From contig NZ_CP090096.1 in NCBI RefSeq assembly GCF_021391675.1, positions 62,001-126,000 of the forward strand: a stretch of DNA of 64,000 bases, in the 5' to 3' direction. Under the pieces are notes generated by a model that made no database searches, had not been told where the DNA came from, and was given only the letters and a program-made list of their open reading frames with translations. Source of the stretch: Neorhizobium galegae (GTDB taxonomy: Bacteria > Pseudomonadota > Alphaproteobacteria > Rhizobiales > Rhizobiaceae). The position numbers and the translations under genes are program-made. Of this stretch, positions 1 to 64,000 are shown piece after piece. Within the stretch, counting starts at the first letter, position 1; the number at the start of each line of letters is the position of its first letter.

Positions 1-722
1 AGATTGAGGGAGGCGATCCACGAGGTGATCGTGGTCCCCAGATCGGCACCCAGCGAGAAGGCAACCGCCGTCGTCCAATCGAGGACGCCGGCCGCGCCGA
101 GACCCATGACGATGCCGATCGTCGCGGACGAGGAATGGATCATGGCGGTGACGCCGGCGGCGATCAGCACGCATTTGATCAGGTTATAATAGGAGTCCGC
201 CGTCAACGTCGACAGAACGGCCATGACCTCCGGTATGTTGCGCAGAGGCCGAAGGCCTCCCGTCATCAGATTGAGGCCATAAAAGATCAGCGCGAAACCC
301 ATGCAGGCCAGTGCGACGTTGCGCACCTTCTCGCTCTTGGCAAAACAATAGACCAGCGAGAACGTGCCGGCGAAGATCAGACCGAGGGGACCAAGCGGCA
401 GGGCGATCAGGCCGTTTCCAAGGGTCGTGCCGATGTTGGCACCCATGATGACGCTGATGGCCGGCCGCAGGCCGACGACGCCCGCATTCACGAGTCCGAC
501 GACCATGACGGTCATGGCCGTGGAGGATTGGATGACGCCGGTGATGACCGTACCTGCGATTACGCCCTTGATCGGCGTACCCGCAGCCTTGGCGAGGAAC
601 GCCCGCATCTTGTTGACGGAGAGTGCCTGGATGCCGTTCGACATGAACTCGAGACCAAGCATGAAAATACCGAGGCCGCCGATGACGGGAACCAGGATAT
701 CCTTAAAGATATCAATATTCAT
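1..722 (-). CDS. Na/Pi cotransporter family protein, partial (3' end beyond window)
   Basis: The reading frame is open from an ATG at 722 to the left edge, so about 240 N-terminal residues are visible. It starts MNIDIFKDILVPVIGG and is built of hydrophobic segments. Two copies of the Na/Pi-cotransporter signature are present: QSSTAMT near residue 65 and a second repeat with HSSSATIG near residue 195. Both are followed by the Gly/Asn-rich stretches (GANIGTT, GADLGTT) typical of NptA/PhoU-type sodium-phosphate symporters in the inner membrane. An AGGGG Shine-Dalgarno lies upstream. The next gene upstream on the same strand is PstS, which fits a phosphate-acquisition role. Whether a C-terminal PhoU-like domain exists cannot be seen here. 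Confidence 0.88.
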   Translation of the reverse strand, partial: MNIDIFKDILVPVIGGLGIFMLGLEFMSNGIQALSVNKMRAFLAKAAGTPIKGVIAGTVITGVIQSSTAMTVMVVGLVNAGVVGLRPAISVIMGANIGTTLGNGLIALPLGPLGLIFAGTFSLVYCFAKSEKVRNVALACMGFALIFYGLNLMTGGLRPLRNIPEVMAVLSTLTADSYYNLIKCVLIAAGVTAMIHSSSATIGIVMGLGAAGVLDWTTAVAFSLGADLGTTITSWIASLN

Positions 723-822
723 AACGCCTAACCCCTTTTGACGCCGTGGCGGCACGATGCGATGAGGCCTTTCGCAACCGACCGGAGCCGGGAGTGAAAA
801 ACCTGGCTACGAAAGCACCAGC

Positions 823-1908
823 CTACTGGCTGGCGGCAGTGTCCTTCTTCAGCCAATACTTGACGATCTGGCTGACCATTTGCGGCGTCACGGGCACGTA
901 GCCCAGCGCCTCGGCGTCCTTGCCACCGCTTTCGAATGCGAGGCGGAAAAAGTCTTGAACCCGCCCGAACCTGTTCGGTCCTATTTTCCTGGAAACGACT
1001 GCGAACGTTGCTCCGGCGATCGGATAGGCGCCCTCCGCCGGCTGGTCGGTCAACGACACGGCGAAATCTTTCGCTTCATCCCAGGAGGCCGCGCTTGCGG
1101 CGGCCCGCACACCTTCCGGCCCCGGCTTCACGAACTTGCCCGCCTTGTTGCCGATGGCCGCGTAGGGGAGAGTTGCCCGTTTCACCTGGCCGAAATCGGC
1201 ATAAGCGATGGCGCCCTTGGTCGCCTGCACGGCGCGTATGAGATCCTGGGTGCCCTCCACCGAGGCTCCGACGGGCCACTTGATCAGGGTACCCGCACCA
1301 TGGGTGGCCTTCCATTCCGGGCTGACGGACGACAGATACTCCGTGAAGATAAAGGTGGTACCCGAGCCGTCCTTGCGCGTGACGGCGCTAATCGCCAAGT
1401 CGGGGAGCGCGATATTGGGGTTTACGGCCTTGATCGCAGGATCGGCCCAGGACTTGATCTTTCCCAAATAGATGTCGGCAAGAACAGGTCCGGTAAGGTT
1501 GATCCCGCTTTTCTCGATCCCGTCGAGGTTGACGGCGACAGCCACGCTGCCGAGCACGATCGGAAACTGCTGACGACCATGCTTCGCCAATTCCTCATGT
1601 GAAACAGGCACATCTGATGCAGCAAAGTCGAGTTCGGGCTGGTCGAGGCGCATCAATCCAGCCAGGGAGCCCACCAGTTCATAGTCGACGGTCCAGTCCG
1701 GCGAACTGAAATCGCCGTCGTCCATGCGGGCCTTCTCGTAGTTCTCGGCCCATCTGGCGATGATTGGCGCAGCAAAGGTCGATCCAGCCCCGCGGATCGG
1801 ATCGGCCATGACCACTGTTGGGCAAAGCACCAGAGCGATGGCGATGAGACCGCGAAGATGGGCGGTGGCCGCGCTCAGTCCGCTCATCTGTCGAAAGAAA
1901 CGTTCCAT
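823..1908 (-). CDS. pstS: Phosphate ABC transporter periplasmic binding protein PstS
   Basis: The product has 361 residues. An N-terminal signal sequence (hydrophobic stretch LIAIALVLCPTVVMA, cleavage near residue 35) is followed by the PstS hallmark IRGAGSTFAAPI. Later motifs typical of the family include GSVAVAVNLDG, LADIYLGKIKSWADPAI and VTRKDGSGTTFIFTEYL, the last contributing phosphate-binding Ser/Arg residues. The length is normal for PstS. AAGGGA precedes the ATG at 1908. No pstC, pstA or pstB lies in the window. The next gene downstream is a Na/Pi symporter, so this is an orphan PstS placed beside a secondary transporter. A PHO-box-like sequence lies about 137 bp upstream. Confidence 0.93.
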   Translation of the reverse strand: MERFFRQMSGLSAATAHLRGLIAIALVLCPTVVMADPIRGAGSTFAAPIIARWAENYEKARMDDGDFSSPDWTVDYELVGSLAGLMRLDQPELDFAASDVPVSHEELAKHGRQQFPIVLGSVAVAVNLDGIEKSGINLTGPVLADIYLGKIKSWADPAIKAVNPNIALPDLAISAVTRKDGSGTTFIFTEYLSSVSPEWKATHGAGTLIKWPVGASVEGTQDLIRAVQATKGAIAYADFGQVKRATLPYAAIGNKAGKFVKPGPEGVRAAASAASWDEAKDFAVSLTDQPAEGAYPIAGATFAVVSRKIGPNRFGRVQDFFRLAFESGGKDAEALGYVPVTPQMVSQIVKYWLKKDTAASQ

Positions 1909-2209
1909 CGGTTATTCCCTTCATGGCCGTTATCTGCACCCGGCTGAATGGCCCGACGGCCGGACACAGCTGTTCTGCAGCGATCTGCCCCGCCCCATGC
2001 GCCATCCAAAAAAGATATCCCGGGAATTTAGGTATTTACCTTTGTTAACATCCTGATGACGGCTCACTTCCGAAAACCTCGGCCTGGCCGCTAAACACCC
2101 AACAAAGCCCCTCTACTTAACAACGAAGTCGCACATGCCTTGAAAGCGGGGAGAATGAGCTATAGGCTCCCGCTCGCGGCAATGGCCGTGCAAAACATCA
2201 GGAGCCTTC
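1909..2209. other. Divergent intergenic region pstS / cold-shock gene
   Basis: No coding potential is evident. The region holds the candidate PHO box (2045-2062), an AT-rich stretch around 2020-2050 suitable for a minus-strand promoter, and the 5' leader of the cold-shock gene ending in AGGAG just before 2210. Confidence 0.6.
2045..2062 (-). promoter_or_regulatory. Candidate PHO box upstream of pstS
   Basis: Read on the minus strand the sequence is CCGTCATCAGGATGTTAA. This is two 7-bp half-sites spaced 11 bp: CCGTCAT (6 of 7 to CTGTCAT) and the weaker ATGTTAA. PhoB binds this direct-repeat geometry. The position upstream of pstS and the Na/Pi gene fits, but the second half-site is poor. Confidence 0.4.
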
Positions 2210-2413
2210 ATGCCTACCGGTACTGTCAAATTTTTCAACGAAGACAAAGGGTTTGGCTTCATCACGCCCGAGAATGGTGGAGCGGATGTGTTTGTGCATG
2301 TCTCTGCACTGGAACGAGGCGGATCTTTGAGAGAGGGGCAAAAGGTAAGCTACGAGCTAGGCCAGGACCGCAAGACTGGAAAGTCAAAAGCCGAAAACGT
2401 CAGCGCCCTCTAA
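2210..2413 (+). CDS. Cold-shock protein, CspA family
   Basis: This is a 67-residue single cold-shock domain. It shows the RNP1-type motif KGFGFITP at residues 13-20 and the RNP2-type motif DVFVHVSAL at residues 26-34, starting [11 protein letters not shown]. These aromatic and basic residues bind single-stranded RNA/DNA, and family members act as RNA chaperones or antiterminators in the cytoplasm. AGGAG lies 6 bases before the ATG. The gene is monocistronic, with no obvious terminator hairpin after the stop. Confidence 0.95.
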
Positions 2414-2734
2414 TCGGCAATGCGCGTTTAGACTACAAAACGGGGTTGAGCCGAAAAGGCGAAGCCAGTGAGATGCCGGCGCATCACTTGACGACCGCCG
2501 GCCTCTCCCACCTCTTTGAACACAGATGCCGAAGCACGATGCCGTGCCTGAGAAGCAGTGGGGTTGGATTGCAGGTCCTTCCCTTACAATCGCTTTGCAT
2601 GCTCCTGGCCAAGCAGGCCGCGTCGACGGCCGAACGATGGTGTCACCGATCTCCCGCTCGCGGTGTTTTCAAGGGCGCCGGCGATAGTAGTAGCGTGAGC
2701 TGCCAAGCTCCGAGACATGGTGATTGTCTTCCCC
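2414..2734. other. Intergenic region without recognisable feature
   Basis: The region lies between the converging cold-shock and malQ genes. No gene-like frame with a Shine-Dalgarno and no strong hairpin was seen. Confidence 0.5.
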
Positions 2735-4630
2735 TCACCTCCGGATCGATTGCTTATGCACGTCTACCTGACCGGGTCGACCGGCGCGTGTAGGATGACG
2801 TTCCTCGCCGACCGCGACGATGATGGGATGGGTATCGGCCAACCCCGCCAGTTCCTCGAGGGTCATCGATAGTTTGGGTTTCCAGTTCGGGTAGGTGTCA
2901 CTGGTCCCTGGCACGTTGGTAGGCTGTTTCTCGTCCGTCACATCGGCCAATCGCACTGCCACGAACAACGAAGGCGTCTTCGCGATGAAACGGTGCGCCA
3001 TGACAGCCAGTGCCGGAATGTCGTTCTCGCGTGCCGTCGCTTCGCTCGTCACGGCGTCTGGGAGTCCGGCCGTCTTGAATGCCCGCAGAACCTGTCGCCG
3101 TTCCCTCTTCCGGTCCCTGATCTGCTGGCGGCCAGCATCGCCGGAAACAAGCCCGTGGCTGATGCGCATCTCGACGTCTGCCGCCTTCCACCATCCGGCA
3201 AATGTCTGGTGATCATGGGTCGATACACAGGCAAGCGCGAGGGACGGATAATCCTCGGGCAGCTTGAACCCACTCTTGGTCTGCTCGTAGGATATTATCC
3301 GATAAGAGAGAATATTTGCTGCTGCCAATTGGGCTTGCAAACCCTTCGGCAGGTTACCGAGGTCCTCGCCGATCACCACGCAGCGGTATCTCTTAGACAA
3401 CGCCGCCAGCGTGGCGATCAACGACCGCTGAGGATAGCTGACATAGGCTCCCTGATCGGGTCCATTCTCCGCGGGCACCAGAAATAGCCGGCGCAGGGCG
3501 GCGGCATGATCGATACGGACAGCACCGGCGTATCGCATGACCGAGGACATCAGCTTTTCGAACGGTGATGGCTCGCCTTCGGCAATCGCCGACGGATGAA
3601 ACGCCGCCAGCTGCCAGTCCTGCCCGCCGGCGGCCATCGGGTCGGGTGGGCTACCGATGCTCGCTCCCTGGACATAAATCTGGCGGTTACTCCAGGTCCC
3701 GGAGCCGTCGAGAGCTTCGCCGACGGCGACATCGAGGTATAGCCCTATACGCATCCCCAGGCCCTGCGCGTGATCGGCAGCCTCCGAGAGCTGCCGATGC
3801 GCCAGCCATTGAAGCCATATGTGAAACTCCACCTCATCGGCGTGTTCTTCTTCGAAGCGCGACACGGCCTCGCTTTTCGGATCACGGTATTGTTGCGGCC
3901 AGCGATGCCAGCCCGCCTCTCCACCCGAAACGACTTGGGCTTCGGAGATGGCTTCGAACAGCGCATGAAGGCGGAGATCGTCGCCGCCGTCGCGACGGAA
4001 CTTCGAGAATTCGCGATCGTCGCCGCTCTTTTCCCTTCGCAAATCTCGCGAACTCCGCCAGATTTTGCGCAGGACATCGAGCTTTATGCGCGCCACCCGT
4101 CGGTAATCCACCAGCGGCGCAAGGCGTAATTGCTCGATCTCGCCCTGCACTTCCGGGGACGCGGTAAAACCCTCAACCCCGTCGACGGCGATATAGAGCG
4201 GATTGAGAAACCGCCGGTTCGAAGGTTCGTAGGGACTGCATCGGTCGGGTGCGGCAAGAAAAGGGGCGTGAAGAGGATTGAGGCCGACAAAGTCGGCTCC
4301 CCAGGCATTTGCCAGATCGATCACCGAGCGGAGGTCTGCGAAATCGCCGATACCCCAGTTCCGTCCCGACCTTAGTTCGTAAAGCTGGCACGACAGTCCC
4401 CAGACGCGATCGGTGCTCGCGAAATCGGGGAGGAAACATTTCGGGAGGTCGGAAGCGAGTTGAGAGGACTGCGCAGGCGGAAGCGCCTTCAATGCCGACA
4501 GTATTTTGCGCCGACCGATTTCCGAGACAGGCACTTCCTCGCCGCTTGGCGACGGCCGTTTCGCCTCCACCCCGTATTGGTTCGCAAGCTCATCCTGTTC
4601 ATTCAGGGCCTTCGATCCCTCTCGTCTCAT
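2735..4630 (-). CDS. malQ: 4-alpha-glucanotransferase (amylomaltase, GH77)
   Basis: The product has 631 residues from the ATG at 4630, chosen because GGAAG lies 8 bases upstream; a TTG five codons earlier is an alternative. GH77 features are visible: the N-terminal block RVWGLSCQLYELRSGRNWGIGD, ADFVGLNPLHAPF, the nucleophile region VRIDHAAAL, the acid/base region VVIGEDLGNLP, and the STHDHQTFAGWW motif. The enzyme disproportionates alpha-1,4-glucans in the cytoplasm during maltodextrin or glycogen metabolism. No other glycogen or maltose genes flank it here. Confidence 0.93.
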   Translation of the reverse strand: MRREGSKALNEQDELANQYGVEAKRPSPSGEEVPVSEIGRRKILSALKALPPAQSSQLASDLPKCFLPDFASTDRVWGLSCQLYELRSGRNWGIGDFADLRSVIDLANAWGADFVGLNPLHAPFLAAPDRCSPYEPSNRRFLNPLYIAVDGVEGFTASPEVQGEIEQLRLAPLVDYRRVARIKLDVLRKIWRSSRDLRREKSGDDREFSKFRRDGGDDLRLHALFEAISEAQVVSGGEAGWHRWPQQYRDPKSEAVSRFEEEHADEVEFHIWLQWLAHRQLSEAADHAQGLGMRIGLYLDVAVGEALDGSGTWSNRQIYVQGASIGSPPDPMAAGGQDWQLAAFHPSAIAEGEPSPFEKLMSSVMRYAGAVRIDHAAALRRLFLVPAENGPDQGAYVSYPQRSLIATLAALSKRYRCVVIGEDLGNLPKGLQAQLAAANILSYRIISYEQTKSGFKLPEDYPSLALACVSTHDHQTFAGWWKAADVEMRISHGLVSGDAGRQQIRDRKRERRQVLRAFKTAGLPDAVTSEATARENDIPALAVMAHRFIAKTPSLFVAVRLADVTDEKQPTNVPGTSDTYPNWKPKLSMTLEELAGLADTHPIIVAVGEERHPTRAGRPGQVDVHKQSIRR

Positions 4631-5006
4631 CGAACTGACTTCCAAGGAAATAATCCATCGATCTGATCCATCGCGCTCCCTTTCTCCCGGCTCCCGTGCA
4701 GATCACGAAGCCGGCGCCATGGAACTATCGCCGCGCCCAAGTGTTCCGGCGGCGAGCGAAGAACGGGGCCTACGCAAGTGAAATCGCCTTTCCGATCGCG
4801 CTGGCGAGCGGTCACGATCCCAATGACCCGCAACCACGCCGGTCACCCAGACGAGATATCTGGATACGAGCTGGTCGAACCGATGCGAAGTCAGGTACGC
4901 GCTAGGGCGCGGAGTTTCGCTCGGCGGAAGTCGCCTCTTTGAACAGGAGTACAGACAGCTTTGTCGTCTCAAGCAAAAGCCGGACTATCCAGGCCAAGCG
5001 ACGCAA
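4631..5006. other. Intergenic region without recognisable feature
   Basis: Only low-quality overlapping frames are present, without ribosome binding sites or family-like sequence. The malQ promoter should lie in its left half. Nothing else stands out. Confidence 0.5.
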
Positions 5007-5924
5007 TTAGCCCAATGCTGCGCCGTTAGTCGCCACGAATACGGAATAGAGCGATTTGCTGGCGGTGATGAACAGCCTATTCCTGCGCGGGCCGCCGAAG
5101 GTGAGATTCGCAACCGTCTGCGGTACAAGGATCTTGCCGAGCAGCACTCCGTCCGGCGAGAAGCAATGCACGCCGTCGCCGGCGCTCGTCCAGACGTTTC
5201 CCTTTACATCGACACGGAAACCATCCGGCAGGCCGTTGTCCAGGCTGCAGAAAATCCGGTCATTGGAAAGGCGCCTGCCGTCGATGACATCGAACACCCG
5301 GATGTGCCGTGGCGCCTTGACGTCGTGGCTGGAGGCGGAGTCGGCGACGTAGAGTTTTGTTTCATCCGGTGAGAAGGCAAGGCCGTTCGGCTGTCCGAAA
5401 TCGGTGACGGCCGCCTCAAGGTCACCGCTCACCGGATCGAGGCGGTAGACGTTACGTGTATCCTGCTCCGGCTCGGCCCGGTAACCTTCGTAGTCGGACT
5501 TGATGCCGTAGGTCGGATCGGTGAACCAGACGCTGCCGTCCGAGCGCACCACGACGTCGTTTGGCGAGTTGAGCCGCTTCCCCTGGTAGCGGTCCGCCAG
5601 AATGGTGATAGACCCGTCGATCTCGGTACGAGTCACGCGTCTGCCGCCGTGCTCGCAGGAAACCAGTCGGCCCTGACGGTCGCGCGTATTGCCGTTGACG
5701 AAATTCGATGGCGAGCGGAACACCGAAACACCGCCCTCCGGCGCCCAGCGCATCATGCGCTGGTTTGGGATGTCGCTCCAGATCAGGCAATTCAGGTCCG
5801 CGAACCAGACCGGTCCCTCGGCCCAGCGGCAGTCGGAATAGAGTTCCTCGAGCGCTGCGCTGCCGACGATCAACTGCCGGAAGGCTTCATCGTGAATCTC
5901 GTAGATGGAGGTTTTCTGCGGCAT
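5007..5924 (-). CDS. SMP-30/gluconolactonase family lactonase
   Basis: The product has 305 residues from the ATG at 5924, 25 bp after the permease stop; longer in-frame extension runs inside the permease gene. It is a six-bladed propeller lactonase with expected metal ligands: Glu36 (WAEGPVWF), Asn122 (LNSPNDVVV), Asn180 (QPNGLAF) and Asp195 (LYVADS). Family members hydrolyse sugar lactones in the cytoplasm. Being last in a sugar ABC operon, it probably acts on a lactone formed from the imported sugar after oxidation. No sugar dehydrogenase is in the operon, so the substrate is unknown. Confidence 0.88.
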   Translation of the reverse strand: MPQKTSIYEIHDEAFRQLIVGSAALEELYSDCRWAEGPVWFADLNCLIWSDIPNQRMMRWAPEGGVSVFRSPSNFVNGNTRDRQGRLVSCEHGGRRVTRTEIDGSITILADRYQGKRLNSPNDVVVRSDGSVWFTDPTYGIKSDYEGYRAEPEQDTRNVYRLDPVSGDLEAAVTDFGQPNGLAFSPDETKLYVADSASSHDVKAPRHIRVFDVIDGRRLSNDRIFCSLDNGLPDGFRVDVKGNVWTSAGDGVHCFSPDGVLLGKILVPQTVANLTFGGPRRNRLFITASKSLYSVFVATNGAALG

Positions 5925-5949
5925 GGGAATGTGTCCGATTGGGGTTTGT

Positions 5950-6897
5950 TCATCGGTTGGCTTGACGGCCGCCGGCGAGGAGAATGACGGCGATGATGAT
6001 AAGGCCGGTGAGGATGAGGCGGAACCCGGCGCCGAAGCCATAGGTGTTGAGCATCGACACGACAAGGAACATGAAGAGCGAGGCGCCCCATATGCCCGGA
6101 ATGTTGGAATTGCCACCCGCGACGGCAGTACCGCCGATCACGACGACGGCGATCGACATGAGCAGGTATTCGGAACCCATATTGAGTGCCGCGCCGCCGG
6201 AGAAGCTCGCAAGCAGGTAGCCGCAGATCGAGGCGAGGACCGCGCAAAGAATGTAGGTGACGAGCCGCGTGCCGTCGACCGGAATCCCGGTCATGCGGGC
6301 GGCAAAGGTGCTTTGACCGATCGCCGAGATCCACCGGCCATAGATTGTCTTCTCGAGGAGAATCCAGGCGATGACAGAGAGGATGAGCGCGACGATGGCG
6401 ATATTGGGGACGCCGAAGAGATTGGATGTGGTGAAGCCCGCCAGTATCTCCGGGGGCTTGATGCGCAGGCCGCGGTTCGTCCAGATCGCCGTCGACTGGA
6501 TGATGAAGCTCATGGACAGCGTCGCGATGATCGGCGGAATGCGCAGCAGCTTGATAAGCACGTAATTGGCGATGCCGATCCCGAAGCCTAGCAGGATCGA
6601 AACCAGTAGGCCGACGACGATCATGCCGTCCTGTACGTCCATCAGCTTCAGCGCCAGCGTGCCGGAAAGCGTCATCGTGGCGGGCACGGAGAGGTCGATA
6701 TTGCCGGGGCCGAGCGTTATGACGAACATCTGGCCAAGGCCGACGATGACGGAGAAGGCTGCGAAAGTAAGGGCCGCCTGCGACAGACCGAGCGAGCTTG
6801 CTCCGCCGGTGAAGAGGACGGTGACGATCCAGACGGCAATCGTGGCCACGAAAGACCAGATCCAGGGTTTGGAGAGGAGAAGGCGTGCGCCGTTCAT
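5950..6897 (-). CDS. Sugar ABC transporter permease 2 (RbsC/BPD_transp_2 family)
   Basis: The product has 315 residues starting [12 protein letters not shown] at 6897, and the start overlaps the upstream permease stop (ATGA). It has about eight to ten hydrophobic segments and the family motif GPGNIDLSVPATM near residue 65, equivalent to the NIDLSVG region of RbsC. GGTAVAGGNSNIPG occurs near residue 255. Both permeases in this operon likely pair as a heterodimer with the double-NBD ATPase. Confidence 0.92.
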   Translation of the reverse strand: MNGARLLLSKPWIWSFVATIAVWIVTVLFTGGASSLGLSQAALTFAAFSVIVGLGQMFVITLGPGNIDLSVPATMTLSGTLALKLMDVQDGMIVVGLLVSILLGFGIGIANYVLIKLLRIPPIIATLSMSFIIQSTAIWTNRGLRIKPPEILAGFTTSNLFGVPNIAIVALILSVIAWILLEKTIYGRWISAIGQSTFAARMTGIPVDGTRLVTYILCAVLASICGYLLASFSGGAALNMGSEYLLMSIAVVVIGGTAVAGGNSNIPGIWGASLFMFLVVSMLNTYGFGAGFRLILTGLIIIAVILLAGGRQANR

Positions 6898-7835
6898 CGG
6901 CTCTTCTCCCGCTTTTCCAGCCGGTTGAGGAGGAGGCGCAGCCCCAGCACGACGATGAGGATTGCTCCCTGAGCGCCGATCTGCCAGTCGGGAGAAATGC
7001 GCATGAAGGACAGGAACGAACCGGCGAGCGTCAAGGTCAACGCCCCGATGACGGCGCCGATCGGCGAGACCTTGCCGCCGACGAACTCGCCGCCGCCGAG
7101 GATGACACCCGCGATCGACAGCAACGTATAGCGCAGAGCGATATTGGCATCCGCCGAAGTCGTGAGACCGACGAGCGCGATGCCGGACAGCACGGCGAAG
7201 AAACCGGACAGCGCATAGGTTCCCGCACGGATGCGGATAACCGACCAACCGGCGCGTTCGACCGAGCGGACATTTCCGCCGACACCGCGGATCAGCACGC
7301 CAGCGGAGGAGCGCATGATGACGAAATGGGTGACCAGCGCGATGACGATGCTGGCGACGATCGCCATCGGCACGAAGGGTGGCCGGGAGGTCATCAGCCA
7401 ACGCGCCCAGCCCGGAGCTTCGCCGCCCGGAGATGGCAGCATAAGGACCGCAAGCCCGCCCCAGACGAAGCTCATACCGAGGGTCACGACGATCGAGGGC
7501 AGTTCTCGAACGTGGATGACAATGCCGATCACGGCGTAGGCCGCAATAGCACCAAGGAAAATCAGAACCCCAATCGCCGGAGAGTCTTGCAGGAACGTCG
7601 CCGTCACGCAGGCGCAGAAGCTGACGAAGGCGCCCATCGACAGGTCGAGGTCGTTGACCGCCATGATAAGCATCTGCGCCACCGTCGCGAGTGCGATCGG
7701 CACGGCGAGATTGAAGAGCAGGTTCAGGCCGGTATAGCTCATGGCGCGCGGCTGCATGTAAAAGACGGCGGTGAGCAGCAGTGCCAGCGACACAGCAGGG
7801 ATGACAAGGCGGATCGTGCCGGTGGATATCCTCAT
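6894..7835 (-). CDS. Sugar ABC transporter permease 1 (RbsC/BPD_transp_2 family)
   Basis: The product has 313 residues starting [16 protein letters not shown] at 7835, overlapping the ATPase stop by 4 bp. It is a polytopic membrane protein with the motif [15 protein letters not shown] and a later [15 protein letters not shown] loop, as in ribose/xylose-type permeases. Translational coupling on both sides (ATGA overlaps) places it firmly in the operon. Confidence 0.92.
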
Positions 7836-9295
7836 GCCGCTTCGCCTCCGCTGAAGGAGGCTTCCAGCACATTCTTCTCGGTGATCTCGTCGCCCGCGAA
7901 TTCGGCGACGATCGTTCCTTCCCGGAAGACATAGACCCGGTCGCAAAGACGTATCTCGTCCATTTCCGTCGAATACCAGATGAAGGTGCGGCCGCCTGCC
8001 GTTTCAGAGCGGAGGATGTCATACACTTCCTGCTTGGTGCCGACATCGACGCCGCGCATCGGGTCGTCCATCAGCACGATCCTCGCGCTCGTCGCCAATG
8101 CGCGGGCGAACAGCACTTTCTGCTGGTTGCCGCCGGAGAGCGACAGGATGCGGTTTTCCATATCCGGCGTGCGGATCTCGATGCGCTTCTTCCAGCCGTT
8201 GCCGAGCGCGCCTTCGCGGTCATGGTCCACGATGGTCCGGGAGGAGAAATCGCCGAGCGAGGCGATGCTGAGGTTTTTCAGGATGCTCCAGAGCGGGAAT
8301 ATGCCGTTCAGGCTGCGGTCGCCGGCAACGAAGGCGATCTCCTTCCGGCGGGCCGGCCACCAGTTGCTGTTGCGGGAAAGATAGAGATCGAGAAGCGTTT
8401 CCGTCTGGCCATGGCCTCCGAGGCCGGCAAGGCCGATCATCTCGCCACGATGGGCTTCGAAGGCAAGGCCGTGACCCCGTCGCGCTGGCATGGCAAGCAC
8501 CGGCGCCCCGTTGCGCTTGTCGCCCGTGCGCTGCCACTCCTTTTCGCGCGCCACGTTGCCCATGGCTTCGACGAGGCTGCGTTTGCTGAACTCCGATGCG
8601 GAGCGGTCGGCGACGACCTGGCCGTCCTTCATCACCACGATGCGGTCCGAGGTGGAGAGGATTTCGCCGAGGATGTGCGAGATCAGCAGGACCGCGCCCC
8701 CCTCACCGACGAACCTCCGTATATAGGCCATCAGCTGCGCCGCCAGCCCCGCGTCGAGCGAAGAGGTTGGTTCGTCGAGAATGACGAGTTTCGGCTTCTG
8801 GTTCAGGCCGGCGAAGCTGACGGCGATCTCGACCATCTGTCGCTCGGCGATCGAGAGGTCGTCGATCGTGCTGTCGCAATCGATGCCGTGGCCGGGAAAA
8901 ATGTCCTGCAGCTGCAGTTTGACGAGGGCGCCCGCCCTGCTGCGCCAGTTCCAGCCTGCGAGTTCCGCGTGCATGATGCGGGCGTTCTCATTGACGGTCA
9001 GGTTGGGGCAAAGCGACAGTTCCTGGAAAACGCAGCGAAGGCCATTGGCTCGCGCGGTCGAGATGCCGTGCTGGGCGCGGACACCGCCATAGCTGATTTC
9101 GCCTGCATGTGGGTTCAGGCCGCCGTTGATGACGTTGACGATCGTGGATTTGCCGGCACCGTTATGTCCGACCAATCCGACGCATTCGCCAGCATGGATG
9201 ACAAGGTCGGCGCCGTCCAGTGCCTTGACGGCGCCGAAGGTCACCTTGATGCCGCGGGCGGCAACTACCTCTTGTCTTGTTGTCACTTCATTCAT
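7832..9295 (-). CDS. Sugar ABC transporter ATP-binding protein, duplicated NBD (RbsA/MglA-like)
   Basis: The product has 487 residues from MNEVTTRQ at 9295; an upstream ATG at 9367 would add 24 residues with no better ribosome site. NBD1 has Walker [10 protein letters not shown], signature region [12 protein letters not shown] and Walker [16 protein letters not shown]2 has the degenerate Walker A typical of the class ([12 protein letters not shown]), signature [15 protein letters not shown] and [13 protein letters not shown]. This two-NBD layout is diagnostic of monosaccharide importers of the carbohydrate uptake 2 family. Confidence 0.93.
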
Positions 9296-9388
9296 GCGAA
9301 ACACGTCGTCGACAGTTCGGGAGGCGGCCGGGCGCGGATCGGGATACGGCGCGCAACGGCGCCGCATCCTGTCTTGGGGAGGATCAGC

Positions 9389-10406
9389 TTACTTGGCTGC
9401 GCTGATAACTTTCTGGGCGTCTTCCAGCGAATACTCGACGTTGGCGACGCCACCCTTCTGGGTGCCGGCGAGATTGGTCTCGAGATTGCCCTGGTCGATG
9501 CGCAGGAAGGGCACCACGAGGTCCTTCTTCACCTGCTTGCCGTCGAGGATCTGCTGCGCCACCCAGAAGGCGAGCGTCGAAACGCCGGGAGCGATGGAGA
9601 CGGACATCGTCTCGTAGCCGTTCTTGTCCTTCTGCTGCTTCCACCAGACGAGTTCGTCCTCGCGGTTGCCCATGACGATGGTCGGAGTGGGACGATTGGC
9701 GGCGGCGAATGCCTGGGCCGCGCCGTAACCGTCGCCGCCCTGGGTTACGACGGCGGTGATTTCCGGAAGGCTCGGAAGGATGCCGGCGACAGCGCGCTGC
9801 GCGACGTCCTGCGCCCAGTCGCCGTTGACGGCACCGACGATCTTGAACTGCGGGTTTTTCCGAACGCCAGCCTGGATGCCCGCATGGATTTCGTCATCGA
9901 CCGAAACCCCTGCGAGACCCCGAATCTCCAGGAGGTTCCCACCTTTCGGCAGCTTCTTGGCGAGATATTCGACTTGGCTTTCGCCCATCGTCTTGAAATC
10001 CACCGCGATGCGCCAGGCACACGGCTCGGTCACGATGCCGTCGAAGGACACGACGGTGATGCCGGCGTTACAGGCCTCCTTGACGGCGCCATTGAGCGCA
10101 GTCGGCGACGCTGCATTGATGACGATCGCATCATAGCCCTGCAGGATCATGTTCTGGATCTGGGCGGCCTGCTCGGTCGCCTGGTTCTCGGCCGTCGTGA
10201 ACGGATCGGCGGCTGCGACGATCTTCTTGGAGACGGCCTCCTTGGTGATCTTGTCCCAGCTTGTCAACATGGCCTGACGCCAGGAATTGCCGGCATAATT
10301 GTTGGAAAGGGCGATCTTTTTGCCCAGAAGTATCGGCCAGGGCGGAGACCGGCCCAGCAACGCAAGCAATAGCGACAGATGCGAAAAGCATCTTCCTGAT
10401 GATCAT
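9389..10406 (-). pseudogene. Sugar ABC transporter periplasmic binding protein with apparent frameshift
   Basis: The signal peptide (MIIRKMLFASVAIACVAGPV, then SALA) starts at the ATG 10406. The mature body (KKIALSNNYAGNSW onward, about 310 residues of periplasmic-binding-protein type) is in another frame. The switch occurs at a C-run at 10323-10325 (GGG on the coding strand). Removing one G gives a seamless join, ALAD-TSGKKIALSNNY. The body keeps the expected motifs NQATEQAAQIQNMILQGYDAIVINAAS and VSFDGIVTEPCAW. The change could be a sequencing or assembly indel, or a real lesion that would abolish export and inactivate the transporter. The rest of the operon looks intact. Confidence 0.8.
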
Positions 10407-10553
10407 GATTTCCTCCCTAGAGTTCTCGACGGGTTCTTCGGGCCGCTCCTCAACGGTTGTCCGAAGATAGTGATTGCGCTGAGCCCCGTTTGCTCAGTAA
10501 AGCGAGCATGGAGGAGAAATCAGATGTTGTATAGGCGCATACAAGCAACCTCC

Positions 10554-10590
10554 TTGCGGGTATTCGCGCAAAATTTGCGGGTTCCCGCAA
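10554..10590. promoter_or_regulatory. Four TTGCGGG-type half-sites in the divergent promoter
   Basis: Two tandem inverted pairs are visible: TTGCGGG (10554-10560) with CGCGCAA (10565-10571), then TTGCGGG (10575-10581) with CCCGCAA (10584-10590). They lie 45-80 bp before the kinase gene and about 150 bp before the binding-protein gene. This is a plausible site for the adjacent LuxR-type response regulator, by position only. Confidence 0.45.
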
Positions 10591-10634
10591 GACAAGAGCA
10601 GCAGCGAGGCGTCTAATAATTGGAGGACTGGAGG

Positions 10635-11882
10635 ATGTCCGTCATGCTCAATCCGGCGCCAAATGCGTTATTTGACCGCTATCTCGGAATTTCCCGGCTG
10701 CTGGCAGGCCAACTCGATTTCAACTCGATCATCCAGGCGGTGGCGGCTGAGATCAGCCATATCATTCCGCACGATCATCTCGACGTATGCATCAAGATGC
10801 TGGACGGGAAATACCACATCGCCTACGAGAGCGGGCTTGCGACCGCCTGGAGCCAACAGCCTCCGGCGCTGCTGACCGGTAGCCCGATCCGTACGCTCCT
10901 GTCCGGCGAGGTGGATTTCCTGCTTTCGCCGGATGCCTGTGCCGATCCGCGCTTTCATTTCGACGGCGCGTTTTCGAGCCCGATAATCGAACTGTCCCTG
11001 AGAAGCCGGCTGCATGTGCCGCTCAAGGTCCAGGGTGATATCATTGGTGCCCTGAGCTGCTCCAGCCATGAGCACGACAAGTACTCGATGGAGGATGTCG
11101 AGAACGCCCGCTCGATCGCCGACCTTTTGGCACCTTATTTCTTTGCGCTGAGGGCTGCCGAACAGGCCAAACGCTCGGCGATCGTCGAGACGGAGGCCCG
11201 CGCCCGCGAAGAGGGATTGCGGCTGGGCGCGCTGAAGCTGACCGAGGCGCTGGAGGCCGAACGGCAGCGAATCGGCATGGACCTTCACGACCAGACGCTC
11301 GCCGACCTGACACGGCTCGCGCGGCGCATGGAGCGGCTTTCAGGACTTCCGGATATGCATGGTGATGCGCTCGAACCGCTCTGCCGCACCCTGCAGCAAT
11401 GCATGCACGACCTTCGCCAGATCATCGAGGAGGCCAAGCCGACCGTGCTGCAGCTTTTCGGCGTGGCAGAGGCGATCGAGAACCACCTGGAACGCTCGGT
11501 ACGCGAAAGCGGCCTGCCCGTCGCCTGGCGAATGGTCGACGAGACGGGTGGAGCATTGCTCGACCTCGACAGGACCGTGGCGACCGCGCTGTTCCGCATC
11601 GTCCAGGAAGCAGTCAACAATGCGATCCGTCATGGGCAACCGAAGACGATCCTGGTACATCTGCGTATCCAGGGCGACGCGCTGTCGATCGAGATCAGCG
11701 ACGACGGAAGCGGCCTGCGCAACGCCCGCGACAAGGCGGGGCACGGGATAGGCAATATGAAGACGCGAGCACGGCTGATCTCGGCAAAATTCGAGATCGC
11801 CGGCAATCCCGGCGGGAGCGGCACGACGGCCAAGGTCGTGCTGTCGATGGAACGCAGGCATGTTGCGGAGAAATCGGCATGA
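10635..11882 (+). CDS. GAF-domain sensor histidine kinase (HisKA_3/NarX-DegS type)
   Basis: The product has 415 residues. The ATG at 10635 is preferred because GGAGG lies 8 bases upstream; a TTG at 10620 and an ATG at 10644 are alternatives. Residues about 20-170 resemble a GAF domain. A helical linker follows, then the phosphoacceptor box MDLHDQTLADLTRLARRM with His218, and a HATPase_c domain with FRIVQEAVNNAIRHG and SDDGSGLRNA. No transmembrane segment is evident, so it is probably a cytoplasmic sensor. It is translationally coupled to the response regulator and divergent from the sugar operon, which it likely controls. Confidence 0.9.
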   Translation: MSVMLNPAPNALFDRYLGISRLLAGQLDFNSIIQAVAAEISHIIPHDHLDVCIKMLDGKYHIAYESGLATAWSQQPPALLTGSPIRTLLSGEVDFLLSPDACADPRFHFDGAFSSPIIELSLRSRLHVPLKVQGDIIGALSCSSHEHDKYSMEDVENARSIADLLAPYFFALRAAEQAKRSAIVETEARAREEGLRLGALKLTEALEAERQRIGMDLHDQTLADLTRLARRMERLSGLPDMHGDALEPLCRTLQQCMHDLRQIIEEAKPTVLQLFGVAEAIENHLERSVRESGLPVAWRMVDETGGALLDLDRTVATALFRIVQEAVNNAIRHGQPKTILVHLRIQGDALSIEISDDGSGLRNARDKAGHGIGNMKTRARLISAKFEIAGNPGGSGTTAKVVLSMERRHVAEKSA

Positions 11883-12595
11883 AAGTCTTGATCGTTGAAG
11901 ACGACCCGCTGCACCGGTCCTACCTGCACGAGGCAGTGCGGGCAGCATTGCCGGAATGCGACACGGTCCTGGAGGCGGAAAACGGCCATGCCGGTGAGGT
12001 GCAGGCGCGCCAATCCCGGGCCGAGCACGTGGTCATGGACTTGCAGATGAGCGAACGCAACGGCATCGAGGCCGCCCGCACCATCTGGCGCGAACGGCCG
12101 GATACCAAGATCCTGTTCTGGTCGAACTATTCCGATGAGGCCTATGTGCGTGGCGTGGCGCGTATCGTTCCGGAAGGTGCGACATACGGATACGTGCTGA
12201 AATCCACCTCCGACGAGCGGTTGAAGCTCGCATTGCGCGGCGTCTTCATTGAATCGCAATGTGTTATCGACCGCGAGGTCCGGGGCATCCAGCAGAAAAG
12301 CCTCGGTACTGCGCATGGCCTGAGCGACGCGGAATACGAAATCCTGGTGGATGTGGCGCTCGGCCTGACCGACAAGGCGATAGCCCAGCGGAAAAAACTC
12401 TCGTTACGAAGTGTCCAGAACCGCCTTCAGCAGCTCTATGAAAAACTGGACGTCTACGAGGAGCCGGGCAATGGGCCAGAGGGCTGGTACAATCTTCGCA
12501 TGCGCGCGGTCGCCGTCGCCCTGCTCCGTAAGGTGCTGAATGCCAGCGCGCTCGAAAGAGGCGAGCGGGAATTGCGCAGCGCGCGCGGGAATTAG
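11879..12595 (+). CDS. LuxR/NarL-family response regulator
   Basis: The product has 238 residues, with a start that overlaps the kinase stop (ATGA). The receiver domain shows acidic residues Glu7-Asp9, phosphoacceptor Asp54 (VVMDLQM) and Lys108 (YVLKST). The C-terminal helix-turn-helix (LSDAEYEILVDVALGLTDKA then SLRSVQNRLQQLYEKL) is LuxR-like but diverged. The C-terminus extends about 40 residues past the usual end. It is the cognate partner of the kinase, and the likely target is the divergent sugar ABC promoter. Confidence 0.9.
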   Translation: MKVLIVEDDPLHRSYLHEAVRAALPECDTVLEAENGHAGEVQARQSRAEHVVMDLQMSERNGIEAARTIWRERPDTKILFWSNYSDEAYVRGVARIVPEGATYGYVLKSTSDERLKLALRGVFIESQCVIDREVRGIQQKSLGTAHGLSDAEYEILVDVALGLTDKAIAQRKKLSLRSVQNRLQQLYEKLDVYEEPGNGPEGWYNLRMRAVAVALLRKVLNASALERGERELRSARGN

Positions 12596-12855
12596 GCATC
12601 GGGGCTGAATTGCCAATCGCAGCACAGCGTTTCGGTGCCGGTGGCAGTTCTGCGATCCACTGATTCAGCGCCTTGAGCGGATTGATGCGGTTGCTCGTCC
12701 ACGACAAATGCCGGGCGTAAAGAACGAGTGAGATCGTGCGGCAGCTGTTATGGCTGCCGCTATTTCGAAGTCATGTCACGATGACGGGGCATGTGCGCCG
12801 GCTCCTGAGGATTGCTGCCTAACGGCAACCTCTACAGGGCTGACTGCATATGAAA

Positions 12856-13680
12856 TTACTGGGCCAGCGCCACCAGCCGGCCGCTTGAGGGCTGGCATAT
12901 GATATCCATCCGGACGTCGTAGATGCGAGCCAGTTCCTCGGTCGTCATGACCTCCTGCGGGGTGCCGTGGGCAATCAGCCGGCCGGAATGCAGAGCGACG
13001 ATCTCATCGCAGAAGCGGGCGGCCATGTTGACGTCGTGCAGCACGGTGATGATGGTAATGCCCTTTTCGCGGCAAAGATCGTGCGTCAAGGACAGGACTT
13101 CCAACTGATGGCCGATATCGAGCGCGGAGATGGGTTCGTCGAGCAGAAGGCAGGCGGCATCCTGTGCCACAAGCATGGCAAGCCAGGCACGCTGGCGTTC
13201 GCCGCCCGACAGGCTGTCCACCATGCGTTCTGCAAAAGAGCCGATACCGGTGAGCTCGATTGCCTCCTCCACCTTCTGCCTGTCGATGGCGCTGAACCGG
13301 CCGAGCGCGCCGTGCCATGGATAACGCCCGAGCGCCACGAGTTCCTTGACCAACATGCCGGGCGCTGCCGGCGTCCGTTGCGGCAGATAGGCGAGCCGGC
13401 GGGCGAATTCCCGCGCACTCCAGTCTCCAAGGGGCTTGCCCTCGAACTGGATAGTGCCCGCGCTCAGCGCCTGCTGCCGGCCGATCAATTTCAACATCGT
13501 CGATTTGCCGGAGCCATTGTGACCGATCAGAGCAATCGACCTGCCTGCCCGAAGATCGAGCGTCAGCGGATGTAAGAGGACGCGGCCTTCGATTGCAAAG
13601 CTCGCCTCCTTCAATGACAGGAGAGGGAGATTTGCCTTGGCGATCTCACGCTCGTTTGGGTTCAGCGGCATGGTTACCAT
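12856..13680 (-). CDS. fhuC: Iron-siderophore ABC transporter ATP-binding protein (FhuC-like)
   Basis: The product has 274 residues from the ATG at 13680; a TTG at 13698 and an ATG at 13671 are also possible and no start has a strong ribosome site. It has Walker A GHNGSGKST, signature LSGGERQRAW, Walker B CLLLDEPISALD and the switch His in VLHDVNMA. The block YLPQRTPAAPGMLVKELVALGRYPWHG is typical of FhuC/FecE ATPases. It energises uptake through the FhuB/FhuD homologues encoded on the other strand about 4-5 kb away. It is separated from them by the AraC regulator and the receptor gene. Confidence 0.9.
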   Translation of the reverse strand: MVTMPLNPNEREIAKANLPLLSLKEASFAIEGRVLLHPLTLDLRAGRSIALIGHNGSGKSTMLKLIGRQQALSAGTIQFEGKPLGDWSAREFARRLAYLPQRTPAAPGMLVKELVALGRYPWHGALGRFSAIDRQKVEEAIELTGIGSFAERMVDSLSGGERQRAWLAMLVAQDAACLLLDEPISALDIGHQLEVLSLTHDLCREKGITIITVLHDVNMAARFCDEIVALHSGRLIAHGTPQEVMTTEELARIYDVRMDIICQPSSGRLVALAQ

Positions 13681-13935
13681 CCGTACGTCGTCTTTCAAAC
13701 CGGAAAACTAGACTCATGTTTCTTCGAATCTGACGCTCCGGTCAACCGACGTCCTTTGTCGTGCCGTTGGTCGCATTGCCGCCGACCAAGCCCCATGCCA
13801 AAGCCCCTGCACTGTGTGTATTTGCACTTTCGTGCCGCGCAGATTGGGATGATGCGGCATCTGCAATGCCCGCGGGATTGATACGCCGCATTAAAGTTGA
13901 TAAAAATATGCAAGTTTATTTATTCGGGTAGCTGC

Positions 13936-14820
13936 ATGATCTTTCAACCGCGGATGCAGAACAGGATCGAGGGTTTTTCGGTCATCGGAGGGCTGAGGCG
14001 CCGTTACTGGAACGGCATCACCGCCGACCTCTGGGATGTGGAATGCGCAGCCTATGCGGGCGGCCATTACGTGGCGCGGGACCCGCGACTGTTCATCCTG
14101 CTCGATCAGCGCGGCCGCGGGCGTCCTGTCGTAAAGCTTTCCCCGAAATCCCGCGGCGCGCCACAGGACAGCAGTCAGAGCCCGATCTCCTACATTCCCG
14201 CCGACATGGACCTTTGGATGGACATTGCCGACGTGCAGTATGTGCGCCACCTCGATATCCACTTCGACGCGGACATCCTCGGCCGCCGGCTGATGGAAGA
14301 CATCAACCCCAAAAAGCTCAAGGATCCCCAGTTGCTGTTCTCCGACCAGCGTGTCATGGCGCTGGCCGGACTGATCGCCGCCGAGATTTCCAATCCGGAG
14401 CCGTTGCATGATCTCTATGGGGACGGGCTCGCCCTGGCGCTCGTCATCGATGTCCTGAAGATGGTAAAGGTACCGCCCCGGCGGCGAGGAACGCTGGCAG
14501 TAGCGCAGTTGCGGCGCGCTACGGATTTCATCACCGAAAACTGCATGCGCAATATCCGCCTGCAGGAACTCGCCGACCTGACCGGACTGTCGCCATCGCA
14601 TTTCAGCCATTCGTTCAAGGCATCAACCGGAATGGCGCCCCACGACTGGCAGATGAATGCCCGGCTGGAACGCGCAAAAGCCCTGCTGGCGTCGGACGTC
14701 TGCGCGTTAACCGAAGTTGCCGCCGAAACCGGCTTCTCGGACCAGGCGCATTTCACCAGGGTCTTCCGCAAACATGTGGGGACCACTCCGGCCCGCTGGC
14801 GGAAGGCCAGGCAGCAGTGA
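13936..14820 (+). CDS. AraC-family transcriptional regulator of siderophore uptake
   Basis: The product has 294 residues from the ATG at 13936; an upstream TTG frame lacks support. The C-terminal 100 residues form the AraC/XylS double helix-turn-helix: LRRATDFITENCMRNIRLQE, then LADLTGLSPSHFSHSFKAST, and VAAETGFSDQAHFTRVFRKH. The N-terminal portion has no recognised domain. It sits between FhuC (divergent) and the TonB-dependent receptor (downstream). This position is typical of PchR/RhrA-like activators that sense an iron-siderophore complex; that specific role is inferred. Confidence 0.87.
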   Translation: MIFQPRMQNRIEGFSVIGGLRRRYWNGITADLWDVECAAYAGGHYVARDPRLFILLDQRGRGRPVVKLSPKSRGAPQDSSQSPISYIPADMDLWMDIADVQYVRHLDIHFDADILGRRLMEDINPKKLKDPQLLFSDQRVMALAGLIAAEISNPEPLHDLYGDGLALALVIDVLKMVKVPPRRRGTLAVAQLRRATDFITENCMRNIRLQELADLTGLSPSHFSHSFKASTGMAPHDWQMNARLERAKALLASDVCALTEVAAETGFSDQAHFTRVFRKHVGTTPARWRKARQQ

Positions 14821-14909
14821 TGCATTTCTGCAAATATTTGCTCACTCCTTCTGAATTTGCCCAAAAGCATTCAATTGTCGCCGATCGAACCAAGCCGAAA
14901 CTTTAAATA

Positions 14910-14924
14910 TGAGTTAACTGCTCA
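14910..14924. promoter_or_regulatory. Candidate iron-responsive operator (TGA-N9-TCA)
   Basis: The sequence TGAGTTAACTGCTCA matches the TGA-N9-TCA pattern described for RirA iron-responsive operators of rhizobia. It lies 58 bp before the receptor start, in an AT-rich promoter-like stretch. The pattern is short and could occur by chance. Confidence 0.4.
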
Positions 14925-14982
14925 CCTTATTGCAATGCCGCTTCCTGCGAGCGGCGAAAAGTTCGTGTGAGTGGGGCCTGGA

Positions 14983-17136
14983 ATGAACAAGAGAAAAACA
15001 GCCTTGGGGGCAAGGCTCGGCCTGGGCGCAAGTGTGGCGTTTATTGCCCTTTGCAGCGCGTGGGCGGCTCATGCCCAGGACGCCGATACGACATTGGCGC
15101 CGATCGTCATTCGCGGCGAGGGCGAAGGCGACGGAACCGGCCCGGTCAAAGGTTATGTCGCGAGGCAGTCGACGACCGGTTCCAAGACCGATACGCCGCT
15201 CAAGGAAATCCCGCAGTCCGTGTCGGTCATTGGCCGGGAAGAAATGGCCGACCGCGGCACCGTCAGCAAGATCGACCAGGTGCTCCTCTATACGCCCGGC
15301 GTGTTCGGCCAGCCCTACGGCTCGGACCCCGACACCGACTGGATCTATGTTCGCGGCTTCAATGCTTCGCAGACGGGCGTTTTCTTCGACAGTCTCGCGC
15401 TCACCAGTCACGCCTATGGCGGCTTCCAGCTCGATCCGTTCATGCTGGAGCGCGTCGAGGTCCTCAAGGGGCCGGCCTCCGTCCTGCTCGGCGGCGCCAA
15501 TGCCGGCGGCGTCGTCAACCTGATCCGCAAGCGCCCGACCGACGAGCCCTATTATCACACCGAGACCGGCATCAACACGAATGGCAACGCCTTCTTCGGT
15601 TTCGATATTTCCGACAAGGTCACCCCGGACGGCACCTTCAGCTATCGCCTGACCGGCAAGATCGCCGGTGGCGACAACTATACCGACTATAGCGAGGACC
15701 TGCGCGGCTTCATCATGCCGCAATTCACCTTCTCGCCGGATGCAGGCACCAGCCTGACGGTCTGGGCCAATATCAGCGGCCTCGACCAGGTCCACACGAC
15801 CAACGGCCTGCTGCCCTACGGCGGCACGGTCGTCGACGCCGGCTACGGCAAGATCCCGCGCGACATGTTCCTTGGCGACCCGAACTTCGACGATGGCACG
15901 GTCGTTCAGAAAATGGTCGGCTACGAGTTCGAGCACGAGTTCGAAGGCGGCTGGAAGTTCACTCAGAACCTGCGTTACGGGCATCTCTTCAAGCGCGAAC
16001 AGTATGTCTATCCGTTCGACCTCAACCAGGCGGATGCGGTGGTCGGCCGCTACAGCGAAGATATCACCTCGACCGCAGATGCCTTCAACGTGGACAACCG
16101 GATCGAAAACGGATTCGATTTCGGCGGCGCATCGCACAAGATCATGGCGGGCCTGGATTATCGGTATTACCGCCTGCATACCGACCAGTTTGCGAGCGCC
16201 TTCGGATCTGTCCCTGCCTTCGACCCCGCCAACCCTGCCTATGGTGTGGTTCTGCCGCCGCTCAACCGTGACGTCAACCAGATCTACACGATCAACCAGG
16301 TCGGCGTTTACGCGCAGGATCAGATCAAGTTCGGCGATGGCTGGATCGCCACCTTCAACGGCCGCTACGACTACGTCCACAACGAGATCGATGATCTTAT
16401 GCCGGCAGGAACGGCGAACTATTCCAGCAACGACCGTGCCTGGAGCGGCCGCGCGGGCCTGGCCTACGAGTTCGACAACGGCCTGACGCCCTATGTCAGC
16501 GCCGCTACCTTCTTCAGCCCGATCGTCGGCCTGACAGGCGGCGCGGCGCCGAAGCCCGAGGAAGGCTACCAGTTCGAGGCAGGCGTCAAGTACGAGCCGA
16601 CCTGGCTCGACGGCAGCCTGACGGCCTCCGTCTTCGACATCACGAAGCAGAACTACACGATCACCACCGGCCCGGTAACCAGCCAGCTCGGCGAAGTCCG
16701 CTCAAGGGGCGTCGAAGTGGAAGGCAAGTTCAATCTGGACGAGAACTGGAAGGTCATCGCCGCAGCGTCGTATACGGATATCGAGATCACCAAGGACAAT
16801 CCGACGCTGATCGGAAAGACGCCCAACGTCGTGCCCGACGTTCTTGGTTCGCTCTGGCTCGACTACACCGTTCCGGCAGGGCCGTTGGAAGGGCTCGGCT
16901 TCGGCGCCGGCGTCCGCTATCGCGGCAAGTCCTGGGCGGACAATGAGAACACCTTGCGCGTTCCGGATGCGACCGTCCTCGACGCGGCGATCCGCTACGA
17001 GAAGAACGACTGGAAGGCGTCCCTGAACGTCACCAACCTGTTCGACAAGGAATATGTCGCAGGCTGCAACACGCAGTATTTCTGCGGCTACGGCGAGGCA
17101 CGCACCGTCAACTTCAAGATCAGCAAGGTCTGGTAA
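14983..17136 (+). CDS. TonB-dependent siderophore receptor (FhuA/FoxA-like)
   Basis: The product has 717 residues starting MNKRKTALGARLG with a signal peptide ending near AAHAQ; an upstream GTG frame adds only four residues. The plug domain contains KEIPQSVSVIGREEMADRG, YTPGVFGQPYG, WIYVRGFNASQTG and VEVLKGPASVLLG. The rest is a 22-strand-type beta barrel ending FKISKVW, with the expected terminal aromatic. The N-terminus lacks the extra signalling domain of transducer receptors, so regulation is probably through the AraC protein and iron. Genes for FhuD and FhuB follow directly. Confidence 0.94.
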   Translation: MNKRKTALGARLGLGASVAFIALCSAWAAHAQDADTTLAPIVIRGEGEGDGTGPVKGYVARQSTTGSKTDTPLKEIPQSVSVIGREEMADRGTVSKIDQVLLYTPGVFGQPYGSDPDTDWIYVRGFNASQTGVFFDSLALTSHAYGGFQLDPFMLERVEVLKGPASVLLGGANAGGVVNLIRKRPTDEPYYHTETGINTNGNAFFGFDISDKVTPDGTFSYRLTGKIAGGDNYTDYSEDLRGFIMPQFTFSPDAGTSLTVWANISGLDQVHTTNGLLPYGGTVVDAGYGKIPRDMFLGDPNFDDGTVVQKMVGYEFEHEFEGGWKFTQNLRYGHLFKREQYVYPFDLNQADAVVGRYSEDITSTADAFNVDNRIENGFDFGGASHKIMAGLDYRYYRLHTDQFASAFGSVPAFDPANPAYGVVLPPLNRDVNQIYTINQVGVYAQDQIKFGDGWIATFNGRYDYVHNEIDDLMPAGTANYSSNDRAWSGRAGLAYEFDNGLTPYVSAATFFSPIVGLTGGAAPKPEEGYQFEAGVKYEPTWLDGSLTASVFDITKQNYTITTGPVTSQLGEVRSRGVEVEGKFNLDENWKVIAAASYTDIEITKDNPTLIGKTPNVVPDVLGSLWLDYTVPAGPLEGLGFGAGVRYRGKSWADNENTLRVPDATVLDAAIRYEKNDWKASLNVTNLFDKEYVAGCNTQYFCGYGEARTVNFKISKVW

Positions 17137-17160
17137 TTTGACAATCTGAGACAAGTTTTT

Positions 17161-17187
17161 CAGGAAGGCCTGTTTGGGGCCTTCCTG
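17161..17187. other. Strong intercistronic hairpin between receptor and fhuD
   Basis: A perfect 10-bp stem CAGGAAGGCC/GGCCTTCCTG has a 7-base loop. No T-run follows on the plus strand; a T-run precedes it. It may stabilise the 3' end of the receptor transcript or attenuate transcription rather than act as a classic terminator. Confidence 0.6.
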
Positions 17188-17200
17188 TGCCTTGGGAGAC

Positions 17201-18085
17201 ATGCCGAGAGTGCCGCAATTCACCCGCAGAACCATGCTTTCAGCCGCCGCCGTCCTGGCGGCGGCGCGCGTTCCGCGGGCGCAGGACGTGGGGTCGCGGG
17301 TTGCGACGCTCGACTGGGCACTTCTCGAAACGCTGCTTGCGATCGGCGCCAATGTCGTGGCGGCGACCGAGCTTCACCAGTTCCGCCAGGTTGCGATCAA
17401 ACCCGATGTCCCCGACGGCGTCGCCGATCTCGGCCTGCGCGGCACGCCGAATTTCGAGGTGCTGCGTTTCGCTCGCCCGGACCTGATCCTCAACTCGAAT
17501 TTCTACGCCTGGGCCGATCCGCTGATGAGCCGCATCGCGTCGGTCGAAAGCCATCCGATCTACAAACCCGGCGAAAGCCCTTACCTCCTTGCCGAACAGG
17601 CGACGCTGGCGATCGGCGAGCGGCTGCGGCGGCCCGCAGCCCGCAGGATGGTCGAGGAGCTCGCTGCCCGGCTCGATCGCTACAAGAACCTCTTCGCCAG
17701 GGGTGACGGGCGCCCCGTCCTGCCGATCAATCTTGGCGATGCGCGCCATTACCGGGTCTTCGGTTCCGACAGCATGTTCGGCGAGGTGCTGAAACGCGTC
17801 GGGCTGGCCAATGCCTGGACGGGCGCGACCAGTTATTCGGCCATGGCGCCGATGGGCATCGAGACACTGGCTTCCATGCCCGACGCCTGGATCGTCCTCA
17901 TTCCCCCGCATCCGGAGGATGCCTTTGAAGCTCTGGCCGAAAGCGCTTTCTGGAAGGCCCTGCCCGCAGTGCGTGAAAATCGCGTGCTGACGGTCGGATC
18001 AATCAATCCCTATGGGGCTCTGCCGGCCGCAAGCCGGTTTGCCGATTTCCTGGCGGAAGGGTTTTCCCATGTCCGAAACGGTTAG
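17201..18085 (+). CDS. fhuD: Iron-siderophore periplasmic binding protein (FhuD-like)
   Basis: The product has 294 residues from the ATG at 17201 after GGGAG. The N-terminus TRRTMLSAAAVLAAARVPRAQ is a signal with twin arginines, so Tat export is possible. The body is a class III binding protein: VATLDWALLETLLAIGANVV, LRFARPDLILNSNFYAW and a C-terminal VGSINPYGALPAASRF. It lies between the receptor and FhuB genes, and its 3' end overlaps fhuB by 17 bp, so translation is coupled. Ferric hydroxamate is the likely ligand class by homology. Confidence 0.9.
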   Translation: MPRVPQFTRRTMLSAAAVLAAARVPRAQDVGSRVATLDWALLETLLAIGANVVAATELHQFRQVAIKPDVPDGVADLGLRGTPNFEVLRFARPDLILNSNFYAWADPLMSRIASVESHPIYKPGESPYLLAEQATLAIGERLRRPAARRMVEELAARLDRYKNLFARGDGRPVLPINLGDARHYRVFGSDSMFGEVLKRVGLANAWTGATSYSAMAPMGIETLASMPDAWIVLIPPHPEDAFEALAESAFWKALPAVRENRVLTVGSINPYGALPAASRFADFLAEGFSHVRNG

Positions 18086-20069
18086 CCTTCATGCGCCCAT
18101 GCGCACGGGCCTGCCCCACTTTTTTCCTGCCGCGGTGCTCGGCGTCGCCTGCGTTGTCTCTTTCACCCTGCTTCTGGCGTTTCGCCCGCACGTTCCCGGG
18201 GCAGCGACCACCGCTGCGGCGCTCGATGCGATCCTGCTGTGGAACAGTCTTCTGCCTCGTGCCGCGATTGCGCTGATCGCCGGGGCAGCGCTCGGTCTTT
18301 CCGGCGCGCTGCTGCAACGGGTATTGCGCAATCCGATCGCCGATGCCTCGACCCTCGGCATCGCCTCGGGTGCACAACTGGCGCTGACGCTCAGCCTCGG
18401 TTTTCTGCCACTTATGACAGGCATCTCCCGCGAGCTGGTCGCCTTTGCCGGTGGTTTCGCCGCGGTGGCGATCGCGCTGGCGCTGAGCTGGCGGCGCGGG
18501 CTGGATCCCGTCACGGTGGCGATCTCCGGCATGATCGTCAGCCTGATCGCGGCTTCGCTCAGCGTGACGCTGGTTCTGGCGCGCGGCGAATACGCCATGT
18601 CGATCCATATCTGGGGTGCGGGCGCGCTCAACCAGCAGGACTGGAGTGGCGTCATCTCGCTCGCGCCGCGGCTGGCGGCGGGCATTCTCGCCGCGGCACT
18701 TCTGCTGCGACCGCTGAATGTCCTGGCTCTTGACGATTCCAGTGCCAGAAGCCTCGGCGTCGCGCTGCATGGGGTCCGGTTTTCGATCCTCGTCCTCGCC
18801 GTCTGGCTGTCTGCCTCGGTCACGGCAACGGTCGGCATCATCGGCTTCCTGGGGCTTGCGGCACCCACCATGGCCAGGTTCTGCGGCGCGCGCACAACCG
18901 GACAGGTGATGATGGCCGCTCCTCTCGCAGGCGCCGCAGTGCTTTTCCTCGCAGATTGCCTGACCCAGCTGCTGGGGCCGGGTTTTTCCGATCTCGTGCC
19001 GACAGGTGCCGCAACCGCTCTGCTCGGCGGACCACTGCTTCTCCTGCTCCTGCCGCGCGTCCACGGGTTTTCTACCGTGACCGCAACGGCCGATGCCGCC
19101 TCGCGGCAGCTTCGAAAGCCTGCTGCCGCGCTGTCGCTTCTGGCAGCCGCGCTTGTCATCATCTTCGCCCTCGTACTAACGCTAAGCCCGACGGATCACG
19201 GCTGGAGCGTTGCACTCGGCCCGCTCTTTTCCGAACTTCTGCCCTTCCGCCTGCCGCGTATCCTGGCAGCCGGCGGTGCCGGCGCCATGCTCGGAGCAGC
19301 CGGCTTCATCATGCAACGCGTGACCGGCAACCCGATCGCCAGTCCCGAAGTGCTCGGTGTTTCGAGCGGCGGCGGTGCCGGCTTGACGGTCGCTCTCTTC
19401 CTGTTCGGCTTCCCGTCACCTGCAATCATGCTTCTCGGCATGGCGCTCGGCTCGCTTGCCGCGTTCCTGGTGATGATCGCGATTGCGGGCCGCTCCGGGT
19501 TTTCGGCCGAACGGCTGCTGCTTGCCGGCATCGCCATCAGCGCCTTCTGCATGGCGATCGTCAGCATGGTGCTCGCCCAGGGCGACATGCGCAGCTATAT
19601 CCTGCTCACCTGGATGTCCGGCTCGACCAATCGCGCCGGCGCCTTCGAAGCCTGGACGGCGATGATCGCACTCGTAGTGTTGACGGCACCGCTTTTCCTG
19701 ATGATCCGCTGGCTCGCCATACTGCCGCTCGGCACCGGCCTTTCCCGCAGCATCGGCCTTCGCGTCCTGCCGTCCCGCCTTGTGCTCGCCGTCCTTGCGG
19801 CATTGATGACGGCGATCTCCTCGTTTCTCGTTGGCCCCTTGAGCCTGGCAGGACTGATCGCGCCGCATCTCGCCCGGCTGATCGGTTTCCAGAAGCCGCA
19901 TCACCAGCTTGCCGCGGCAATACTGATCGGCGCTGGCGTGCTCATGATGGCCGACTGGCTGTCGCGGGTCGTCATCTATCCCTATCAGGTCCCGGTCGGC
20001 CTCTTCGCGGCGCTGATCGGCGGGCCTTATCTTCTCTGGCTGCTTGGAGGAAAGGACCGCTCCCCATAA
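18069..20069 (+). CDS. fhuB: Double-length iron-siderophore ABC permease (FhuB-like)
   Basis: The product has 666 residues, twice the FecCD unit, with two tandem permease halves of about 330 residues. Each half has a GxxLGxSGxxxQ-type motif: GAALGLSGALLQRVLRNPIA in the first and GAMLGAAGFIMQRVTGNPIA in the second. The two are followed by LGIASGAQ and LGVSSGGG, respectively. Fused permeases of this size are characteristic of FhuB. It forms the complete transmembrane channel and works with FhuD and the FhuC ATPase. Confidence 0.93.
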   Translation: MSETVSLHAPMRTGLPHFFPAAVLGVACVVSFTLLLAFRPHVPGAATTAAALDAILLWNSLLPRAAIALIAGAALGLSGALLQRVLRNPIADASTLGIASGAQLALTLSLGFLPLMTGISRELVAFAGGFAAVAIALALSWRRGLDPVTVAISGMIVSLIAASLSVTLVLARGEYAMSIHIWGAGALNQQDWSGVISLAPRLAAGILAAALLLRPLNVLALDDSSARSLGVALHGVRFSILVLAVWLSASVTATVGIIGFLGLAAPTMARFCGARTTGQVMMAAPLAGAAVLFLADCLTQLLGPGFSDLVPTGAATALLGGPLLLLLLPRVHGFSTVTATADAASRQLRKPAAALSLLAAALVIIFALVLTLSPTDHGWSVALGPLFSELLPFRLPRILAAGGAGAMLGAAGFIMQRVTGNPIASPEVLGVSSGGGAGLTVALFLFGFPSPAIMLLGMALGSLAAFLVMIAIAGRSGFSAERLLLAGIAISAFCMAIVSMVLAQGDMRSYILLTWMSGSTNRAGAFEAWTAMIALVVLTAPLFLMIRWLAILPLGTGLSRSIGLRVLPSRLVLAVLAALMTAISSFLVGPLSLAGLIAPHLARLIGFQKPHHQLAAAILIGAGVLMMADWLSRVVIYPYQVPVGLFAALIGGPYLLWLLGGKDRSP

Positions 20070-20338
20070 TGGCCGAACGCTTCACGCTATCCGGCAGCCA
20101 TCAATGTTTGGCGAGCCCTGTGCCCCTCGGCTATCTGTTGAAAGATCGCTATCGCGTGCTGCATTGCCTTGGCCGTCGTCCAGCATGAAGCGGGACCGCG
20201 ACGACCGAGCACTCCCTGGGCGTCGCTCGAAGATCGTCTCCCTGCAGAACCTTCGTGGCTCGGAGAGCCCTTTCCATTGCCATCTCCCGTTGCTTAGGCC
20301 TCCGCTCCGTATCCGCGGCCTTGCGTCAGGGAGAAACC

Positions 20339-20590
20339 TCAGCATCGATCGACGTAGCGGTTCCCGTCGCGGTCGCGGTAGTAGCAGCGGCCGGGCTGCC
20401 CCGCGACATTCCCGATCAAGGCCCCGGACACGCCACCCACGGCCGCACCAACCGCGGCGCCGCGAACGTTGCCCGTTGCCACGCCGCCGACGACAGCACC
20501 TGTGGCAGCGCCGATTCCCGCCCCCCGTTCAGTCGACGTGCAAGCTGTGAGGCACAACCCGACACATCCGATGACGATAAAATTTTTCAT
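20339..20590 (-). CDS. Small glycine-zipper outer-membrane lipoprotein
   Basis: The product has 83 residues, starting MKNFIVIGCVGLCLTAC at 20590 with GGAGG 5 bases upstream. LTAC is a lipobox, so the protein is probably lipidated at that Cys. The mature part is a glycine-zipper repeat (GAGIGAATGAVVGGVATGNV, then GAAVGAAVGGVSGALIG) of the OsmB/SlyB-like kind. It ends with a Tyr/Asp/Arg/Cys-rich tail (CYYRDRDGNRYVDRC). Function is unknown. Similar proteins are common in rhizobial envelopes. Confidence 0.85.
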   Translation of the reverse strand: MKNFIVIGCVGLCLTACTSTERGAGIGAATGAVVGGVATGNVRGAAVGAAVGGVSGALIGNVAGQPGRCYYRDRDGNRYVDRC

Positions 20591-20935
20591 TTGAACCTCC
20601 ATTCCAGTTTTCTCGCTGATAGACTGGCTTGCTTCCTTGGGCATGGCGGCGCGACACGCCGAGTGTCGGCTTTGGCTGGAACGTCGCGCTAAGTTCCCCG
20701 AACCAAGTCCGATGCCGAAAGTTCCAAAGCAATTGGGGGCGGCTCCGCCGGCGAAGGCTGCTGCTTCTTCAAGGCTTGCCGACGCGAGCCATTAATCCTG
20801 CCCTGCCACAACGGGTGACAGGACTCTGCAGGCGAAAAAGACTTCCGATTCAAGGGCGCAACACCGGAACGGAACCATCCCCTGCTTCCGCGGGTTGAAT
20901 GGCATGTTTTGCGCTCTTGCCTCTGGGAGCATGCC
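20591..20935. other. Intergenic region between lipoprotein gene and DUF2231-like gene
   Basis: This is a divergent promoter region. No further gene-like frame or obvious operator was recognised. GGGAG at 20925-20929 serves the downstream start. Confidence 0.5.
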
Positions 20936-21373
20936 ATGGCTGTACTTTCCTCCAATGATCGAGACGCGGCCGCCTATCCGATACAGTCGCTTTTCGTCCC
21001 GTTCCCTTTTGTCTGCTTCACGCTTGCATTCGCGACCGATATCGCCTTCTGGCAGAGCAACAACCTCATGTGGCAGAACTTCTCCGCATGGCTGTTGTGC
21101 GCCGGCCTGGTGTTCGGCGTGATTGCGATCCTGGCTGGCCTCATAGACCTCGTGCGGCCCCGCACCCGTCCACTGCGGCCAGCTTTCCCGTCCGCGCTTC
21201 TCTACCTGATCATCCTCGCCCTTGCCGTCCTGAACAGCCTCGTCCATGCCGGCGACGGATGGACCGCCGTGGTCCCCTATGGACTGACGCTCTCTGCCTT
21301 TACATTTGTGCTTTGCCTGGTGGCAGCCGCTGTTTCCGCCCGCAAATATGCCAGATTGGCCTGGAGAATATGA
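20936..21373 (+). CDS. DUF2231-like integral membrane protein
   Basis: The product has 145 residues with four predicted membrane segments (around residues 20-38, 48-68, 82-100 and 115-135), starting MAVLSSNDRDAAAYPIQSLF. The layout with IQSLFVPFPF at the N-terminus matches the DUF2231 family. GGGAG lies 6 bases before the ATG. Its stop overlaps the start of the exported sugar dehydrogenase, so the pair is translationally coupled. It may anchor or couple the dehydrogenase to the membrane, which is an inference from the coupling. Confidence 0.75.
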   Translation: MAVLSSNDRDAAAYPIQSLFVPFPFVCFTLAFATDIAFWQSNNLMWQNFSAWLLCAGLVFGVIAILAGLIDLVRPRTRPLRPAFPSALLYLIILALAVLNSLVHAGDGWTAVVPYGLTLSAFTFVLCLVAAAVSARKYARLAWRI

Positions 21374-22938
21374 TGATGAGGTCCCTTATTCTCGGCACTT
21401 CGGTTCTGTCGCTTTCCCTCGGGCTCGGCGCATCGGCGCAGGAAGCCAGATTCGATCTGTCCCAGCAGATCGGCCCGAACCCGTTTCTGCCTGACCCCTC
21501 TCCTTCCCTGATACCCGATGTGAAGGTCGCGGAAGTGGTCGGCTGGAAGGACGGCGAGACGCCTACCGTTCCGGATGGCCTGAAGGTCACCGCCTATGCC
21601 AAGGACCTTGCCAATCCCCGCACCGTCCATACCCTGTCAAATGGCGATGTGCTCGTCGTCCAGTCCCGCGGTCCGGCCGGCGAGCCGATCTCGCGGCCGA
21701 AGGATTTCATCCGCGACTGGGTCATGTCGATCGCCCACGGCGGTGAACAGAAAGAAAGCAATGTCATCACCCTGCTGCGTGACACCAATCGCGACGGCAT
21801 GGTCGATGAACGCCACGACCTCCTGAAGAAGCTCGATTCTCCCTTCGGCCTCGCCTGGATAGACAATACGCTTTATGTCGCCACGACGAGCGCCATCCTT
21901 GCCTACCCCTACGAACTCGGCCGGAACGAGATCACCGCGCAGCCGAAAACGCTGACGCCCCTGCCCGGCGGTCCGATCAATCATCATTGGACAAAAGATC
22001 TGGCCCTCAGCCCTGACGGCCGGACGCTTTATGTCTCGGTCGGATCGAACTCCAACATCGTCGAGAACGGTTTCGAAGCAGAAAAAGGCCGTGCTGCGAT
22101 CTGGCAGGTCGACCGGCAGACCGGCGCCGCCCGCGTTTTCGCCTCGGGTCTGCGCAACCCGAACGGTCTCTCCTTCAACCCCGAAACGGGTGCGCTCTGG
22201 ACCGTCGTCAACGAACGCGACGAGCTCGGCCCGAACCTCGTTCCTGATTACATGACCTCGGTGGAGGACGGCGCCTTCTACGGTTGGCCGTGGAGCTACT
22301 ACGGCAACCACGTCGATGCTCGCGTTCATCCGCCACGTCCCGACATGGTCGAAAAGGCAATCCAGCCGGACTACGCCCTGTCCAGCCATGTCGCCGCGCT
22401 CGGACTGACTTTCTCGATGAATTCCGCCCTGCCAGCCGCATACGCAAACGGCGCCTTCATCGGCGAGCACGGCAGCTGGAACCGGGACAGCTTCAATGGC
22501 TACAAAGTCATCTTCGTACCGTTCCAGAACGGCAAGCCATCTGGCAAGGCGCAGGATGTCGTCACAGGCTTCATCCAGGGCAATCAGGCGAAAGGACGGC
22601 CGGTCGGCGTCGGGATCGATGGGACGGGAGCGCTGCTTGTTGCCGATGACGCCGGCAATACCGTCTGGCGCGTTGCTTCATCCGACGGTCGGGTCACGCC
22701 GCAGCCGATTGGCACGGACCAGGTGTCTAGCAATCAGCAACTGTCGTCGCCCGCGAAAACCGGCAGGCTTCCCGACGGAGCATCCGGTATCGGAGCGGAA
22801 ATCACCGCGTCGACTACGACACCCGCGCGGCCTCCCACTTCAGCCGACGAACGCCTGACCGGTCAGGAGCCGCTTTCCGGCCAACCGGATAAGCTCGTGC
22901 CCGCCCAGATGCAGATCGCTCCCGCGACGGGCCCTTGA
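21370..22938 (+). CDS. Exported PQQ-dependent sugar (sorbosone/glucose-type) dehydrogenase
   Basis: The product has about 522 residues. Three consecutive ATGs (21370, 21373, 21376) follow GGAGA. A signal peptide ends near GASAQEA. The body is a six-bladed quinoprotein propeller: VPDGLKVTAYAKDLANPRTV, LDSPFGLAWIDNTLYVAT, NHHWTKDLALSPDGRTLYVSVGSNSN, ASGLRNPNGLSFNPETGALW and GEHGSWNRDSFNGYKV. These are family hallmarks of periplasmic GDH-B/L-sorbosone dehydrogenases. After about residue 440 an extra Pro/Ser/Thr-rich tail of 80 residues is probably unstructured. No PQQ synthesis genes are in the window. Confidence 0.88.
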   Translation: MMMRSLILGTSVLSLSLGLGASAQEARFDLSQQIGPNPFLPDPSPSLIPDVKVAEVVGWKDGETPTVPDGLKVTAYAKDLANPRTVHTLSNGDVLVVQSRGPAGEPISRPKDFIRDWVMSIAHGGEQKESNVITLLRDTNRDGMVDERHDLLKKLDSPFGLAWIDNTLYVATTSAILAYPYELGRNEITAQPKTLTPLPGGPINHHWTKDLALSPDGRTLYVSVGSNSNIVENGFEAEKGRAAIWQVDRQTGAARVFASGLRNPNGLSFNPETGALWTVVNERDELGPNLVPDYMTSVEDGAFYGWPWSYYGNHVDARVHPPRPDMVEKAIQPDYALSSHVAALGLTFSMNSALPAAYANGAFIGEHGSWNRDSFNGYKVIFVPFQNGKPSGKAQDVVTGFIQGNQAKGRPVGVGIDGTGALLVADDAGNTVWRVASSDGRVTPQPIGTDQVSSNQQLSSPAKTGRLPDGASGIGAEITASTTTPARPPTSADERLTGQEPLSGQPDKLVPAQMQIAPATGP

Positions 22939-23048
22939 CGACTTAGCAGCAGATCAAGGACAGAACCCTGCTGCAACGCTTCGGGATCGGAGCCGCCGAG
23001 CCGGCAGCTTCGATCAACGACGTGGCGTATGAGTGACCGTCAAAGTCA

Positions 23049-24017
23049 CTATCTCATTGCTTCGAGCAAGGCCGCTATATAGCCGTAGCAAAACGCAAAG
23101 GCTACGCCCGTGGGATCGCGGCCGCTTATCGTGGGAACGTGATCCGGCATGATCATGTAGCGATAGCCGACCTCTTTATAAATTTTGAGAGAGCGCACCA
23201 TGTCCATGTCGCCCTCGTCCGGAAAAGTTTCCATGAAGGAGAGCTTTCCGCCCGCGATATTACGGAAGTGGACATTGAAGATCTTGCCGCGTGTCCCGAA
23301 CCAGCGAATGATATCGTCGATTTCTTGCCTGGGATCGTCCAGCATTTCACCGATCGAGCCTTGGCAAAAATTGAGACCGTGATAGGGGCTCTCGCGCATC
23401 AGCACAAACTTCTTCAAACCCTCGACGGTGCCGAGCACGCGAGTAACGCCCTTGTAGCCGGGCGGGGTGTAAGGGTCATGCGGATGGCAGGCAAGCCGCA
23501 CCTTGTTGCTCTCTGCGACGGGCACCACGCGTTCCAGAAAATAGTCGATCCGCTCCCAGTTTTCGTCCTCGGGCAGCACGCCCGCCAGGCCTGGTTCAGC
23601 CTGCTGGTCAGCCTTGTCCCATCGAAAGGCCTCGTTGAGTGACCCGCCTCGCCCCGGTTCCATCTGGGTACGTGGGATGCCGATCAGATTGAGATTGTAT
23701 TTCACCGACGGTATCCCGGCCTTGGCCGTTTCCTCGATCAGCCTGCACACCGCGTCGATCTGCCGGTCGCGATCGGGACCCTTGAGGAGGATATCCGGAT
23801 AGGATGCCTTCTCGATGGGCTGCGACGGAAGCGGAAGCTGGATCATGTCGAGGATGAGCCCGAAGCTTTCAATCTTGTCGCGATGACGTTCGAGATCTTC
23901 CAGTTTCCAGCTCGACGGCGCGCCGGGCGGATCTGCGCAGATGTGTTTCAATCCCAATTGAGCGAAAACGCGGTAGTCGTCATCATCTCTCGCGCCAACT
24001 TGTGTGCCAACATACAT
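23049..24017 (-). CDS. uxuA: Mannonate dehydratase (UxuA) family protein
   Basis: The product has 322 residues, starting MYVGTQVGARDDDDYRVFAQ with GGGAGG upstream. The TIM-barrel motifs of UxuA are present: LACHPHDPY near residue 180, NFCQGSIGEM near 222 and IFNVHFRN near 250, supplying Mn2+-binding His/Asp/Cys positions. The family converts D-mannonate to 2-keto-3-deoxygluconate. At 322 residues it is shorter than classical UxuA (about 390), so a related sugar acid may be the substrate. It is divergent from a peptide-type ABC operon, suggesting that operon imports a hexuronate-containing compound. Confidence 0.85.
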   Translation of the reverse strand: MYVGTQVGARDDDDYRVFAQLGLKHICADPPGAPSSWKLEDLERHRDKIESFGLILDMIQLPLPSQPIEKASYPDILLKGPDRDRQIDAVCRLIEETAKAGIPSVKYNLNLIGIPRTQMEPGRGGSLNEAFRWDKADQQAEPGLAGVLPEDENWERIDYFLERVVPVAESNKVRLACHPHDPYTPPGYKGVTRVLGTVEGLKKFVLMRESPYHGLNFCQGSIGEMLDDPRQEIDDIIRWFGTRGKIFNVHFRNIAGGKLSFMETFPDEGDMDMVRSLKIYKEVGYRYMIMPDHVPTISGRDPTGVAFAFCYGYIAALLEAMR

Positions 24018-24380
24018 TTCAATATCCTCCCAAGCCTCTCACATATCATACGACCTATTATGGTTTTTATTGGCTGTCGAGCATCTTCGTGCAGTCCGGC
24101 GCCCAGACGGGGCGGACGGACTTATCCCGGGACAGCTTCCCGCCGCCGGCAGAGAGTCTTTCAGGCTCTCCGCGAGGATCGCGTGGATAACACGAATTAT
24201 CAAGCGGTTACCCTTGGCTACCTTACCCTGAAGATCTTCAGGAAGGCTTGCCGGAGGTCCGGAAGCCAGCCTGATGGGCGATTTCGGCAAAGCTTGCCAT
24301 CCCTCAGAAAGTCCGCTAAGTCATCATACAACGCTTAAAACAAGCGGCAATGCCCTTGGTCAACTCTGGGAGGAGTTTCA
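24018..24380. other. Divergent regulatory region uxuA / ABC operon
   Basis: No gene is seen. Two near-identical 10-mers, ATCATACGAC (24045-24054) and ATCATACAAC (24323-24332), lie roughly 30 and 50 bp upstream of the two divergent starts. A perfect 16-bp palindrome lies between them. These suggest shared control by a regulator not encoded in the window. Confidence 0.45.
24227..24242. promoter_or_regulatory. Perfect 16-bp palindrome, candidate operator
   Basis: CCTGAAGATCTTCAGG is a perfect inverted repeat without spacer, placed mid-way between divergent catabolic genes. No regulator gene adjoins it, so the binding protein is unknown. Confidence 0.35.
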
Positions 24381-25973
24381 ATGAAATACCTTTGCACCCG
24401 ATTGCTCGTCGGCGCGGCTTTTGCCGTCATGTCTTTCGGCACGCCGGCAGCTTTTGCCGAGACGCCGGCCAACCAGCTCGTCATTGCGACCTCGCTTGCC
24501 CAGGTTCTCTCGCTGGATCCTCATCAGGCGACGGAAGCCAAGGCAAACGAGATCATGGCAAACCTCTACGATCGCCTGGTTTCCACCGACGGCTCTGGAA
24601 AGGTTTCCCCGCAGCTCGCCGAAAAGTGGGAGATCGATGACAAGGGGATAACGTTCCATCTGCGGAAGGCGGAATTCGCCTCGGGCAACCCGGTCACCTC
24701 CGCGGACGTGGTCTACTCGATCACCCGTCTCCTGAAACTCGACCAGGCCGCGGCCGCCAATCTCAAGCGTGTCGGCTACAACGGCGCCAACGTTGAAAAG
24801 CTGGTGACGGCGCCAGACGAGAAGACCGTGCGCATAGACCTTTCCGGCGAGGTCACGTCGGAACTCCTGCTCTATCGACTGGCGATGGTCATCGCGAGCG
24901 TTGTCGACAGCAAGGAACTGAAGAGCCATGTCGTCAACGACGATTGGGGCAATGCATGGTTACGCACCAGTTCGGCAGGCTCAGGCCCTTTCACGCTGAA
25001 CAAGTGGACGCCGAACGAGATCGTCATCCTCGACGCGAACAAGAATTACGTCGCCGGACAGCCGAAGATGCGCCGCGTCGTCGTTCGGCATGTGCCTGAA
25101 AGTCAGGTCGAGCGGCTGATGCTCGAGCGTGGCGATATCGACATCGCGAGCGCGCTGACCGCAACCGACCTTGCAACATTCACCGGCAAGCAAGGTTATG
25201 AAATCCAGCGCGTCCCGACAGGGGGGTTCTATGTCCTGTCGATGAACGCCGGCAAGGAACCGCTCTCCAATCCGAAGGTCCGCGAGGCGATTGCCTACGG
25301 CATTGACTACAAGGGCATGGAAAAGGCGATCATGGGGCCATACGGCCGGGCACGCACGGTTCCCGTTCCGGAAAATTTCGAATTCGCCATTCCGAGCCCG
25401 GATTGGAAGCTGGACGTGGCAAAGGCAAAGGCCTTGCTTGCAGAAGCCGGGTACAAGGACGGCTTCACGCTGAACCTCAAGACGATTGCCCAGACGCCGC
25501 GCATCGATCTTGCAACCGCGATCCAGGCGTCGCTCGGTCAGATCGGCGTGAAGATCAATATCATGCAGGGCAATGGTGCGGATATCATCGCCGCGCACCG
25601 AGCGCGAGATTTCGATCTCCTGATCCCGCAAACCGGGGCCTATATGCCGAATGTTCTGGGCGCGATGGAGCAATTCTCGAGCAATCCGGACAATTCGCTG
25701 AAGGCCAATAATGCCGGCAACTTCGTATGGCGTTCCAGCTGGGACATTCCCGAGCTGACCGCCATCACGGCCAAGGCAGCGATGGAGCCGGACGCGAAGA
25801 AGCGCGGAGCGCTTTACGTTGAGATGCAGGAAATGTTCGTTGCCCAGAAGCCTGCTGTTCTGCCGCTTTTCGAACGCTACGAACCGATCGTCCTGACGAG
25901 CCGTGTGCAGGGCTATGTCGGGCATCCGAGCCAGACGACACGTCTGGAAGGTGTCACGAAGACCGATAAGTAA
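24381..25973 (+). CDS. Peptide/opine-type ABC transporter periplasmic binding protein (SBP_bac_5)
   Basis: The product has 530 residues, starting MKYLCTRLLVGAAFAVMSFG with a signal peptide cleaved near AFAETPA. GGGAGGAG precedes the ATG. The canonical family order is kept: LVIATSLAQVLSLDPHQATE, NLYDRLVSTDGSGKVSPQLA, FHLRKAEFASGNPVTSADVV, FYVLSMN, and a C-terminal lobe with AKALLAEAGYKDGFTL and KRGALYVEMQEMF. It is the first gene of a five-gene operon with two permeases and two ATPases. Divergent uxuA hints at a glycoside or uronide ligand rather than a peptide. Confidence 0.92.
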   Translation: MKYLCTRLLVGAAFAVMSFGTPAAFAETPANQLVIATSLAQVLSLDPHQATEAKANEIMANLYDRLVSTDGSGKVSPQLAEKWEIDDKGITFHLRKAEFASGNPVTSADVVYSITRLLKLDQAAAANLKRVGYNGANVEKLVTAPDEKTVRIDLSGEVTSELLLYRLAMVIASVVDSKELKSHVVNDDWGNAWLRTSSAGSGPFTLNKWTPNEIVILDANKNYVAGQPKMRRVVVRHVPESQVERLMLERGDIDIASALTATDLATFTGKQGYEIQRVPTGGFYVLSMNAGKEPLSNPKVREAIAYGIDYKGMEKAIMGPYGRARTVPVPENFEFAIPSPDWKLDVAKAKALLAEAGYKDGFTLNLKTIAQTPRIDLATAIQASLGQIGVKINIMQGNGADIIAAHRARDFDLLIPQTGAYMPNVLGAMEQFSSNPDNSLKANNAGNFVWRSSWDIPELTAITAKAAMEPDAKKRGALYVEMQEMFVAQKPAVLPLFERYEPIVLTSRVQGYVGHPSQTTRLEGVTKTDK

Positions 25974-25999
25974 CTTAACGTCAGGTCAGGCAGCCGATC

Positions 26000-27028
26000 A
26001 TGAAGGAACTTTCGTTAGGCGAACTGGGACGACGACTTCTCCATCTGATCGTCAGCCTGTTCATCCTGTTGTGCGTCACCTTCGTGATCGGCCGCGTCAT
26101 GCCGACCGATCCGGTCGGGGCCATTGTCGGCGAACTCGCCGATCCGAAAGCCTACGAGGCCATGCGCGTCAGGCTTGGCCTCGATTTGCCCCTCTACCAG
26201 CAATTCTTCGTCTATGTCTGGGGACTGCTGCACGGCGACATGGGCACGGCCATCCTGACCGGCAACGCGGTCACCAAGGACCTGTCCCAGGCATTCCCCG
26301 CAACGCTGGAACTTGCGACGCTCGCGGTGTTGATTTCCACTCTGATCGGCGTTCCTCTCGGCCTGGCGGCCGGTCTTTTCAGGGATAGCGCGATCGACAA
26401 GTTCGCCCGAGTCTTCGCGCTGGTCGGACATTCGATCCCGGTCTTCTGGTTCGGTATCGTGGGGTTGGTCATCTTCTATGCAGGCCTCAATCTGGTCGGC
26501 GGGCCGGGCCGCGTCGATGTCTTCTACGAAGGCCTGATCGAGCCGACCACGGGACTGATGCTCGTCGACACCCTGCTCGAAGGCGAGACCGAGATATTCT
26601 GGAACGCCCTGTCGCACATCATCCTGCCGGCCTGCATCCTTGCCTATATGGCCATGGCCTATATCACGCGCATGACCCGTGCGTTCACGCTGGAGCAGCT
26701 CAATCAGGACTATGTCATCGCCGCACGCGCCAAGGGCGTCGGTCCGGTCCGCACCGTCATCAGCCACGTCCTGCCCAATATCGCCGTTCAGCTGATCACC
26801 GTGCTCGCGATCTCCTACGGCAACCTCCTGGAAGGCGCCGTGGTGACGGAGATCGTATTTTCATGGCCGGGCATCGGTCAGTACATGACCAATGCCCTGA
26901 TGATCGGCGACATGAACGCAATTCTCGCGGCGACCATCATTGTTGGTTTCATCTTCATGCTGCTGAACTTCGTTGCAGACATTGCCTACGCGCTTCTTGA
27001 TCCGCGTACCCGGGAGGCCGCACGATGA
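26000..27028 (+). CDS. ABC transporter permease (DppB/OppB-like)
   Basis: The product has 342 residues. The N-terminal membrane helix is followed by the family block VGAIVGELADPKAYEAMRVR and LGLDLPLYQQFFVYVWGLLH. The EAA-type coupling loop IAARAKGVGPVRTVISHVLP and the block EIVFSWPGIGQYMTNAL are present. It pairs with the next permease (4-bp overlap). Confidence 0.93.
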   Translation: MKELSLGELGRRLLHLIVSLFILLCVTFVIGRVMPTDPVGAIVGELADPKAYEAMRVRLGLDLPLYQQFFVYVWGLLHGDMGTAILTGNAVTKDLSQAFPATLELATLAVLISTLIGVPLGLAAGLFRDSAIDKFARVFALVGHSIPVFWFGIVGLVIFYAGLNLVGGPGRVDVFYEGLIEPTTGLMLVDTLLEGETEIFWNALSHIILPACILAYMAMAYITRMTRAFTLEQLNQDYVIAARAKGVGPVRTVISHVLPNIAVQLITVLAISYGNLLEGAVVTEIVFSWPGIGQYMTNALMIGDMNAILAATIIVGFIFMLLNFVADIAYALLDPRTREAAR

Positions 27029-27927
27029 GCAATATCGTCCAGGACGAGGCCATCATTCGGCCGCCAGCAATCGGTACCAGGATATGGAACTCGACCTCCC
27101 GTATTCTGCACAAGCTCGCCGACGAACCGCTTGGCATGATGGGGTTCATCATCCTCGCTATCCTGGTTGTGGTCGCGATCTTTGCGCCGCTGATCGCGCC
27201 TTACGATCCCGCGGCCCAGACATTGAGCGACGCGCTTCAGCCTCCGAGCTTCGCGCATCTCGCCGGCACGGACGAATTCGGGCGCGATATCTTCAGCCGC
27301 CTCGTCCACGGCACGCGCATCACGATCCAGACGGTCCTCTCCGTCTCGGTGATTGTCGGTCCGATCGGCCTGGTGATCGGGGTTGTCGCAGGCTTTTTCG
27401 GCGGACGCACCGATGCCATCCTGATGCGAGCCACCGATATAGTCCTGTCGTTTCCGTCCTTGATCCTGGCGCTTGCTTTCGCCGCTGCTCTCGGGGCAGG
27501 TTTGGGAACCGCGATCGTTGCCATTTCGCTGACGGCCTGGCCACCGATCGCCCGGCTCGCACGCGCGGAAGCGCTCGTCGTGCGCAATGCGGATTACGTG
27601 GCGGCGGCCCGCCTTTATGGCGCCTCACCCTTGCGCATCCTGTTTCTCTATATCGCTCCGATGTGTATTCCGTCTGTGATCGTGCGGCTGACGCTCAACA
27701 TGGCAGGCATCATCCTGACGGCAGCTTCCCTCGGCTTCCTCGGTCTCGGCGCGCAGCCGCCGCTGCCGGAATGGGGCGCGATGATTTCCAGCGGGCGAAA
27801 ATTCATGCTCGATTATTGGTGGGTCGCGGTGATGCCCGGCGTCGCCATTCTGTTGACCAGCCTTGCCTTCAACATCGCCGGAGACACGCTTCGCGATCTA
27901 TTGGACCCGCGCCATGCCAGATCTTGA
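27025..27927 (+). CDS. ABC transporter permease (DppC/OppC-like)
   Basis: The product has 300 residues and starts inside the upstream stop (ATGA). The DppC block AGTDEFGRDIFSRLVHGTRI is near residue 90. The coupling loop YVAAARLYGASPLRILFLYI is near 200, and AASLGFLGLGAQPPLPEWG near 240. Its end overlaps the following ATPase start by 14 bp. Confidence 0.93.
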   Translation: MSNIVQDEAIIRPPAIGTRIWNSTSRILHKLADEPLGMMGFIILAILVVVAIFAPLIAPYDPAAQTLSDALQPPSFAHLAGTDEFGRDIFSRLVHGTRITIQTVLSVSVIVGPIGLVIGVVAGFFGGRTDAILMRATDIVLSFPSLILALAFAAALGAGLGTAIVAISLTAWPPIARLARAEALVVRNADYVAAARLYGASPLRILFLYIAPMCIPSVIVRLTLNMAGIILTAASLGFLGLGAQPPLPEWGAMISSGRKFMLDYWWVAVMPGVAILLTSLAFNIAGDTLRDLLDPRHARS

Positions 27928-28759
27928 TGAAACGCCTGTCCTCTCCGTTCGCAACCTGAACGTCCGCTTCGGCCGAAACTCCATTCCGGCGGTTTCCAAT
28001 GTCAGCTTTGACGTGGGGCGGGAGCGCATCGGCATCGTCGGCGAATCCGGGTCGGGCAAATCGACCACCGGCCGCGCCATCATGCGGCTCTTGCCGCAGC
28101 GCGCCGGCGTGACCGCCGAGCGGATGGATTTCCTCGGCAGCCCGTTGCTGGAAAAGACCGAACGGCAGATGGGAGGTCTTCGCGGTAAAGACATCGCCCT
28201 GATCATGCAGGATCCGCGTTATTCGCTGAACCCTGTTCTGACCATCGGAAAGCAGGTTGCCGAGGCTGCAAAGCTGCATCTTGGCGTCGGCGGCAAGGAT
28301 GCCGTCGCGCGCGCCCGCGACATGCTGGCGAGAGTGCGCATCAACGACCCCGATCGCGTCTTGTCTCTTTACCCCCACCAGATATCCGGCGGCATGGGCC
28401 AGCGCGTGATGATTGCGATGATGCTTCTGGCACGCCCCAAGCTCGTGATCGCCGATGAACCGACCTCTGCGCTCGACGTCAGCGTACGCAAGGACGTTCT
28501 GATGCTGCTTGATGAACTGGTGCGGGAGAACAATTCCGGCCTGATCCTTATCAGCCACGACATCCGCATGGTCGCGGCTTTTTGCGAGCGCATTCTGGTC
28601 ATGTATAGCGGCCGCGTCGTCGAAACGCTGAGCAGGCTCGAAGATGCGGCGCATCCCTATACCCGAGGCCTGATAGCCGCGATGCCGGATCCCAAACATC
28701 CCGTCAGGCGTTTGAAAGTCCTCGATCGCAAGTCCATCGAAGTGGAGACCAATCCATGA
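27914..28759 (+). CDS. ABC transporter ATP-binding protein (DppD/OppD-like)
   Basis: The product has 281 residues from MPDLDETPVLSVRNLNV at 27914. It has Walker A GESGSGKST, IMQDPRYSLNPVLTIG, a slightly altered signature ISGGMGQRVMIAM, Walker B LVIADEPTSALD, and switch His in LISHDIRM. It lacks the Cys-rich C-terminal segment common in OppD/DppD (here it ends VLDRKSIEVETNP). It overlaps the second ATPase by 4 bp. Confidence 0.92.
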   Translation: MPDLDETPVLSVRNLNVRFGRNSIPAVSNVSFDVGRERIGIVGESGSGKSTTGRAIMRLLPQRAGVTAERMDFLGSPLLEKTERQMGGLRGKDIALIMQDPRYSLNPVLTIGKQVAEAAKLHLGVGGKDAVARARDMLARVRINDPDRVLSLYPHQISGGMGQRVMIAMMLLARPKLVIADEPTSALDVSVRKDVLMLLDELVRENNSGLILISHDIRMVAAFCERILVMYSGRVVETLSRLEDAAHPYTRGLIAAMPDPKHPVRRLKVLDRKSIEVETNP

Positions 28760-29493
28760 TCAAGGTCGAAAACCTCGATGTCGTCTATGGCTCCAAGGAT
28801 AAAAGCAATCATGTCGTACGCGGTGTCAGCTTCGCCGTGAGCCGCGGCGAAACGCTCGGCATCGTCGGTGAATCCGGTTGCGGCAAATCGACGGTACTGC
28901 GCTCGCTTGCCGGTCTCGAGGGCGCATGGACAGGATCGATATCGTTTGACGGCAAGCCGGTCGGCAAGGTGCGGACACGCGACGAGTTGAAGCTTGCCCA
29001 GATGGTGTTCCAGGACCCCTACGGCTCACTGCATCCGCGCCACCGCATCGGAACCGCCCTCGCCGAGCCGATCAGGTCGATGGGCGCTGGCGACGGTTGG
29101 ACAAGGGTCGCGGAGGCACTGCAACAGGTCGGCTTGCCGGCGCATTTCGCCAGCCGTTTCCCGCATGAACTTTCCGGCGGCCAGCGTCAGCGAGTAGCGA
29201 TCGCACGCGCACTGATCCTGTCGCCGCCGATCCTGCTTCTCGACGAGCCGACCTCGGCGCTCGATGTCTCGATCCAGGCGGAGGTACTCAATCTCCTGGC
29301 AGACCAGCGGGAGGAGCGCAATCTGACGTTCATCCTTGTCAGTCACGATCTGTCCGTCATCTCCCACATGTGTGATCGGGTCCTCGTCATGCAGAATGGC
29401 GTATTTGTCGACGAACTCACCAGGCAGGATCTGCAGGCGGGCGTGACCCACGCGAGCTATTCCCGCGAGCTCTTCGACGCTAGCTTCTTGTAG
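28756..29493 (+). CDS. ABC transporter ATP-binding protein (DppF/OppF-like)
   Basis: The product has 245 residues. It has Walker A GESGCGKST, MVFQDPYGSLHPRHRIG, signature LSGGQRQRVAIARAL, Walker B ILLLDEPTSALD and VSHDLSVI. It is short for DppF (usually about 320) and, like its partner, lacks the C-terminal oligopeptide-type extension. It is the last gene of the operon. Confidence 0.92.
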   Translation: MIKVENLDVVYGSKDKSNHVVRGVSFAVSRGETLGIVGESGCGKSTVLRSLAGLEGAWTGSISFDGKPVGKVRTRDELKLAQMVFQDPYGSLHPRHRIGTALAEPIRSMGAGDGWTRVAEALQQVGLPAHFASRFPHELSGGQRQRVAIARALILSPPILLLDEPTSALDVSIQAEVLNLLADQREERNLTFILVSHDLSVISHMCDRVLVMQNGVFVDELTRQDLQAGVTHASYSRELFDASFL

Positions 29494-29627
29494 CCCACCC
29501 ACTCCGAACCGGCGGTCTCTCGGACGGGAAGATCGCTCGGCTGGCGACTGGCACCGGCGCGACAGGTTCAGGGTGTGGGTGGCGAAGCCGTGCGGGAAAA
29601 ACCATACAAGCCACCAGCGACAGAAAA

Positions 29628-29654
29628 AGCGCCGGGAAATCCCGGCGCTCTATA
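29628..29654 (-). terminator. Rho-independent terminator, now separated from its gene by the IS element
   Basis: A perfect stem AGCGCCGGGA/TCCCGGCGCT has a 2-base centre. On the minus strand it is followed by a TTTTT run. It is the natural terminator of the small exported-protein gene whose coding part now lies beyond the IS630-type insertion. On the plus strand it may also stop the upstream ABC operon, though only weak T content follows. Confidence 0.8.
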
Positions 29655-29686
29655 TTCGAACCTTCGGTATTAGCGGGCGCGTATTA

Positions 29687-30730
29687 AAGCGTGTCGCGTT
29701 TAATCTGCCTCGTATCCTGCGGCTTTGAAGTAGTTTCTGCATTCTGTGACGGAGAAGAGATTGCAGATTTCGCCGAGGGCTTGCGTGATGGCATCGAAGC
29801 TGCGGGCAGCCCGCTTTCGCAGCAGCGTCTTGAGTTTTGAGAAGGCCATCTCTATGGGATTGAGGTCGGGACTATAGGGCGGCAGAAACAGCAGCCAGGC
29901 TCCCTTTGCCCTGACCAGTTCTTCGGCCCGTTCGCTCTTATGAAAGGCGACATTGTCGAGAATGACGACGTCTCCAGGCGACAGGTTCGGCGCGAGTTGG
30001 GTCTCTATCCACGCCTCGAAGATGCGGGCGTTCATCGGCCTGTCAACGATCCAGGGGGCAACCATGCCATGGGATCGCAGCCCGGCGATGAAGGTTTGGG
30101 ATTTCCACGAACCGAAGGGTGAATGCGTTCGATAGCGCTGCCCTCGCGCAGACCATCCCGACCGCTTCGTCAGCTTTGTGTTCGTCGATGTCTCGTCGAT
30201 AAAAACCAGCCGGGCCAATCCTTTGTTGAAGAAAGGCTTGCGCCGTGCGGTCCACAGTTCACGCGCCCGCGCGATCTCCGGGCGCAACTGCTCGGCGGCC
30301 TGCAGGCTTTTTTTTATGGCTCAACCCAAGCCGATGCAGAAGCCGTCCGACACTGGAGCGATGGACGATGACGCCACGTCCGCAAAGTTCCACGCAAAGC
30401 TCGTCCAGCGTCAGTTCGCCATTCTGTGCCAGCCGCTCTCCAACCCACGCGTGCTGTGCCGAAAGCTTACCGCCGCCAAGGTGCCCCTGCCGGCGCGGCG
30501 AAAGCGAACCTGTCTCGCGCTTCAGGATCACCAGATCGTTCACGAAACGCGGCGACACCCGAAAATGCCGGGCGGCCTCCCGATGCCCATGGCCTTCTTC
30601 CACTAACGCTACGACACGCTCACGCAACGCAATCGGATGTGACTTGCCCATGGCGATCTCCCTTCACATCAAAGGGAATCACGGATGGACTGATTTGAGA
30701 ACCATGAATCGCAAAAACAGCGACACGCTT
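29687..30730 (-). mobile_element. IS630-family insertion sequence, 1044 bp
   Basis: The ends are inverted repeats AAGCGTGTCGC (29687-29697) and GCGACACGCTT (30720-30730). They are flanked by a TA on each side (29685-29686 and 30731-30732), the target duplication expected for IS630/mariner-type elements. It carries one transposase gene split across two frames by an A8 tract. It is inserted into the final codons of a small exported-protein gene. Confidence 0.92.
29700..30651 (-). CDS. IS630-family transposase, two frames joined by +1 slippage
   Basis: The first frame (30651 to 30259) encodes the N-terminal helix-turn-helix, MGKSHPIALRERVVALVEEG to GLSHKKK. The second (to 29700) encodes the DDE catalytic domain, with Asp in FIDETSTN, Asp in VILDNVAFHK and Glu in NPIEMAFSKLK. 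The frames overlap at an A8 run (complement of 30308-30315). Skipping one base, or losing one A by transcriptional slippage, gives LSHKKSLQAAEQLRPEIARA, a continuous transposase of normal length. The arrangement is common in this family, so it is annotated as one frameshift product. Confidence 0.88.
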
Positions 30731-30982
30731 TAGGCCGTCGTAATAGTCACCGCTGTCGATCGTCGGAGACGCCGGAATATCGACACGCCGGTCGCGCTTC
30801 GGCTGCGGATAGCCGTAACGGGTGACCGAGGGAATGCCCAGTGAATCCGCCGTGACCGCCAGATGGTCGCGGTCGGGAGAGGCGCCCTCATAATATTCGC
30901 CTTCCTGGGCAAAGGCACTGCCGCCTGCAAAGGTGGATACCATCAGGGTGGCGAGGATCGTGGAGATGACAGAGTTTTTCAT
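30620..30982 (-). CDS. Small exported protein, 3' end altered by IS630 insertion
   Basis: A signal peptide (MKNSVISTILATLMVSTFAG, then GSAFAQ) precedes a short mature part containing RYGYPQPKRDRRVDIPAS and SGDYYDG. AAGGA lies 9 bases upstream. At residue 84 the frame enters the IS and reads 36 foreign residues before a stop at 30620. Joining the flanks at the duplicated TA restores an 88-residue protein ending DGLIRAR and stop, followed by the terminator at 29628-29654. The native function is unknown; only the last four residues were replaced, so the protein may still be exported. Confidence 0.8.
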   Translation of the reverse strand: MKNSVISTILATLMVSTFAGGSAFAQEGEYYEGASPDRDHLAVTADSLGIPSVTRYGYPQPKRDRRVDIPASPTIDSGDYYDGLKRVAVFAIHGSQISPSVIPFDVKGDRHGQVTSDCVA

Positions 30983-31075
30983 AGTCGTTGTTCCTTGTTT
31001 AGCCTGATCGACTTCTGGTGCGACCCAGCCGATCGATGTCTTGAATGAACTGTTTGAATGCTTTGCTTCTGGGCT

Positions 31076-31312
31076 CTATTGCCGTTCGTCGCCGGCAAGC
31101 CGGTTGTCGCGACGGGTCGGGGCCCGGACCTGCGCCACATCACGCGTGGCATCGGCCTTTGCCTCGGTTTTGGCGGCATCCGCCGGGACGGCGAACGAAA
31201 CCTCGTTTCCCGAAGTCAACCGCTGGCCGTCATAGGCCAGGACGTGTCCGGCAAACGAAGCCATACACGCCGCGGCGACGAGGAAGGCAATCTTCTCTAT
31301 AGGCACAGTCAT
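31076..31312 (-). CDS. Small exported protein of unknown function
   Basis: The product has 78 residues. A signal peptide (MTVPIEKIAFLVAAACMASF, then AGHVLA) is followed by a polar mature part starting YDGQRLTSGNEVSFAVPADA, then Ala/Lys/Arg-rich. GGAG lies 7 bases before the ATG. The downstream neighbour on the same strand is the other small exported protein, 93 bp away. No family was recognised. Confidence 0.7.
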   Translation of the reverse strand: MTVPIEKIAFLVAAACMASFAGHVLAYDGQRLTSGNEVSFAVPADAAKTEAKADATRDVAQVRAPTRRDNRLAGDERQ

Positions 31313-32192
31313 TTTTCACTCCATTGTTTGGCGAAACCCGCTTCTGCGGACGTCGTGTTTGGTTTTAAGTCTGCGAGACAGCAGTCGCTGTCATCGATTT
31401 TCCGAATGACTGGAGGATCTCCTCTCGGCCCGTTGAACGGTGTTGCCGAAGCTCCCGTGAGCTCTTCATCCTTCGGAAACGAAAGTAGGCATGAGGATCT
31501 GCCTCACCGGCTCGAAGCGTTTGTGAGCGTTCCCCTGCCGATCGGTTGAGTGCTGCCGGGGACGGCCAATGCCAGCCAGCCGGACTGTGTTTCTCCACCG
31601 TCTTTCGTGATGAGACTTTCTCTCGAACCCGTCATCGCCCCGCCAGCGCGGCGTTAAACTTCCGTAAAAAATTACGGTGGTGAGAAAACAATGGAGAGGG
31701 CTCATCAACTAGAATCTCGCGTACCAGCGAGCGAAACAAGGATATCATGATAGGATATCGTAACAGTCGCGAATATTACGAAGAGTGTTTCGCCATTATA
31801 CGCCACCATTCTCGGCGGAGAACATAATATTAACTCATATTATTTTCAGTAATACTCGAAAACAACGCGCCAGCCTCTCGTGATGCCCTAAAGGCCTCCC
31901 GATGTGCATCTCGTGCAGAATGTGAGGGGCTTGATATTGTGATTATGTCAGGCGGTGCCTGAGAGGCGGATGCTATGGGAAACGAGTCGCTACAACTGAA
32001 ATGGAATGCGCACCGGACCTTCGATCGGAGGCTCTACCGACGTGACTAACTGTGCAACCGTTGCCAAAGATCGAAATTTTATCGCAACATTCCGGTCGTA
32101 AAAGCTTGGCTTTCACGACGGACGTTGTCTGAGCGCCCCTGCTGTTTTCAGGAATGCGTGGGAGATAATTTGGGTCGATGTCGATCCCGGCT
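31313..32192. other. Long non-coding stretch with a dispersed repeat and possible mini-ORF
   Basis: No convincing gene is present in 880 bp. It contains one copy of a repeat shared with 35440-35524 (here 31588-31672). It also has an AT-rich stretch around 31740-31860 and a mini-frame at 31747-31827 (plus strand, 26 codons, MIGYRNSREYYEECFAIIRH) with AAGGA 4 bases upstream. The mini-frame resembles no known family and is listed only as a possibility. As the region just past the modification-enzyme operon, it was searched specifically for a precursor peptide, without a clear candidate. Confidence 0.45.
31588..31672. repeat. Dispersed repeat copy 1
   Basis: This copy is similar (about 70% over 75-80 bp by eye) to 35440-35524. 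The shared core is ACCCGTCATCG, then CGCCAGC, then GCGTTAAACTTCCGT. Within it GTCATC, GCCAGC, GTTAAA and GTAAAA start at 31631, 31642, 31653 and 31664, exactly 11 bp apart. Confidence 0.65.
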
Positions 32193-33104
32193 TTATGAAT
32201 ATGCGCTTCGCAGGCCAACCGCCGTTGCGGCCTCCCTCCAAAAGCTGCATCCGACCACGGTCGGGCGGCGAACGGAAGCATGGCGATTGGACGTGACCGC
32301 TTCGAACGCCATCGGGACTTCCGCGCGTTTGTGGTGCGTCACGCCTTCGGCGACGATCTGTTCGCCGGCGCGCGCTACCAGCAGATAAGGGTGTCGGTGA
32401 TGCGCCAGCTTGCTGATCAGCCGGCGGCGTTTCGCCATCGCTTCCGCCAGTTCCTGCATCTTTGGAACGGTGTGCAGGATATCGCGCGCCAGCCGGGCTG
32501 CAGCGCTGTCTTCGAAATGGAACCGAGGCAGCCGCTTGATCTTCCCGACGCTCAATCCCGCGTCTTCGTGAACGGATACGATATCGTCCAGTCCGTCAGG
32601 CAGCCACCCCAGGCCGAACGTTTCTTTCTCCTCCTGGCGAAGAGAAGGAGGCGCATCGGCGTCGTAGACATAGTGGCAATCCATCAGGAGACCGCCGGGC
32701 CTCAGGCATCTCGCCACCATTCGGTAGAGATCCAGCGGCCGCTCGAAAAAGGCAGCACTTCCTCCGCAGATGATGACATCTGCCTCCGATATGATGTCCG
32801 GGAGCGCGGCAATGTCGACGCAGGAAAATATCGCCGTCGACTCCTCCCGCCGTGCGACCTCTCGCGCGACCTCGATTATCGCCGGATTTTCGTCCACACC
32901 GATCACTTCGGCTTGCGGAAAAGCCCGTGCAACCCTGCGGCTGATCCAGCCTGTATTGCAGCCAAAGTCGACGATCTTGCGCGAACCGCTGGGAAAGGCG
33001 GCAAGGATCGCCTCCATCATTGTTTCCCCGCCAGGCGGTACGTTCTTCTGTTTCAAAGCTGCGACGATCGAGAAATAGTAGTCCTGGGAAGAGAGGGGCT
33101 TCAT
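32193..33104 (-). CDS. SAM-dependent methyltransferase
   Basis: The product has 303 residues from MKPLSSQDYYFSIVAALKQK at 33104, overlapping the ThiF-like gene stop (ATGA). Class I methyltransferase motifs are visible: motif I VDFGCNTGWISRRVAR near residue 47, acidic end of strand 2 in VIGVDENPAI, motif II/III regions ADVIICGG and LRPGGLLMDCHY. The last 45 residues after LLVARAGEQIV are poorly conserved-looking. Coupled translation with the E1-like enzyme suggests it acts on the same substrate, perhaps a peptide. The target atom cannot be inferred. Confidence 0.82.
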   Translation of the reverse strand: MKPLSSQDYYFSIVAALKQKNVPPGGETMMEAILAAFPSGSRKIVDFGCNTGWISRRVARAFPQAEVIGVDENPAIIEVAREVARREESTAIFSCVDIAALPDIISEADVIICGGSAAFFERPLDLYRMVARCLRPGGLLMDCHYVYDADAPPSLRQEEKETFGLGWLPDGLDDIVSVHEDAGLSVGKIKRLPRFHFEDSAAARLARDILHTVPKMQELAEAMAKRRRLISKLAHHRHPYLLVARAGEQIVAEGVTHHKRAEVPMAFEAVTSNRHASVRRPTVVGCSFWREAATAVGLRSAYS

Positions 33105-33817
33105 GGCTGACACACCTTGCAATCGAGGTTCTTGGAAACAGGATGGAGTGAGGCATGGCCCGTGGCCGGATTGAAGAGCCAGCGATGGCCGCGCAATGAA
33201 CTGCGGTGGGTAAGGCGTTCGATGGCGATCTGCGAAACCGCAAAACAAGCGATCAGGGCGTTGTCGGCCGGCGACGGCGGCGCTGCGACCCCCGTGTCGA
33301 CCGATGCCGGCGATGTCGAGCAGCAGAAAGGGCAGGCATCATCCGGCTGCGCCACCAGTGGCCCGGCGACACAAAACGGTCCAACCTGGCCGACATGCAG
33401 GTAAGGCGGAGGCTCCGGCGCCGTCGCGCGATATTCCGCCAGGAATTGGCGGGCCAGGGAGACATCGTCCTCTGCAAGTATCAGGAAAGGTTTACGTGTC
33501 CGGGCCAGAGTGAGCCGGGCAGCTTCCGCCCCATCGGCGAACTGGGTCATGATTGCAACCGCGGCGGAAAAGCGGGAGGCGAGATAAGTTGCCAACCGGT
33601 CGCTCTTTAATCGACCGGTATCTTCCGCCGTCCCACAGGTCATCCGTTTTTGGCTGCTCTCTTCGATGCGGTCGCCGTCCACGAGGAAGAAATTGCGAGC
33701 CCCGAGCGCTGCGAGCTGGGAGGCAATCTGGGAGCCGAGGCCTCCGCATCCGACAATTATGAAATCCGTCTCGTGAATGACATCAAAGAGATCTGCATGA
33801 TATTCGAAGGCTCTCAT
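33101..33817 (-). CDS. ThiF/HesA-family E1-like adenylyltransferase
   Basis: The product has 238 residues. The nucleotide-binding motif GCGGLGS is at residues 23-29, followed by FFLVDGDRIEESSQKRM, equivalent to the VDxDxxExSNLxRQ block. Two Cys pairs (CPFC/C and CKVC near the C-terminus) likely bind structural Zn2+. Family members adenylate C-terminal carboxylates of ubiquitin-like proteins or RiPP precursor peptides (MccB and PaaA are examples). It sits between an HExxH-like gene and a methyltransferase gene and has no ThiS/MoaD partner nearby, which favours a peptide-modification role. That role is inferred. Confidence 0.85.
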   Translation of the reverse strand: MRAFEYHADLFDVIHETDFIIVGCGGLGSQIASQLAALGARNFFLVDGDRIEESSQKRMTCGTAEDTGRLKSDRLATYLASRFSAAVAIMTQFADGAEAARLTLARTRKPFLILAEDDVSLARQFLAEYRATAPEPPPYLHVGQVGPFCVAGPLVAQPDDACPFCCSTSPASVDTGVAAPPSPADNALIACFAVSQIAIERLTHRSSLRGHRWLFNPATGHASLHPVSKNLDCKVCQP

Positions 33818-33881
33818 GATCGTTTACCTTGCTTGAACCGGTCGGGAACTGCTGAGAATTCACAGGAACCGCGCCCACCCA

Positions 33882-35330
33882 TCACGCATGCTCCATCACC
33901 GTCGAACTTGACGTTCCCGCCAGCGCGACATCTTGGATTGAAAACTCATCGGGAGGCTGCCTGGCGGCTTTGCGGATCATATGGAGCCGGCCATCGTACC
34001 AGAGGCTCAGGCCATCGCCGTTGCTCTGCAGCATCGGGCGGCCCATTCTCGGGTCGATGGGCTGCTCCCCCCGCAGCAGCACCTGCCCGAGATCCCAGGC
34101 CTGACGATCCACGACACACAGGCGCTGGGCATAGTAGGCCTTGCGCCGAGCCGGCGGCTCGCACTCCAGAAGCCGGTCGATGAGCGCCAAGATTGCGGCG
34201 CCCCAGGAAGGAATGACGGCGATGTCCCGGAGATCGAGAAGAACATCGCCGCCCAGACGCTCGATCCCCTCGCGGGCGATATCGATGAGCGGAATTAGGC
34301 GGGCAGCATACGCAATGACAAAAGCTGCTTCCCGCGCACGGTGCTCAGGCGGTGCTCTGAAAGGCAAGCATGCGATGCGGACAGCGCACTCCCAGGGAAT
34401 GGCGTAGGCCGTATGCACGATGCTTTCGAGCGTCTGTAAACTGTGTGTGTATGGCGATACGTATCGCAGTTCGGCGGGCAGCGATAACGGCGCAGCCGCC
34501 GTATACAGCCGCAGCAGGACATGCCCCGCTTCGCGCAGAAGCTCAGCGGCGGTCGCCGGATAGTCTTCGGCGTCCAGCTTTTCCTGCGACAGGACCACGA
34601 CGGCACTCCCCGGCAGGTCGCCGGAGCTGGAGAACGAGCTTATCGCACCGCGCCGGGTGCCGATATAAAGTGTGTGAAGGCCTGCAGTCAGCCGTTGATA
34701 GCCACCGGGATCGACGCTCGAAATCAATTCGATTGCCTTGGTGAGATGATCGTCGATCCGGTCCAGGTCGTGGTCGCTCATCTGGGCATGCTCGAAGCCG
34801 GGATCGGACGGCCGGCAATGAGCGATGCGCTTGCGCATGGTGCGGCTCGCTTCCAGACTGTCGATCAGGACGAGACCGATACCACAGGCAAGCCGGCGGG
34901 CAGGACGGCGTTCGAGCGCAAGGTCCTCAGCCACAAGATGAGGCTGCAGGCTGTGGTCCACAACTTCAGAACTGGCGCCGTCGACGTAGCTTTCCAGCCC
35001 CCGCTGAAGCTCATCCATCCAAGCCGCCAGCGCGGGAGACCGGTAAGGGTCGCTTCGCACGGGCAGGAAGGCTGCGGTGGGCAGGAACGCGTCGGCATCA
35101 TGATATCCGCCATCAGCAAGGCCCGGGAAATAACGGGCCAGCGCCTCGACCCTTTCTCCGCAACCCGGCAGCTCGGAAGCGGCGGCAAGAATTCGGGCAT
35201 AACGGGGTCGCTGTTTCAGCATATTGCCCGTTGCAGCCGCATTCACGAAACCGGACCTTGAAAAGAGCGGATTGCGCCGGAGCAAAGCTCTCGCCTGATC
35301 CGCCAACGGCTCGATCTGATAAGCAGACAT
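33882..35330 (-). CDS. HExxH-motif-like putative peptide modification protein (degenerate motif)
   Basis: The product has 482 residues from MSAYQIEPLA at 35330, chosen for GAGGAGAG upstream. Its size and central pattern resemble the HExxH putative peptide-modification family (TIGR04267-like, now linked to alpha-ketoglutarate-dependent peptide hydroxylation). ELLREAGHVLLRLY at residues 263-276 occupies the HExxH position, and SIVHTAYAI with His306 occupies the second ligand block. The first His is replaced by Arg266 (REAGH). The C-terminus ends in a Ser/Thr-rich tail, DVALAGTSSSTVMEHA. It is first in a three-gene unit with the E1-like and methyltransferase genes. The family call rests on pattern recognition and needs a profile search. 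Confidence 0.55.
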   Translation of the reverse strand: MSAYQIEPLADQARALLRRNPLFSRSGFVNAAATGNMLKQRPRYARILAAASELPGCGERVEALARYFPGLADGGYHDADAFLPTAAFLPVRSDPYRSPALAAWMDELQRGLESYVDGASSEVVDHSLQPHLVAEDLALERRPARRLACGIGLVLIDSLEASRTMRKRIAHCRPSDPGFEHAQMSDHDLDRIDDHLTKAIELISSVDPGGYQRLTAGLHTLYIGTRRGAISSFSSSGDLPGSAVVVLSQEKLDAEDYPATAAELLREAGHVLLRLYTAAAPLSLPAELRYVSPYTHSLQTLESIVHTAYAIPWECAVRIACLPFRAPPEHRAREAAFVIAYAARLIPLIDIAREGIERLGGDVLLDLRDIAVIPSWGAAILALIDRLLECEPPARRKAYYAQRLCVVDRQAWDLGQVLLRGEQPIDPRMGRPMLQSNGDGLSLWYDGRLHMIRKAARQPPDEFSIQDVALAGTSSSTVMEHA

Positions 35331-35439
35331 CTTAGCTCTCCTCACCCGGACGCTTCGAACCTCGTCATGAGGCGCGCCACTTCAGGGAAGATTAGCTGCC
35401 GCCAGAACCGGCCGTACCAACGGCCTCCGGCTTGAAACC

Positions 35440-35524
35440 ACGATCTCGTCTAGTCTTCCGTTGAGAGGAGCTTCTTGTGGACCCGTCATCGGCACGCCAG
35501 CACCGCGTTAAACTTCCGTGAAAA
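35440..35524. repeat. Dispersed repeat copy 2
   Basis: This copy matches 31588-31672. GTCATC, GCCAGC, GTTAAA and GTGAAA start at 35485, 35496, 35507 and 35518, again exactly 11 bp apart. It lies between the subtilase terminator and the HExxH-like gene, about 155 bp upstream of that gene's start. Confidence 0.65.
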
Positions 35525-35539
35525 GGAAGCTTCGCCGAC

Positions 35540-35567
35540 AAAAAAAGCCCCCTTTTCTAGGGGGCTT
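35540..35567 (-). terminator. Rho-independent terminator after the subtilase gene
   Basis: The stem AAGCCCCC/GGGGGCTT has a 7-base loop, and the A-run at 35540-35546 becomes a T-run on the minus strand. It separates the SARP-PAP2-protease unit from the modification-enzyme unit. Confidence 0.88.
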
Positions 35568-35597
35568 CAATCCTGGTGATCCTCGCCGAGAATCGGC

Positions 35598-37295
35598 TCA
35601 CGGAGACAATACGGCGGCGATAGCTGCCGGGACATCGGGCAGGCCGAACCCGAAGAAATAGCTCATATCGAGAGCATCTTCGCCATCCGCATTCATGCAG
35701 TCGGCGGTCAGTGCGCGTATTCCCGGCGCTACCATCGCATCCAGCCGGGCCGTGGACTGCAGGATCGACTTGACCGAAGGGCCGGAGAGCCGTGCATCGC
35801 CACCGTTCTGGCTCTTATGTGCCCGCTGGATCAGGGCGCATATGCCCCCCACCTGTGCGGAGGCTCCCGACGTGCCGCCGAACGTGGTGTAGTAACCTCC
35901 ACCAATGCCGGGATTGGCTGCGGACGGCACCATGGACGACCATGGATCCGCACCCCGGTCGTAACCGAATGCGCCGGGAAGGTCTGTCGTCAGCAGTGAG
36001 AAGTGAGAATACCTATATTCCCGCAGCCCGAATGCCTCATGGTCATGTTGCGCGGCGAAAGGGGACAGGCGGTCGACGCGCAACTGATGACGATTGAAGA
36101 CTTCGCCGTCATCGGATGGCGAGACGACCGTAAGCCCCTCTCCGTAGTTGCTGTATCCCGAGCGGTAACCCTCGACCGTGACCGCGCCGACGGCGATTAT
36201 CCCGTTGTCATCGGCGGCCAGATTGGCCGGATAGATCAACTGACTTTCGCCGCTGTTTCCCGCGGCGCAAACGATTGGAATATGATGGCTGATGGCGACG
36301 ATGAGCTGCTTGAGGATATGCCACGCCCTATCGGGGTTTGATCCCTTTTGCGGGGTTTTCGGCTCCAGCTCGGCGCCGCCCTGCTCGGCCAGAGATATAC
36401 GGGCGAACAGATCGGCAGCGATTTGATTTTTCCAGCGTTCGAGATCGGCCTTCAATTCGTTCTTCGGAATAACCCGACTGCGCTTCGGGTCCGGCAAGCC
36501 GCGTGGCAGGACGATGACATCGACACGCTGATGATAGGCGTAGAGGAACGCGGCGATGAACTGCAGGACATCGTCCTCGAAAGACGTCCTGATCGAGATC
36601 ACCCGGGAGAAGGGATCCACGCCGAAATAGGGAAGAACGTTGCGATTGGCGCTCGGGCATGGCGTGCCGCCGGCACCGTAGAATACGCCCTCGGGGAGTG
36701 CCGAGGGACCTCCATCCTGCGTCGTCACGGCCGGCTCGCCGGCGATCAGGCCGGCACAGCAGGTGCCATGGGAAGCAAAAAGCGACTCCGGGTGGAACAA
36801 CCGTCGGACGACGCCCTGCGAAGCCGCATATTCCGCGACAATGTCGTCGAGATATTCCCGATCATCGTTGGATAGGCCGAGGTTTCCCAACGGCGCGATA
36901 TCAAGCCCCGCGAAGAACGCCTGTTTTTCTTCACGGTCGAAGGATGTGGTCGCATCGAGGATTTCGGCGACGCGCGAACCGTAGCGATGGCTCGTAAGGT
37001 CGATCGAGGCTTCACGGTCAAGCCGGGTCGCCAAATTCGGATGATCGGGCGCTATCCCGACATCGATCAGCGCCACGCGGGCGGGATGGATAGAACCGGC
37101 AGCCTCAATGGTATCCCAGACACTTCCCCCGATCTCCGGGTCAGGGACCGGACGCGCCGCAGTCTCGTTCTCGGACGGCGGTACGATCGGCGGCGAACCG
37201 TAGTCGGCATCGATGACGCCCAACGCCGTCAGATGCCAGAGATAGTAGTAGTTCATCGGTGCGGCCTGCGGCGCTTCCATGTCGGCGGACGTCAT
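35598..37295 (-). CDS. Subtilisin-like (S8) serine peptidase without signal peptide
   Basis: The product has 565 residues from MTSADMEAPQ at 37295 with GGGGAG upstream; a TTG six codons earlier is less likely. The catalytic triad is readable: Asp78 (RVALIDVGIA), His176 (FASHGTCCAG) and Ser476 (FGGTSGASAQVGG), with oxyanion Asn347 (CAAGNSGE). No Sec signal is visible, so it is probably cytoplasmic, as expected for a protease that matures or degrades a cluster-encoded peptide rather than an extracellular enzyme. It shares a transcription unit with the PAP2-like gene (34-bp gap) and ends at a strong terminator. Confidence 0.88.
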   Translation of the reverse strand: MTSADMEAPQAAPMNYYYLWHLTALGVIDADYGSPPIVPPSENETAARPVPDPEIGGSVWDTIEAAGSIHPARVALIDVGIAPDHPNLATRLDREASIDLTSHRYGSRVAEILDATTSFDREEKQAFFAGLDIAPLGNLGLSNDDREYLDDIVAEYAASQGVVRRLFHPESLFASHGTCCAGLIAGEPAVTTQDGGPSALPEGVFYGAGGTPCPSANRNVLPYFGVDPFSRVISIRTSFEDDVLQFIAAFLYAYHQRVDVIVLPRGLPDPKRSRVIPKNELKADLERWKNQIAADLFARISLAEQGGAELEPKTPQKGSNPDRAWHILKQLIVAISHHIPIVCAAGNSGESQLIYPANLAADDNGIIAVGAVTVEGYRSGYSNYGEGLTVVSPSDDGEVFNRHQLRVDRLSPFAAQHDHEAFGLREYRYSHFSLLTTDLPGAFGYDRGADPWSSMVPSAANPGIGGGYYTTFGGTSGASAQVGGICALIQRAHKSQNGGDARLSGPSVKSILQSTARLDAMVAPGIRALTADCMNADGEDALDMSYFFGFGLPDVPAAIAAVLSP

Positions 37296-37328
37296 GATCT
37301 TCGTTCTCCCCAAAGAATAAAATCGGCC

Positions 37329-38351
37329 TCAAACCCATTCGTCGTGGACCGCCTGGAAAAGCGGCCCGAACGCATCATGGAGGTATGGAGCGAAACGCCG
37401 CGCCAGGTCCCGGCCGGCTTGCGTATCGCTCGGATAATGCAGTCCGGCCCATTCGCGATTTTCAGCGACGTTCAGCGCGATACGGGCGAGTTCATCCGTT
37501 GCCGGATGTTCAGGCAGGATCGTCGAGAAAGCGAATACGATCGAAAAGCACTGGAAGGCATGGTTGCTGGGATAGGATTCGTGCACCGGCACGGGCAGAA
37601 GCGGTCGCAACAGGGATTCGAACTGGTTCGGCCGAAGTCTGTTGAACTGGCTCTTGTAAAGAAGCCCGACATATTCGCAGGCGGTCAAGATCGCCTGAAA
37701 CAAGCCCTCGGTCTGTTCGTACCCGCCAATGTCCTCGATATACAAGGCGCGGGTAAATTCCGACACGGAAATGGTCGCCTCGGCCTGGATGTCGGGCAAT
37801 CGCCTTGCCCGCTCTCGATCGCGCCGCTGCATGGAAAGCAGCACCGCCGCTTCCAGTCGGGTATAGTCCGGACCGGGTGGCGGCTGGATGTCGAGCATTT
37901 CCCAAGTAAAACGCCGCGCGGCCGTGAACGCGTTGCGCGACGGCTGCTGGTGCAATCGGCGCAATTCGAACGCCGGAATGAGTTGCGATACGCCGAGACT
38001 CGCGCCGTCCATCGTCGACTTGTTTTTGTTCTTGTTCTTATTTTTGTTTTTATTCTTGTTCTTGTTCAGCGTGGCCTTGTTGAGCACCGACTTGTTTGCG
38101 ACGCTCTTGTTGAGGACCGAGGCCGCCGCCATTGTCGCCATCATCAACGGAGGCTCGTCTATGGGTAGGGCCTCCTCGGACAGAGGGGCAAGCGCAGGCG
38201 GAACGGAGGGAGACGGCTCCATCTCCTCCGGAATGGCCTCGACGGGCCTCGGTTCGCAAGGGAGAACCGTATCAGGCTCAACCCTAAATCTATAAGAATT
38301 CAAAAAATGCACAATCTTTGATTGCGTCTCCAAATTTGCTTCCCCTACCAT
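37329..38351 (-). CDS. PAP2/vanadium-haloperoxidase-like protein with Asn-Lys repeat
   Basis: The product has 340 residues; GGGGAGG lies 7 bases before the ATG. The PAP2 signature is in the C-terminal half: KSQFNRLRP (Lys233, Arg240, Pro241), SYPSNHA (Ser262, His264) and REWAGLHYPSD (Arg299, His305, Asp309). These residues bind phosphate or vanadate. No membrane helices are seen, which points to the soluble haloperoxidase-like branch. The N-terminal 115 residues are Pro/Glu-rich, then contain LNK/ANK repeats (80-92) and eight consecutive Asn-Lys pairs (96-111). The gene starts 40 bp after the SARP regulator, so it is probably co-transcribed. Halogenation or dephosphorylation remains open. Confidence 0.78.
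   Translation of the reverse strand: MVGEANLETQSKIVHFLNSYRFRVEPDTVLPCEPRPVEAIPEEMEPSPSVPPALAPLSEEALPIDEPPLMMATMAAASVLNKSVANKSVLNKATLNKNKNKNKNKNKNKNKSTMDGASLGVSQLIPAFELRRLHQQPSRNAFTAARRFTWEMLDIQPPPGPDYTRLEAAVLLSMQRRDRERARRLPDIQAEATISVSEFTRALYIEDIGGYEQTEGLFQAILTACEYVGLLYKSQFNRLRPNQFESLLRPLLPVPVHESYPSNHAFQCFSIVFAFSTILPEHPATDELARIALNVAENREWAGLHYPSDTQAGRDLARRFAPYLHDAFGPLFQAVHDEWV
38019..38066 (-). repeat. Hexanucleotide AAY-AAR tract encoding (Asn-Lys)8
   Basis: About eight imperfect 6-bp units lie inside the PAP2-like gene. Unit changes of 6 bp keep the frame, so length variation between strains is likely. Confidence 0.85.
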
Positions 38352-38390
38352 GCCCCAGCCTCCCCAAATGAGATCATCGTGAATGTTGCC

Positions 38391-40343
38391 TTAGCGAATT
38401 CTGGCGCCAGCCTTGATCAGGCCGTCGAGCAACAGCTTTCCACCGCCGGTGTTGAGCAATGGATAGCCCGTGCCGCGAAACGAGGTTATGGAAAACCCGT
38501 TTTCGACCTTATCAAGCCGTTCCACATATTGGTGTGCAGCCTCCAAATTGCCCGTGTGAGCGTGGCTGGAAGCGAGATAGCGCAACAGGCTATTGAAGTT
38601 CGGCCGGGAATGCAGGGCATCCTCGCCTGCGGCTATTGCCGCCACGTGGTCTCCCGCCAACCCGGCGCTGATGCATTTCGTCGTGTCGAAATAATATTTA
38701 TGAGGGCTGTAGACGCCGAGCTCCTGCACCCACCGCGCCATCGCGCTGGCCTTCTCCGGCTGCCCCGCATAGCAATGCAGCATGGCATAGAGGTCCCAAC
38801 CCAGCGGCAAGGCCGGGTTCAAACGGATCGACTTCTCGAACAGACCGGCTGCGTAATCGTACTCCCGGAATAGGAAAGAGTGGACATGTCCGACCAGCGC
38901 CAGGGAGACGGAATTATTCGGATCGAGTTCAAGAGCCTTTCGCGCATAGGCCTGGGCCTCTTCGATCACATGCGCATCCAGCGCGCTGAAGCGCTGGCCG
39001 ACCTGGAATGTGCGGATGAAGGACAGCCAGGCGAAGGCAGACGCTCGCGGCTGATATTGAATCTGCTCCTGCAGCCGCTTTTCCGCCTTTTCGAGATCGC
39101 CTCTCGAAAGCCGGAAGATCGCGTTGACCGCATCGACGAAGAGACCATCGCGGGTCAGGCGACCGTCGCCGGCGCTCAACTCATGAAACAGCGACAACTG
39201 GTCGACTGCCTGGCTGATTAGAGCCGCGGCGACCCCGTATTCGGACCGCTCCATCTGGGTGCGTCCGATCATACGGCTGCCAAGCCATATGATCCGGTTG
39301 TCGAGCAGATGCTTGATCGCCAGCTCCACCAGCACCTGACTGCCATCGAAGGTCAGCCGCAGTTGAAGGCACAGTGGAAGACCCATCTTTCGATCCGGTT
39401 GCCCAAGATGCGGGTCGAAGGAGAGATCGGTAATGCCGAGCCCCAATCCGTCGAAGATCGCCTTGGCGAGCAGGTTCTGAAACTGCAATGCCGCGATCTG
39501 CCCCCCATCTCCGGCGCCGATGACGATCGGCGGCTGGAGAGCGATGGTCCACTGAATATTGTCCGGCGACGGCGGCTTGTCCGGATCAGTGCCCACAGCT
39601 GCCGAGGGAATATTGGTCGGGCGCTGGTCAGGCAAGCCTGTCAAAGGCAAGAGCGCTGATAGCGTGCTGACGTCGCGGCGAGGTTGCTGCCGAGGTTCGA
39701 ACACATCGTCGACGCGCCCTTCTTCGATGCGTCGGTACCAGTTCTGTCTCTCGACCGTCAGCCAGTCTTCGAATTCAGGATCGCGGATATCCATGCCTTC
39801 GAGCAGTTCGTCGGTGATCTGGTCGACCAGGCGCTCGCTGCGCAGCATCTCATCGGTGTCGAGCGCGATGCGGTCCATGTCCAGCCACACGGTGTTCTTG
39901 TCGGCGATGATGAGATCGCGGGACGAACCCAGGGCTTTGTGAATATCCAGCAAGGCCTGCCTTAGGCTGGCGGCCGCCTGGTCCTCGGACCGGTCGCTCC
40001 ACAATTTGTCTCTCAGCCAAACCCGCGAGCGGGATCCCCGCGCAGAGAGAGCAAGCATCGCAAGAATTGCCTGGGCCTTCTGGGACCGGGGTGTGGCAGA
40101 TTTCCCTTTGCTGTCGACGAGACTGAACGGGCCAAGCAGGTACATCCGGAACACTGCATGTTTTGCATCCATGCGATCCATTGGCCCAACTCGTATTGTG
40201 CCCCTCTCGATCATCTCATCGAACCTGGGCTGCCCGTCCAGCAGACAGTCTGACACAAAAGCGGCCCTTGACAAGAGTGCGACAGGCGCACTTGCGATTC
40301 GGCAGCGCATGTCAGCGTTGTGGCCATTGACGAATTGAAGCAT
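38391..40343 (-). CDS. SARP-like transcriptional activator (winged helix + BTAD + TPR)
   Basis: The product has 650 residues; AAGGA lies 7 bases before the ATG at 40343. Residues about 65-150 form an OmpR-like winged helix (FRMYLLGPFSLVDSKGKSAT, KAQAILAMLALSARGSRSRV, WLRDKLWSD), followed by the bacterial transcriptional activator domain (QAAASLRQALLDIHKALG). The C-terminal half has TPR-like repeats (YARKALELDPNNSVSLALVG, YDYAAGLFEKSIRLNPALPL). This layout is that of SARP-type regulators, which activate secondary-metabolite or catabolic clusters through 11-bp direct repeats. It heads the minus-strand block 32193-40343 and its own promoter carries such repeats. Confidence 0.83.
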   Translation of the reverse strand: MLQFVNGHNADMRCRIASAPVALLSRAAFVSDCLLDGQPRFDEMIERGTIRVGPMDRMDAKHAVFRMYLLGPFSLVDSKGKSATPRSQKAQAILAMLALSARGSRSRVWLRDKLWSDRSEDQAAASLRQALLDIHKALGSSRDLIIADKNTVWLDMDRIALDTDEMLRSERLVDQITDELLEGMDIRDPEFEDWLTVERQNWYRRIEEGRVDDVFEPRQQPRRDVSTLSALLPLTGLPDQRPTNIPSAAVGTDPDKPPSPDNIQWTIALQPPIVIGAGDGGQIAALQFQNLLAKAIFDGLGLGITDLSFDPHLGQPDRKMGLPLCLQLRLTFDGSQVLVELAIKHLLDNRIIWLGSRMIGRTQMERSEYGVAAALISQAVDQLSLFHELSAGDGRLTRDGLFVDAVNAIFRLSRGDLEKAEKRLQEQIQYQPRASAFAWLSFIRTFQVGQRFSALDAHVIEEAQAYARKALELDPNNSVSLALVGHVHSFLFREYDYAAGLFEKSIRLNPALPLGWDLYAMLHCYAGQPEKASAMARWVQELGVYSPHKYYFDTTKCISAGLAGDHVAAIAAGEDALHSRPNFNSLLRYLASSHAHTGNLEAAHQYVERLDKVENGFSITSFRGTGYPLLNTGGGKLLLDGLIKAGARIR

Positions 40344-40386
40344 GAAAACATCCTTGGAAACCGCAAACCTGCCCTAGCGTGCCGCT

Positions 40387-40419
40387 GTCAAAGCAGCGTC
40401 AAAACAGCGTTAAAGTCGA
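40387..40419 (-). promoter_or_regulatory. Three direct repeats at 11-bp period in the SARP promoter
   Basis: On the plus strand GTCAAAGCAGC, GTCAAAACAGC and GTTAAAGTCGA start at 40387, 40398 and 40409. On the coding (minus) strand they read as TTTRAC units, the last one merging with a TTGACA-like -35 element. They lie 44-76 bp upstream of the regulator's ATG. This is the geometry of SARP binding sites, suggesting autoregulation. Confidence 0.6.
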
Positions 40420-40700
40420 GGCTCAACGAGTTGCGCCGAAGCGGTGTCTCGCATTTCTCGCTCGCGAATCACTGCGTTGACCCGAGACGGCGGGCTTTGC
40501 GAATAATCTGGACACTATTTACGGCGGCCCCGTCGTTATGGCCAAAAGGGCATCGCTGTCCTGAACACGTTGCGCTTCCTCAGAAATCACCTGCAGATCT
40601 CGCTGGCAGGTGATGTCAGGCTAAATCCGCCAAGGGTATTTTGGGCACGGCCATGAGGAGAGAATGACAGATACCAGGTCGTCGACGTGAAGCCGTGAGC

Positions 40701-40736
40701 AAAAAAGCCCGCGCCAGTCTCCCGGCGCGAGCTTTT
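40701..40736 (-). terminator. Rho-independent terminator after the M28-like gene
   Basis: Arms AAAAGC-C-CGCGCC and GGCGCG-A-GCTTTT have one mismatch and an 8-base loop. The A-run gives TTTTTT on the minus strand. Confidence 0.85.
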
Positions 40737-40752
40737 GTCCAGGTTTTGACGA

Positions 40753-42474
40753 TCAGGCAGCGCGAACCAGCTGTTCGGCCTGGCGCAGCGCCGAGATTAC
40801 GCGATTCTGGCCGCGCACGAGCTGGGTCTTGGCGAAACCGAGCTTTTCAGGGCCGAGCTTGTCGAGATCGGCTGCCGTCGAGATGGCGGGCAGTTCCGGG
40901 ATCGGCAAAGCCGGGTCGTGGCGGAAGCGCTGCTCGCGGGTGTAGTTGAGCGGCACCAGGATGCGGGCGAGCCTCTGGATCACGTGGTTGGCGCTCTTCG
41001 CTTCGATCTTGCCGCTGTCGATCCCGGCGTAGAACGCGGCGAGTGCTTCGGCCAAGGATTCGACGGCCTTGCGGCTCGGCGAAAGGTCGAAGCGGTTGCC
41101 GGCCTTCTTCTGGTAGGTGTCGACCGTGTGGAGGAATTCCTTTGCCGTCGCGCGCCAGTCGAAGGGCAGGATTTTTGCGTTGGCATTGCGCAGTACGGCG
41201 AGCAGATAGACCTTGATATCGCGCAGCATGATGTCCTTGTCGGCGATCTCCAGCGTGTCGTTTTCGGTGTGCCAGGCGATGTTGGCGCCGCAGCCGCCGA
41301 CCGTGTAATAGCCCTTCTCCTCGCGGTCCCGCTCGGTCATGGTCGAGGACAGCATCAGGTAGCTCGACAGGCCGATATTGTTGAAGGAATAGTCGCCGGC
41401 GCGGTGCGGGCGTTCGGCTTCGGCTTTCTTGCCGGCCACTTCCTCGATGACGTCGGAGAGGAAGGCTTCCGTCTCGGTCATCATGCAGAGATTGATGAAT
41501 TCGGTCGCCCAGCGGCAGCCGGGGCTGTCGCAATTGACCGAGGCGACGCAGTTTTCGTCAAGGTCGAGCGCAAAATTGTCGGAGAACCAGGTGGAGCCGG
41601 CATAACGGCCGGTCGAGTGGCCGGGCCACCAGCAGATGCGGATCGAGCGCTTCAGTTTGTCGCGGTTGGCCCACAGCACGCGGGCGATTTCGAGCAGCGT
41701 CGCGTCGCCGGTCGCATTGTCGCCGACGCCGACATCCCAGCTGTCCAGATGGCCGTGCAGGAAGACGTATTTGTCGGGTTCCTCGGTGCCCTTGATGAAG
41801 ACTTCCGGCAGCTTCGATTTGAACCAGCCTTCTTCCATGTCCGCAAAGATGGTGACCTCCGTGCCGGTCTTGGCAAGCTCGATCAGCGCATCGCCGCTCT
41901 CGCGGTTGACGGCTACGGCCGGGATCGACGGCTTGCGCGGCAGGTCGTCGAGGTCGGGCGTGCCCCAGACGGTGGTGCAGGTTCCCCAGTGGATGTCGAC
42001 GCCGGGATTGATGGCGATGACGCCGACCGCGCCGAGTTCCGTGAACTGCGAAACGAGACCCGGATTGGCGAAACCTTCCGAGAGAACCACCTTGCCGCGG
42101 ACCCTGGCGGCGAGTTCGCCGGTGCCGTCGACGGTTTTCTCGAACATGGTCGAGATCGCTTTCGGCTGGAGGCTGGCGATATAAACGATCTCGCCCTTCA
42201 CGCCCTTCGATGCATCCAGCGAATAGGACGGCGGCTTGGCGCGGAACGTTTGCCCGCCAGCTTCGACGCGTGCGAGGCCGGGTAAGCTGAGGAAAAGGTC
42301 GGCTTCGTGCATCTTGACCTCGACGCCGTGCTTGGCGAGCCGCGCCGCGACCTCGTCCATGGCGCGGTTCACATCGGTCGGATGCTCGCGCTTGTAGGTC
42401 GCAAAGCTCTCTACCAGAGCCCAGGGTTCATCCAGGTTCACCGCTCCCAGAACGGCGGATTCGATCTCGTTCAT
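40753..42474 (-). CDS. M28-family-like metallohydrolase with PA domain
   Basis: The product has 573 residues and no signal peptide. A PA-like insert (VRGKVVLSEGFANPGLVSQF) precedes the catalytic domain. Metal ligands are visible in FLHGHLDSWDVGVGDNATGD (His, Asp). The segment that normally carries the catalytic Glu-Glu pair reads WWPGHSTGRYAGSTWF, so the usual general base is absent. IAWHTENDTLE near residue 425 matches a late His ligand. It is divergent from the ABC/hydantoinase operon and shares its IclR-type operator, so it likely hydrolyses an amide or peptide imported by that system. Confidence 0.82.
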   Translation of the reverse strand: MNEIESAVLGAVNLDEPWALVESFATYKREHPTDVNRAMDEVAARLAKHGVEVKMHEADLFLSLPGLARVEAGGQTFRAKPPSYSLDASKGVKGEIVYIASLQPKAISTMFEKTVDGTGELAARVRGKVVLSEGFANPGLVSQFTELGAVGVIAINPGVDIHWGTCTTVWGTPDLDDLPRKPSIPAVAVNRESGDALIELAKTGTEVTIFADMEEGWFKSKLPEVFIKGTEEPDKYVFLHGHLDSWDVGVGDNATGDATLLEIARVLWANRDKLKRSIRICWWPGHSTGRYAGSTWFSDNFALDLDENCVASVNCDSPGCRWATEFINLCMMTETEAFLSDVIEEVAGKKAEAERPHRAGDYSFNNIGLSSYLMLSSTMTERDREEKGYYTVGGCGANIAWHTENDTLEIADKDIMLRDIKVYLLAVLRNANAKILPFDWRATAKEFLHTVDTYQKKAGNRFDLSPSRKAVESLAEALAAFYAGIDSGKIEAKSANHVIQRLARILVPLNYTREQRFRHDPALPIPELPAISTAADLDKLGPEKLGFAKTQLVRGQNRVISALRQAEQLVRAA

Positions 42475-42503
42475 ATCCGATACTCCCCAACTTGTTTTAT
42501 TTA

Positions 42504-42520
42504 GTGAAACGATGTTTCAC
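42504..42520. promoter_or_regulatory. IclR-type palindromic operator, copy 1 (M28 promoter)
   Basis: GTGAAACGATGTTTCAC is a perfect 7-3-7 inverted repeat 30-46 bp upstream of the M28-like ATG. The same sequence recurs upstream of the iclR gene and ABC operon. Confidence 0.75.
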
Positions 42521-42591
42521 AAAACTTGAAAACGCTAACAGAGGTTGGGGGGCCCCGCAAGCAGCTTCGAGGGGCTAGAAATCGCACTGAC

Positions 42592-42615
42592 GAAAACGGG
42601 CGCCAAAGCGCCCGT
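42592..42615 (-). terminator. Rho-independent terminator after iclR-type gene
   Basis: A perfect 8-bp stem ACGGGCGC/GCGCCCGT has a CAAA loop. AAAA on its left becomes a TTTT run on the minus strand. Confidence 0.8.
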
Positions 42616-42652
42616 CGATTTCCGGATAGGTAGAGATGGGCTCAGTCCGGCC

Positions 42653-43453
42653 TCAAGCCCTTGATTTCACGAGGCCGTTTTCGCCGGGGCCGTGGATCGA
42701 AAGGCGCTCGGAAATTTCCGCAGCGGCGTCGAGGGCGGCCTTCAAATGGCTTTCGCGCCGCTCCTCGTCGAAACGGGCGACCGCGCCGGCAACCGAGATC
42801 GAGGCGATGATGGTGCCGTCGGCGCCGGTGATCGGGGCGGCGACGGAAAAGGCGCCCTCGTCGAGATCGTTAAGGACGATATTGTAGCCGTTGGCGCGGA
42901 TGCGTTCGAGGGCCTGGCGCAGTTTCGCCCGGTCGGTGATCGTGTAGGGCGTGAAGGCTTCGAGCGGCTGGGAGAGCGCCGCATCGATGACCGAAGGATC
43001 CGCATAAGCCAGCAGCAGCAGTGATCCGCCGCCCGCATGCAGCGGGCCGTTGCGTCCGGCCTGGGCGAAAAGCCGGATCGAATGGCGGCCGGCGCGGGTC
43101 GCCAGAACGTAGGTCTTCAGGCCTTCACGCACGACAAGGTTGACGTTCTCGGATGTCTGGTCGCGGAGCGCATCCATGACCGGCCGGGCGGCGTAAAGCA
43201 GGGCGCCGTCCTTGCCGAGGCGCTCGCCAAGCACGCCGATGCGGTAGCCGAGTGCGAATTCGGCGCGTTCCGGATCACGCGATACGAAGCCGCGTTCCTC
43301 CAGCGTGTGCAGCAGGCGGAAGACCAGCGATTTGGTCATCCCCAGCGATTTGGCAAGCGACGTGACGCCCTGGTCCGGGCGGTCGGCAAGCGCTTCCAGA
43401 AGGGCAAGCGCCCGGTCCACCGCCGCGATCTTGTAGTCTTTTGGTTCGGTCAT
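42653..43453 (-). CDS. IclR-family transcriptional regulator
   Basis: The product has 266 residues from MTEPKDYKIAAVDRALALLE at 43453, with GGAGGAG upstream. The N-terminal winged helix-turn-helix (GVTSLAKSLGMTKSLVFRLL, then HTLEERGFVSRD) is followed by an IclR effector domain (LHAGGGSLLLLAYADPS, IVLNDLDEGAFSVAAPITGA, ISVAGAVARF). It sits between the M28 gene and the divergent ABC operon, both preceded by the same palindrome, and probably represses or activates both in response to the substrate. Confidence 0.93.
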   Translation of the reverse strand: MTEPKDYKIAAVDRALALLEALADRPDQGVTSLAKSLGMTKSLVFRLLHTLEERGFVSRDPERAEFALGYRIGVLGERLGKDGALLYAARPVMDALRDQTSENVNLVVREGLKTYVLATRAGRHSIRLFAQAGRNGPLHAGGGSLLLLAYADPSVIDAALSQPLEAFTPYTITDRAKLRQALERIRANGYNIVLNDLDEGAFSVAAPITGADGTIIASISVAGAVARFDEERRESHLKAALDAAAEISERLSIHGPGENGLVKSRA

Positions 43454-43535
43454 CGGATGGTCTCCTCCGGCATCTGATTTGGATTGCTTGAAGCTTCTTG
43501 CAATCTTCTTGGAATGTGTTTTACTCGCTCTCAAT

Positions 43536-43552
43536 GCGAAACGATGTTTCAC
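43536..43552. promoter_or_regulatory. IclR-type palindromic operator, copy 2 (iclR/ABC divergent promoter)
   Basis: GCGAAACGATGTTTCAC matches copy 1 at 16 of 17 positions, with one mismatch in the outer arm. It lies about 83 bp upstream of iclR and 185 bp upstream of the ABC binding-protein gene. Confidence 0.75.
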
Positions 43553-43736
43553 ACAATAAAACATTGAGGGCCGGGTTGCAAACCCTTCGAAGGCGCTCGT
43601 GCAGAATTCTGTGGAATGAGTATCGGTTTTGAATGCGCGGGAAACGTGTTTGAAGGCCGATTTCGGATTTGCGATGCGGAGGGAGAAAACCCTTTGCCAA
43701 CAAGAGAATAGTCAAGCTATTCAGAGGAGAACGACG

Positions 43737-45389
43737 ATGAAGTCCGTTTTGAGAAGTGCATTCGCAGCTCTTGTGGTGACGGCCATCGCTCTGCCCGCAT
43801 GGGCCGGCGATCCGATCCGCAAGATCACCGTCCTGTCCCGTCCGCAGGCCGGCCAGCAGGCGGAATTCCAGTCCGTCCAGCTGATCGCCCAGGAATGGCG
43901 CAAGCTCGGCCTCGATGTCGAAGTCCGGGCGATCCCCTGGGAACAGATGTCCGACGAAGTCTGGTACAAGCGCGACCAGTGGGACTCGACCGCCTGGCAG
44001 ATGGTCGGCCGGCCTGAGCGCTCCGATCCGGACGAGCTCATCTTCAACCTCTTCCATTCCTCGACCGCCAAGGATGGCTACAATTTCGCGGGCTACCTGA
44101 ACAAGGATTACGACGCGACCGCTGAAGCCCAGCGCGGCGAGATCGATCCGGCCAAGCGCAAGGCGCTGGTCTTCAAGGCTCAGGAGATCCTGTCGAAAGA
44201 TCAACCCTACATGATGCTGGTGCATCCGAAGTCGACCTTCGCTTTCGACAAGACAGTCTGGAAGCCGGAATCGGTCGTCAATCAGAGCGGCATCGGCATC
44301 CGCAACACCTGGACCTTCCTCGGCATCGAGCCGGCTGGGCCCAAGAAGGACGTGATCATCAATTCGTCCGACAATATCAAGGCAATCAACCCGCTTTATA
44401 TCTCGGGCAGCGTCGACAGCTGGATCACCGAACTCGTCTGGGACCGCCTGCTGCGCGTCGGCCCGGATGGCCTGCCGAAGGCATGGGCCGCCGAAAGCTT
44501 CACCTGGAAGGACGGCACCACGGTCGACGTGAAACTGAAGTCCGGCATGAAGTGGCATGACGGCAAGCCGGTCACCCCGGAAGACGTCAAGTTCTCGTTC
44601 GAAGCGGCAGTCGGCGGCGAAGCCCCGATGTACAAGCCTTTCGCGACGAATATCGATGCGATCACCATCAATGGCGACGTCATCACCTTCAAGCTGAAGA
44701 AGCCGGCCGCTTCCTTCGTGACGTCAAGCCTTGCCAAGGTCAACCTGATCCCGAAGCATATCTGGGAGCCGATCCTCAAGGATCTGGCCACCAAGCCGGA
44801 GACTGCGGAAAGCTATCAGGAGCAGATGCCGATCGGCTCCGGCCCGTTCAAGTTCACCAGCTGGGCCAAGAACGAGTCCGTCACGCTTGCCGCCAACAAG
44901 GACCACTTCGCCGCGCCGAAGGTCGATCGCTGGATCCTGCGTATCGTGCCGAACGCGGAAGCTGCCCTCGGCATGCTGCGCTCGGGTGAAATCAACTTCA
45001 TGGGCGAGTTCACCGGCGATCCGCAGGTGCTCATCGACGCCGCCAAAAAGGATGGCGACCTGGAAGTCGTTTCCACCGTCGACATGGGCTTCCGCTACAT
45101 CGCCTTCAACGAACGCCGTCCGCCCTTCAACGACCCGGCCTTCCGTCGTGCGCTTTCCGAAGCAGTCGACCGCCAGCTGATCGTCAAGGCCGCCTATCGC
45201 GGTTTCGCGGTCGCCTCGAACTCCATCGTCTCTCCGGCGCTCGAGTACTGGCATGACAAGTCGGTGGTCGACAGCTTCAAGGCCGGACAGGCCGTTGCGG
45301 CCAAGACCCTGAAGGATGCCGGCTATACGCTGGACGGTGGCAAGCTTCGCTATCCGGGCGACACCAAGGAAACCGTCGCCGCCAAGTAA
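43737..45389 (+). CDS. ABC transporter peptide-type binding protein, circularly permuted domain order
   Basis: The product has 550 residues from MKSVLRSAFAALVVTAIALP at 43737 (AGAGGAGA upstream), with a signal peptide ending WAGDP. Residues about 25-185 correspond to what is normally the C-terminal lobe of SBP_bac_5 proteins (VQLIAQEWRKLGLDVEVRAI, GYLNKDYDATAEAQ, DPAKRKALVFKAQEILSKDQ). Residues about 200-545 are the usual N-terminal lobe (INSSDNIKAINPLYISGSVD, KSGMKWHDGKPVTPEDVKFS, RALSEAVDRQLI, AKTLKDAGYTLDGGKLRYPG). The order is therefore swapped relative to the binding protein at 24381-25973. Both lobes look complete, so it may be functional. It is the first gene of the operon. Confidence 0.88.
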   Translation: MKSVLRSAFAALVVTAIALPAWAGDPIRKITVLSRPQAGQQAEFQSVQLIAQEWRKLGLDVEVRAIPWEQMSDEVWYKRDQWDSTAWQMVGRPERSDPDELIFNLFHSSTAKDGYNFAGYLNKDYDATAEAQRGEIDPAKRKALVFKAQEILSKDQPYMMLVHPKSTFAFDKTVWKPESVVNQSGIGIRNTWTFLGIEPAGPKKDVIINSSDNIKAINPLYISGSVDSWITELVWDRLLRVGPDGLPKAWAAESFTWKDGTTVDVKLKSGMKWHDGKPVTPEDVKFSFEAAVGGEAPMYKPFATNIDAITINGDVITFKLKKPAASFVTSSLAKVNLIPKHIWEPILKDLATKPETAESYQEQMPIGSGPFKFTSWAKNESVTLAANKDHFAAPKVDRWILRIVPNAEAALGMLRSGEINFMGEFTGDPQVLIDAAKKDGDLEVVSTVDMGFRYIAFNERRPPFNDPAFRRALSEAVDRQLIVKAAYRGFAVASNSIVSPALEYWHDKSVVDSFKAGQAVAAKTLKDAGYTLDGGKLRYPGDTKETVAAK

Positions 45390-45396
45390 TCCTCAC

Positions 45397-45434
45397 GGAG
45401 GCGGCGATCTCTCCCGGCGCCGCCTCCCATTTTT
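45397..45434 (+). terminator. Intra-operon terminator/attenuator after the binding-protein gene
   Basis: A perfect 10-bp stem GGAGGCGGCG/CGCCGCCTCC has an 11-base loop and is followed by CA and TTTTT. Its place between the binding-protein and permease genes would give excess binding protein over membrane components. Confidence 0.8.
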
Positions 45435-45509
45435 GCCTGACGCTTGACATCGGCAGCCTCGCCTTTCCTCCCAAAGGAGGCGCCGAGCCAAGAGAAGGAA
45501 TTTTTTCCG

Positions 45510-46487
45510 ATGAAGAATTTCAAGGCTGTGGGCAGCAGATTGCTGCAGCTCGCTCTTGTTTTATGGGCGGTGGTGACCATCCTGTTTCTAATGTTCCGGC
45601 TGATGCCGGGCAATCCGATGGCCGCCTATATCGACCCGACCTTTACTCTCGAGCAGCAGCAGCAGCTGATGGCCCAGTTCGGCCTCGACAAGCCGCTCTG
45701 GCACCAGTACCTGATCTATCTCGGCAACCTTCTGCAGGGCGAGCTCGGCCAGAGCTTTCGCTACCGCGAGCCGGTCGGGCAGCGGATCTGGATCCTGTTG
45801 CCGAACACGCTGATCCTCACCTTCTCCTCGCTGATCGTCGCTTACGTCTTCGGCATTCTCGCCGGTGCCTATCTCGCCTGGCGCCGCGGCAGCTGGGTGG
45901 AGCAGGCGGCCATTCCGCTGGTACTCACCACCCGCGCCATGCCGGAATTCTGGCTCGGCATGGTGATGCTGGCGATCTTCTCGTTTTCGCTCGGCTGGCT
46001 GCCGGCCGGCGGCACGCGCGCTCCCGGCAATGAATATTCCGGCTTTCTCGACCTCTATACGTCGCGCGATTTCCTCGCCCATCTGGCGCTGCCGGCAGCG
46101 ACCCTGGCGATCTACAGCCAGGGCCTGCCGCTTCTCCTGATGCGTTCCAACATGCTCGACGTGATGAAGGAAGACTTTGTCACCATGGCCCGCATCAAGG
46201 GGCTGTCGAACTGGACGGTGGTGGTGCGCCATGCGGCCCGCAATGCTCTGCTGCCGGTGATGACCTCGTTTGCGATCGCCGTCGGCTATCAGCTGCAGGG
46301 CAATGTCGTGGTGGAATCGGTGTTCTCCTGGCCCGGCCTCGGCCGCGAGCTGGTGAACGCGGTTGCGGCTTCCGACTATCCGCTGGCGCAGGGCGCCTTC
46401 CTGATGATCGCGCTCGTGGTGATCTTCATGAATCTGCTCGCCGACCTGCTCTATGCCTTCCTCGATCCAAGGATTTCCCATGCCTGA
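45510..46487 (+). CDS. ABC transporter permease (DppB-like)
   Basis: The product has 325 residues from MKNFKAVGSRLLQLALVLWA at 45510; AAGGA lies 11 bases upstream and an earlier in-frame start lacks support. It shows LMPGNPMAAYIDPTFTLEQQ, FGLDKPLWHQYLIYLGNLLQ, the coupling loop MARIKGLSNWTVVVRHAARN and SVFSWPGLGRELVNAV. It overlaps the next permease by 8 bp. Confidence 0.93.
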   Translation: MKNFKAVGSRLLQLALVLWAVVTILFLMFRLMPGNPMAAYIDPTFTLEQQQQLMAQFGLDKPLWHQYLIYLGNLLQGELGQSFRYREPVGQRIWILLPNTLILTFSSLIVAYVFGILAGAYLAWRRGSWVEQAAIPLVLTTRAMPEFWLGMVMLAIFSFSLGWLPAGGTRAPGNEYSGFLDLYTSRDFLAHLALPAATLAIYSQGLPLLLMRSNMLDVMKEDFVTMARIKGLSNWTVVVRHAARNALLPVMTSFAIAVGYQLQGNVVVESVFSWPGLGRELVNAVAASDYPLAQGAFLMIALVVIFMNLLADLLYAFLDPRISHA

Positions 46488-47394
46488 GATCGCCGCACCC
46501 GCCATCATCAAGCCGAGACGCCCCAATATTATTGCCCGGATGTTTCGCGCGCTGAGGCTGCCGATGAACGACCCGTTCGCGGTCGCCGGTCTCCTGATCT
46601 ATCTGGTGTTCGTCGTCGTCGCGGTGTTCGCCGATCAGATCGCCACGCATGATCCGACCGAAATTCTCTATACCCCAGCCTACGATCTCGCGGCGGATCT
46701 CCGGCCGGGGCAGGATGGTTTCATCATGGGAACCACCAGCCTCGGCCGGGATATCTTCTCGCAGCTCGTTTATGGCAGCCGCTCGGCACTGCTGATCGGC
46801 ATCACGGCCGCCTTCATGGTGGCGCTGATCGGCTCGGTCATCGGCCTTGTCGCCGGTTATTTCGGCCGCTGGGTGGATGCCATCCTGATGCGGCTTGCGG
46901 ACATCGCCTTCGGCATTCCCTTCCTGCCGTTCGTCATCGTGCTTGCCGCCTTCCTGCGGCCGTCGATCTGGAACGTGGTGATCGCCATGGCGCTGGTTCT
47001 GTGGCGCGATACCGCCCGCGTCATCCGCAGCCAGGTGCTGACCCTCAGGACCCGCGGTTATGTCGAGGCGGCGCGGGTGGCGGGGTCTTCCGACTTCAAG
47101 ATCATCCTGCGCCATATCGCACCGAACATCCTGCCGCTCTCCTTCCTCTACGGATCGATCGCCATCGGCTGGGCGATCCTGACCGAGGCGTCGATCAGCT
47201 TCTTGGGGTTCGGCGATCCGGATTCGATCAGCTGGGGCTACATGCTGCAGGATGCCTTTGCGAGCCAGGCGCTCGCCAAGCAGGCCTTTTACTGGTTCGT
47301 GCCTCCTGGCATCTGCATCATCCTCGTTGTCAGCGCGGGCTTCTTCATCACCCGCGGTTATGAAAACATCCTCTTCCCGAAGTTGAGCCGATGA
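46480..47394 (+). CDS. ABC transporter permease (DppC-like)
   Basis: The product has 304 residues from MPEIAAPAIIKPRRPN at 46480. The DppC block GTTSLGRDIFSQLVYGSRSA is near residue 87, the coupling loop YVEAARVAGSSDFKIILRHI near 200, and EASISFLGFGDPDSISWG near 240. It overlaps the following ATPase gene by 4 bp. Confidence 0.93.
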   Translation: MPEIAAPAIIKPRRPNIIARMFRALRLPMNDPFAVAGLLIYLVFVVVAVFADQIATHDPTEILYTPAYDLAADLRPGQDGFIMGTTSLGRDIFSQLVYGSRSALLIGITAAFMVALIGSVIGLVAGYFGRWVDAILMRLADIAFGIPFLPFVIVLAAFLRPSIWNVVIAMALVLWRDTARVIRSQVLTLRTRGYVEAARVAGSSDFKIILRHIAPNILPLSFLYGSIAIGWAILTEASISFLGFGDPDSISWGYMLQDAFASQALAKQAFYWFVPPGICIILVVSAGFFITRGYENILFPKLSR

Positions 47395-48407
47395 GCGAAC
47401 CCCTTCTCTCCGTTCGAGACCTCCGGGTCAGCTATCAGGTGGGGCGCAATTTCGTCCATGCCGTGGATGGCGCGAGCTTCGACATTCCGCGCGGCTCGAT
47501 CACCGGCCTCGTCGGCGAATCCGGCTGCGGCAAGACGACGGTTGCCCGCGCATTGACGCGGGTGATTGCCGAAAATGCCGCTATTACCGGCGGGCAGATC
47601 CTGTTCGACGGCAAGGATCTCGCAAAAATCCCCGAAAAGGAGATGAATGCGCTGCGCTGGCGCGACATCGCCTTCGTGCCGCAGAGCGCGATGAACTCGC
47701 TCGATCCGGTCTATACGGTCGAATACCAGCTCGACGAAGTGTTGCGCCGCCGCGGCGGCCTGAACCGGAAACAGGCGCGTGCCCGTTCCGAAGAACTGTT
47801 CGAGATGGTCGGCATCGATGCGAACCGCTTGAACGACTATCCGCACCAGTTTTCCGGCGGCATGCGCCAGCGTGTTGCGATCGCGCTTGCTTTGGCGCTC
47901 GACCCGAAGCTGATCATCGCCGACGAGCCGGTGACGGCACTCGACGTCATCGTGCAGCGGCAGATCCTCGACCAGTTGAAAGAGTTGCAGACGCGGCTCG
48001 GCGTCTCGGTCATCCTCGTCACCCACGACATTTCGGTCGTCGCCTATATCTGCGACCGCACGGTCGTCATGTATGCGGGCAAGGTCGCCGAATCCGGCAC
48101 AATGCAGGCGGCGCTGACGGCGCCTTCGCACCCCTACACGATGGGCCTGCGCAACGCTTTCCCGGATCTGCAGGGAGCAGCCTCCGGCATCCTGACACCG
48201 ATCGAGGGTGCGCCGCCGAACCTTGCCAATCCGCCGGCCGGCTGTCGGTTCAAGCCGCGTTGTCCTTTCGCGCTCGACATCTGCGGCACCGAGCCGCCGG
48301 TCATCGAGGTTGCGCCGGATCATCCGGTGCTCTGTCACCGCGCCAACGAGAGTGCTGCCTTGCGTATCGAATCCGCCAAGACGGAGACATGGATGGCCCC
48401 GGCATGA
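47391..48407 (+). CDS. ABC transporter ATP-binding protein (DppD-like)
   Basis: The product has 338 residues. It has Walker A GESGCGKTT, VPQSAMNSLDPVYTVEYQ, signature FSGGMRQRVAIALAL, Walker B LIIADEPVTALD and VTHDISVV. The C-terminal oligopeptide-transporter extension with conserved Cys is present (RFKPRCPFALDICGTEPP), unlike the ATPases of the operon at 27914-29493. Confidence 0.94.
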   Translation: MSEPLLSVRDLRVSYQVGRNFVHAVDGASFDIPRGSITGLVGESGCGKTTVARALTRVIAENAAITGGQILFDGKDLAKIPEKEMNALRWRDIAFVPQSAMNSLDPVYTVEYQLDEVLRRRGGLNRKQARARSEELFEMVGIDANRLNDYPHQFSGGMRQRVAIALALALDPKLIIADEPVTALDVIVQRQILDQLKELQTRLGVSVILVTHDISVVAYICDRTVVMYAGKVAESGTMQAALTAPSHPYTMGLRNAFPDLQGAASGILTPIEGAPPNLANPPAGCRFKPRCPFALDICGTEPPVIEVAPDHPVLCHRANESAALRIESAKTETWMAPA

Positions 48408-49408
48408 ACCCCGCCACCGAAAAAACCGTCACCAAGAAACCGGATGTCCTGGTCTCGGTCTTCGATGCCAAGCTGCATTATGCTGTCGGCGGTGCGTTCG
48501 CGGCGATGCGCGGCAAGTCGACGGTGGTGAAGGCGGTCGATGGCGTCAGCTTCGATATCCGGCGGGGCGAAAGCGTCGGCCTGCTCGGTGAATCCGGCTG
48601 TGGCAAGACGTCCATGGGCCGGCTGCTGCTGAAGCTCGAGGAAAAGACCGGCGGCACGATCCATTTCGACGGTGAGGAGATCGGCGCCGTGCGCGGCAGC
48701 GGGCTCAAGAAGTTCCGCTCCAAGGCGCAGCTCATCTTCCAGAACCCGTTCGACGCGATCAATCCGCGCTTCACCATCCGCCAGACGCTGGCCGAGCCGC
48801 TGGAAAACGCCGACATTCCGAAGCGCGAGCGCGAGGGCCGGATCATTACGGCACTCGAACTGGTGAAGCTGCCCGAGCCGGCGCAGTTCCTCGACCGCTA
48901 TCCGCACCACCTCTCGGGTGGCCAGCTGCAGCGCGTCGTCATGGCGCGGGCGCTGATTCTGCAGCCGGAATTCGTGGTGGCCGACGAGCCGGTATCGATG
49001 CTCGACGTCTCGGTGCGCGCCGGCGTGCTCAATGTCTTCCGCGACGTCCGCGACCGGCTTGGTCTCACCGCCATCTATATCAGTCACGATCTGGCGCTGG
49101 TGCGTTACGTCTGCGAGCGGACCATCGTCATGTATCTCGGCCGGATCATGGAAGACGGGCCGACCGAGGATATCGTCCGCGAACCGCTGCATCCCTACAC
49201 CAAGGCGCTGGTCGCCGCCGTTCCGGTGCCGAACCCGGACCAGAGCCACGATCCGCTGCCGATCGGCCGCGGCGCGCCGGACCCGCGTAATCCACCCTCC
49301 GGCTGCGTGTTTCGCGACCGCTGTCCGGCAGCTCATGCGCGCTGCGCGTCCGAAATACCTCTGCCGAAGCCGGTCGGCACCCGCACTGTCGCCTGCCATC
49401 TGTACTGA
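48404..49408 (+). CDS. ABC transporter ATP-binding protein (DppF-like)
   Basis: The product has 334 residues from MNPATEKTVTKKPDV at 48404 (ATGA overlap with the previous gene); an ATG at 48389 is possible. It has Walker A GESGCGKTS, LIFQNPFDAINPRFTIRQTL, signature LSGGQLQRVVMARAL, FVVADEPVSMLD and ISHDLALV. The C-terminal Cys motif VFRDRCPAAHARCASE is present. Confidence 0.94.
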   Translation: MNPATEKTVTKKPDVLVSVFDAKLHYAVGGAFAAMRGKSTVVKAVDGVSFDIRRGESVGLLGESGCGKTSMGRLLLKLEEKTGGTIHFDGEEIGAVRGSGLKKFRSKAQLIFQNPFDAINPRFTIRQTLAEPLENADIPKREREGRIITALELVKLPEPAQFLDRYPHHLSGGQLQRVVMARALILQPEFVVADEPVSMLDVSVRAGVLNVFRDVRDRLGLTAIYISHDLALVRYVCERTIVMYLGRIMEDGPTEDIVREPLHPYTKALVAAVPVPNPDQSHDPLPIGRGAPDPRNPPSGCVFRDRCPAAHARCASEIPLPKPVGTRTVACHLY

Positions 49409-49420
49409 TTGGAGTTGTTG

Positions 49421-50428
49421 ATGTTCGCCGCTTCCTACACACGCACCGGTCCCGCCGCGGAGGTTCTCTCCGTCGGCGAGATGGCTGCACCGGTCGCCGG
49501 TCCCGGCGAGGTGCTGGTGCGCGTGCACGCGTCCGGCATCAATCCGGCCGACGTGAAACGCCGCGGCGGCTGGCGCGGCATGGGCATGGATCACCCGCTG
49601 ATCGTTCCGCATACGGATGGGGCAGGCGAGATCATCGATGTCGGCGCGGGCGTCGATAAAGGCCGCATCGGCGAACGGGTCTGGATGTGGAATGCCCAAG
49701 GCGGATACGGCGAAGCTGGCCGCGCCTTCGGCACCGCCGCCGAATTCATCGCCATTGCCTCCCATCAGGCTGTGAGGCTCGCGGATAACCTGAGTTTCGC
49801 CGATGGCGCCAATCTCGGCGTGCCTGCCATGACCGCCTATCGCGCGGTTTTTGCTGATGGTCCGGTCACCGGCCAGACGATATTCGTGAACGGTGCGGCC
49901 GGTGCAGTTGGCCATTTCGCGGTGCAGATGGCGGCTGCCGGTGGCGCGCGGGTGATCGGGACCGTCAGCAGTCCGGAGGCTGAGGCGCATGTGAAGGAAG
50001 CCGGTGCCTTCGCAATGATCCACCGCAAGACGGAAGACGTATCGGCCCGTATTCTCGAACTGACTGATGGGCAGGGCGTCGATCGCATTGTCGAGGTCGA
50101 TTTCGGGGCAAACCTGGAACTCGATGCGGCCACCCTGAAACGCAACGGCACTGTCGCCTCCTATTCGTCGAGCAGCAATCCGACGCCAGTGCTTCCCTAC
50201 TACGCCTTCGCAGCCAAGGGCGCCAACCTGCGCTTCATCCAGGGTTTCCTGATCCCGGAGGATCAGCGGCTGGCGGGTGAAAAGATGATCGCCGAGCTCG
50301 CCGATGCCGGCAGGCTCAAGGTCGCCATCGGCGCGACATTCCCCCTTGAGGACATCGCCAAGGCCCATGAGCGCGTCGAGCAGGGAAGTCTCGGCAATGT
50401 CGTCGTTCTGATCGGAGATGCCCAATGA
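49421..50428 (+). CDS. Zinc-independent NADPH:quinone oxidoreductase-like MDR protein
   Basis: The product has 335 residues from MFAASYTRTGPAAEVLSVGE at 49421 (GGAG 6 bases upstream). GroES-like N-terminal domain features are GEVLVRVHASGINPADVKRR and VPHTDGAGEI. The nucleotide-binding fold has NGAAGAVGHFAVQMAAAGGA. The catalytic-zinc Cys/His of alcohol dehydrogenases and the structural-zinc Cys cluster are missing, placing it with quinone/enone reductases. Its role in a peptide/hydantoin catabolic operon is unclear; it may reduce an unsaturated intermediate. Confidence 0.88.
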   Translation: MFAASYTRTGPAAEVLSVGEMAAPVAGPGEVLVRVHASGINPADVKRRGGWRGMGMDHPLIVPHTDGAGEIIDVGAGVDKGRIGERVWMWNAQGGYGEAGRAFGTAAEFIAIASHQAVRLADNLSFADGANLGVPAMTAYRAVFADGPVTGQTIFVNGAAGAVGHFAVQMAAAGGARVIGTVSSPEAEAHVKEAGAFAMIHRKTEDVSARILELTDGQGVDRIVEVDFGANLELDAATLKRNGTVASYSSSSNPTPVLPYYAFAAKGANLRFIQGFLIPEDQRLAGEKMIAELADAGRLKVAIGATFPLEDIAKAHERVEQGSLGNVVVLIGDAQ

Positions 50429-52311
50429 GCACCCGCTCGATCCATTCCACAGCATCCAACGAGGATTCCAAGATGTACAATCCCAAGGAAAGCGAAAGCA
50501 CGCCCGCCAGGGCGATAAAACCGGAAGGGTCCGTCTGCGATCCCGTCTCGCTCGAAATCATCCGTGGCGCGATTGCCGCCGCCCAGTCGGAAATGGAAGC
50601 GCTTCTCGAGCGCACCGCCATCTCCGCCTTCATCCGCGAGAAGAAAGACTTTTATACCGCATTGTTCGATGGCGAAGGCGTCATGGCGGTCGGTTCCATG
50701 GTGCCGGTGTTCGGCGACATGACCGGCCCGGTCTTCGACAAGTTCCCGGCCGATATGATGAAGCCCGGCGATCTCTACTGGTACAATGACTGCTACGGCT
50801 CGCGCGGCGCGGTTTCGCATTCCAACGACCAGGTCCTGCTGGCGCCCGTCTTCAAGGACGGCAAGCGTTGCGCGTTCGTGATGAGCTGGGCGCATTTCGC
50901 CGATATCGGCGGCATGCATCCGGGCTCTATCAGCCCGGCCGCCACCGACATCTACCAGGAAGGCATCATCATCCCCGTCACCAAGCTGATGAACCAGGGC
51001 GTCACCAACGAGGCGACGCTGTCGATCTTCCATCGCAATTCCCGCTTCCCCGAACAGAGCATCGGCGACATGCGGGCGCTGATGGCGAGCGTCGATGTGG
51101 GAGTGAAGCGCATCGGCGAGATCCTCGACCGCTTCGGCTCCGATGTTGTGGAGGATGCGCTGGCGCAGCTGCTCACCCGCACCCGCAAGCTGGTGCGCTC
51201 CAAGTTGGCCGAGACCTTCGATTACGGGACCCATAAATTCACCGACGCGATCGACAGCGACGGCCATGGCAATGGCCCGTTCAAGATGCGCCTCGCATTG
51301 ACCCGCGAGAAGCTGGCGAATGGCGAGGACAAGTTCACCTTCGATGCGACCGAGTCCGATGACCAGGCGCCCGGTCCGGTCAACTTCCTGATGAACCGCG
51401 GCGTGCCGGGCATGGCGCTCGGTCTCTTTTATCTCGGCGGCGATCCGGGCCAGGTCTGCAATGCCGGCGGTCCGCAGGCGCTGGATGCGGTGAAGTTGCG
51501 CCAGGGATCCTTTCTGCAGCCGAACTTCCCGGCTTCGCTCGGCATGCGCGGCCTTACCATGATGCGCGTGCTGTCGGCCCTCAATGGCCTCGTCAACACG
51601 GCCGGCGGCAAGGCGCCGGCCTCCAACTCGGCCTATGTCATCACCATCATGCGGGGCAACTACAAGGATGACGCGGGCGAGCTGAAGCGTTTCCTGCTCG
51701 CCGACGGCATCGGCGTCGGTTACGGCGCCCGGCCGGATTCGGATGGCATCGACGCGGTCTATTTCGTGGCGCAGGAGAACTATCCGGTCGAGTTTCTCGA
51801 AGTCGGTTATCCGGTGCGGCTGCGCACCTATGGCATCGTCAAGGACAGCGGCGGCGCCGGCAAATTCCGCGGCGGCTGCGGCATCATCCGCGAATACGAG
51901 ATCCTCGCGGAAGACATGATGCTCGCCGTGCGCATCGACAGCGTCAAGAACCCGCCCTGGGGCATCAATGGCGGCATGGGCGGCGGCACCGGCCGCGTCA
52001 CCATCAATCCGGGCCGGCCAAACCAGCGCATGGTTCCGCCGCTTTCGGACGGCAACAGGCTCGTCAAGGGTGACGTGCTGCGCATGGAGACCGGAGGGGG
52101 CGGGGGCTACGGCCATCCTTTCGACCGCAATCTCGATGCGATTCTCGAAGACGTGCTCGGCGGTTTCGTCAGCGCCGAGTCCGCTGAACGTCTCTATGGG
52201 GTTGTCGTGAAGGGCACCAAGGTTGACCAGGCGGCTACGGCCGCACTTCGCGCCAATCGCCCCGCTACCCGTGCATTCCATCGTCAGGAGTATGTCGATG
52301 TCCTCGCCTGA
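50425..52311 (+). CDS. hyuB: Hydantoinase B/oxoprolinase family protein
   Basis: The product has 628 residues; the start overlaps the oxidoreductase stop (ATGA). HyuB family blocks are present: CDPVSLEIIRGAIAAAQSEM, EGVMAVGSMVPVFGDM, GDLYWYNDCYGSRGAVSHSN, GVPGMALGLFYLGGDPGQV and GAGKFRGGCGIIREYEI. HyuA and HyuB form an ATP-dependent cyclic-amide hydrolase (5-oxoproline, N-methylhydantoin and related). The M20 peptidase encoded two genes downstream could act on the linear product. Confidence 0.93.
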   Translation: MSTRSIHSTASNEDSKMYNPKESESTPARAIKPEGSVCDPVSLEIIRGAIAAAQSEMEALLERTAISAFIREKKDFYTALFDGEGVMAVGSMVPVFGDMTGPVFDKFPADMMKPGDLYWYNDCYGSRGAVSHSNDQVLLAPVFKDGKRCAFVMSWAHFADIGGMHPGSISPAATDIYQEGIIIPVTKLMNQGVTNEATLSIFHRNSRFPEQSIGDMRALMASVDVGVKRIGEILDRFGSDVVEDALAQLLTRTRKLVRSKLAETFDYGTHKFTDAIDSDGHGNGPFKMRLALTREKLANGEDKFTFDATESDDQAPGPVNFLMNRGVPGMALGLFYLGGDPGQVCNAGGPQALDAVKLRQGSFLQPNFPASLGMRGLTMMRVLSALNGLVNTAGGKAPASNSAYVITIMRGNYKDDAGELKRFLLADGIGVGYGARPDSDGIDAVYFVAQENYPVEFLEVGYPVRLRTYGIVKDSGGAGKFRGGCGIIREYEILAEDMMLAVRIDSVKNPPWGINGGMGGGTGRVTINPGRPNQRMVPPLSDGNRLVKGDVLRMETGGGGGYGHPFDRNLDAILEDVLGGFVSAESAERLYGVVVKGTKVDQAATAALRANRPATRAFHRQEYVDVLA

Positions 52312-54346
52312 GACCTTTATCGATACGTCCCTTTCCGTCGCAGTCGATATCGGCGGCACCTTCACCGACGTCGCCCTTCTCGACCGTGCCACCGGCAAGG
52401 TCTGGCGGGCAAAGACGCCGAGCGTGCCCTCCGATCCTTCGGAGGCGTTCCTGAACGGCATTCGCCTGGCGCTCACCGACGCCGGTCGCGAGGCCTCTTC
52501 GCTGGGCCAGGTGCTGCATGGCACCACGGTTGCCACCAACATGATCCTGGAAGACAAGGGCGCCCGCACGGCGCTGGTCACCACCAAGGGTTTCCGCCAT
52601 GTGCTGAACATCGGCCGCCAGGACATTCCCCGCAAGGCGAACCTCTATACCTGGGTGAAGCCGGCGCGGCCCGTGCCGGCCTCGCGCATCGTCGAGATCG
52701 ACGAGCGCATCGCCGCCGGCGGCGCGGTTCTGGATGCGCTGGACGAGGACAGCGTGCGGCTTGCGGCCGAAGCGATCCGCGGCATGGACGTCGAGGCGGT
52801 CGCCATCTGCCTGCTGCATGCCTTCGCAAATCCGGTGCATGAGAAGCGCGCAGCCGAAATCCTGCGCGAGGAATTGCCGCACCTTGCGGTCACCACCTCG
52901 ACTGACGTGCTGCCCGTGGTGCGCGAATTCGAACGGACGCTGACGACCGTCCTCAACGCCACCGTCATGCCCGGCGTCACCACTTATGTGGGCCGGTTGG
53001 AACAGCGCCTGATCGACGAGAAGGTCGCGGCTCCGCTGCTTCTCATGCAGTCGAACGGCGGTGTCGCCGGTGCGGCGACCATCCGCCAGGCGCCCGCGCT
53101 CACGGCGCTGTCCGGTCCTGCCGCCGGGGTGGTCGGGGCTCGGTCTGTTGCCGCCGCCTGCGGCATCAAGGACATCATCACCGTCGATATCGGCGGCACC
53201 AGCGCCGATATCTGCCTGATCAAGGACGGCAAGATCGGCCTTACCCAACACGGCAAGGTCGGCGAATGGCCGCTGCCGCTGCCGATGGTCGACATGGTGA
53301 CGATCGGCGCCGGTGGCGGCTCGATCGCCAAGGTGGCGGACGGCACGCTGACCGTCGGCCCGCAGAGCGCCGGCGCCCGTCCGGGCCCGGCCGCCTATGG
53401 CCACGGCGGCGAGAACCCGACCGTGACCGACGCCCATGTCGTGCTCGGACATCTGCCGGCCCGTCTCCTCGGCGGTCGCATGGCGCTGGATGTCGAAGCC
53501 GCCCGCAAGGCGGTCGACAGCAAGGTCGCGAACCCGCTCGGCCTTTCCACGGCAACGGCGGCGCGCGGCATTCTGGCGATCGTCGACAACCACATGGTCG
53601 GCGCGGTGCGCGTCGTTTCGGTCGAACGCGGCCATGATCCGCGCGACTTCACGCTGGTGCCGTTCGGCGGCGCCGGTCCGCTGCATGGCTGCGCGCTTGC
53701 GGAACTGCTCGGCATTTCCCGCATCATGATCGCGCCGGCTCCGGGCATTCTCTGCGCCGACGGCCTGCTTGCCGCCGACCTCAAGGCCGAGTTCAGCCGC
53801 ACGTTGCCGAAAGCCGGTGCGGTGGATGTGGTGGCTGCCAACGGCATCATCGCCGAGCTCAAAGCCCAGGCATCATCCTGGTTCGACATAGAAGGTGTGG
53901 CCGAAAAGGACCGCCGCATCGCGACCGTCGCGCTGCTGCGCTACCACGGCCAGGGTGGCGAGCTTGCCGTCACCTGGGGCGAGACCCGCGAGGCTGTGGA
54001 TGCCGCCTTCGCCGCCGAGCACAAGGCGCTCTACGGTTTTGAGCTCGAAGCGGCGATCGAACTGGTGACCCTGCGCGTCGAAGCCGCCGGCATGACGGTC
54101 GAACCGCCGCCGGCAATCCTCGAGAAGGGCTCCGATGTCACCCCGTTCGACCATGTGCCGGTGCATTTCGAAAGCGGCGTGACGAGCGTTCCGGTCGTCG
54201 ACCGTTCGACGCTCGGTGCGGGCGCCACGTTCCAGGGGCCTATGATCCTCACCCAACTTGATACGACGACATTGGTCGCACCCGGGTGGAGCGGTACGGT
54301 GCATGGTTCCGGCGCCCTCCTTCTGACAGCCAAGCAGGATGCATGA
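52298..54346 (+). CDS. hyuA: Hydantoinase A/5-oxoprolinase family protein
   Basis: The product has 682 residues from MSSPETFIDTSLSVAVDIGG at 52298 (AGGAG 7 bases upstream; another ATG lies 6 bases earlier). Actin-like ATPase phosphate loops are readable: VDIGGTFTDVALLD at the N-terminus and VDIGGTSADICLI near residue 295. GAGGGSIAKV and FGGAGPLHGCALAELLG are family hallmarks. The gene overlaps hyuB by 14 bp and the downstream M20 start lies next to its stop. Confidence 0.94.
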   Translation: MSSPETFIDTSLSVAVDIGGTFTDVALLDRATGKVWRAKTPSVPSDPSEAFLNGIRLALTDAGREASSLGQVLHGTTVATNMILEDKGARTALVTTKGFRHVLNIGRQDIPRKANLYTWVKPARPVPASRIVEIDERIAAGGAVLDALDEDSVRLAAEAIRGMDVEAVAICLLHAFANPVHEKRAAEILREELPHLAVTTSTDVLPVVREFERTLTTVLNATVMPGVTTYVGRLEQRLIDEKVAAPLLLMQSNGGVAGAATIRQAPALTALSGPAAGVVGARSVAAACGIKDIITVDIGGTSADICLIKDGKIGLTQHGKVGEWPLPLPMVDMVTIGAGGGSIAKVADGTLTVGPQSAGARPGPAAYGHGGENPTVTDAHVVLGHLPARLLGGRMALDVEAARKAVDSKVANPLGLSTATAARGILAIVDNHMVGAVRVVSVERGHDPRDFTLVPFGGAGPLHGCALAELLGISRIMIAPAPGILCADGLLAADLKAEFSRTLPKAGAVDVVAANGIIAELKAQASSWFDIEGVAEKDRRIATVALLRYHGQGGELAVTWGETREAVDAAFAAEHKALYGFELEAAIELVTLRVEAAGMTVEPPPAILEKGSDVTPFDHVPVHFESGVTSVPVVDRSTLGAGATFQGPMILTQLDTTTLVAPGWSGTVHGSGALLLTAKQDA

Positions 54347-54347
54347 A

Positions 54348-55724
54348 ATGACTGAGCAAAAGAGCGATCTGGAGCGCGTCTTCGCGCATATCGAGGAAAA
54401 CCGCGAAAGCTTCATCGAACGGGTGATGGATTATGTCCGCCATCCCTCGATCAGCGCCCAGAACAAGGGTATCGCCGAAGTGGCGGCCATCCTCGTCGAC
54501 ATGCTGAACGGCATGGGCATGGAGGCGATCACCATCCCGACCAAGAACCATCCGATGGTGCTCGGCCGCATGGAAAAGCAGCCCGGCAAGCCGACCGTGC
54601 TCCTCTATGGTCATTACGACGTGCAGCCGCCGGAACCCTATGAGTTGTGGCTGAGCCCGCCCTTCGAGCCGACCATCCGCGACGGCCGCATCTACGCCCG
54701 CGGCATCGGCGACAACAAGGGCCAGCATTTTGCTCAGCTGATGGCGCTGGAATCGCATCTGAAGGTGACCGGCGAACTGCCCTGCAACGTCATCTTCCTG
54801 CTGGAAGGCGAAGAAGAGATCGGCAGCCCGCACATCGCCGAGTTCGTGGCCGAGCATGCCGACAAACTGAATGCCGCGGATTTGGTCGTCACCTCCGATG
54901 GCCCGCTGCATGAATCCGACACGCCGATCATCACGTTTGGCGTGCGCGGTGTCGCGTCCTTCGAACTGCGGGCGAAGACGGCCAACCGTGACGCCCATTC
55001 CGGCAATTTCGGCGGCGTGATGCCGAATGCGATCTGGAAGCTCGTGCATCTGCTCGCCACGATGAAGAACGACAAGGGCGAGATCACCATAGACGGCCTG
55101 CACGACGTCGTTGTGCCGCCGACCAATATGGAGCGCGAGGCGGTCGACAAGCTGCCGCTCGATCTCGATGCGATCAAGGCCGACCTCGGCATCAAGGAAC
55201 TCGACGCGCCGCTCGACCGCGGCTATTTCGACCGGCTGATGTTCCACCCGACGCTGACCATCAACGGGTTGCATGGCGGTTACGGTGGGCCGGGCCAGAA
55301 GACGGTTCTGCCCTGCGAGGCGTTTGCCAAATGCGACATCCGCCTGGTCGAAAGCCTGACGCCGGATTACGTGTTCGAGAAGGTGCGGGCGCATGTGGCG
55401 GCCCACGCGCCGGATGTGGAATTCGTACCGCTCAACGCCATGCTGCCGTCGAAGACGCCGATGGATAGCCCATTCGCGCCGGTCATCCAGGACGCGATCT
55501 TCACCGCCCGTGGCGTCGAACCGCTGCTCTACCCGACCGTTGGCGGATCACTTCCGGATTACGTATTCACGAAGATCCTGAAGAAACCTGCGTTCGTCGT
55601 GCCTTACGCCAATGCGGACGAGGCGAACCATGCGCCGAACGAGAACCTCAAGCTGGATTTGTTCATTGCAGGCATCAAGACGGGGGCGGCATTGCTGACG
55701 AAGCTGGGTGGGATGAAGCGGTAA
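54348..55724 (+). CDS. M20-family metallopeptidase (dipeptidase/deacylase type)
   Basis: The product has 458 residues from [20 protein letters not shown] at 54348; an ATG at 54339 is in frame. Zinc-site motifs are [11 protein letters not shown] (His, Asp), [10 protein letters not shown], and [12 protein letters not shown] with the catalytic Glu. [13 protein letters not shown] belongs to the lid/dimerisation domain. No signal peptide is visible, so it is cytoplasmic. It is last in the operon and probably cleaves the peptide-like or N-carbamoyl product of HyuAB, an inference from context. Confidence 0.92.
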
Positions 55725-55776
55725 TGCGAAGAGTCTCTCTGCTTTTGTGCCGAGAGAAATCTTGCCAGGCGCTGAG

Positions 55777-55887
55777 GCAGAACGGCAGCACTTCGCGCTC
55801 CTCCTCCCTGTAGATGAGGTTGTAGTGAGGCTGCATCGATACAAACCGCGCCCACCCATTCTGCCGATGCAGGCCGATCGCCTTCCG
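55777..55887 (-). pseudogene. Aldo/keto reductase remnant
   Basis: About 37 codons read [20 protein letters not shown] and then [17 protein letters not shown]. This closely follows the aldo/keto reductase block around VSMQNHYNLLYREEEREMLP. No TIM-barrel sequence is found on either side, so only an internal fragment survives. It lies between the M20 gene and the GGDEF gene, possibly at an old recombination junction. Confidence 0.75.
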
Positions 55888-55992
55888 ATCAAATTCTTCA
55901 TGCCCATTGTTAAAATACCATAAGGTTTTTTCACTTGGTATTTTCACGGAATATCTCAAAGATAGAGGCCACCGCAAAAGCTCTCTCAACCG

Positions 55993-56751
55993 ATGACCCT
56001 GCATTTTCGTTTTCGCCAGGCGGTAGTCGTACCGCACATCAAGATGGCAATACTTCGCGCCCTCGCCACTGCGATTGGAGCGATCACGATTGCTTGGCTA
56101 CTAAGCCTGCTTGTTCCCCAACGCCCGTTCTGGGTGGAATTGACAGTCGTGGCATTGATATCGCTCGCTGTTACATTTCCGCTTCAATTGGCGCTTTATC
56201 TGCGTAACGACGCGCTTCGTGATACCCAAGAAGAGCTTCGGCACGCGCTCAGTCGCAACCCCGTCACAGGCACGATGCGCGCCGGCGAATTTGCGAATTC
56301 GGTCGAACATGCGATAGAACGCAGGCGCACAAGCAGCACCGAAAGCGCCGATGGCGTCTTGCTCGTTCTCAAGATTGATGATTTCGATGCGATCGATCAT
56401 CGTTACGGTCCACAATGGGCTGATACGCTGCTTCAATCGATGGTCCGGATCGTATATTCTTCCGTGCGCCATAGTGACCTTGTCGCCCGCCTCGCCTCAG
56501 ACGAACTGGGCATCTATCTGCCCGGCACGACAATGGAAAATGCCAGCACCATCTGCGAGCGTATCCGCGCGCAGGTAAAGGAGACCACATTCACGACCGG
56601 GCAGGAGCGCCAGATATTGGTGACGGTGCGGCTTGGCGGTACCAGGGTCGAGCACCAAGCCGACTTTCAGGCGCTGCGCGAGGCTGCCAATCGCGCCGCC
56701 ATCGCGGAGGAGGAAGCTGGCTCGCCCCTATTCCGGGAGCGGTTCTCTTGA
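55993..56751 (+). CDS. Membrane-anchored protein with degenerate GGDEF domain
   Basis: The product has 252 residues. Two hydrophobic segments (about residues 24-42 and 50-70) are followed by a GGDEF-like domain ([57 protein letters not shown]). The active-site loop GGDEF is replaced by ASDEL, and the preceding inhibitory RxxD is not obvious, so diguanylate cyclase activity is doubtful. It may bind c-di-GMP or act as a scaffold. No good ribosome site precedes 55993, and a later ATG ([10 protein letters not shown]) is possible. Polysaccharide genes converge from the right. Confidence 0.75.
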
Positions 56752-56814
56752 ACCGGAAACTCAAGCGTCTGCCGCGCATATCCGGTCTTTGCGATCTTGA
56801 GATCGCGGATTTTC

Positions 56815-57933
56815 CTACTTCGCGTCAACCTTTCCCGTTTTCGTGGCTGCGACGCCGGCCGGGCTTAACGCGCCGCAACGCCAGACGCTATAGACCGCTT
56901 GGGTGTCCCAGTCATAATAGAAGGCCGCTCTCAGCCTTCCTTCATCCATCAGTTCGTTAAAGCTGCGGCGCACGGCAAGAACCGCGACTTCCCGCTCGCG
57001 ATCGTCCAGGGGGCAGGAAAGAGCAGTGTTGGCAATGCCCCACTCGGTCACCCAGCACGACTTGCCCTCCCCTTCAGGCCGGCAAAAGCCGAGAAGCGTT
57101 CTGACATAGCGCGCAAGTCCCGCGTCATCCTTGCGCCCCGGATAGAGATGAATTCCATAGCCATCGACCAGCGCATCGATACCCCGCTCTCGCAGGAGTG
57201 AAATGAATTCGCCGGGGTCGAGCCGTTCCATGCCCCGGCTGTCGGCCTCGCTTGTGCCAACATCGGACAGCCCGGCCGAAATCAAAAGCGCATCGCGGCT
57301 ATGAACCGTCGACTGCAACTCCTCCCGGGTGATGCGGACGGCACCGACATAGGCGTCTAGCCCCCGCCCGAAGGCCGTGCGGTCTGCGAGTTCCGAAACG
57401 TTGCGCGGTGTCCGTTGCCCGGGCTTTTCGTAGACGACGAGGTCACCGTTGTAGGCGCTGTAGTTTATCTCGTTTCCGGGCTCGACGGCGTCGATGCGGA
57501 TGCCCATGCCGTCAATGCGGCGAAGGGCCGAGCGCAACTGCGACCGATAAAGATCGAGGTCGAGATCAGAAAGCCGCTGAACATCCCAGATACGGCCGAA
57601 ACCGGTACGGGGACGTGCCCCGGGGGGATAATAATCCTTGTTGCCGAGCTGGATCTCGAGAAGGACTTTCAGCCCCAGCCGGTTTGCGATTTCGAGCGCA
57701 TCGATGCTCCTGGCCACCGGCATCGACAGCGAAAGCCGGACATGGGTGATGCCACTCGCCGCGATTTCCTTTAGTATACGCTCCTGGTCGGCACGAGAAA
57801 GCCAGGCGAGGTTTACCCGGTTGATGCCGATGCGATCGGTAACCACATCGCCAGCACCCGCCGGCGGCACCGGAGCAAACCCCCAGAGCACCGCCAGCGC
57901 ACAGGCAAGGATCGCGCGCACCGCCACCTTCAT
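56815..57933 (-). CDS. Exported glycoside-hydrolase-like TIM-barrel protein
   Basis: The product has 372 residues from MKVAVRAILACALAVLWGFA at 57933, with a signal peptide ending near PAGAG. It has clan-A-type active-site features: candidate acid/base Glu in AVEPGNEINY (about residue 155) and candidate nucleophile Glu in CWVTEWGIAN (about residue 310). The family (GH5/GH39/GH53-like) cannot be fixed by eye. It starts 4 bp after the upstream pyruvyl transferase stop, so it likely trims or releases the polysaccharide made by this locus. Confidence 0.72.
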   Translation of the reverse strand: MKVAVRAILACALAVLWGFAPVPPAGAGDVVTDRIGINRVNLAWLSRADQERILKEIAASGITHVRLSLSMPVARSIDALEIANRLGLKVLLEIQLGNKDYYPPGARPRTGFGRIWDVQRLSDLDLDLYRSQLRSALRRIDGMGIRIDAVEPGNEINYSAYNGDLVVYEKPGQRTPRNVSELADRTAFGRGLDAYVGAVRITREELQSTVHSRDALLISAGLSDVGTSEADSRGMERLDPGEFISLLRERGIDALVDGYGIHLYPGRKDDAGLARYVRTLLGFCRPEGEGKSCWVTEWGIANTALSCPLDDREREVAVLAVRRSFNELMDEGRLRAAFYYDWDTQAVYSVWRCGALSPAGVAATKTGKVDAK

Positions 57934-57937
57934 CCGC

Positions 57938-59110
57938 TCAAAGTCCGATCTGCCCCAAAGCACTGCGGAAATTCGCCTCGCAAGCGGAATAGCGGTCGAT
58001 CACGGCCTGCGTGTCGATCTTGCCGAGGAAGTTGGCGAGATAGGCGCGCTTGTCCGTCTCCCTGTTCCAGGTGGAGGCCTCGATATAAGGGAAGCCGATG
58101 AATTCCAGCATTTCCCGCATCCGGTCGTCAACGGCGATCATCAGGGCGGGCGTGCCGGCCTGCATGCCGATGATGCAGCCATGGAAGCGGCGGCCGAAGC
58201 AGAGATCGCGCTCGGACATCGCCCCGCGCCACTGGTTCGTATCGAAATAGACCAGCAACTCGTATTTCCGCTGCCATTTCTCCGAATGCTTGTATTCGGT
58301 GCCCCCGGTGATGCGCGCACTCGACCGGTCATAGGCGATATCACTGTCGCCGCCGGTCAGGGAAAGGTTGTAGGCAACAAGTTCGTCCTGGACGACATAG
58401 CTTGCGACGCTGTCGGGCTTGAGCAGTGCGTGGGCATCGACGATGGTATCGGCAACGCTGCCAAGATAGCCGCCGAAGGCGATCTTCTGGGCCTCCGCCA
58501 GCGCCGGGTTGGCGAGCGCGGTCAGCGAACGTTTCATATCATTCGGCGAGAAATAGAGTGACGGGCAGCCGGTCGGCTTGACGAACTTCATCCCCTGCTC
58601 CCTCAGGAATTCGGCAGTGAAGTAACCGCGCGTGAGGAAGAAACTCTCCTTGTTCCGCAACACGTCCAGGAACTTGAGCGTACCGGCCGGCAGTTGATCC
58701 TTGAGGCCCTCCTTGCGCTGGATGCCGATGCCCATCACCACGACCGGCATCGTCAGCTTCGCGAAGATTTCCGCCTCGAGATCGGCGGAATAGCCGGGGC
58801 GCAGCAGATTGGCTGAGGCGAAGACGCACAGATCGAACTCGCGGTTCACCTGCTCGAAAATCTCGTTCGACTCCCGATTGTTGGCCAGATGCCAGAACGG
58901 CAGGTAGGTGACGTTATGGCCGCGCAGGCTCTCGGCCGCTCCCTCGCCGATCAGGTAGTTGCCGGTATTGGCGATCTTCCTGACCTGCGCGATCAGATCC
59001 TTTTTTGTCCTCGTCTCGTCGAAATAGGGCCGATGGATAACGGTCGTGCCGGAGACGTCCGCAATCGTCCGCTGCAGATAGGAGGGAATGCCCGTGAGCA
59101 AGATACGCAT
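57938..59110 (-). CDS. Polysaccharide pyruvyl transferase family protein (paralogue 2)
   Basis: The product has 390 residues. Characteristic blocks are NTGNYLIGEGA near residue 48, LCVFASANLLRPGYSADLEA near 93, VVMGIGIQRKEG, SFFLTRGYFTAEFL, PTGCPSLYFSPNDM and CFGRRFHGCIIGMQAGTPAL. The family transfers pyruvate ketals from phosphoenolpyruvate to sugars in exopolysaccharides. It is clearly paralogous to the gene at 59165-60343. Confidence 0.82.
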   Translation of the reverse strand: MRILLTGIPSYLQRTIADVSGTTVIHRPYFDETRTKKDLIAQVRKIANTGNYLIGEGAAESLRGHNVTYLPFWHLANNRESNEIFEQVNREFDLCVFASANLLRPGYSADLEAEIFAKLTMPVVVMGIGIQRKEGLKDQLPAGTLKFLDVLRNKESFFLTRGYFTAEFLREQGMKFVKPTGCPSLYFSPNDMKRSLTALANPALAEAQKIAFGGYLGSVADTIVDAHALLKPDSVASYVVQDELVAYNLSLTGGDSDIAYDRSSARITGGTEYKHSEKWQRKYELLVYFDTNQWRGAMSERDLCFGRRFHGCIIGMQAGTPALMIAVDDRMREMLEFIGFPYIEASTWNRETDKRAYLANFLGKIDTQAVIDRYSACEANFRSALGQIGL

Positions 59111-59164
59111 GACTGTCCTCTGAACCGAAGGGTGATGGCCCGCGGGCCCCTGGATAGGGCCTCG

Positions 59165-60343
59165 CTAAAGGCCGATGCCGATTTCGCGAAGCGTGGTGCG
59201 GAAGGCGCTCTCGCGATCGGAATACCGGTCGACGAGTTCGCTCGTGTTGAGCTGCGCCAGATGGTCGGCGACGAACTCGGCGCGGTTCTCCGCCTTGTCG
59301 ACCTCCGTAATGTCGACAGCCGGCAGGCCGGTGAAGCCCAGCATCTCGCGCATGCGGTCGTCCACCGCTACCATCAGACTAGGCACGGCCGCCTGCATGG
59401 CGATGATCGAACCGTGAAAACGCCGGCCGAAATTGAAATCCATCGAGGAGGCCCAGCCGCGCCACTGGTTGTTGTCGAAGAAGGTACGAACCTCGAACCG
59501 CTGCTTCTCCCGTTCAATACCGGGATAGGTCAGATCGCCGATCATCCGGCCCGAAGCGGAATCATAGACGCGTCCCTCGTCATTGGGCTCAACCTTCATA
59601 TCGAAGTGAAGGAACTCGTCCTGCACGACGTATGGCGGTACGGTATCCTGCGGCGCGAGCGCGTTCGCATCCAGGATCGCATCCTGATTGCCACCGAGAT
59701 AGCCCGAAAAAATGGTCTTCGCCTGGCCGATCTTGACGCTCGGCAGCTTCCTCATCGACCGGCGCATGTTGTCCGGCATGAAATAGACGGAAGGGCAGCC
59801 GGTCGGGCGCACGAAGGAGAAGCCCTGATCCTTCAGGAAGCCGGCGGACTCGTAGCCGCGTGTCAGGAAATAGTGCTCTCGCTCCTTCAGGACCGCCAGA
59901 AGCCGCTTCGTTCCTTCCGGAAGATTGTTCTCCAGGTCCTTGCGGTTCTGCAATCCGATGCCCAGCATGACGATTGGCATGTTGAGCCGGCTGAGGACAT
60001 CCGCCTCGGCGTCCGCGGAAAGCCCCTTGCGCAACAGGTTCGCGCAGGTGAAGACGCAGATATCGAAATTGGCGTTGAACTCATCGAACCCACTGCCGCT
60101 CTTGCTGAGATTGTAGAGATGCCAGAAGGGAACCTGCTTGGCATGCGGCGCGAGCGCCCGCAGGGCGCCTTCGCCGATGAGGTAGTTCCCGGTATTGCTG
60201 ATGTTGCTCAGCTCTTGCAGGAACTCCTCTTTCGTTTCCGGCTGCTTCTGCCGCTCCGAATAGGAGACGGACGAACCATGGGCGCCATTGGCAAGGCGCG
60301 TGTAGTGACCAGGAATACCCGTCACGAGAATTCGCGGACGCAT
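59165..60343 (-). CDS. Polysaccharide pyruvyl transferase family protein (paralogue 1)
   Basis: The product has 392 residues from MRPRILVTGIPGHYTRLANG at 60343 (AAAGG 10 bases upstream). The same block order as its paralogue is seen: NTGNYLIGEGALRAL, DICVFTCANLLRKGLSADAE, MLGIGLQNRKDL, YFLTRGYESAGFL, PTGCPSVYFMPDNM and NFGRRFHGSIIAMQAAVPSL. It is 54 bp upstream of the second copy, consistent with a tandem duplication and divergence. Confidence 0.82.
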   Translation of the reverse strand: MRPRILVTGIPGHYTRLANGAHGSSVSYSERQKQPETKEEFLQELSNISNTGNYLIGEGALRALAPHAKQVPFWHLYNLSKSGSGFDEFNANFDICVFTCANLLRKGLSADAEADVLSRLNMPIVMLGIGLQNRKDLENNLPEGTKRLLAVLKEREHYFLTRGYESAGFLKDQGFSFVRPTGCPSVYFMPDNMRRSMRKLPSVKIGQAKTIFSGYLGGNQDAILDANALAPQDTVPPYVVQDEFLHFDMKVEPNDEGRVYDSASGRMIGDLTYPGIEREKQRFEVRTFFDNNQWRGWASSMDFNFGRRFHGSIIAMQAAVPSLMVAVDDRMREMLGFTGLPAVDITEVDKAENRAEFVADHLAQLNTSELVDRYSDRESAFRTTLREIGIGL

Positions 60344-60382
60344 TCGACAAGACCTTTCTGTTTCAAAGAAGCGGCCCGGCAA

Positions 60383-63061
60383 TCAGCCAGCTGCCGCGAC
60401 CACGGGATTTGCCGCCGCCTGCTCGCGAAAGATCGCGGCGCGGGACAGTGACGAATTTTTCACGGACCGATCGCTCCACGAGATGAAATCCGAGAATGAG
60501 GAAGTCCATGACCGGTGCGCGGCGGTTCTGATGCAGCCCTCCATGAGCGGCGCAAGTCTTCCGCGATTGCGCGCAACCTCTTCAATAATTCGTGCCATCT
60601 CCCTCACCATCTGAGGATCGGAAGCCGCATCGATGAGTATGCCGTCCTCGCCGTCGCAAATGAGTTCGTCCACCGCGCCAACCGCGGTCGCGATGGGCAC
60701 GCAGCCGAGTTGCTGTGCCTCGGCGATCATCAGCGGCGCGCCCTCCCACCGTGACGGCATGAGGAGAACATCGGCCCAGCCCAGCGCCTTGATCAGGTCC
60801 TTGCTCGCGAAGACCGGCGGGCGCACGTCGACGCCGAGGTCCTTCAGCCGTTCACTCCAGGAGACCCTGGAATCGGCGAGAATTTCCCCTCCGATGGCCC
60901 GACCGTCGAAGGCGACGTTGGAGGCCCGCAATTCCGCGAGCACTGCCGCCAGCCTGTCGATGCCCTTCTGCTGGTCAAACCGGCCCATGTAAAGAATCCG
61001 CAAGCGGTCATCCTTGCGCTCAATCCGCCTGACGGCCAGAACCTCCGCCAAGGCTTTGGGCGGCACCGAGAAGCTTGCGCCGTTCGCTACGGCGAAGACC
61101 TTCTCGTGCGGGACACCGTAGCTGTGCAGATAGATCTTGAGCTGTTCGGAGCAGGTCAGGAAGGCATCGTAGCAATGCTCGTGGGCAATCGCTGCGAAGG
61201 GCTGGCCGGCGGGCCTCTTGAAGGCCGTGTTGTCCACGACGTGCAGATAGCAGGCCGTGCGCGTGCCTTCGGATCGCAGTCGCGCGATAAGGGGATGGAC
61301 GGCCATCACGTGGTTGTTGATGACCAGGTCGAAGCCGGAAAGCTGCCCTTTGAGCGCCTGCCAGTCGACCGAATGCTCCTCGGCGATGAAGTCCTGTCCC
61401 AGGAAAGAACCCGACCCTCCCCAGGCCGGAATTCCCGCCTCCCAGAAATGGATGTAGTCGAAGCTGGAATCGAACTCGTCGATCACGTCCATCCGGGACG
61501 TGCCGAGCACGAAGAGGTGGGTTTCATAACCGGCCGCCTTCAACTCCCGCGCCGCGGCATAAACGACCTTTTCAGCCCCGCCGAACGAAGCGTTCGGCAC
61601 CAGCAGCGCCACGGTGCGCTTGCCCTCGTTATGCCCGAGCGGCAGGACCGGCGATCCTCCGATCTCCTTGCGCAACGCCTTGTGGAGATCGGTATAGGGC
61701 ACGAGCCGCGCGGGACGCCAGGTCCATCGCCTGCCAGCCGTCTCGCGGAGGGGGCTCGAGGCAATTGCGTTGAGGCAATTGATCATCACCTGCTGAGGCG
61801 TGATGAGAGAGCGGCGCGGGAGGCTTCTTGGAAAAGGGAAGCGCACTTTCAGAACGGCCGATGTCGGCCATACCTGCTGGCTTGCGATCGAGGCGAACCA
61901 GTCCACGGCATTGTTCTGGACCACGTCCTGGACGATCCGTGTCGACAGGAAAACGAGATCGGCGGGGCCGATTTTTTGTGCACCCGGCCCATGAACGACC
62001 GACTCGATCTTGCGCTGGGCGGCATCGTTGGCGAGCTGGACGAAGACGACGTTGCTCACCTCGCTCAGGCGCTCGAGATGAGCAAGCACGTTCGGCAACA
62101 TCCGCGAGCGCCGCAGAAGGTCGAGCGCCGCGCCGCTTCCGGCGACCAGGAATGGCGGAAAATGTTCATTGTCCGGCTCGCCGATATTGCCCCAGAAGGC
62201 GGGGATGATGTCGTCGAGGCGAAGCATCGTCGGCGGCTTGGTGGGATCGGTGAAGAAGGAGATCGCCGTATCTTCCGTCCGCGCAAACAGGTAGCGCGGG
62301 CAATCCTCGTGCTCGAAATCCACCAGCATCGGGCGCTGGAACAACGGCATGTGGCGCTTGCGCAGGAAGCTGACCGATGTGGCGCGGTCGCGGTTCGCCT
62401 CCTTGAAGCGGCTTTCCGCCCTCAGCCTGTATTCGAAGACGGTGTCGTGGCAGGGCATGCCGACGAAACCGTGCTCGATGCAGGACAGCCAGAATTCCCA
62501 ATCCTCGAAACCGTTCTGCCGGTCGTCATTAAAGCGGACGCCGTCCTTGAAAACCTCGATCGAGATCATCGATCCCGTATCGCAGATATTGTCGGTGATG
62601 CAGTGCACCAGCCGCGAATAGCGATTGCCGTAATGGGCGCGCCAGCTGACCGAGAATGTGTCGATATTCGTGTAAACCCACCCGCAGCCGCTGGAGACGA
62701 GCTGCTGGTAAAGCGTCTTGATCGTGCCGGGAAGGATGCGGTTGTCGGCATCGAGGAAGTAGACAGCCCTCGCCTCGGAAAAATGCTCGATGACGAAATC
62801 GATGGCGCGATTGCGTGCACCGCCCGGGCCGGCGTTCCGGCCGAATATGACATGGACGCAAGGATGGGCCGCGGCGTAGAGCAGCAGCTGATCGAACGTT
62901 TCGTGCCGCGGATCGCCGTCGACAGAGACGACGATGACGATCCGGCAGTTGCCGGGATTCGAGGCAAGCACCGACTCGATCGCCTCAAGAGCAAGTGCCG
63001 CGTGACCGTAGAGAGGCATGGCCACGGCGATCAGGTCGGCTGGCTCCCTGTTACCGGACAT
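60383..63061 (-). CDS. Two-domain glycosyltransferase (GT2 + GT4)
   Basis: The product has 892 residues. The N-terminal GT-A domain (about 10-250) has VAMPLYGHAALALEAIESVL, GRNAGPGGARNRAID and the DxD motif in VYFLDADNRI. A middle part of about 250 residues is unassigned. The C-terminal GT-B domain (about 495-850) has LVPNASFGGAEKVVYAAARE, RILYMGRFDQQKGIDRLAAV and the EX7E region in SRWEGAPLMIAEAQQLGCVP. It probably adds two successive sugars to a surface polysaccharide in the cytoplasm. Its start overlaps the upstream gene by 11 bp and it precedes the pyruvyl transferases. Confidence 0.87.
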   Translation of the reverse strand: MSGNREPADLIAVAMPLYGHAALALEAIESVLASNPGNCRIVIVVSVDGDPRHETFDQLLLYAAAHPCVHVIFGRNAGPGGARNRAIDFVIEHFSEARAVYFLDADNRILPGTIKTLYQQLVSSGCGWVYTNIDTFSVSWRAHYGNRYSRLVHCITDNICDTGSMISIEVFKDGVRFNDDRQNGFEDWEFWLSCIEHGFVGMPCHDTVFEYRLRAESRFKEANRDRATSVSFLRKRHMPLFQRPMLVDFEHEDCPRYLFARTEDTAISFFTDPTKPPTMLRLDDIIPAFWGNIGEPDNEHFPPFLVAGSGAALDLLRRSRMLPNVLAHLERLSEVSNVVFVQLANDAAQRKIESVVHGPGAQKIGPADLVFLSTRIVQDVVQNNAVDWFASIASQQVWPTSAVLKVRFPFPRSLPRRSLITPQQVMINCLNAIASSPLRETAGRRWTWRPARLVPYTDLHKALRKEIGGSPVLPLGHNEGKRTVALLVPNASFGGAEKVVYAAARELKAAGYETHLFVLGTSRMDVIDEFDSSFDYIHFWEAGIPAWGGSGSFLGQDFIAEEHSVDWQALKGQLSGFDLVINNHVMAVHPLIARLRSEGTRTACYLHVVDNTAFKRPAGQPFAAIAHEHCYDAFLTCSEQLKIYLHSYGVPHEKVFAVANGASFSVPPKALAEVLAVRRIERKDDRLRILYMGRFDQQKGIDRLAAVLAELRASNVAFDGRAIGGEILADSRVSWSERLKDLGVDVRPPVFASKDLIKALGWADVLLMPSRWEGAPLMIAEAQQLGCVPIATAVGAVDELICDGEDGILIDAASDPQMVREMARIIEEVARNRGRLAPLMEGCIRTAAHRSWTSSFSDFISWSDRSVKNSSLSRAAIFREQAAANPVVAAAG

Positions 63062-64000
63062 CGGCGGCCTCCGTAAATTGCTTGACCATCCTGAAGCCGG
63101 AGACTTTAAGCCAGGAGAAATCGACCGAATCCGTCACTGCGCGGCTGAGGATCATCAGATCCATCGGGCCGCGTACCGGCTCATCCAGCTGAATGTTGAT
63201 GTTGACGACCTCGCTGGAGCTGACTTCGCGCCATCCGCTGAAGAATGTCGACGGTCTGGCCGTGCCCTTTCGCGCGATCTCGGCCACTTCGGAACGCGCA
63301 TTCGAATTTGCCGGCGCGAGCAGGAAGCTGACCGCCGCGGGCTTGCCTTCCGGATGATCGATGAAGGCGCTCACCGAAAAGGATATCGTTCCGGTCTCGA
63401 CGGCGCCACTGACCGCGCCGGCCGATATGCCGCTCGGCAACGGATGGCAGACGATGGCATGCTCGTGCTCGAGGAACCGCACCGTCTGGAATTCCGGGAC
63501 GATGGGCGTGACCGAAACGTCGGCGATCTGACTCAACGTAGCGACCGCCAGGCGATAGTCGACAGTGTACTGGCCTTCGAGCAGGTTGCTCGGCGCTATC
63601 ATGTTGGGTGTTCTGGCGGGCTTGACCCCGGGCAACCCCGTGAACACCTTGAACGCCAGCGGGCGCAGGTCGAGATCCGGATGCGGAAGCTCCGAGCGCG
63701 CCGAATAACGCTCGCCGGCGATCGGATAGCCGAGCGAAAGGCCGACGGTCTCCGGCCCGGTCGCAGAAATCCGCAGCCGCAGCGTACGTGCTGCTCCTCC
63801 ACAGGCGCGGGGCAGCGAGAAGAAATTCCAGTTCGGCACGAGCTGCGCATAGGGGACAGTCCATTCGGCAACCCCTTCGCCGCTCTCGAGATAGCTCAAC
63901 GCGACGACAAGCTCTCCGCTGATTCTGGGCACCGAGTGAAAGTGAAGGGCAAACCCCGCCACGCCAAGGCTGGATACCGGCAGAAGCTGTTCGATAAAGG
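63051..64000 (-). CDS. Unknown protein of the polysaccharide locus, 5' end beyond window
   Basis: The frame remains open to the right edge (FIEQLLPVSSLGVAGFAL upstream of a possible GTG at 63962), so the gene almost certainly continues outside. The 316 visible residues are beta-rich in character with no recognised motif (RISGELVVALSYLESGEGVA, LEGQYTVDYRLAVATLSQIA). It overlaps the glycosyltransferase start by 11 bp, so the two are co-translated. It may be a sugar-binding or assembly protein, but no family was identified. Confidence 0.65.
   Translation of the reverse strand, partial: FIEQLLPVSSLGVAGFALHFHSVPRISGELVVALSYLESGEGVAEWTVPYAQLVPNWNFFSLPRACGGAARTLRLRISATGPETVGLSLGYPIAGERYSARSELPHPDLDLRPLAFKVFTGLPGVKPARTPNMIAPSNLLEGQYTVDYRLAVATLSQIADVSVTPIVPEFQTVRFLEHEHAIVCHPLPSGISAGAVSGAVETGTISFSVSAFIDHPEGKPAAVSFLLAPANSNARSEVAEIARKGTARPSTFFSGWREVSSSEVVNINIQLDEPVRGPMDLMILSRAVTDSVDFSWLKVSGFRMVKQFTEAADVR

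Follow-up and report, generated by a model that had tools for sequence, protein, structure and literature searches.

Gene content of the locus

The window, a 64,000-nucleotide stretch of the Neorhizobium galegae contig NZ_CP090096.1, carries six ORFs that all lie on the minus strand in the gene order given by an initial annotation made from the sequence alone. That annotation had described seven kilobases of same-strand genes as a possible RiPP-like cluster under a SARP regulator. We confirm the observation itself, the six ORFs being real and conserved, and find partial support for the RiPP interpretation. The genes that follow an operator of one shared type reach further than first annotated, down to about 30.6 kb.

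38391..40343, minus strand: SARP-type regulator gene, 650 aa, C-terminal TPR (TPR profiles, orthologue annotation, median dN/dS 0.076)
37329..38351, minus strand: PAP2-superfamily protein, 340 aa, N-terminal Asn-Lys array (PF01569, motifs)
35598..37295, minus strand: S8 subtilase, triad motifs, N-terminus not signal-like (PF00082, motifs)
33882..35330, minus strand: aKG-HExxH-fold protein, 482 aa, with a degenerate motif that reads REAGH (TIGR04267, motif, fold)
33101..33817, minus strand: ThiF/E1-like protein, 238 aa (PF00899)
32193..33104, minus strand: class I SAM methyltransferase, 303 aa, overlapping ThiF by ATGA (PF13649)

Five of the six proteins score above curated profile cut-offs: the PAP2 protein (PF01569, 32.5 vs 27.2), the subtilase (PF00082, 73.5 vs 21.8), the HExxH-fold protein (TIGR04267, 52.9 bits vs 40), ThiF (PF00899, 58.2 vs 28.1) and the methyltransferase (PF13649, 57.5 vs 27). 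The regulator yields TPR-type profiles only against Pfam at E <= 1, with no BTAD or Trans_reg_C match. Its N-terminal DNA-binding/BTAD part was read by eye and from the annotation of its orthologue in R. leguminosarum WSM1689 ('SARP family transcriptional regulator'); the R. johnstonii 3841 orthologue is annotated 'hypothetical protein'.

The motifs K-x6-RP, PS[GN]H and R-x5-H-x3-D define the PAP2 / class A acid phosphatase / vanadium haloperoxidase superfamily. All three are present in the window protein, with PSNH as the second, and over 46 loci they occur in 45, 41 and 46 copies, respectively. The sequence match is to an acid phosphatase (7f17/7f18); the AF2 model was unusable (pLDDT 39.4). 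The Asn-Lys array of this protein is near-constant and kept across families. In the subtilase, the Asp, His and Ser motif strings start at residues 82, 181 and 479, and 37295 is the likelier start as judged by eye. A simple hydrophobicity window, used in place of a signal-peptide predictor, agrees with its description as leaderless, and the gene is held by 69 plasmid records. The reported ATGA coupling of ThiF and methyltransferase is real (overlap 33104-33101), and the ThiF C-terminus has a sub-threshold likeness to the TOMM leader-binding protein (18.9 bits vs a cut-off of 36.9).

Median dN/dS over eight genes, including two short ones described below, ranges from 0.08 to 0.37. Together with their co-conservation, this argues that the gene set is more than a chance arrangement. 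No known RNA family matched at gathering score. We recognised no paper on these genes, a miss that means little for the pRL12 locus, whose tags were partly guessed.

Phased repeats before three proposed transcription units

Direct repeats precede three groups of genes, and a hairpin separates the first two.

40386..40414, minus strand: putative operator upstream of SARP, three heptamers spaced at 11 bp (repeat reading)
35544..35568, minus strand: terminator-like hairpin of 10 pairs with a T run, downstream of the subtilase and separating units 1 and 2 (terminator scan)
35484..35523, minus strand: putative operator upstream of the HExxH operon, four heptamers spaced at 11 bp (repeat reading)
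31630..31669, minus strand: putative operator upstream of the third unit, four heptamers spaced at 11 bp (repeat reading)

SARP target repeats follow an 11-bp spacing rule, with the 3′ repeat 8 bp before the -10 hexamer, as described in PMC10936776. By their sequence, the three putative target promoters carry such phased repeats, and before the SARP gene the last heptamer lies 8 bp from CTAGGG. The box is specific: in the 11 genus genomes with a HExxH-type cluster, 31 of 31 matches fall inside the cluster, and 46 other genomes hold four matches in total. The four-repeat operator precedes the HExxH gene in all 10 Neorhizobium loci, counting the window. Scans of 30600-40700 were compared with shuffles; no sigma-70-type promoter scored at the operators (3 sites over the whole region vs 3.5 in shuffles), and terminator-like sites numbered 9 vs 9.2, with 35544..35568 having the longest stem.

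A micro-ORF that lies downstream of the second operator and ahead of the HExxH gene was considered and rejected. Judged by eye, some 17 codons at its start seem conserved, but its frame end varies among six sequences and a similar stretch precedes unit 3, and for these reasons we take it as a leader or promoter region.

A wider module and its full-cluster relatives

Using two short subtilase peptide patterns, a search that misses relatives with other patterns, we found 46 named loci in Rhizobiaceae, Phyllobacteriaceae and one Paracoccaceae. SARP, PAP2 and subtilase adjoin in 45 of them. The HExxH-fold protein and ThiF come next in 28 loci and the methyltransferase in 8, while 18 loci have PAP2 and subtilase without any of these three. 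SARP-PAP2-subtilase is a wider module that exists alone in other genera, as in Phyllobacterium and Aminobacter. Rhizobium clusters carry part of the machinery, with the HExxH motif intact or broken, and in the laboratory strain R. johnstonii 3841 this version lies on pRL12.

The locus groups homologues of enzymes that modify RiPPs, and a full RiPP-type cluster stands at the same place in Rhizobium sp. BK602 (L054) and Peteryoungia ipomoeae (L065), with a radical SAM enzyme, two leader-like precursors, an intact HEAGH and methyltransferases. L054 also has the four-repeat operator, which is absent from L065. These clusters share their SARP, PAP2, subtilase, HExxH, ThiF and methyltransferase genes with the window, whose locus, unlike theirs, has no radical SAM enzyme (looked for at the locus only), no two precursor-like genes, no AdoMet decarboxylase and no daptide-like methyltransferase. 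Unit 2 (HExxH-fold, ThiF/E1 and methyltransferase) shares descent with this radical SAM/aKG-HExxH cluster. The full cluster in relatives, set against the missing radical SAM gene and precursor and the altered HExxH motif, suggests that the RiPP reading holds by descent and that the Neorhizobium pathway is probably reduced or repurposed. In the HExxH+ThiF tree (without L045 and L087), L054 and L065 stand beside Neorhizobium. In the quick core tree (without L078), the deep branch placing Peteryoungia outside is long, with support 80. Loss and gain of the radical SAM part are both compatible with these placements.

The HExxH-fold protein has lost its motif

The protein annotated as HExxH-like belongs to the TIGR04267 family and has the zincin-like fold of ChlB HExxH (start 35330 likelier, judged by eye), but its iron-binding motif reads R-E-A-G-H. 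In 9 of 9 full-length copies from Neorhizobium, Arg stands in place of the first His, and in L046 the second His is also gone (REVGQ). By sequence, no solved structure matched at E <= 1. An order-wide draw of 297 genomes held the subfamily in two, both of the genus. The locus search nevertheless recovered it from Rhizobium and Peteryoungia, so the draw was either too sparse or failed to pick them up.

Such erosion fits a reading in which SARP-PAP2-subtilase works, with or without exported GDYYxG peptides, and HExxH, ThiF and methyltransferase are decaying RiPP relics. The triad has a median dN/dS of 0.08-0.09 vs ~0.2 for the other three, PAP2 and subtilase stand without them in the 18 loci noted above, the motif is broken in several different ways, HExxH is truncated in L045, and L045, L050 and L052 give no methyltransferase match. 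However, of the 10 Neorhizobium loci, window included, 9 have a full-length HExxH protein, its dN/dS is near 0.2, and its four-repeat operator is kept in all 10. We regard the relic explanation as possible but doubtful.

The same constraint (dN/dS 0.2), with Glu302 and the W313-E314-C315 stretch invariant in 21 of 21 aligned sequences, would also suit a fully working RiPP pathway, in which the REAGH protein works catalytically through a different metal set and SO1/SO2 or an unlinked gene is the precursor; that Glu302 sits in the active site is a guess. RiPP precursors with a Sec signal exist, the bufferins described in PMC12452194 being an example. Against it stand the His losses, the lack of a convincing NHLP-type precursor in 57 genus genomes, and conserved parts of the window SO1 and SO2 that contain no Cys after the hydrophobic N-terminus. 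We consider this explanation improbable.

Two short peptides form the third unit

Behind its own operator, the third unit (31.7-30.6 kb) codes for two short peptides overlooked by the initial annotation, which had called a convincing precursor missing.

31076..31312, minus strand: SO1, 78-aa peptide, hydrophobic signal-like N-terminus (dN/dS 0.30)
30620..30982, minus strand: SO2, short peptide, signal-like N-terminus, GEYYEG / GDYYDG motifs (dN/dS 0.37)
29685..30732, minus strand: IS630-type insertion located in the 3′ end of SO2, with perfect inverted repeats of 13 bp and a DDE_3 transposase

The insertion has swapped the final codons of the window SO2 for IS-element sequence. Both peptides are present in 11 of 11 genus genomes with a HExxH-type cluster. 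In a search with SO1 and SO2 HMMs built from these same loci, L067 is the only independent find; the motif for the locus scan was chosen after the peptides were seen. SO1 and SO2 are conserved, but SO2-like genes are a wider family: they are multicopy in the genus, where a threshold of E <= 0.1 picks up 29 of 57 genomes (the genome of the window has 14 matches), with some arrays away from the locus, and 16 of the 29 have no module, six of these by a single weak match. In Pseudorhizobium and N. xiangyangii, SO peptides follow the subtilase without HExxH, ThiF or methyltransferase. SO2-like peptides were not found in 12 module-bearing genomes of other genera, a set lacking a positive control, and we rejected SO1/SO2 as a universal substrate.

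An unlinked NHLP-type precursor was set aside: the 57 genus genomes gave three matches only (E ~0.085, inside long frames) and 397 order genomes none, the latter in a search without positive control that scored at most 12 candidates per genome. SO1 and SO2, which are conserved and preceded by the operator, are the strongest candidates for a substrate.

Such operator-linked, signal-bearing peptides misfit an anti-phage or conflict system with E1-like and subtilase effectors. PADLOC E1-E2 models reach 40.3 bits and a Mads methyltransferase model 49.1, and the subtilase gives a weak match at 19.2; however, these matches are partial and to generic domains, and at E <= 0.001 no PADLOC model is matched by PAP2, HExxH or SARP. 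We set this system aside on that ground and consider it very unlikely.

A model for the locus

We give about an even chance to a SARP-switched regulon of three transcription units serving a reduced or repurposed RiPP-type pathway, with SO1/SO2 as the likeliest clients. Unit 1 would comprise SARP, the PAP2 protein with its Asn-Lys array and subtilase, and unit 3 the two short, probably exported peptides. A signal would act on the TPR-bearing SARP, which may bind the phased repeats and switch on the three units together; peptide-binding and/or adenylating parts would come from the HExxH-fold protein and ThiF, the methyltransferase would methylate the peptide, the peptide would exit by Sec, and the subtilase would trim it. 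The earlier idea of a peptide-modification pathway survives as descent, but the locus has no radical SAM gene, classical precursor or intact HExxH.

Several observations count against the regulon model: SO2-like genes are multicopy and many stand without the module; SO peptides occur without unit 2 genes in Pseudorhizobium and N. xiangyangii, and SO2-like ones were not found in the 12 other-genus module genomes (no positive control); L065 has no four-repeat operator and no sigma-70-type promoter scored at the operators; and the branch that sets Peteryoungia apart has a support of only 80, with loss and gain of the radical SAM part both compatible.

More tentatively, at a low probability, the RiPP operon may have turned into a non-oxidative peptide-handling device, with a pseudo-hydroxylase, E1 and methyltransferase serving exported GDYYxG peptides alongside the Asn-Lys PAP2 and cytosolic subtilase. 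These peptides would then be an uncharted, tandemly amplified rhizobial family, with unit 2 under the four-repeat SARP operator.

The gene set offers a testable series, from full (BK602, Peteryoungia) through partial (Rhizobium) and altered-residue (Neorhizobium) to the bare Phyllobacterium/Aminobacter module. It places SARP-type 11-bp repeats, specific genome-wide to one cluster, before peptide-enzyme genes in Alphaproteobacteria, and makes SO1/SO2 a concrete candidate for the missing peptide. Additionally, it exposes two puzzles, the PAP2 Asn-Lys array kept across families and the GDYYxG peptides.

Comparison with known systems

Background was taken from PMC12636437, PMC13060819, PMC10936776 and PMC12452194. 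Unlike the aKG-HExxH peptide hydroxylases (ChlB HExxH, PflC/PosC, PesO; TIGR04267/IPR026337), the Neorhizobium proteins have Arg for the first His, and no established precursor adjoins their gene. As with bufferins and other Sec-signal RiPPs (PMC12452194), short signal-type peptides lie beside modification enzymes, but no MNIO gene is among the genes described here and SO1/SO2 have no Cys motifs. In contrast to Streptomyces SARP regulons (AfsR and others), the host is an alphaproteobacterium, four repeats precede each of units 2 and 3, and the regulator has no BTAD/Trans_reg_C Pfam match; like them, the locus shows direct repeats with 11-bp phasing and, at the SARP promoter, a 3′ repeat followed at a distance of 8 bp by a -10-like hexamer.

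Gene set, distribution and selection

The six genes described in the initial annotation were all seen on the minus strand of the window, C2:62001-126000 of this 6.05-Mb genome (G000), and the ThiF/E1-like and methyltransferase genes overlap by ATGA as had been reported. Profiles confirm five of the six proposed families; the SARP protein matches only TPR in Pfam, its name coming from the annotation of one orthologue. We refer to SARP, PAP2 and subtilase as unit 1 and to the HExxH-fold protein, ThiF and methyltransferase as unit 2.

Scanning named species genomes for the subtilase yielded 46 loci for the synteny comparison proposed as a check: PAP2 and subtilase are present in all 46, SARP in 45 (no match in locus L078), HExxH and ThiF in 28, and the methyltransferase in 8. 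HExxH and ThiF are missing from the loci of Pseudorhizobium, N. xiangyangii, Phyllobacterium, Aminobacter, a Mesorhizobium MAG and Luteovulum azotoformans. In a set of 60 genomes (own included), 6 encode the HExxH protein, all within the genus and one in partial form. Among 57 genus genomes, a group including the Pseudorhizobium genomes G029 and G338, PAP2 was found at E below 1e-140 in 13, with only weak matches in 7 more; the regions of the 12 other PAP2 genomes hold a full-length HExxH gene in 9, a truncated one in G001 and none in G029 and G338. The subtilase is encoded on 69 of 72,556 plasmid records (62 Rhizobium, 4 Neorhizobium). R. johnstonii 3841 carries the set on pRL12, with the third enzyme annotated as 'HEXXH motif-containing putative peptide modification protein'.

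All 46 PAP2 proteins, from those of Rhizobium to that of Luteovulum, contain an Asn-Lys array in an N-terminal extension (window about 38120-38015), encoded by mixed synonymous codons, with 7 units in 21 proteins, 8 in 16, 4 in 5, and 2, 5, 6 or 9 in one each.

Median dN/dS, computed on nine Neorhizobium sequences per gene except seven for the methyltransferase, was 0.076 for SARP, 0.090 for PAP2 and 0.087 for the subtilase, against 0.202 for HExxH, 0.183 for ThiF and 0.202 for the methyltransferase. Purifying selection still acts on unit 2, less strictly than on unit 1.

The cluster is flanked (window 40756-46484 and 27863-29493) by genes for M28 peptidase, IclR regulator and ABC transporters of peptide type; comparable transporters adjoin the loci of some relatives, those in L008 being 99% identical and those in L009-L011 about 40-55%. 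Downstream of ThiF, 17 Rhizobium-type loci have both a ~73-aa gene and a DUF982 gene (L091 13352-13990); in 3841 the 73-aa gene begins 10 bases past the ThiF end, and R. leguminosarum WSM1689 has the identical protein accession. This gene is a possible partner there. The record for L092 (N. galegae VafX2 plasmid pNgVX) gives SARP, ThiF and methyltransferase as fragments and leaves HExxH unannotated, which suggests frame errors or decay in it.

SARP-type repeats before three units

Genome-wide, the box TTTNACGN4TTTRACG matches at three sites: in front of SARP, in front of the HExxH gene, and at 31.67 kb. In the genus, the 11 genomes that carry the HExxH-type cluster account for 31 matches, every one within the cluster; the remaining 46 have 4, with none in G029 or G338, and a backward control gave 18 in the 57 genomes. 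Four TNRCG units at an 11-bp period match 50 times in 29 of the 46 loci, always past the 3′ end of the subtilase gene or ahead of the third unit, these being matches rather than operators (some overlap) in loci that are kin. Periods of 8-10 and 12-17 gave zero matches in the 46 loci, and the four-unit operator is absent from 17 (L065, L068-L073, L075, L077-L085). An 11-bp spacing is the published SARP rule (PMC10936776). We infer that this SARP binds the operators; a generic search for sigma-70 promoters gave no site at any of them.

The leaders after both four-repeat operators (window 35484-35330 and 31630-31312) are long, conserved and apparently non-coding, and by eye are alike just past the repeats.

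Short peptides of the third unit

Following up the box at 31.67 kb, we identified SO1 and SO2, two short genes that lie beyond the region initially annotated:

31076..31312 (-), SO1, 78 aa
30620..30982 (-), SO2, 87-88 aa in relatives
29685-30732, IS630-type insertion carrying perfect inverted repeats of 13 bp, in the 3′ end of SO2 past its GDYYDG motif

Two frames that overlap, with a run of A nearby, encode the transposase of this element. SO1 and SO2 are present in 11/11 genus genomes with the HExxH-type cluster. Both have hydrophobic N-termini (putative signals, judged from hydrophobicity) and evolve as coding sequence (median dN/dS 0.301 and 0.369). In Pseudorhizobium and N. xiangyangii, three such peptides directly follow the subtilase, with HExxH, ThiF and methyltransferase absent. 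The motif [GAES][DEN][YFD][YF]xG, picked after the peptides had been seen, occurs in 18 of 1,883 downstream same-strand short ORFs, 2 of 2,068 on the other strand and 0 of 2,488 upstream.

SO1 and SO2 are the best candidates for the precursor that the initial annotation lacked. Counting against them as dedicated clients, SO2-like genes are multicopy: with an E-value limit of 0.1 they turn up in 29 of the 57 genus genomes, 16 of which have no PAP2 module, and this genome has 14 matches, some in arrays elsewhere. GDYYEG-like peptide genes in tandem arrays and single copies (L124-L127) include:

G000:C1:1347063-1348618
G000:C1:3052039-3052888
G000:C2:903927
G000:C1:3960686

The encoded peptides are short and signal-bearing, with GDYYEG-like motifs close to both the mature N-terminus and the C-terminus; six cluster members matched nothing in Pfam and nothing meaningful in NCBIfam.

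Relation to radical SAM clusters

Two relatives carry a radical SAM/HExxH RiPP-type cluster:

L054 (Rhizobium sp. BK602), 11763-19752
L065 (Peteryoungia ipomoeae), 11919-19803

Between subtilase and ThiF both have a radical SAM/SPASM gene, two 105-110-aa genes, HExxH, an AdoMet decarboxylase, a daptide-like methyltransferase and two small genes, with families assigned by profile scans in L054 and by likeness in L065. Both precursor-like 105-110-aa genes share the tail FDGNCGCAL[FY]GPGGVL[TS]R; precursors of this type were found at convincing score in none of 57 genus or 397 order genomes, and we recognised no description of such a cluster in the literature searched.

Among 29 aligned HExxH rows (L045 is truncated), both radical SAM loci read HEAGH. 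All nine Neorhizobium rows have Arg at the first motif position, one also losing the second His, and 17 Rhizobium-type rows read HEAGH (4), HQAGH (4), HEAGN/HEAAN (8) or REASH (1). A broken motif therefore accompanies absence of the radical SAM enzyme from the locus; the breaks arise by different changes, and four copies at loci without the enzyme keep the motif intact. In the SARP+PAP2+subtilase tree, L054 branches first in the Rhizobium clade (support 100) and L065 falls outside Neorhizobium plus Rhizobium (support only 80); parsimony on this tree favours repeated loss. Gain is a possible alternative; the HExxH+ThiF tree puts L054 and L065 both on the Neorhizobium side.

The Neorhizobium operon is reduced and its hydroxylase fold has lost the HExxH motif; the RiPP label stands by descent and not as a demonstrated pathway. 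Altogether, the SARP-PAP2-subtilase module and an operon with kinship to a RiPP cluster belong to one conserved regulon, marked by SARP-type repeats.
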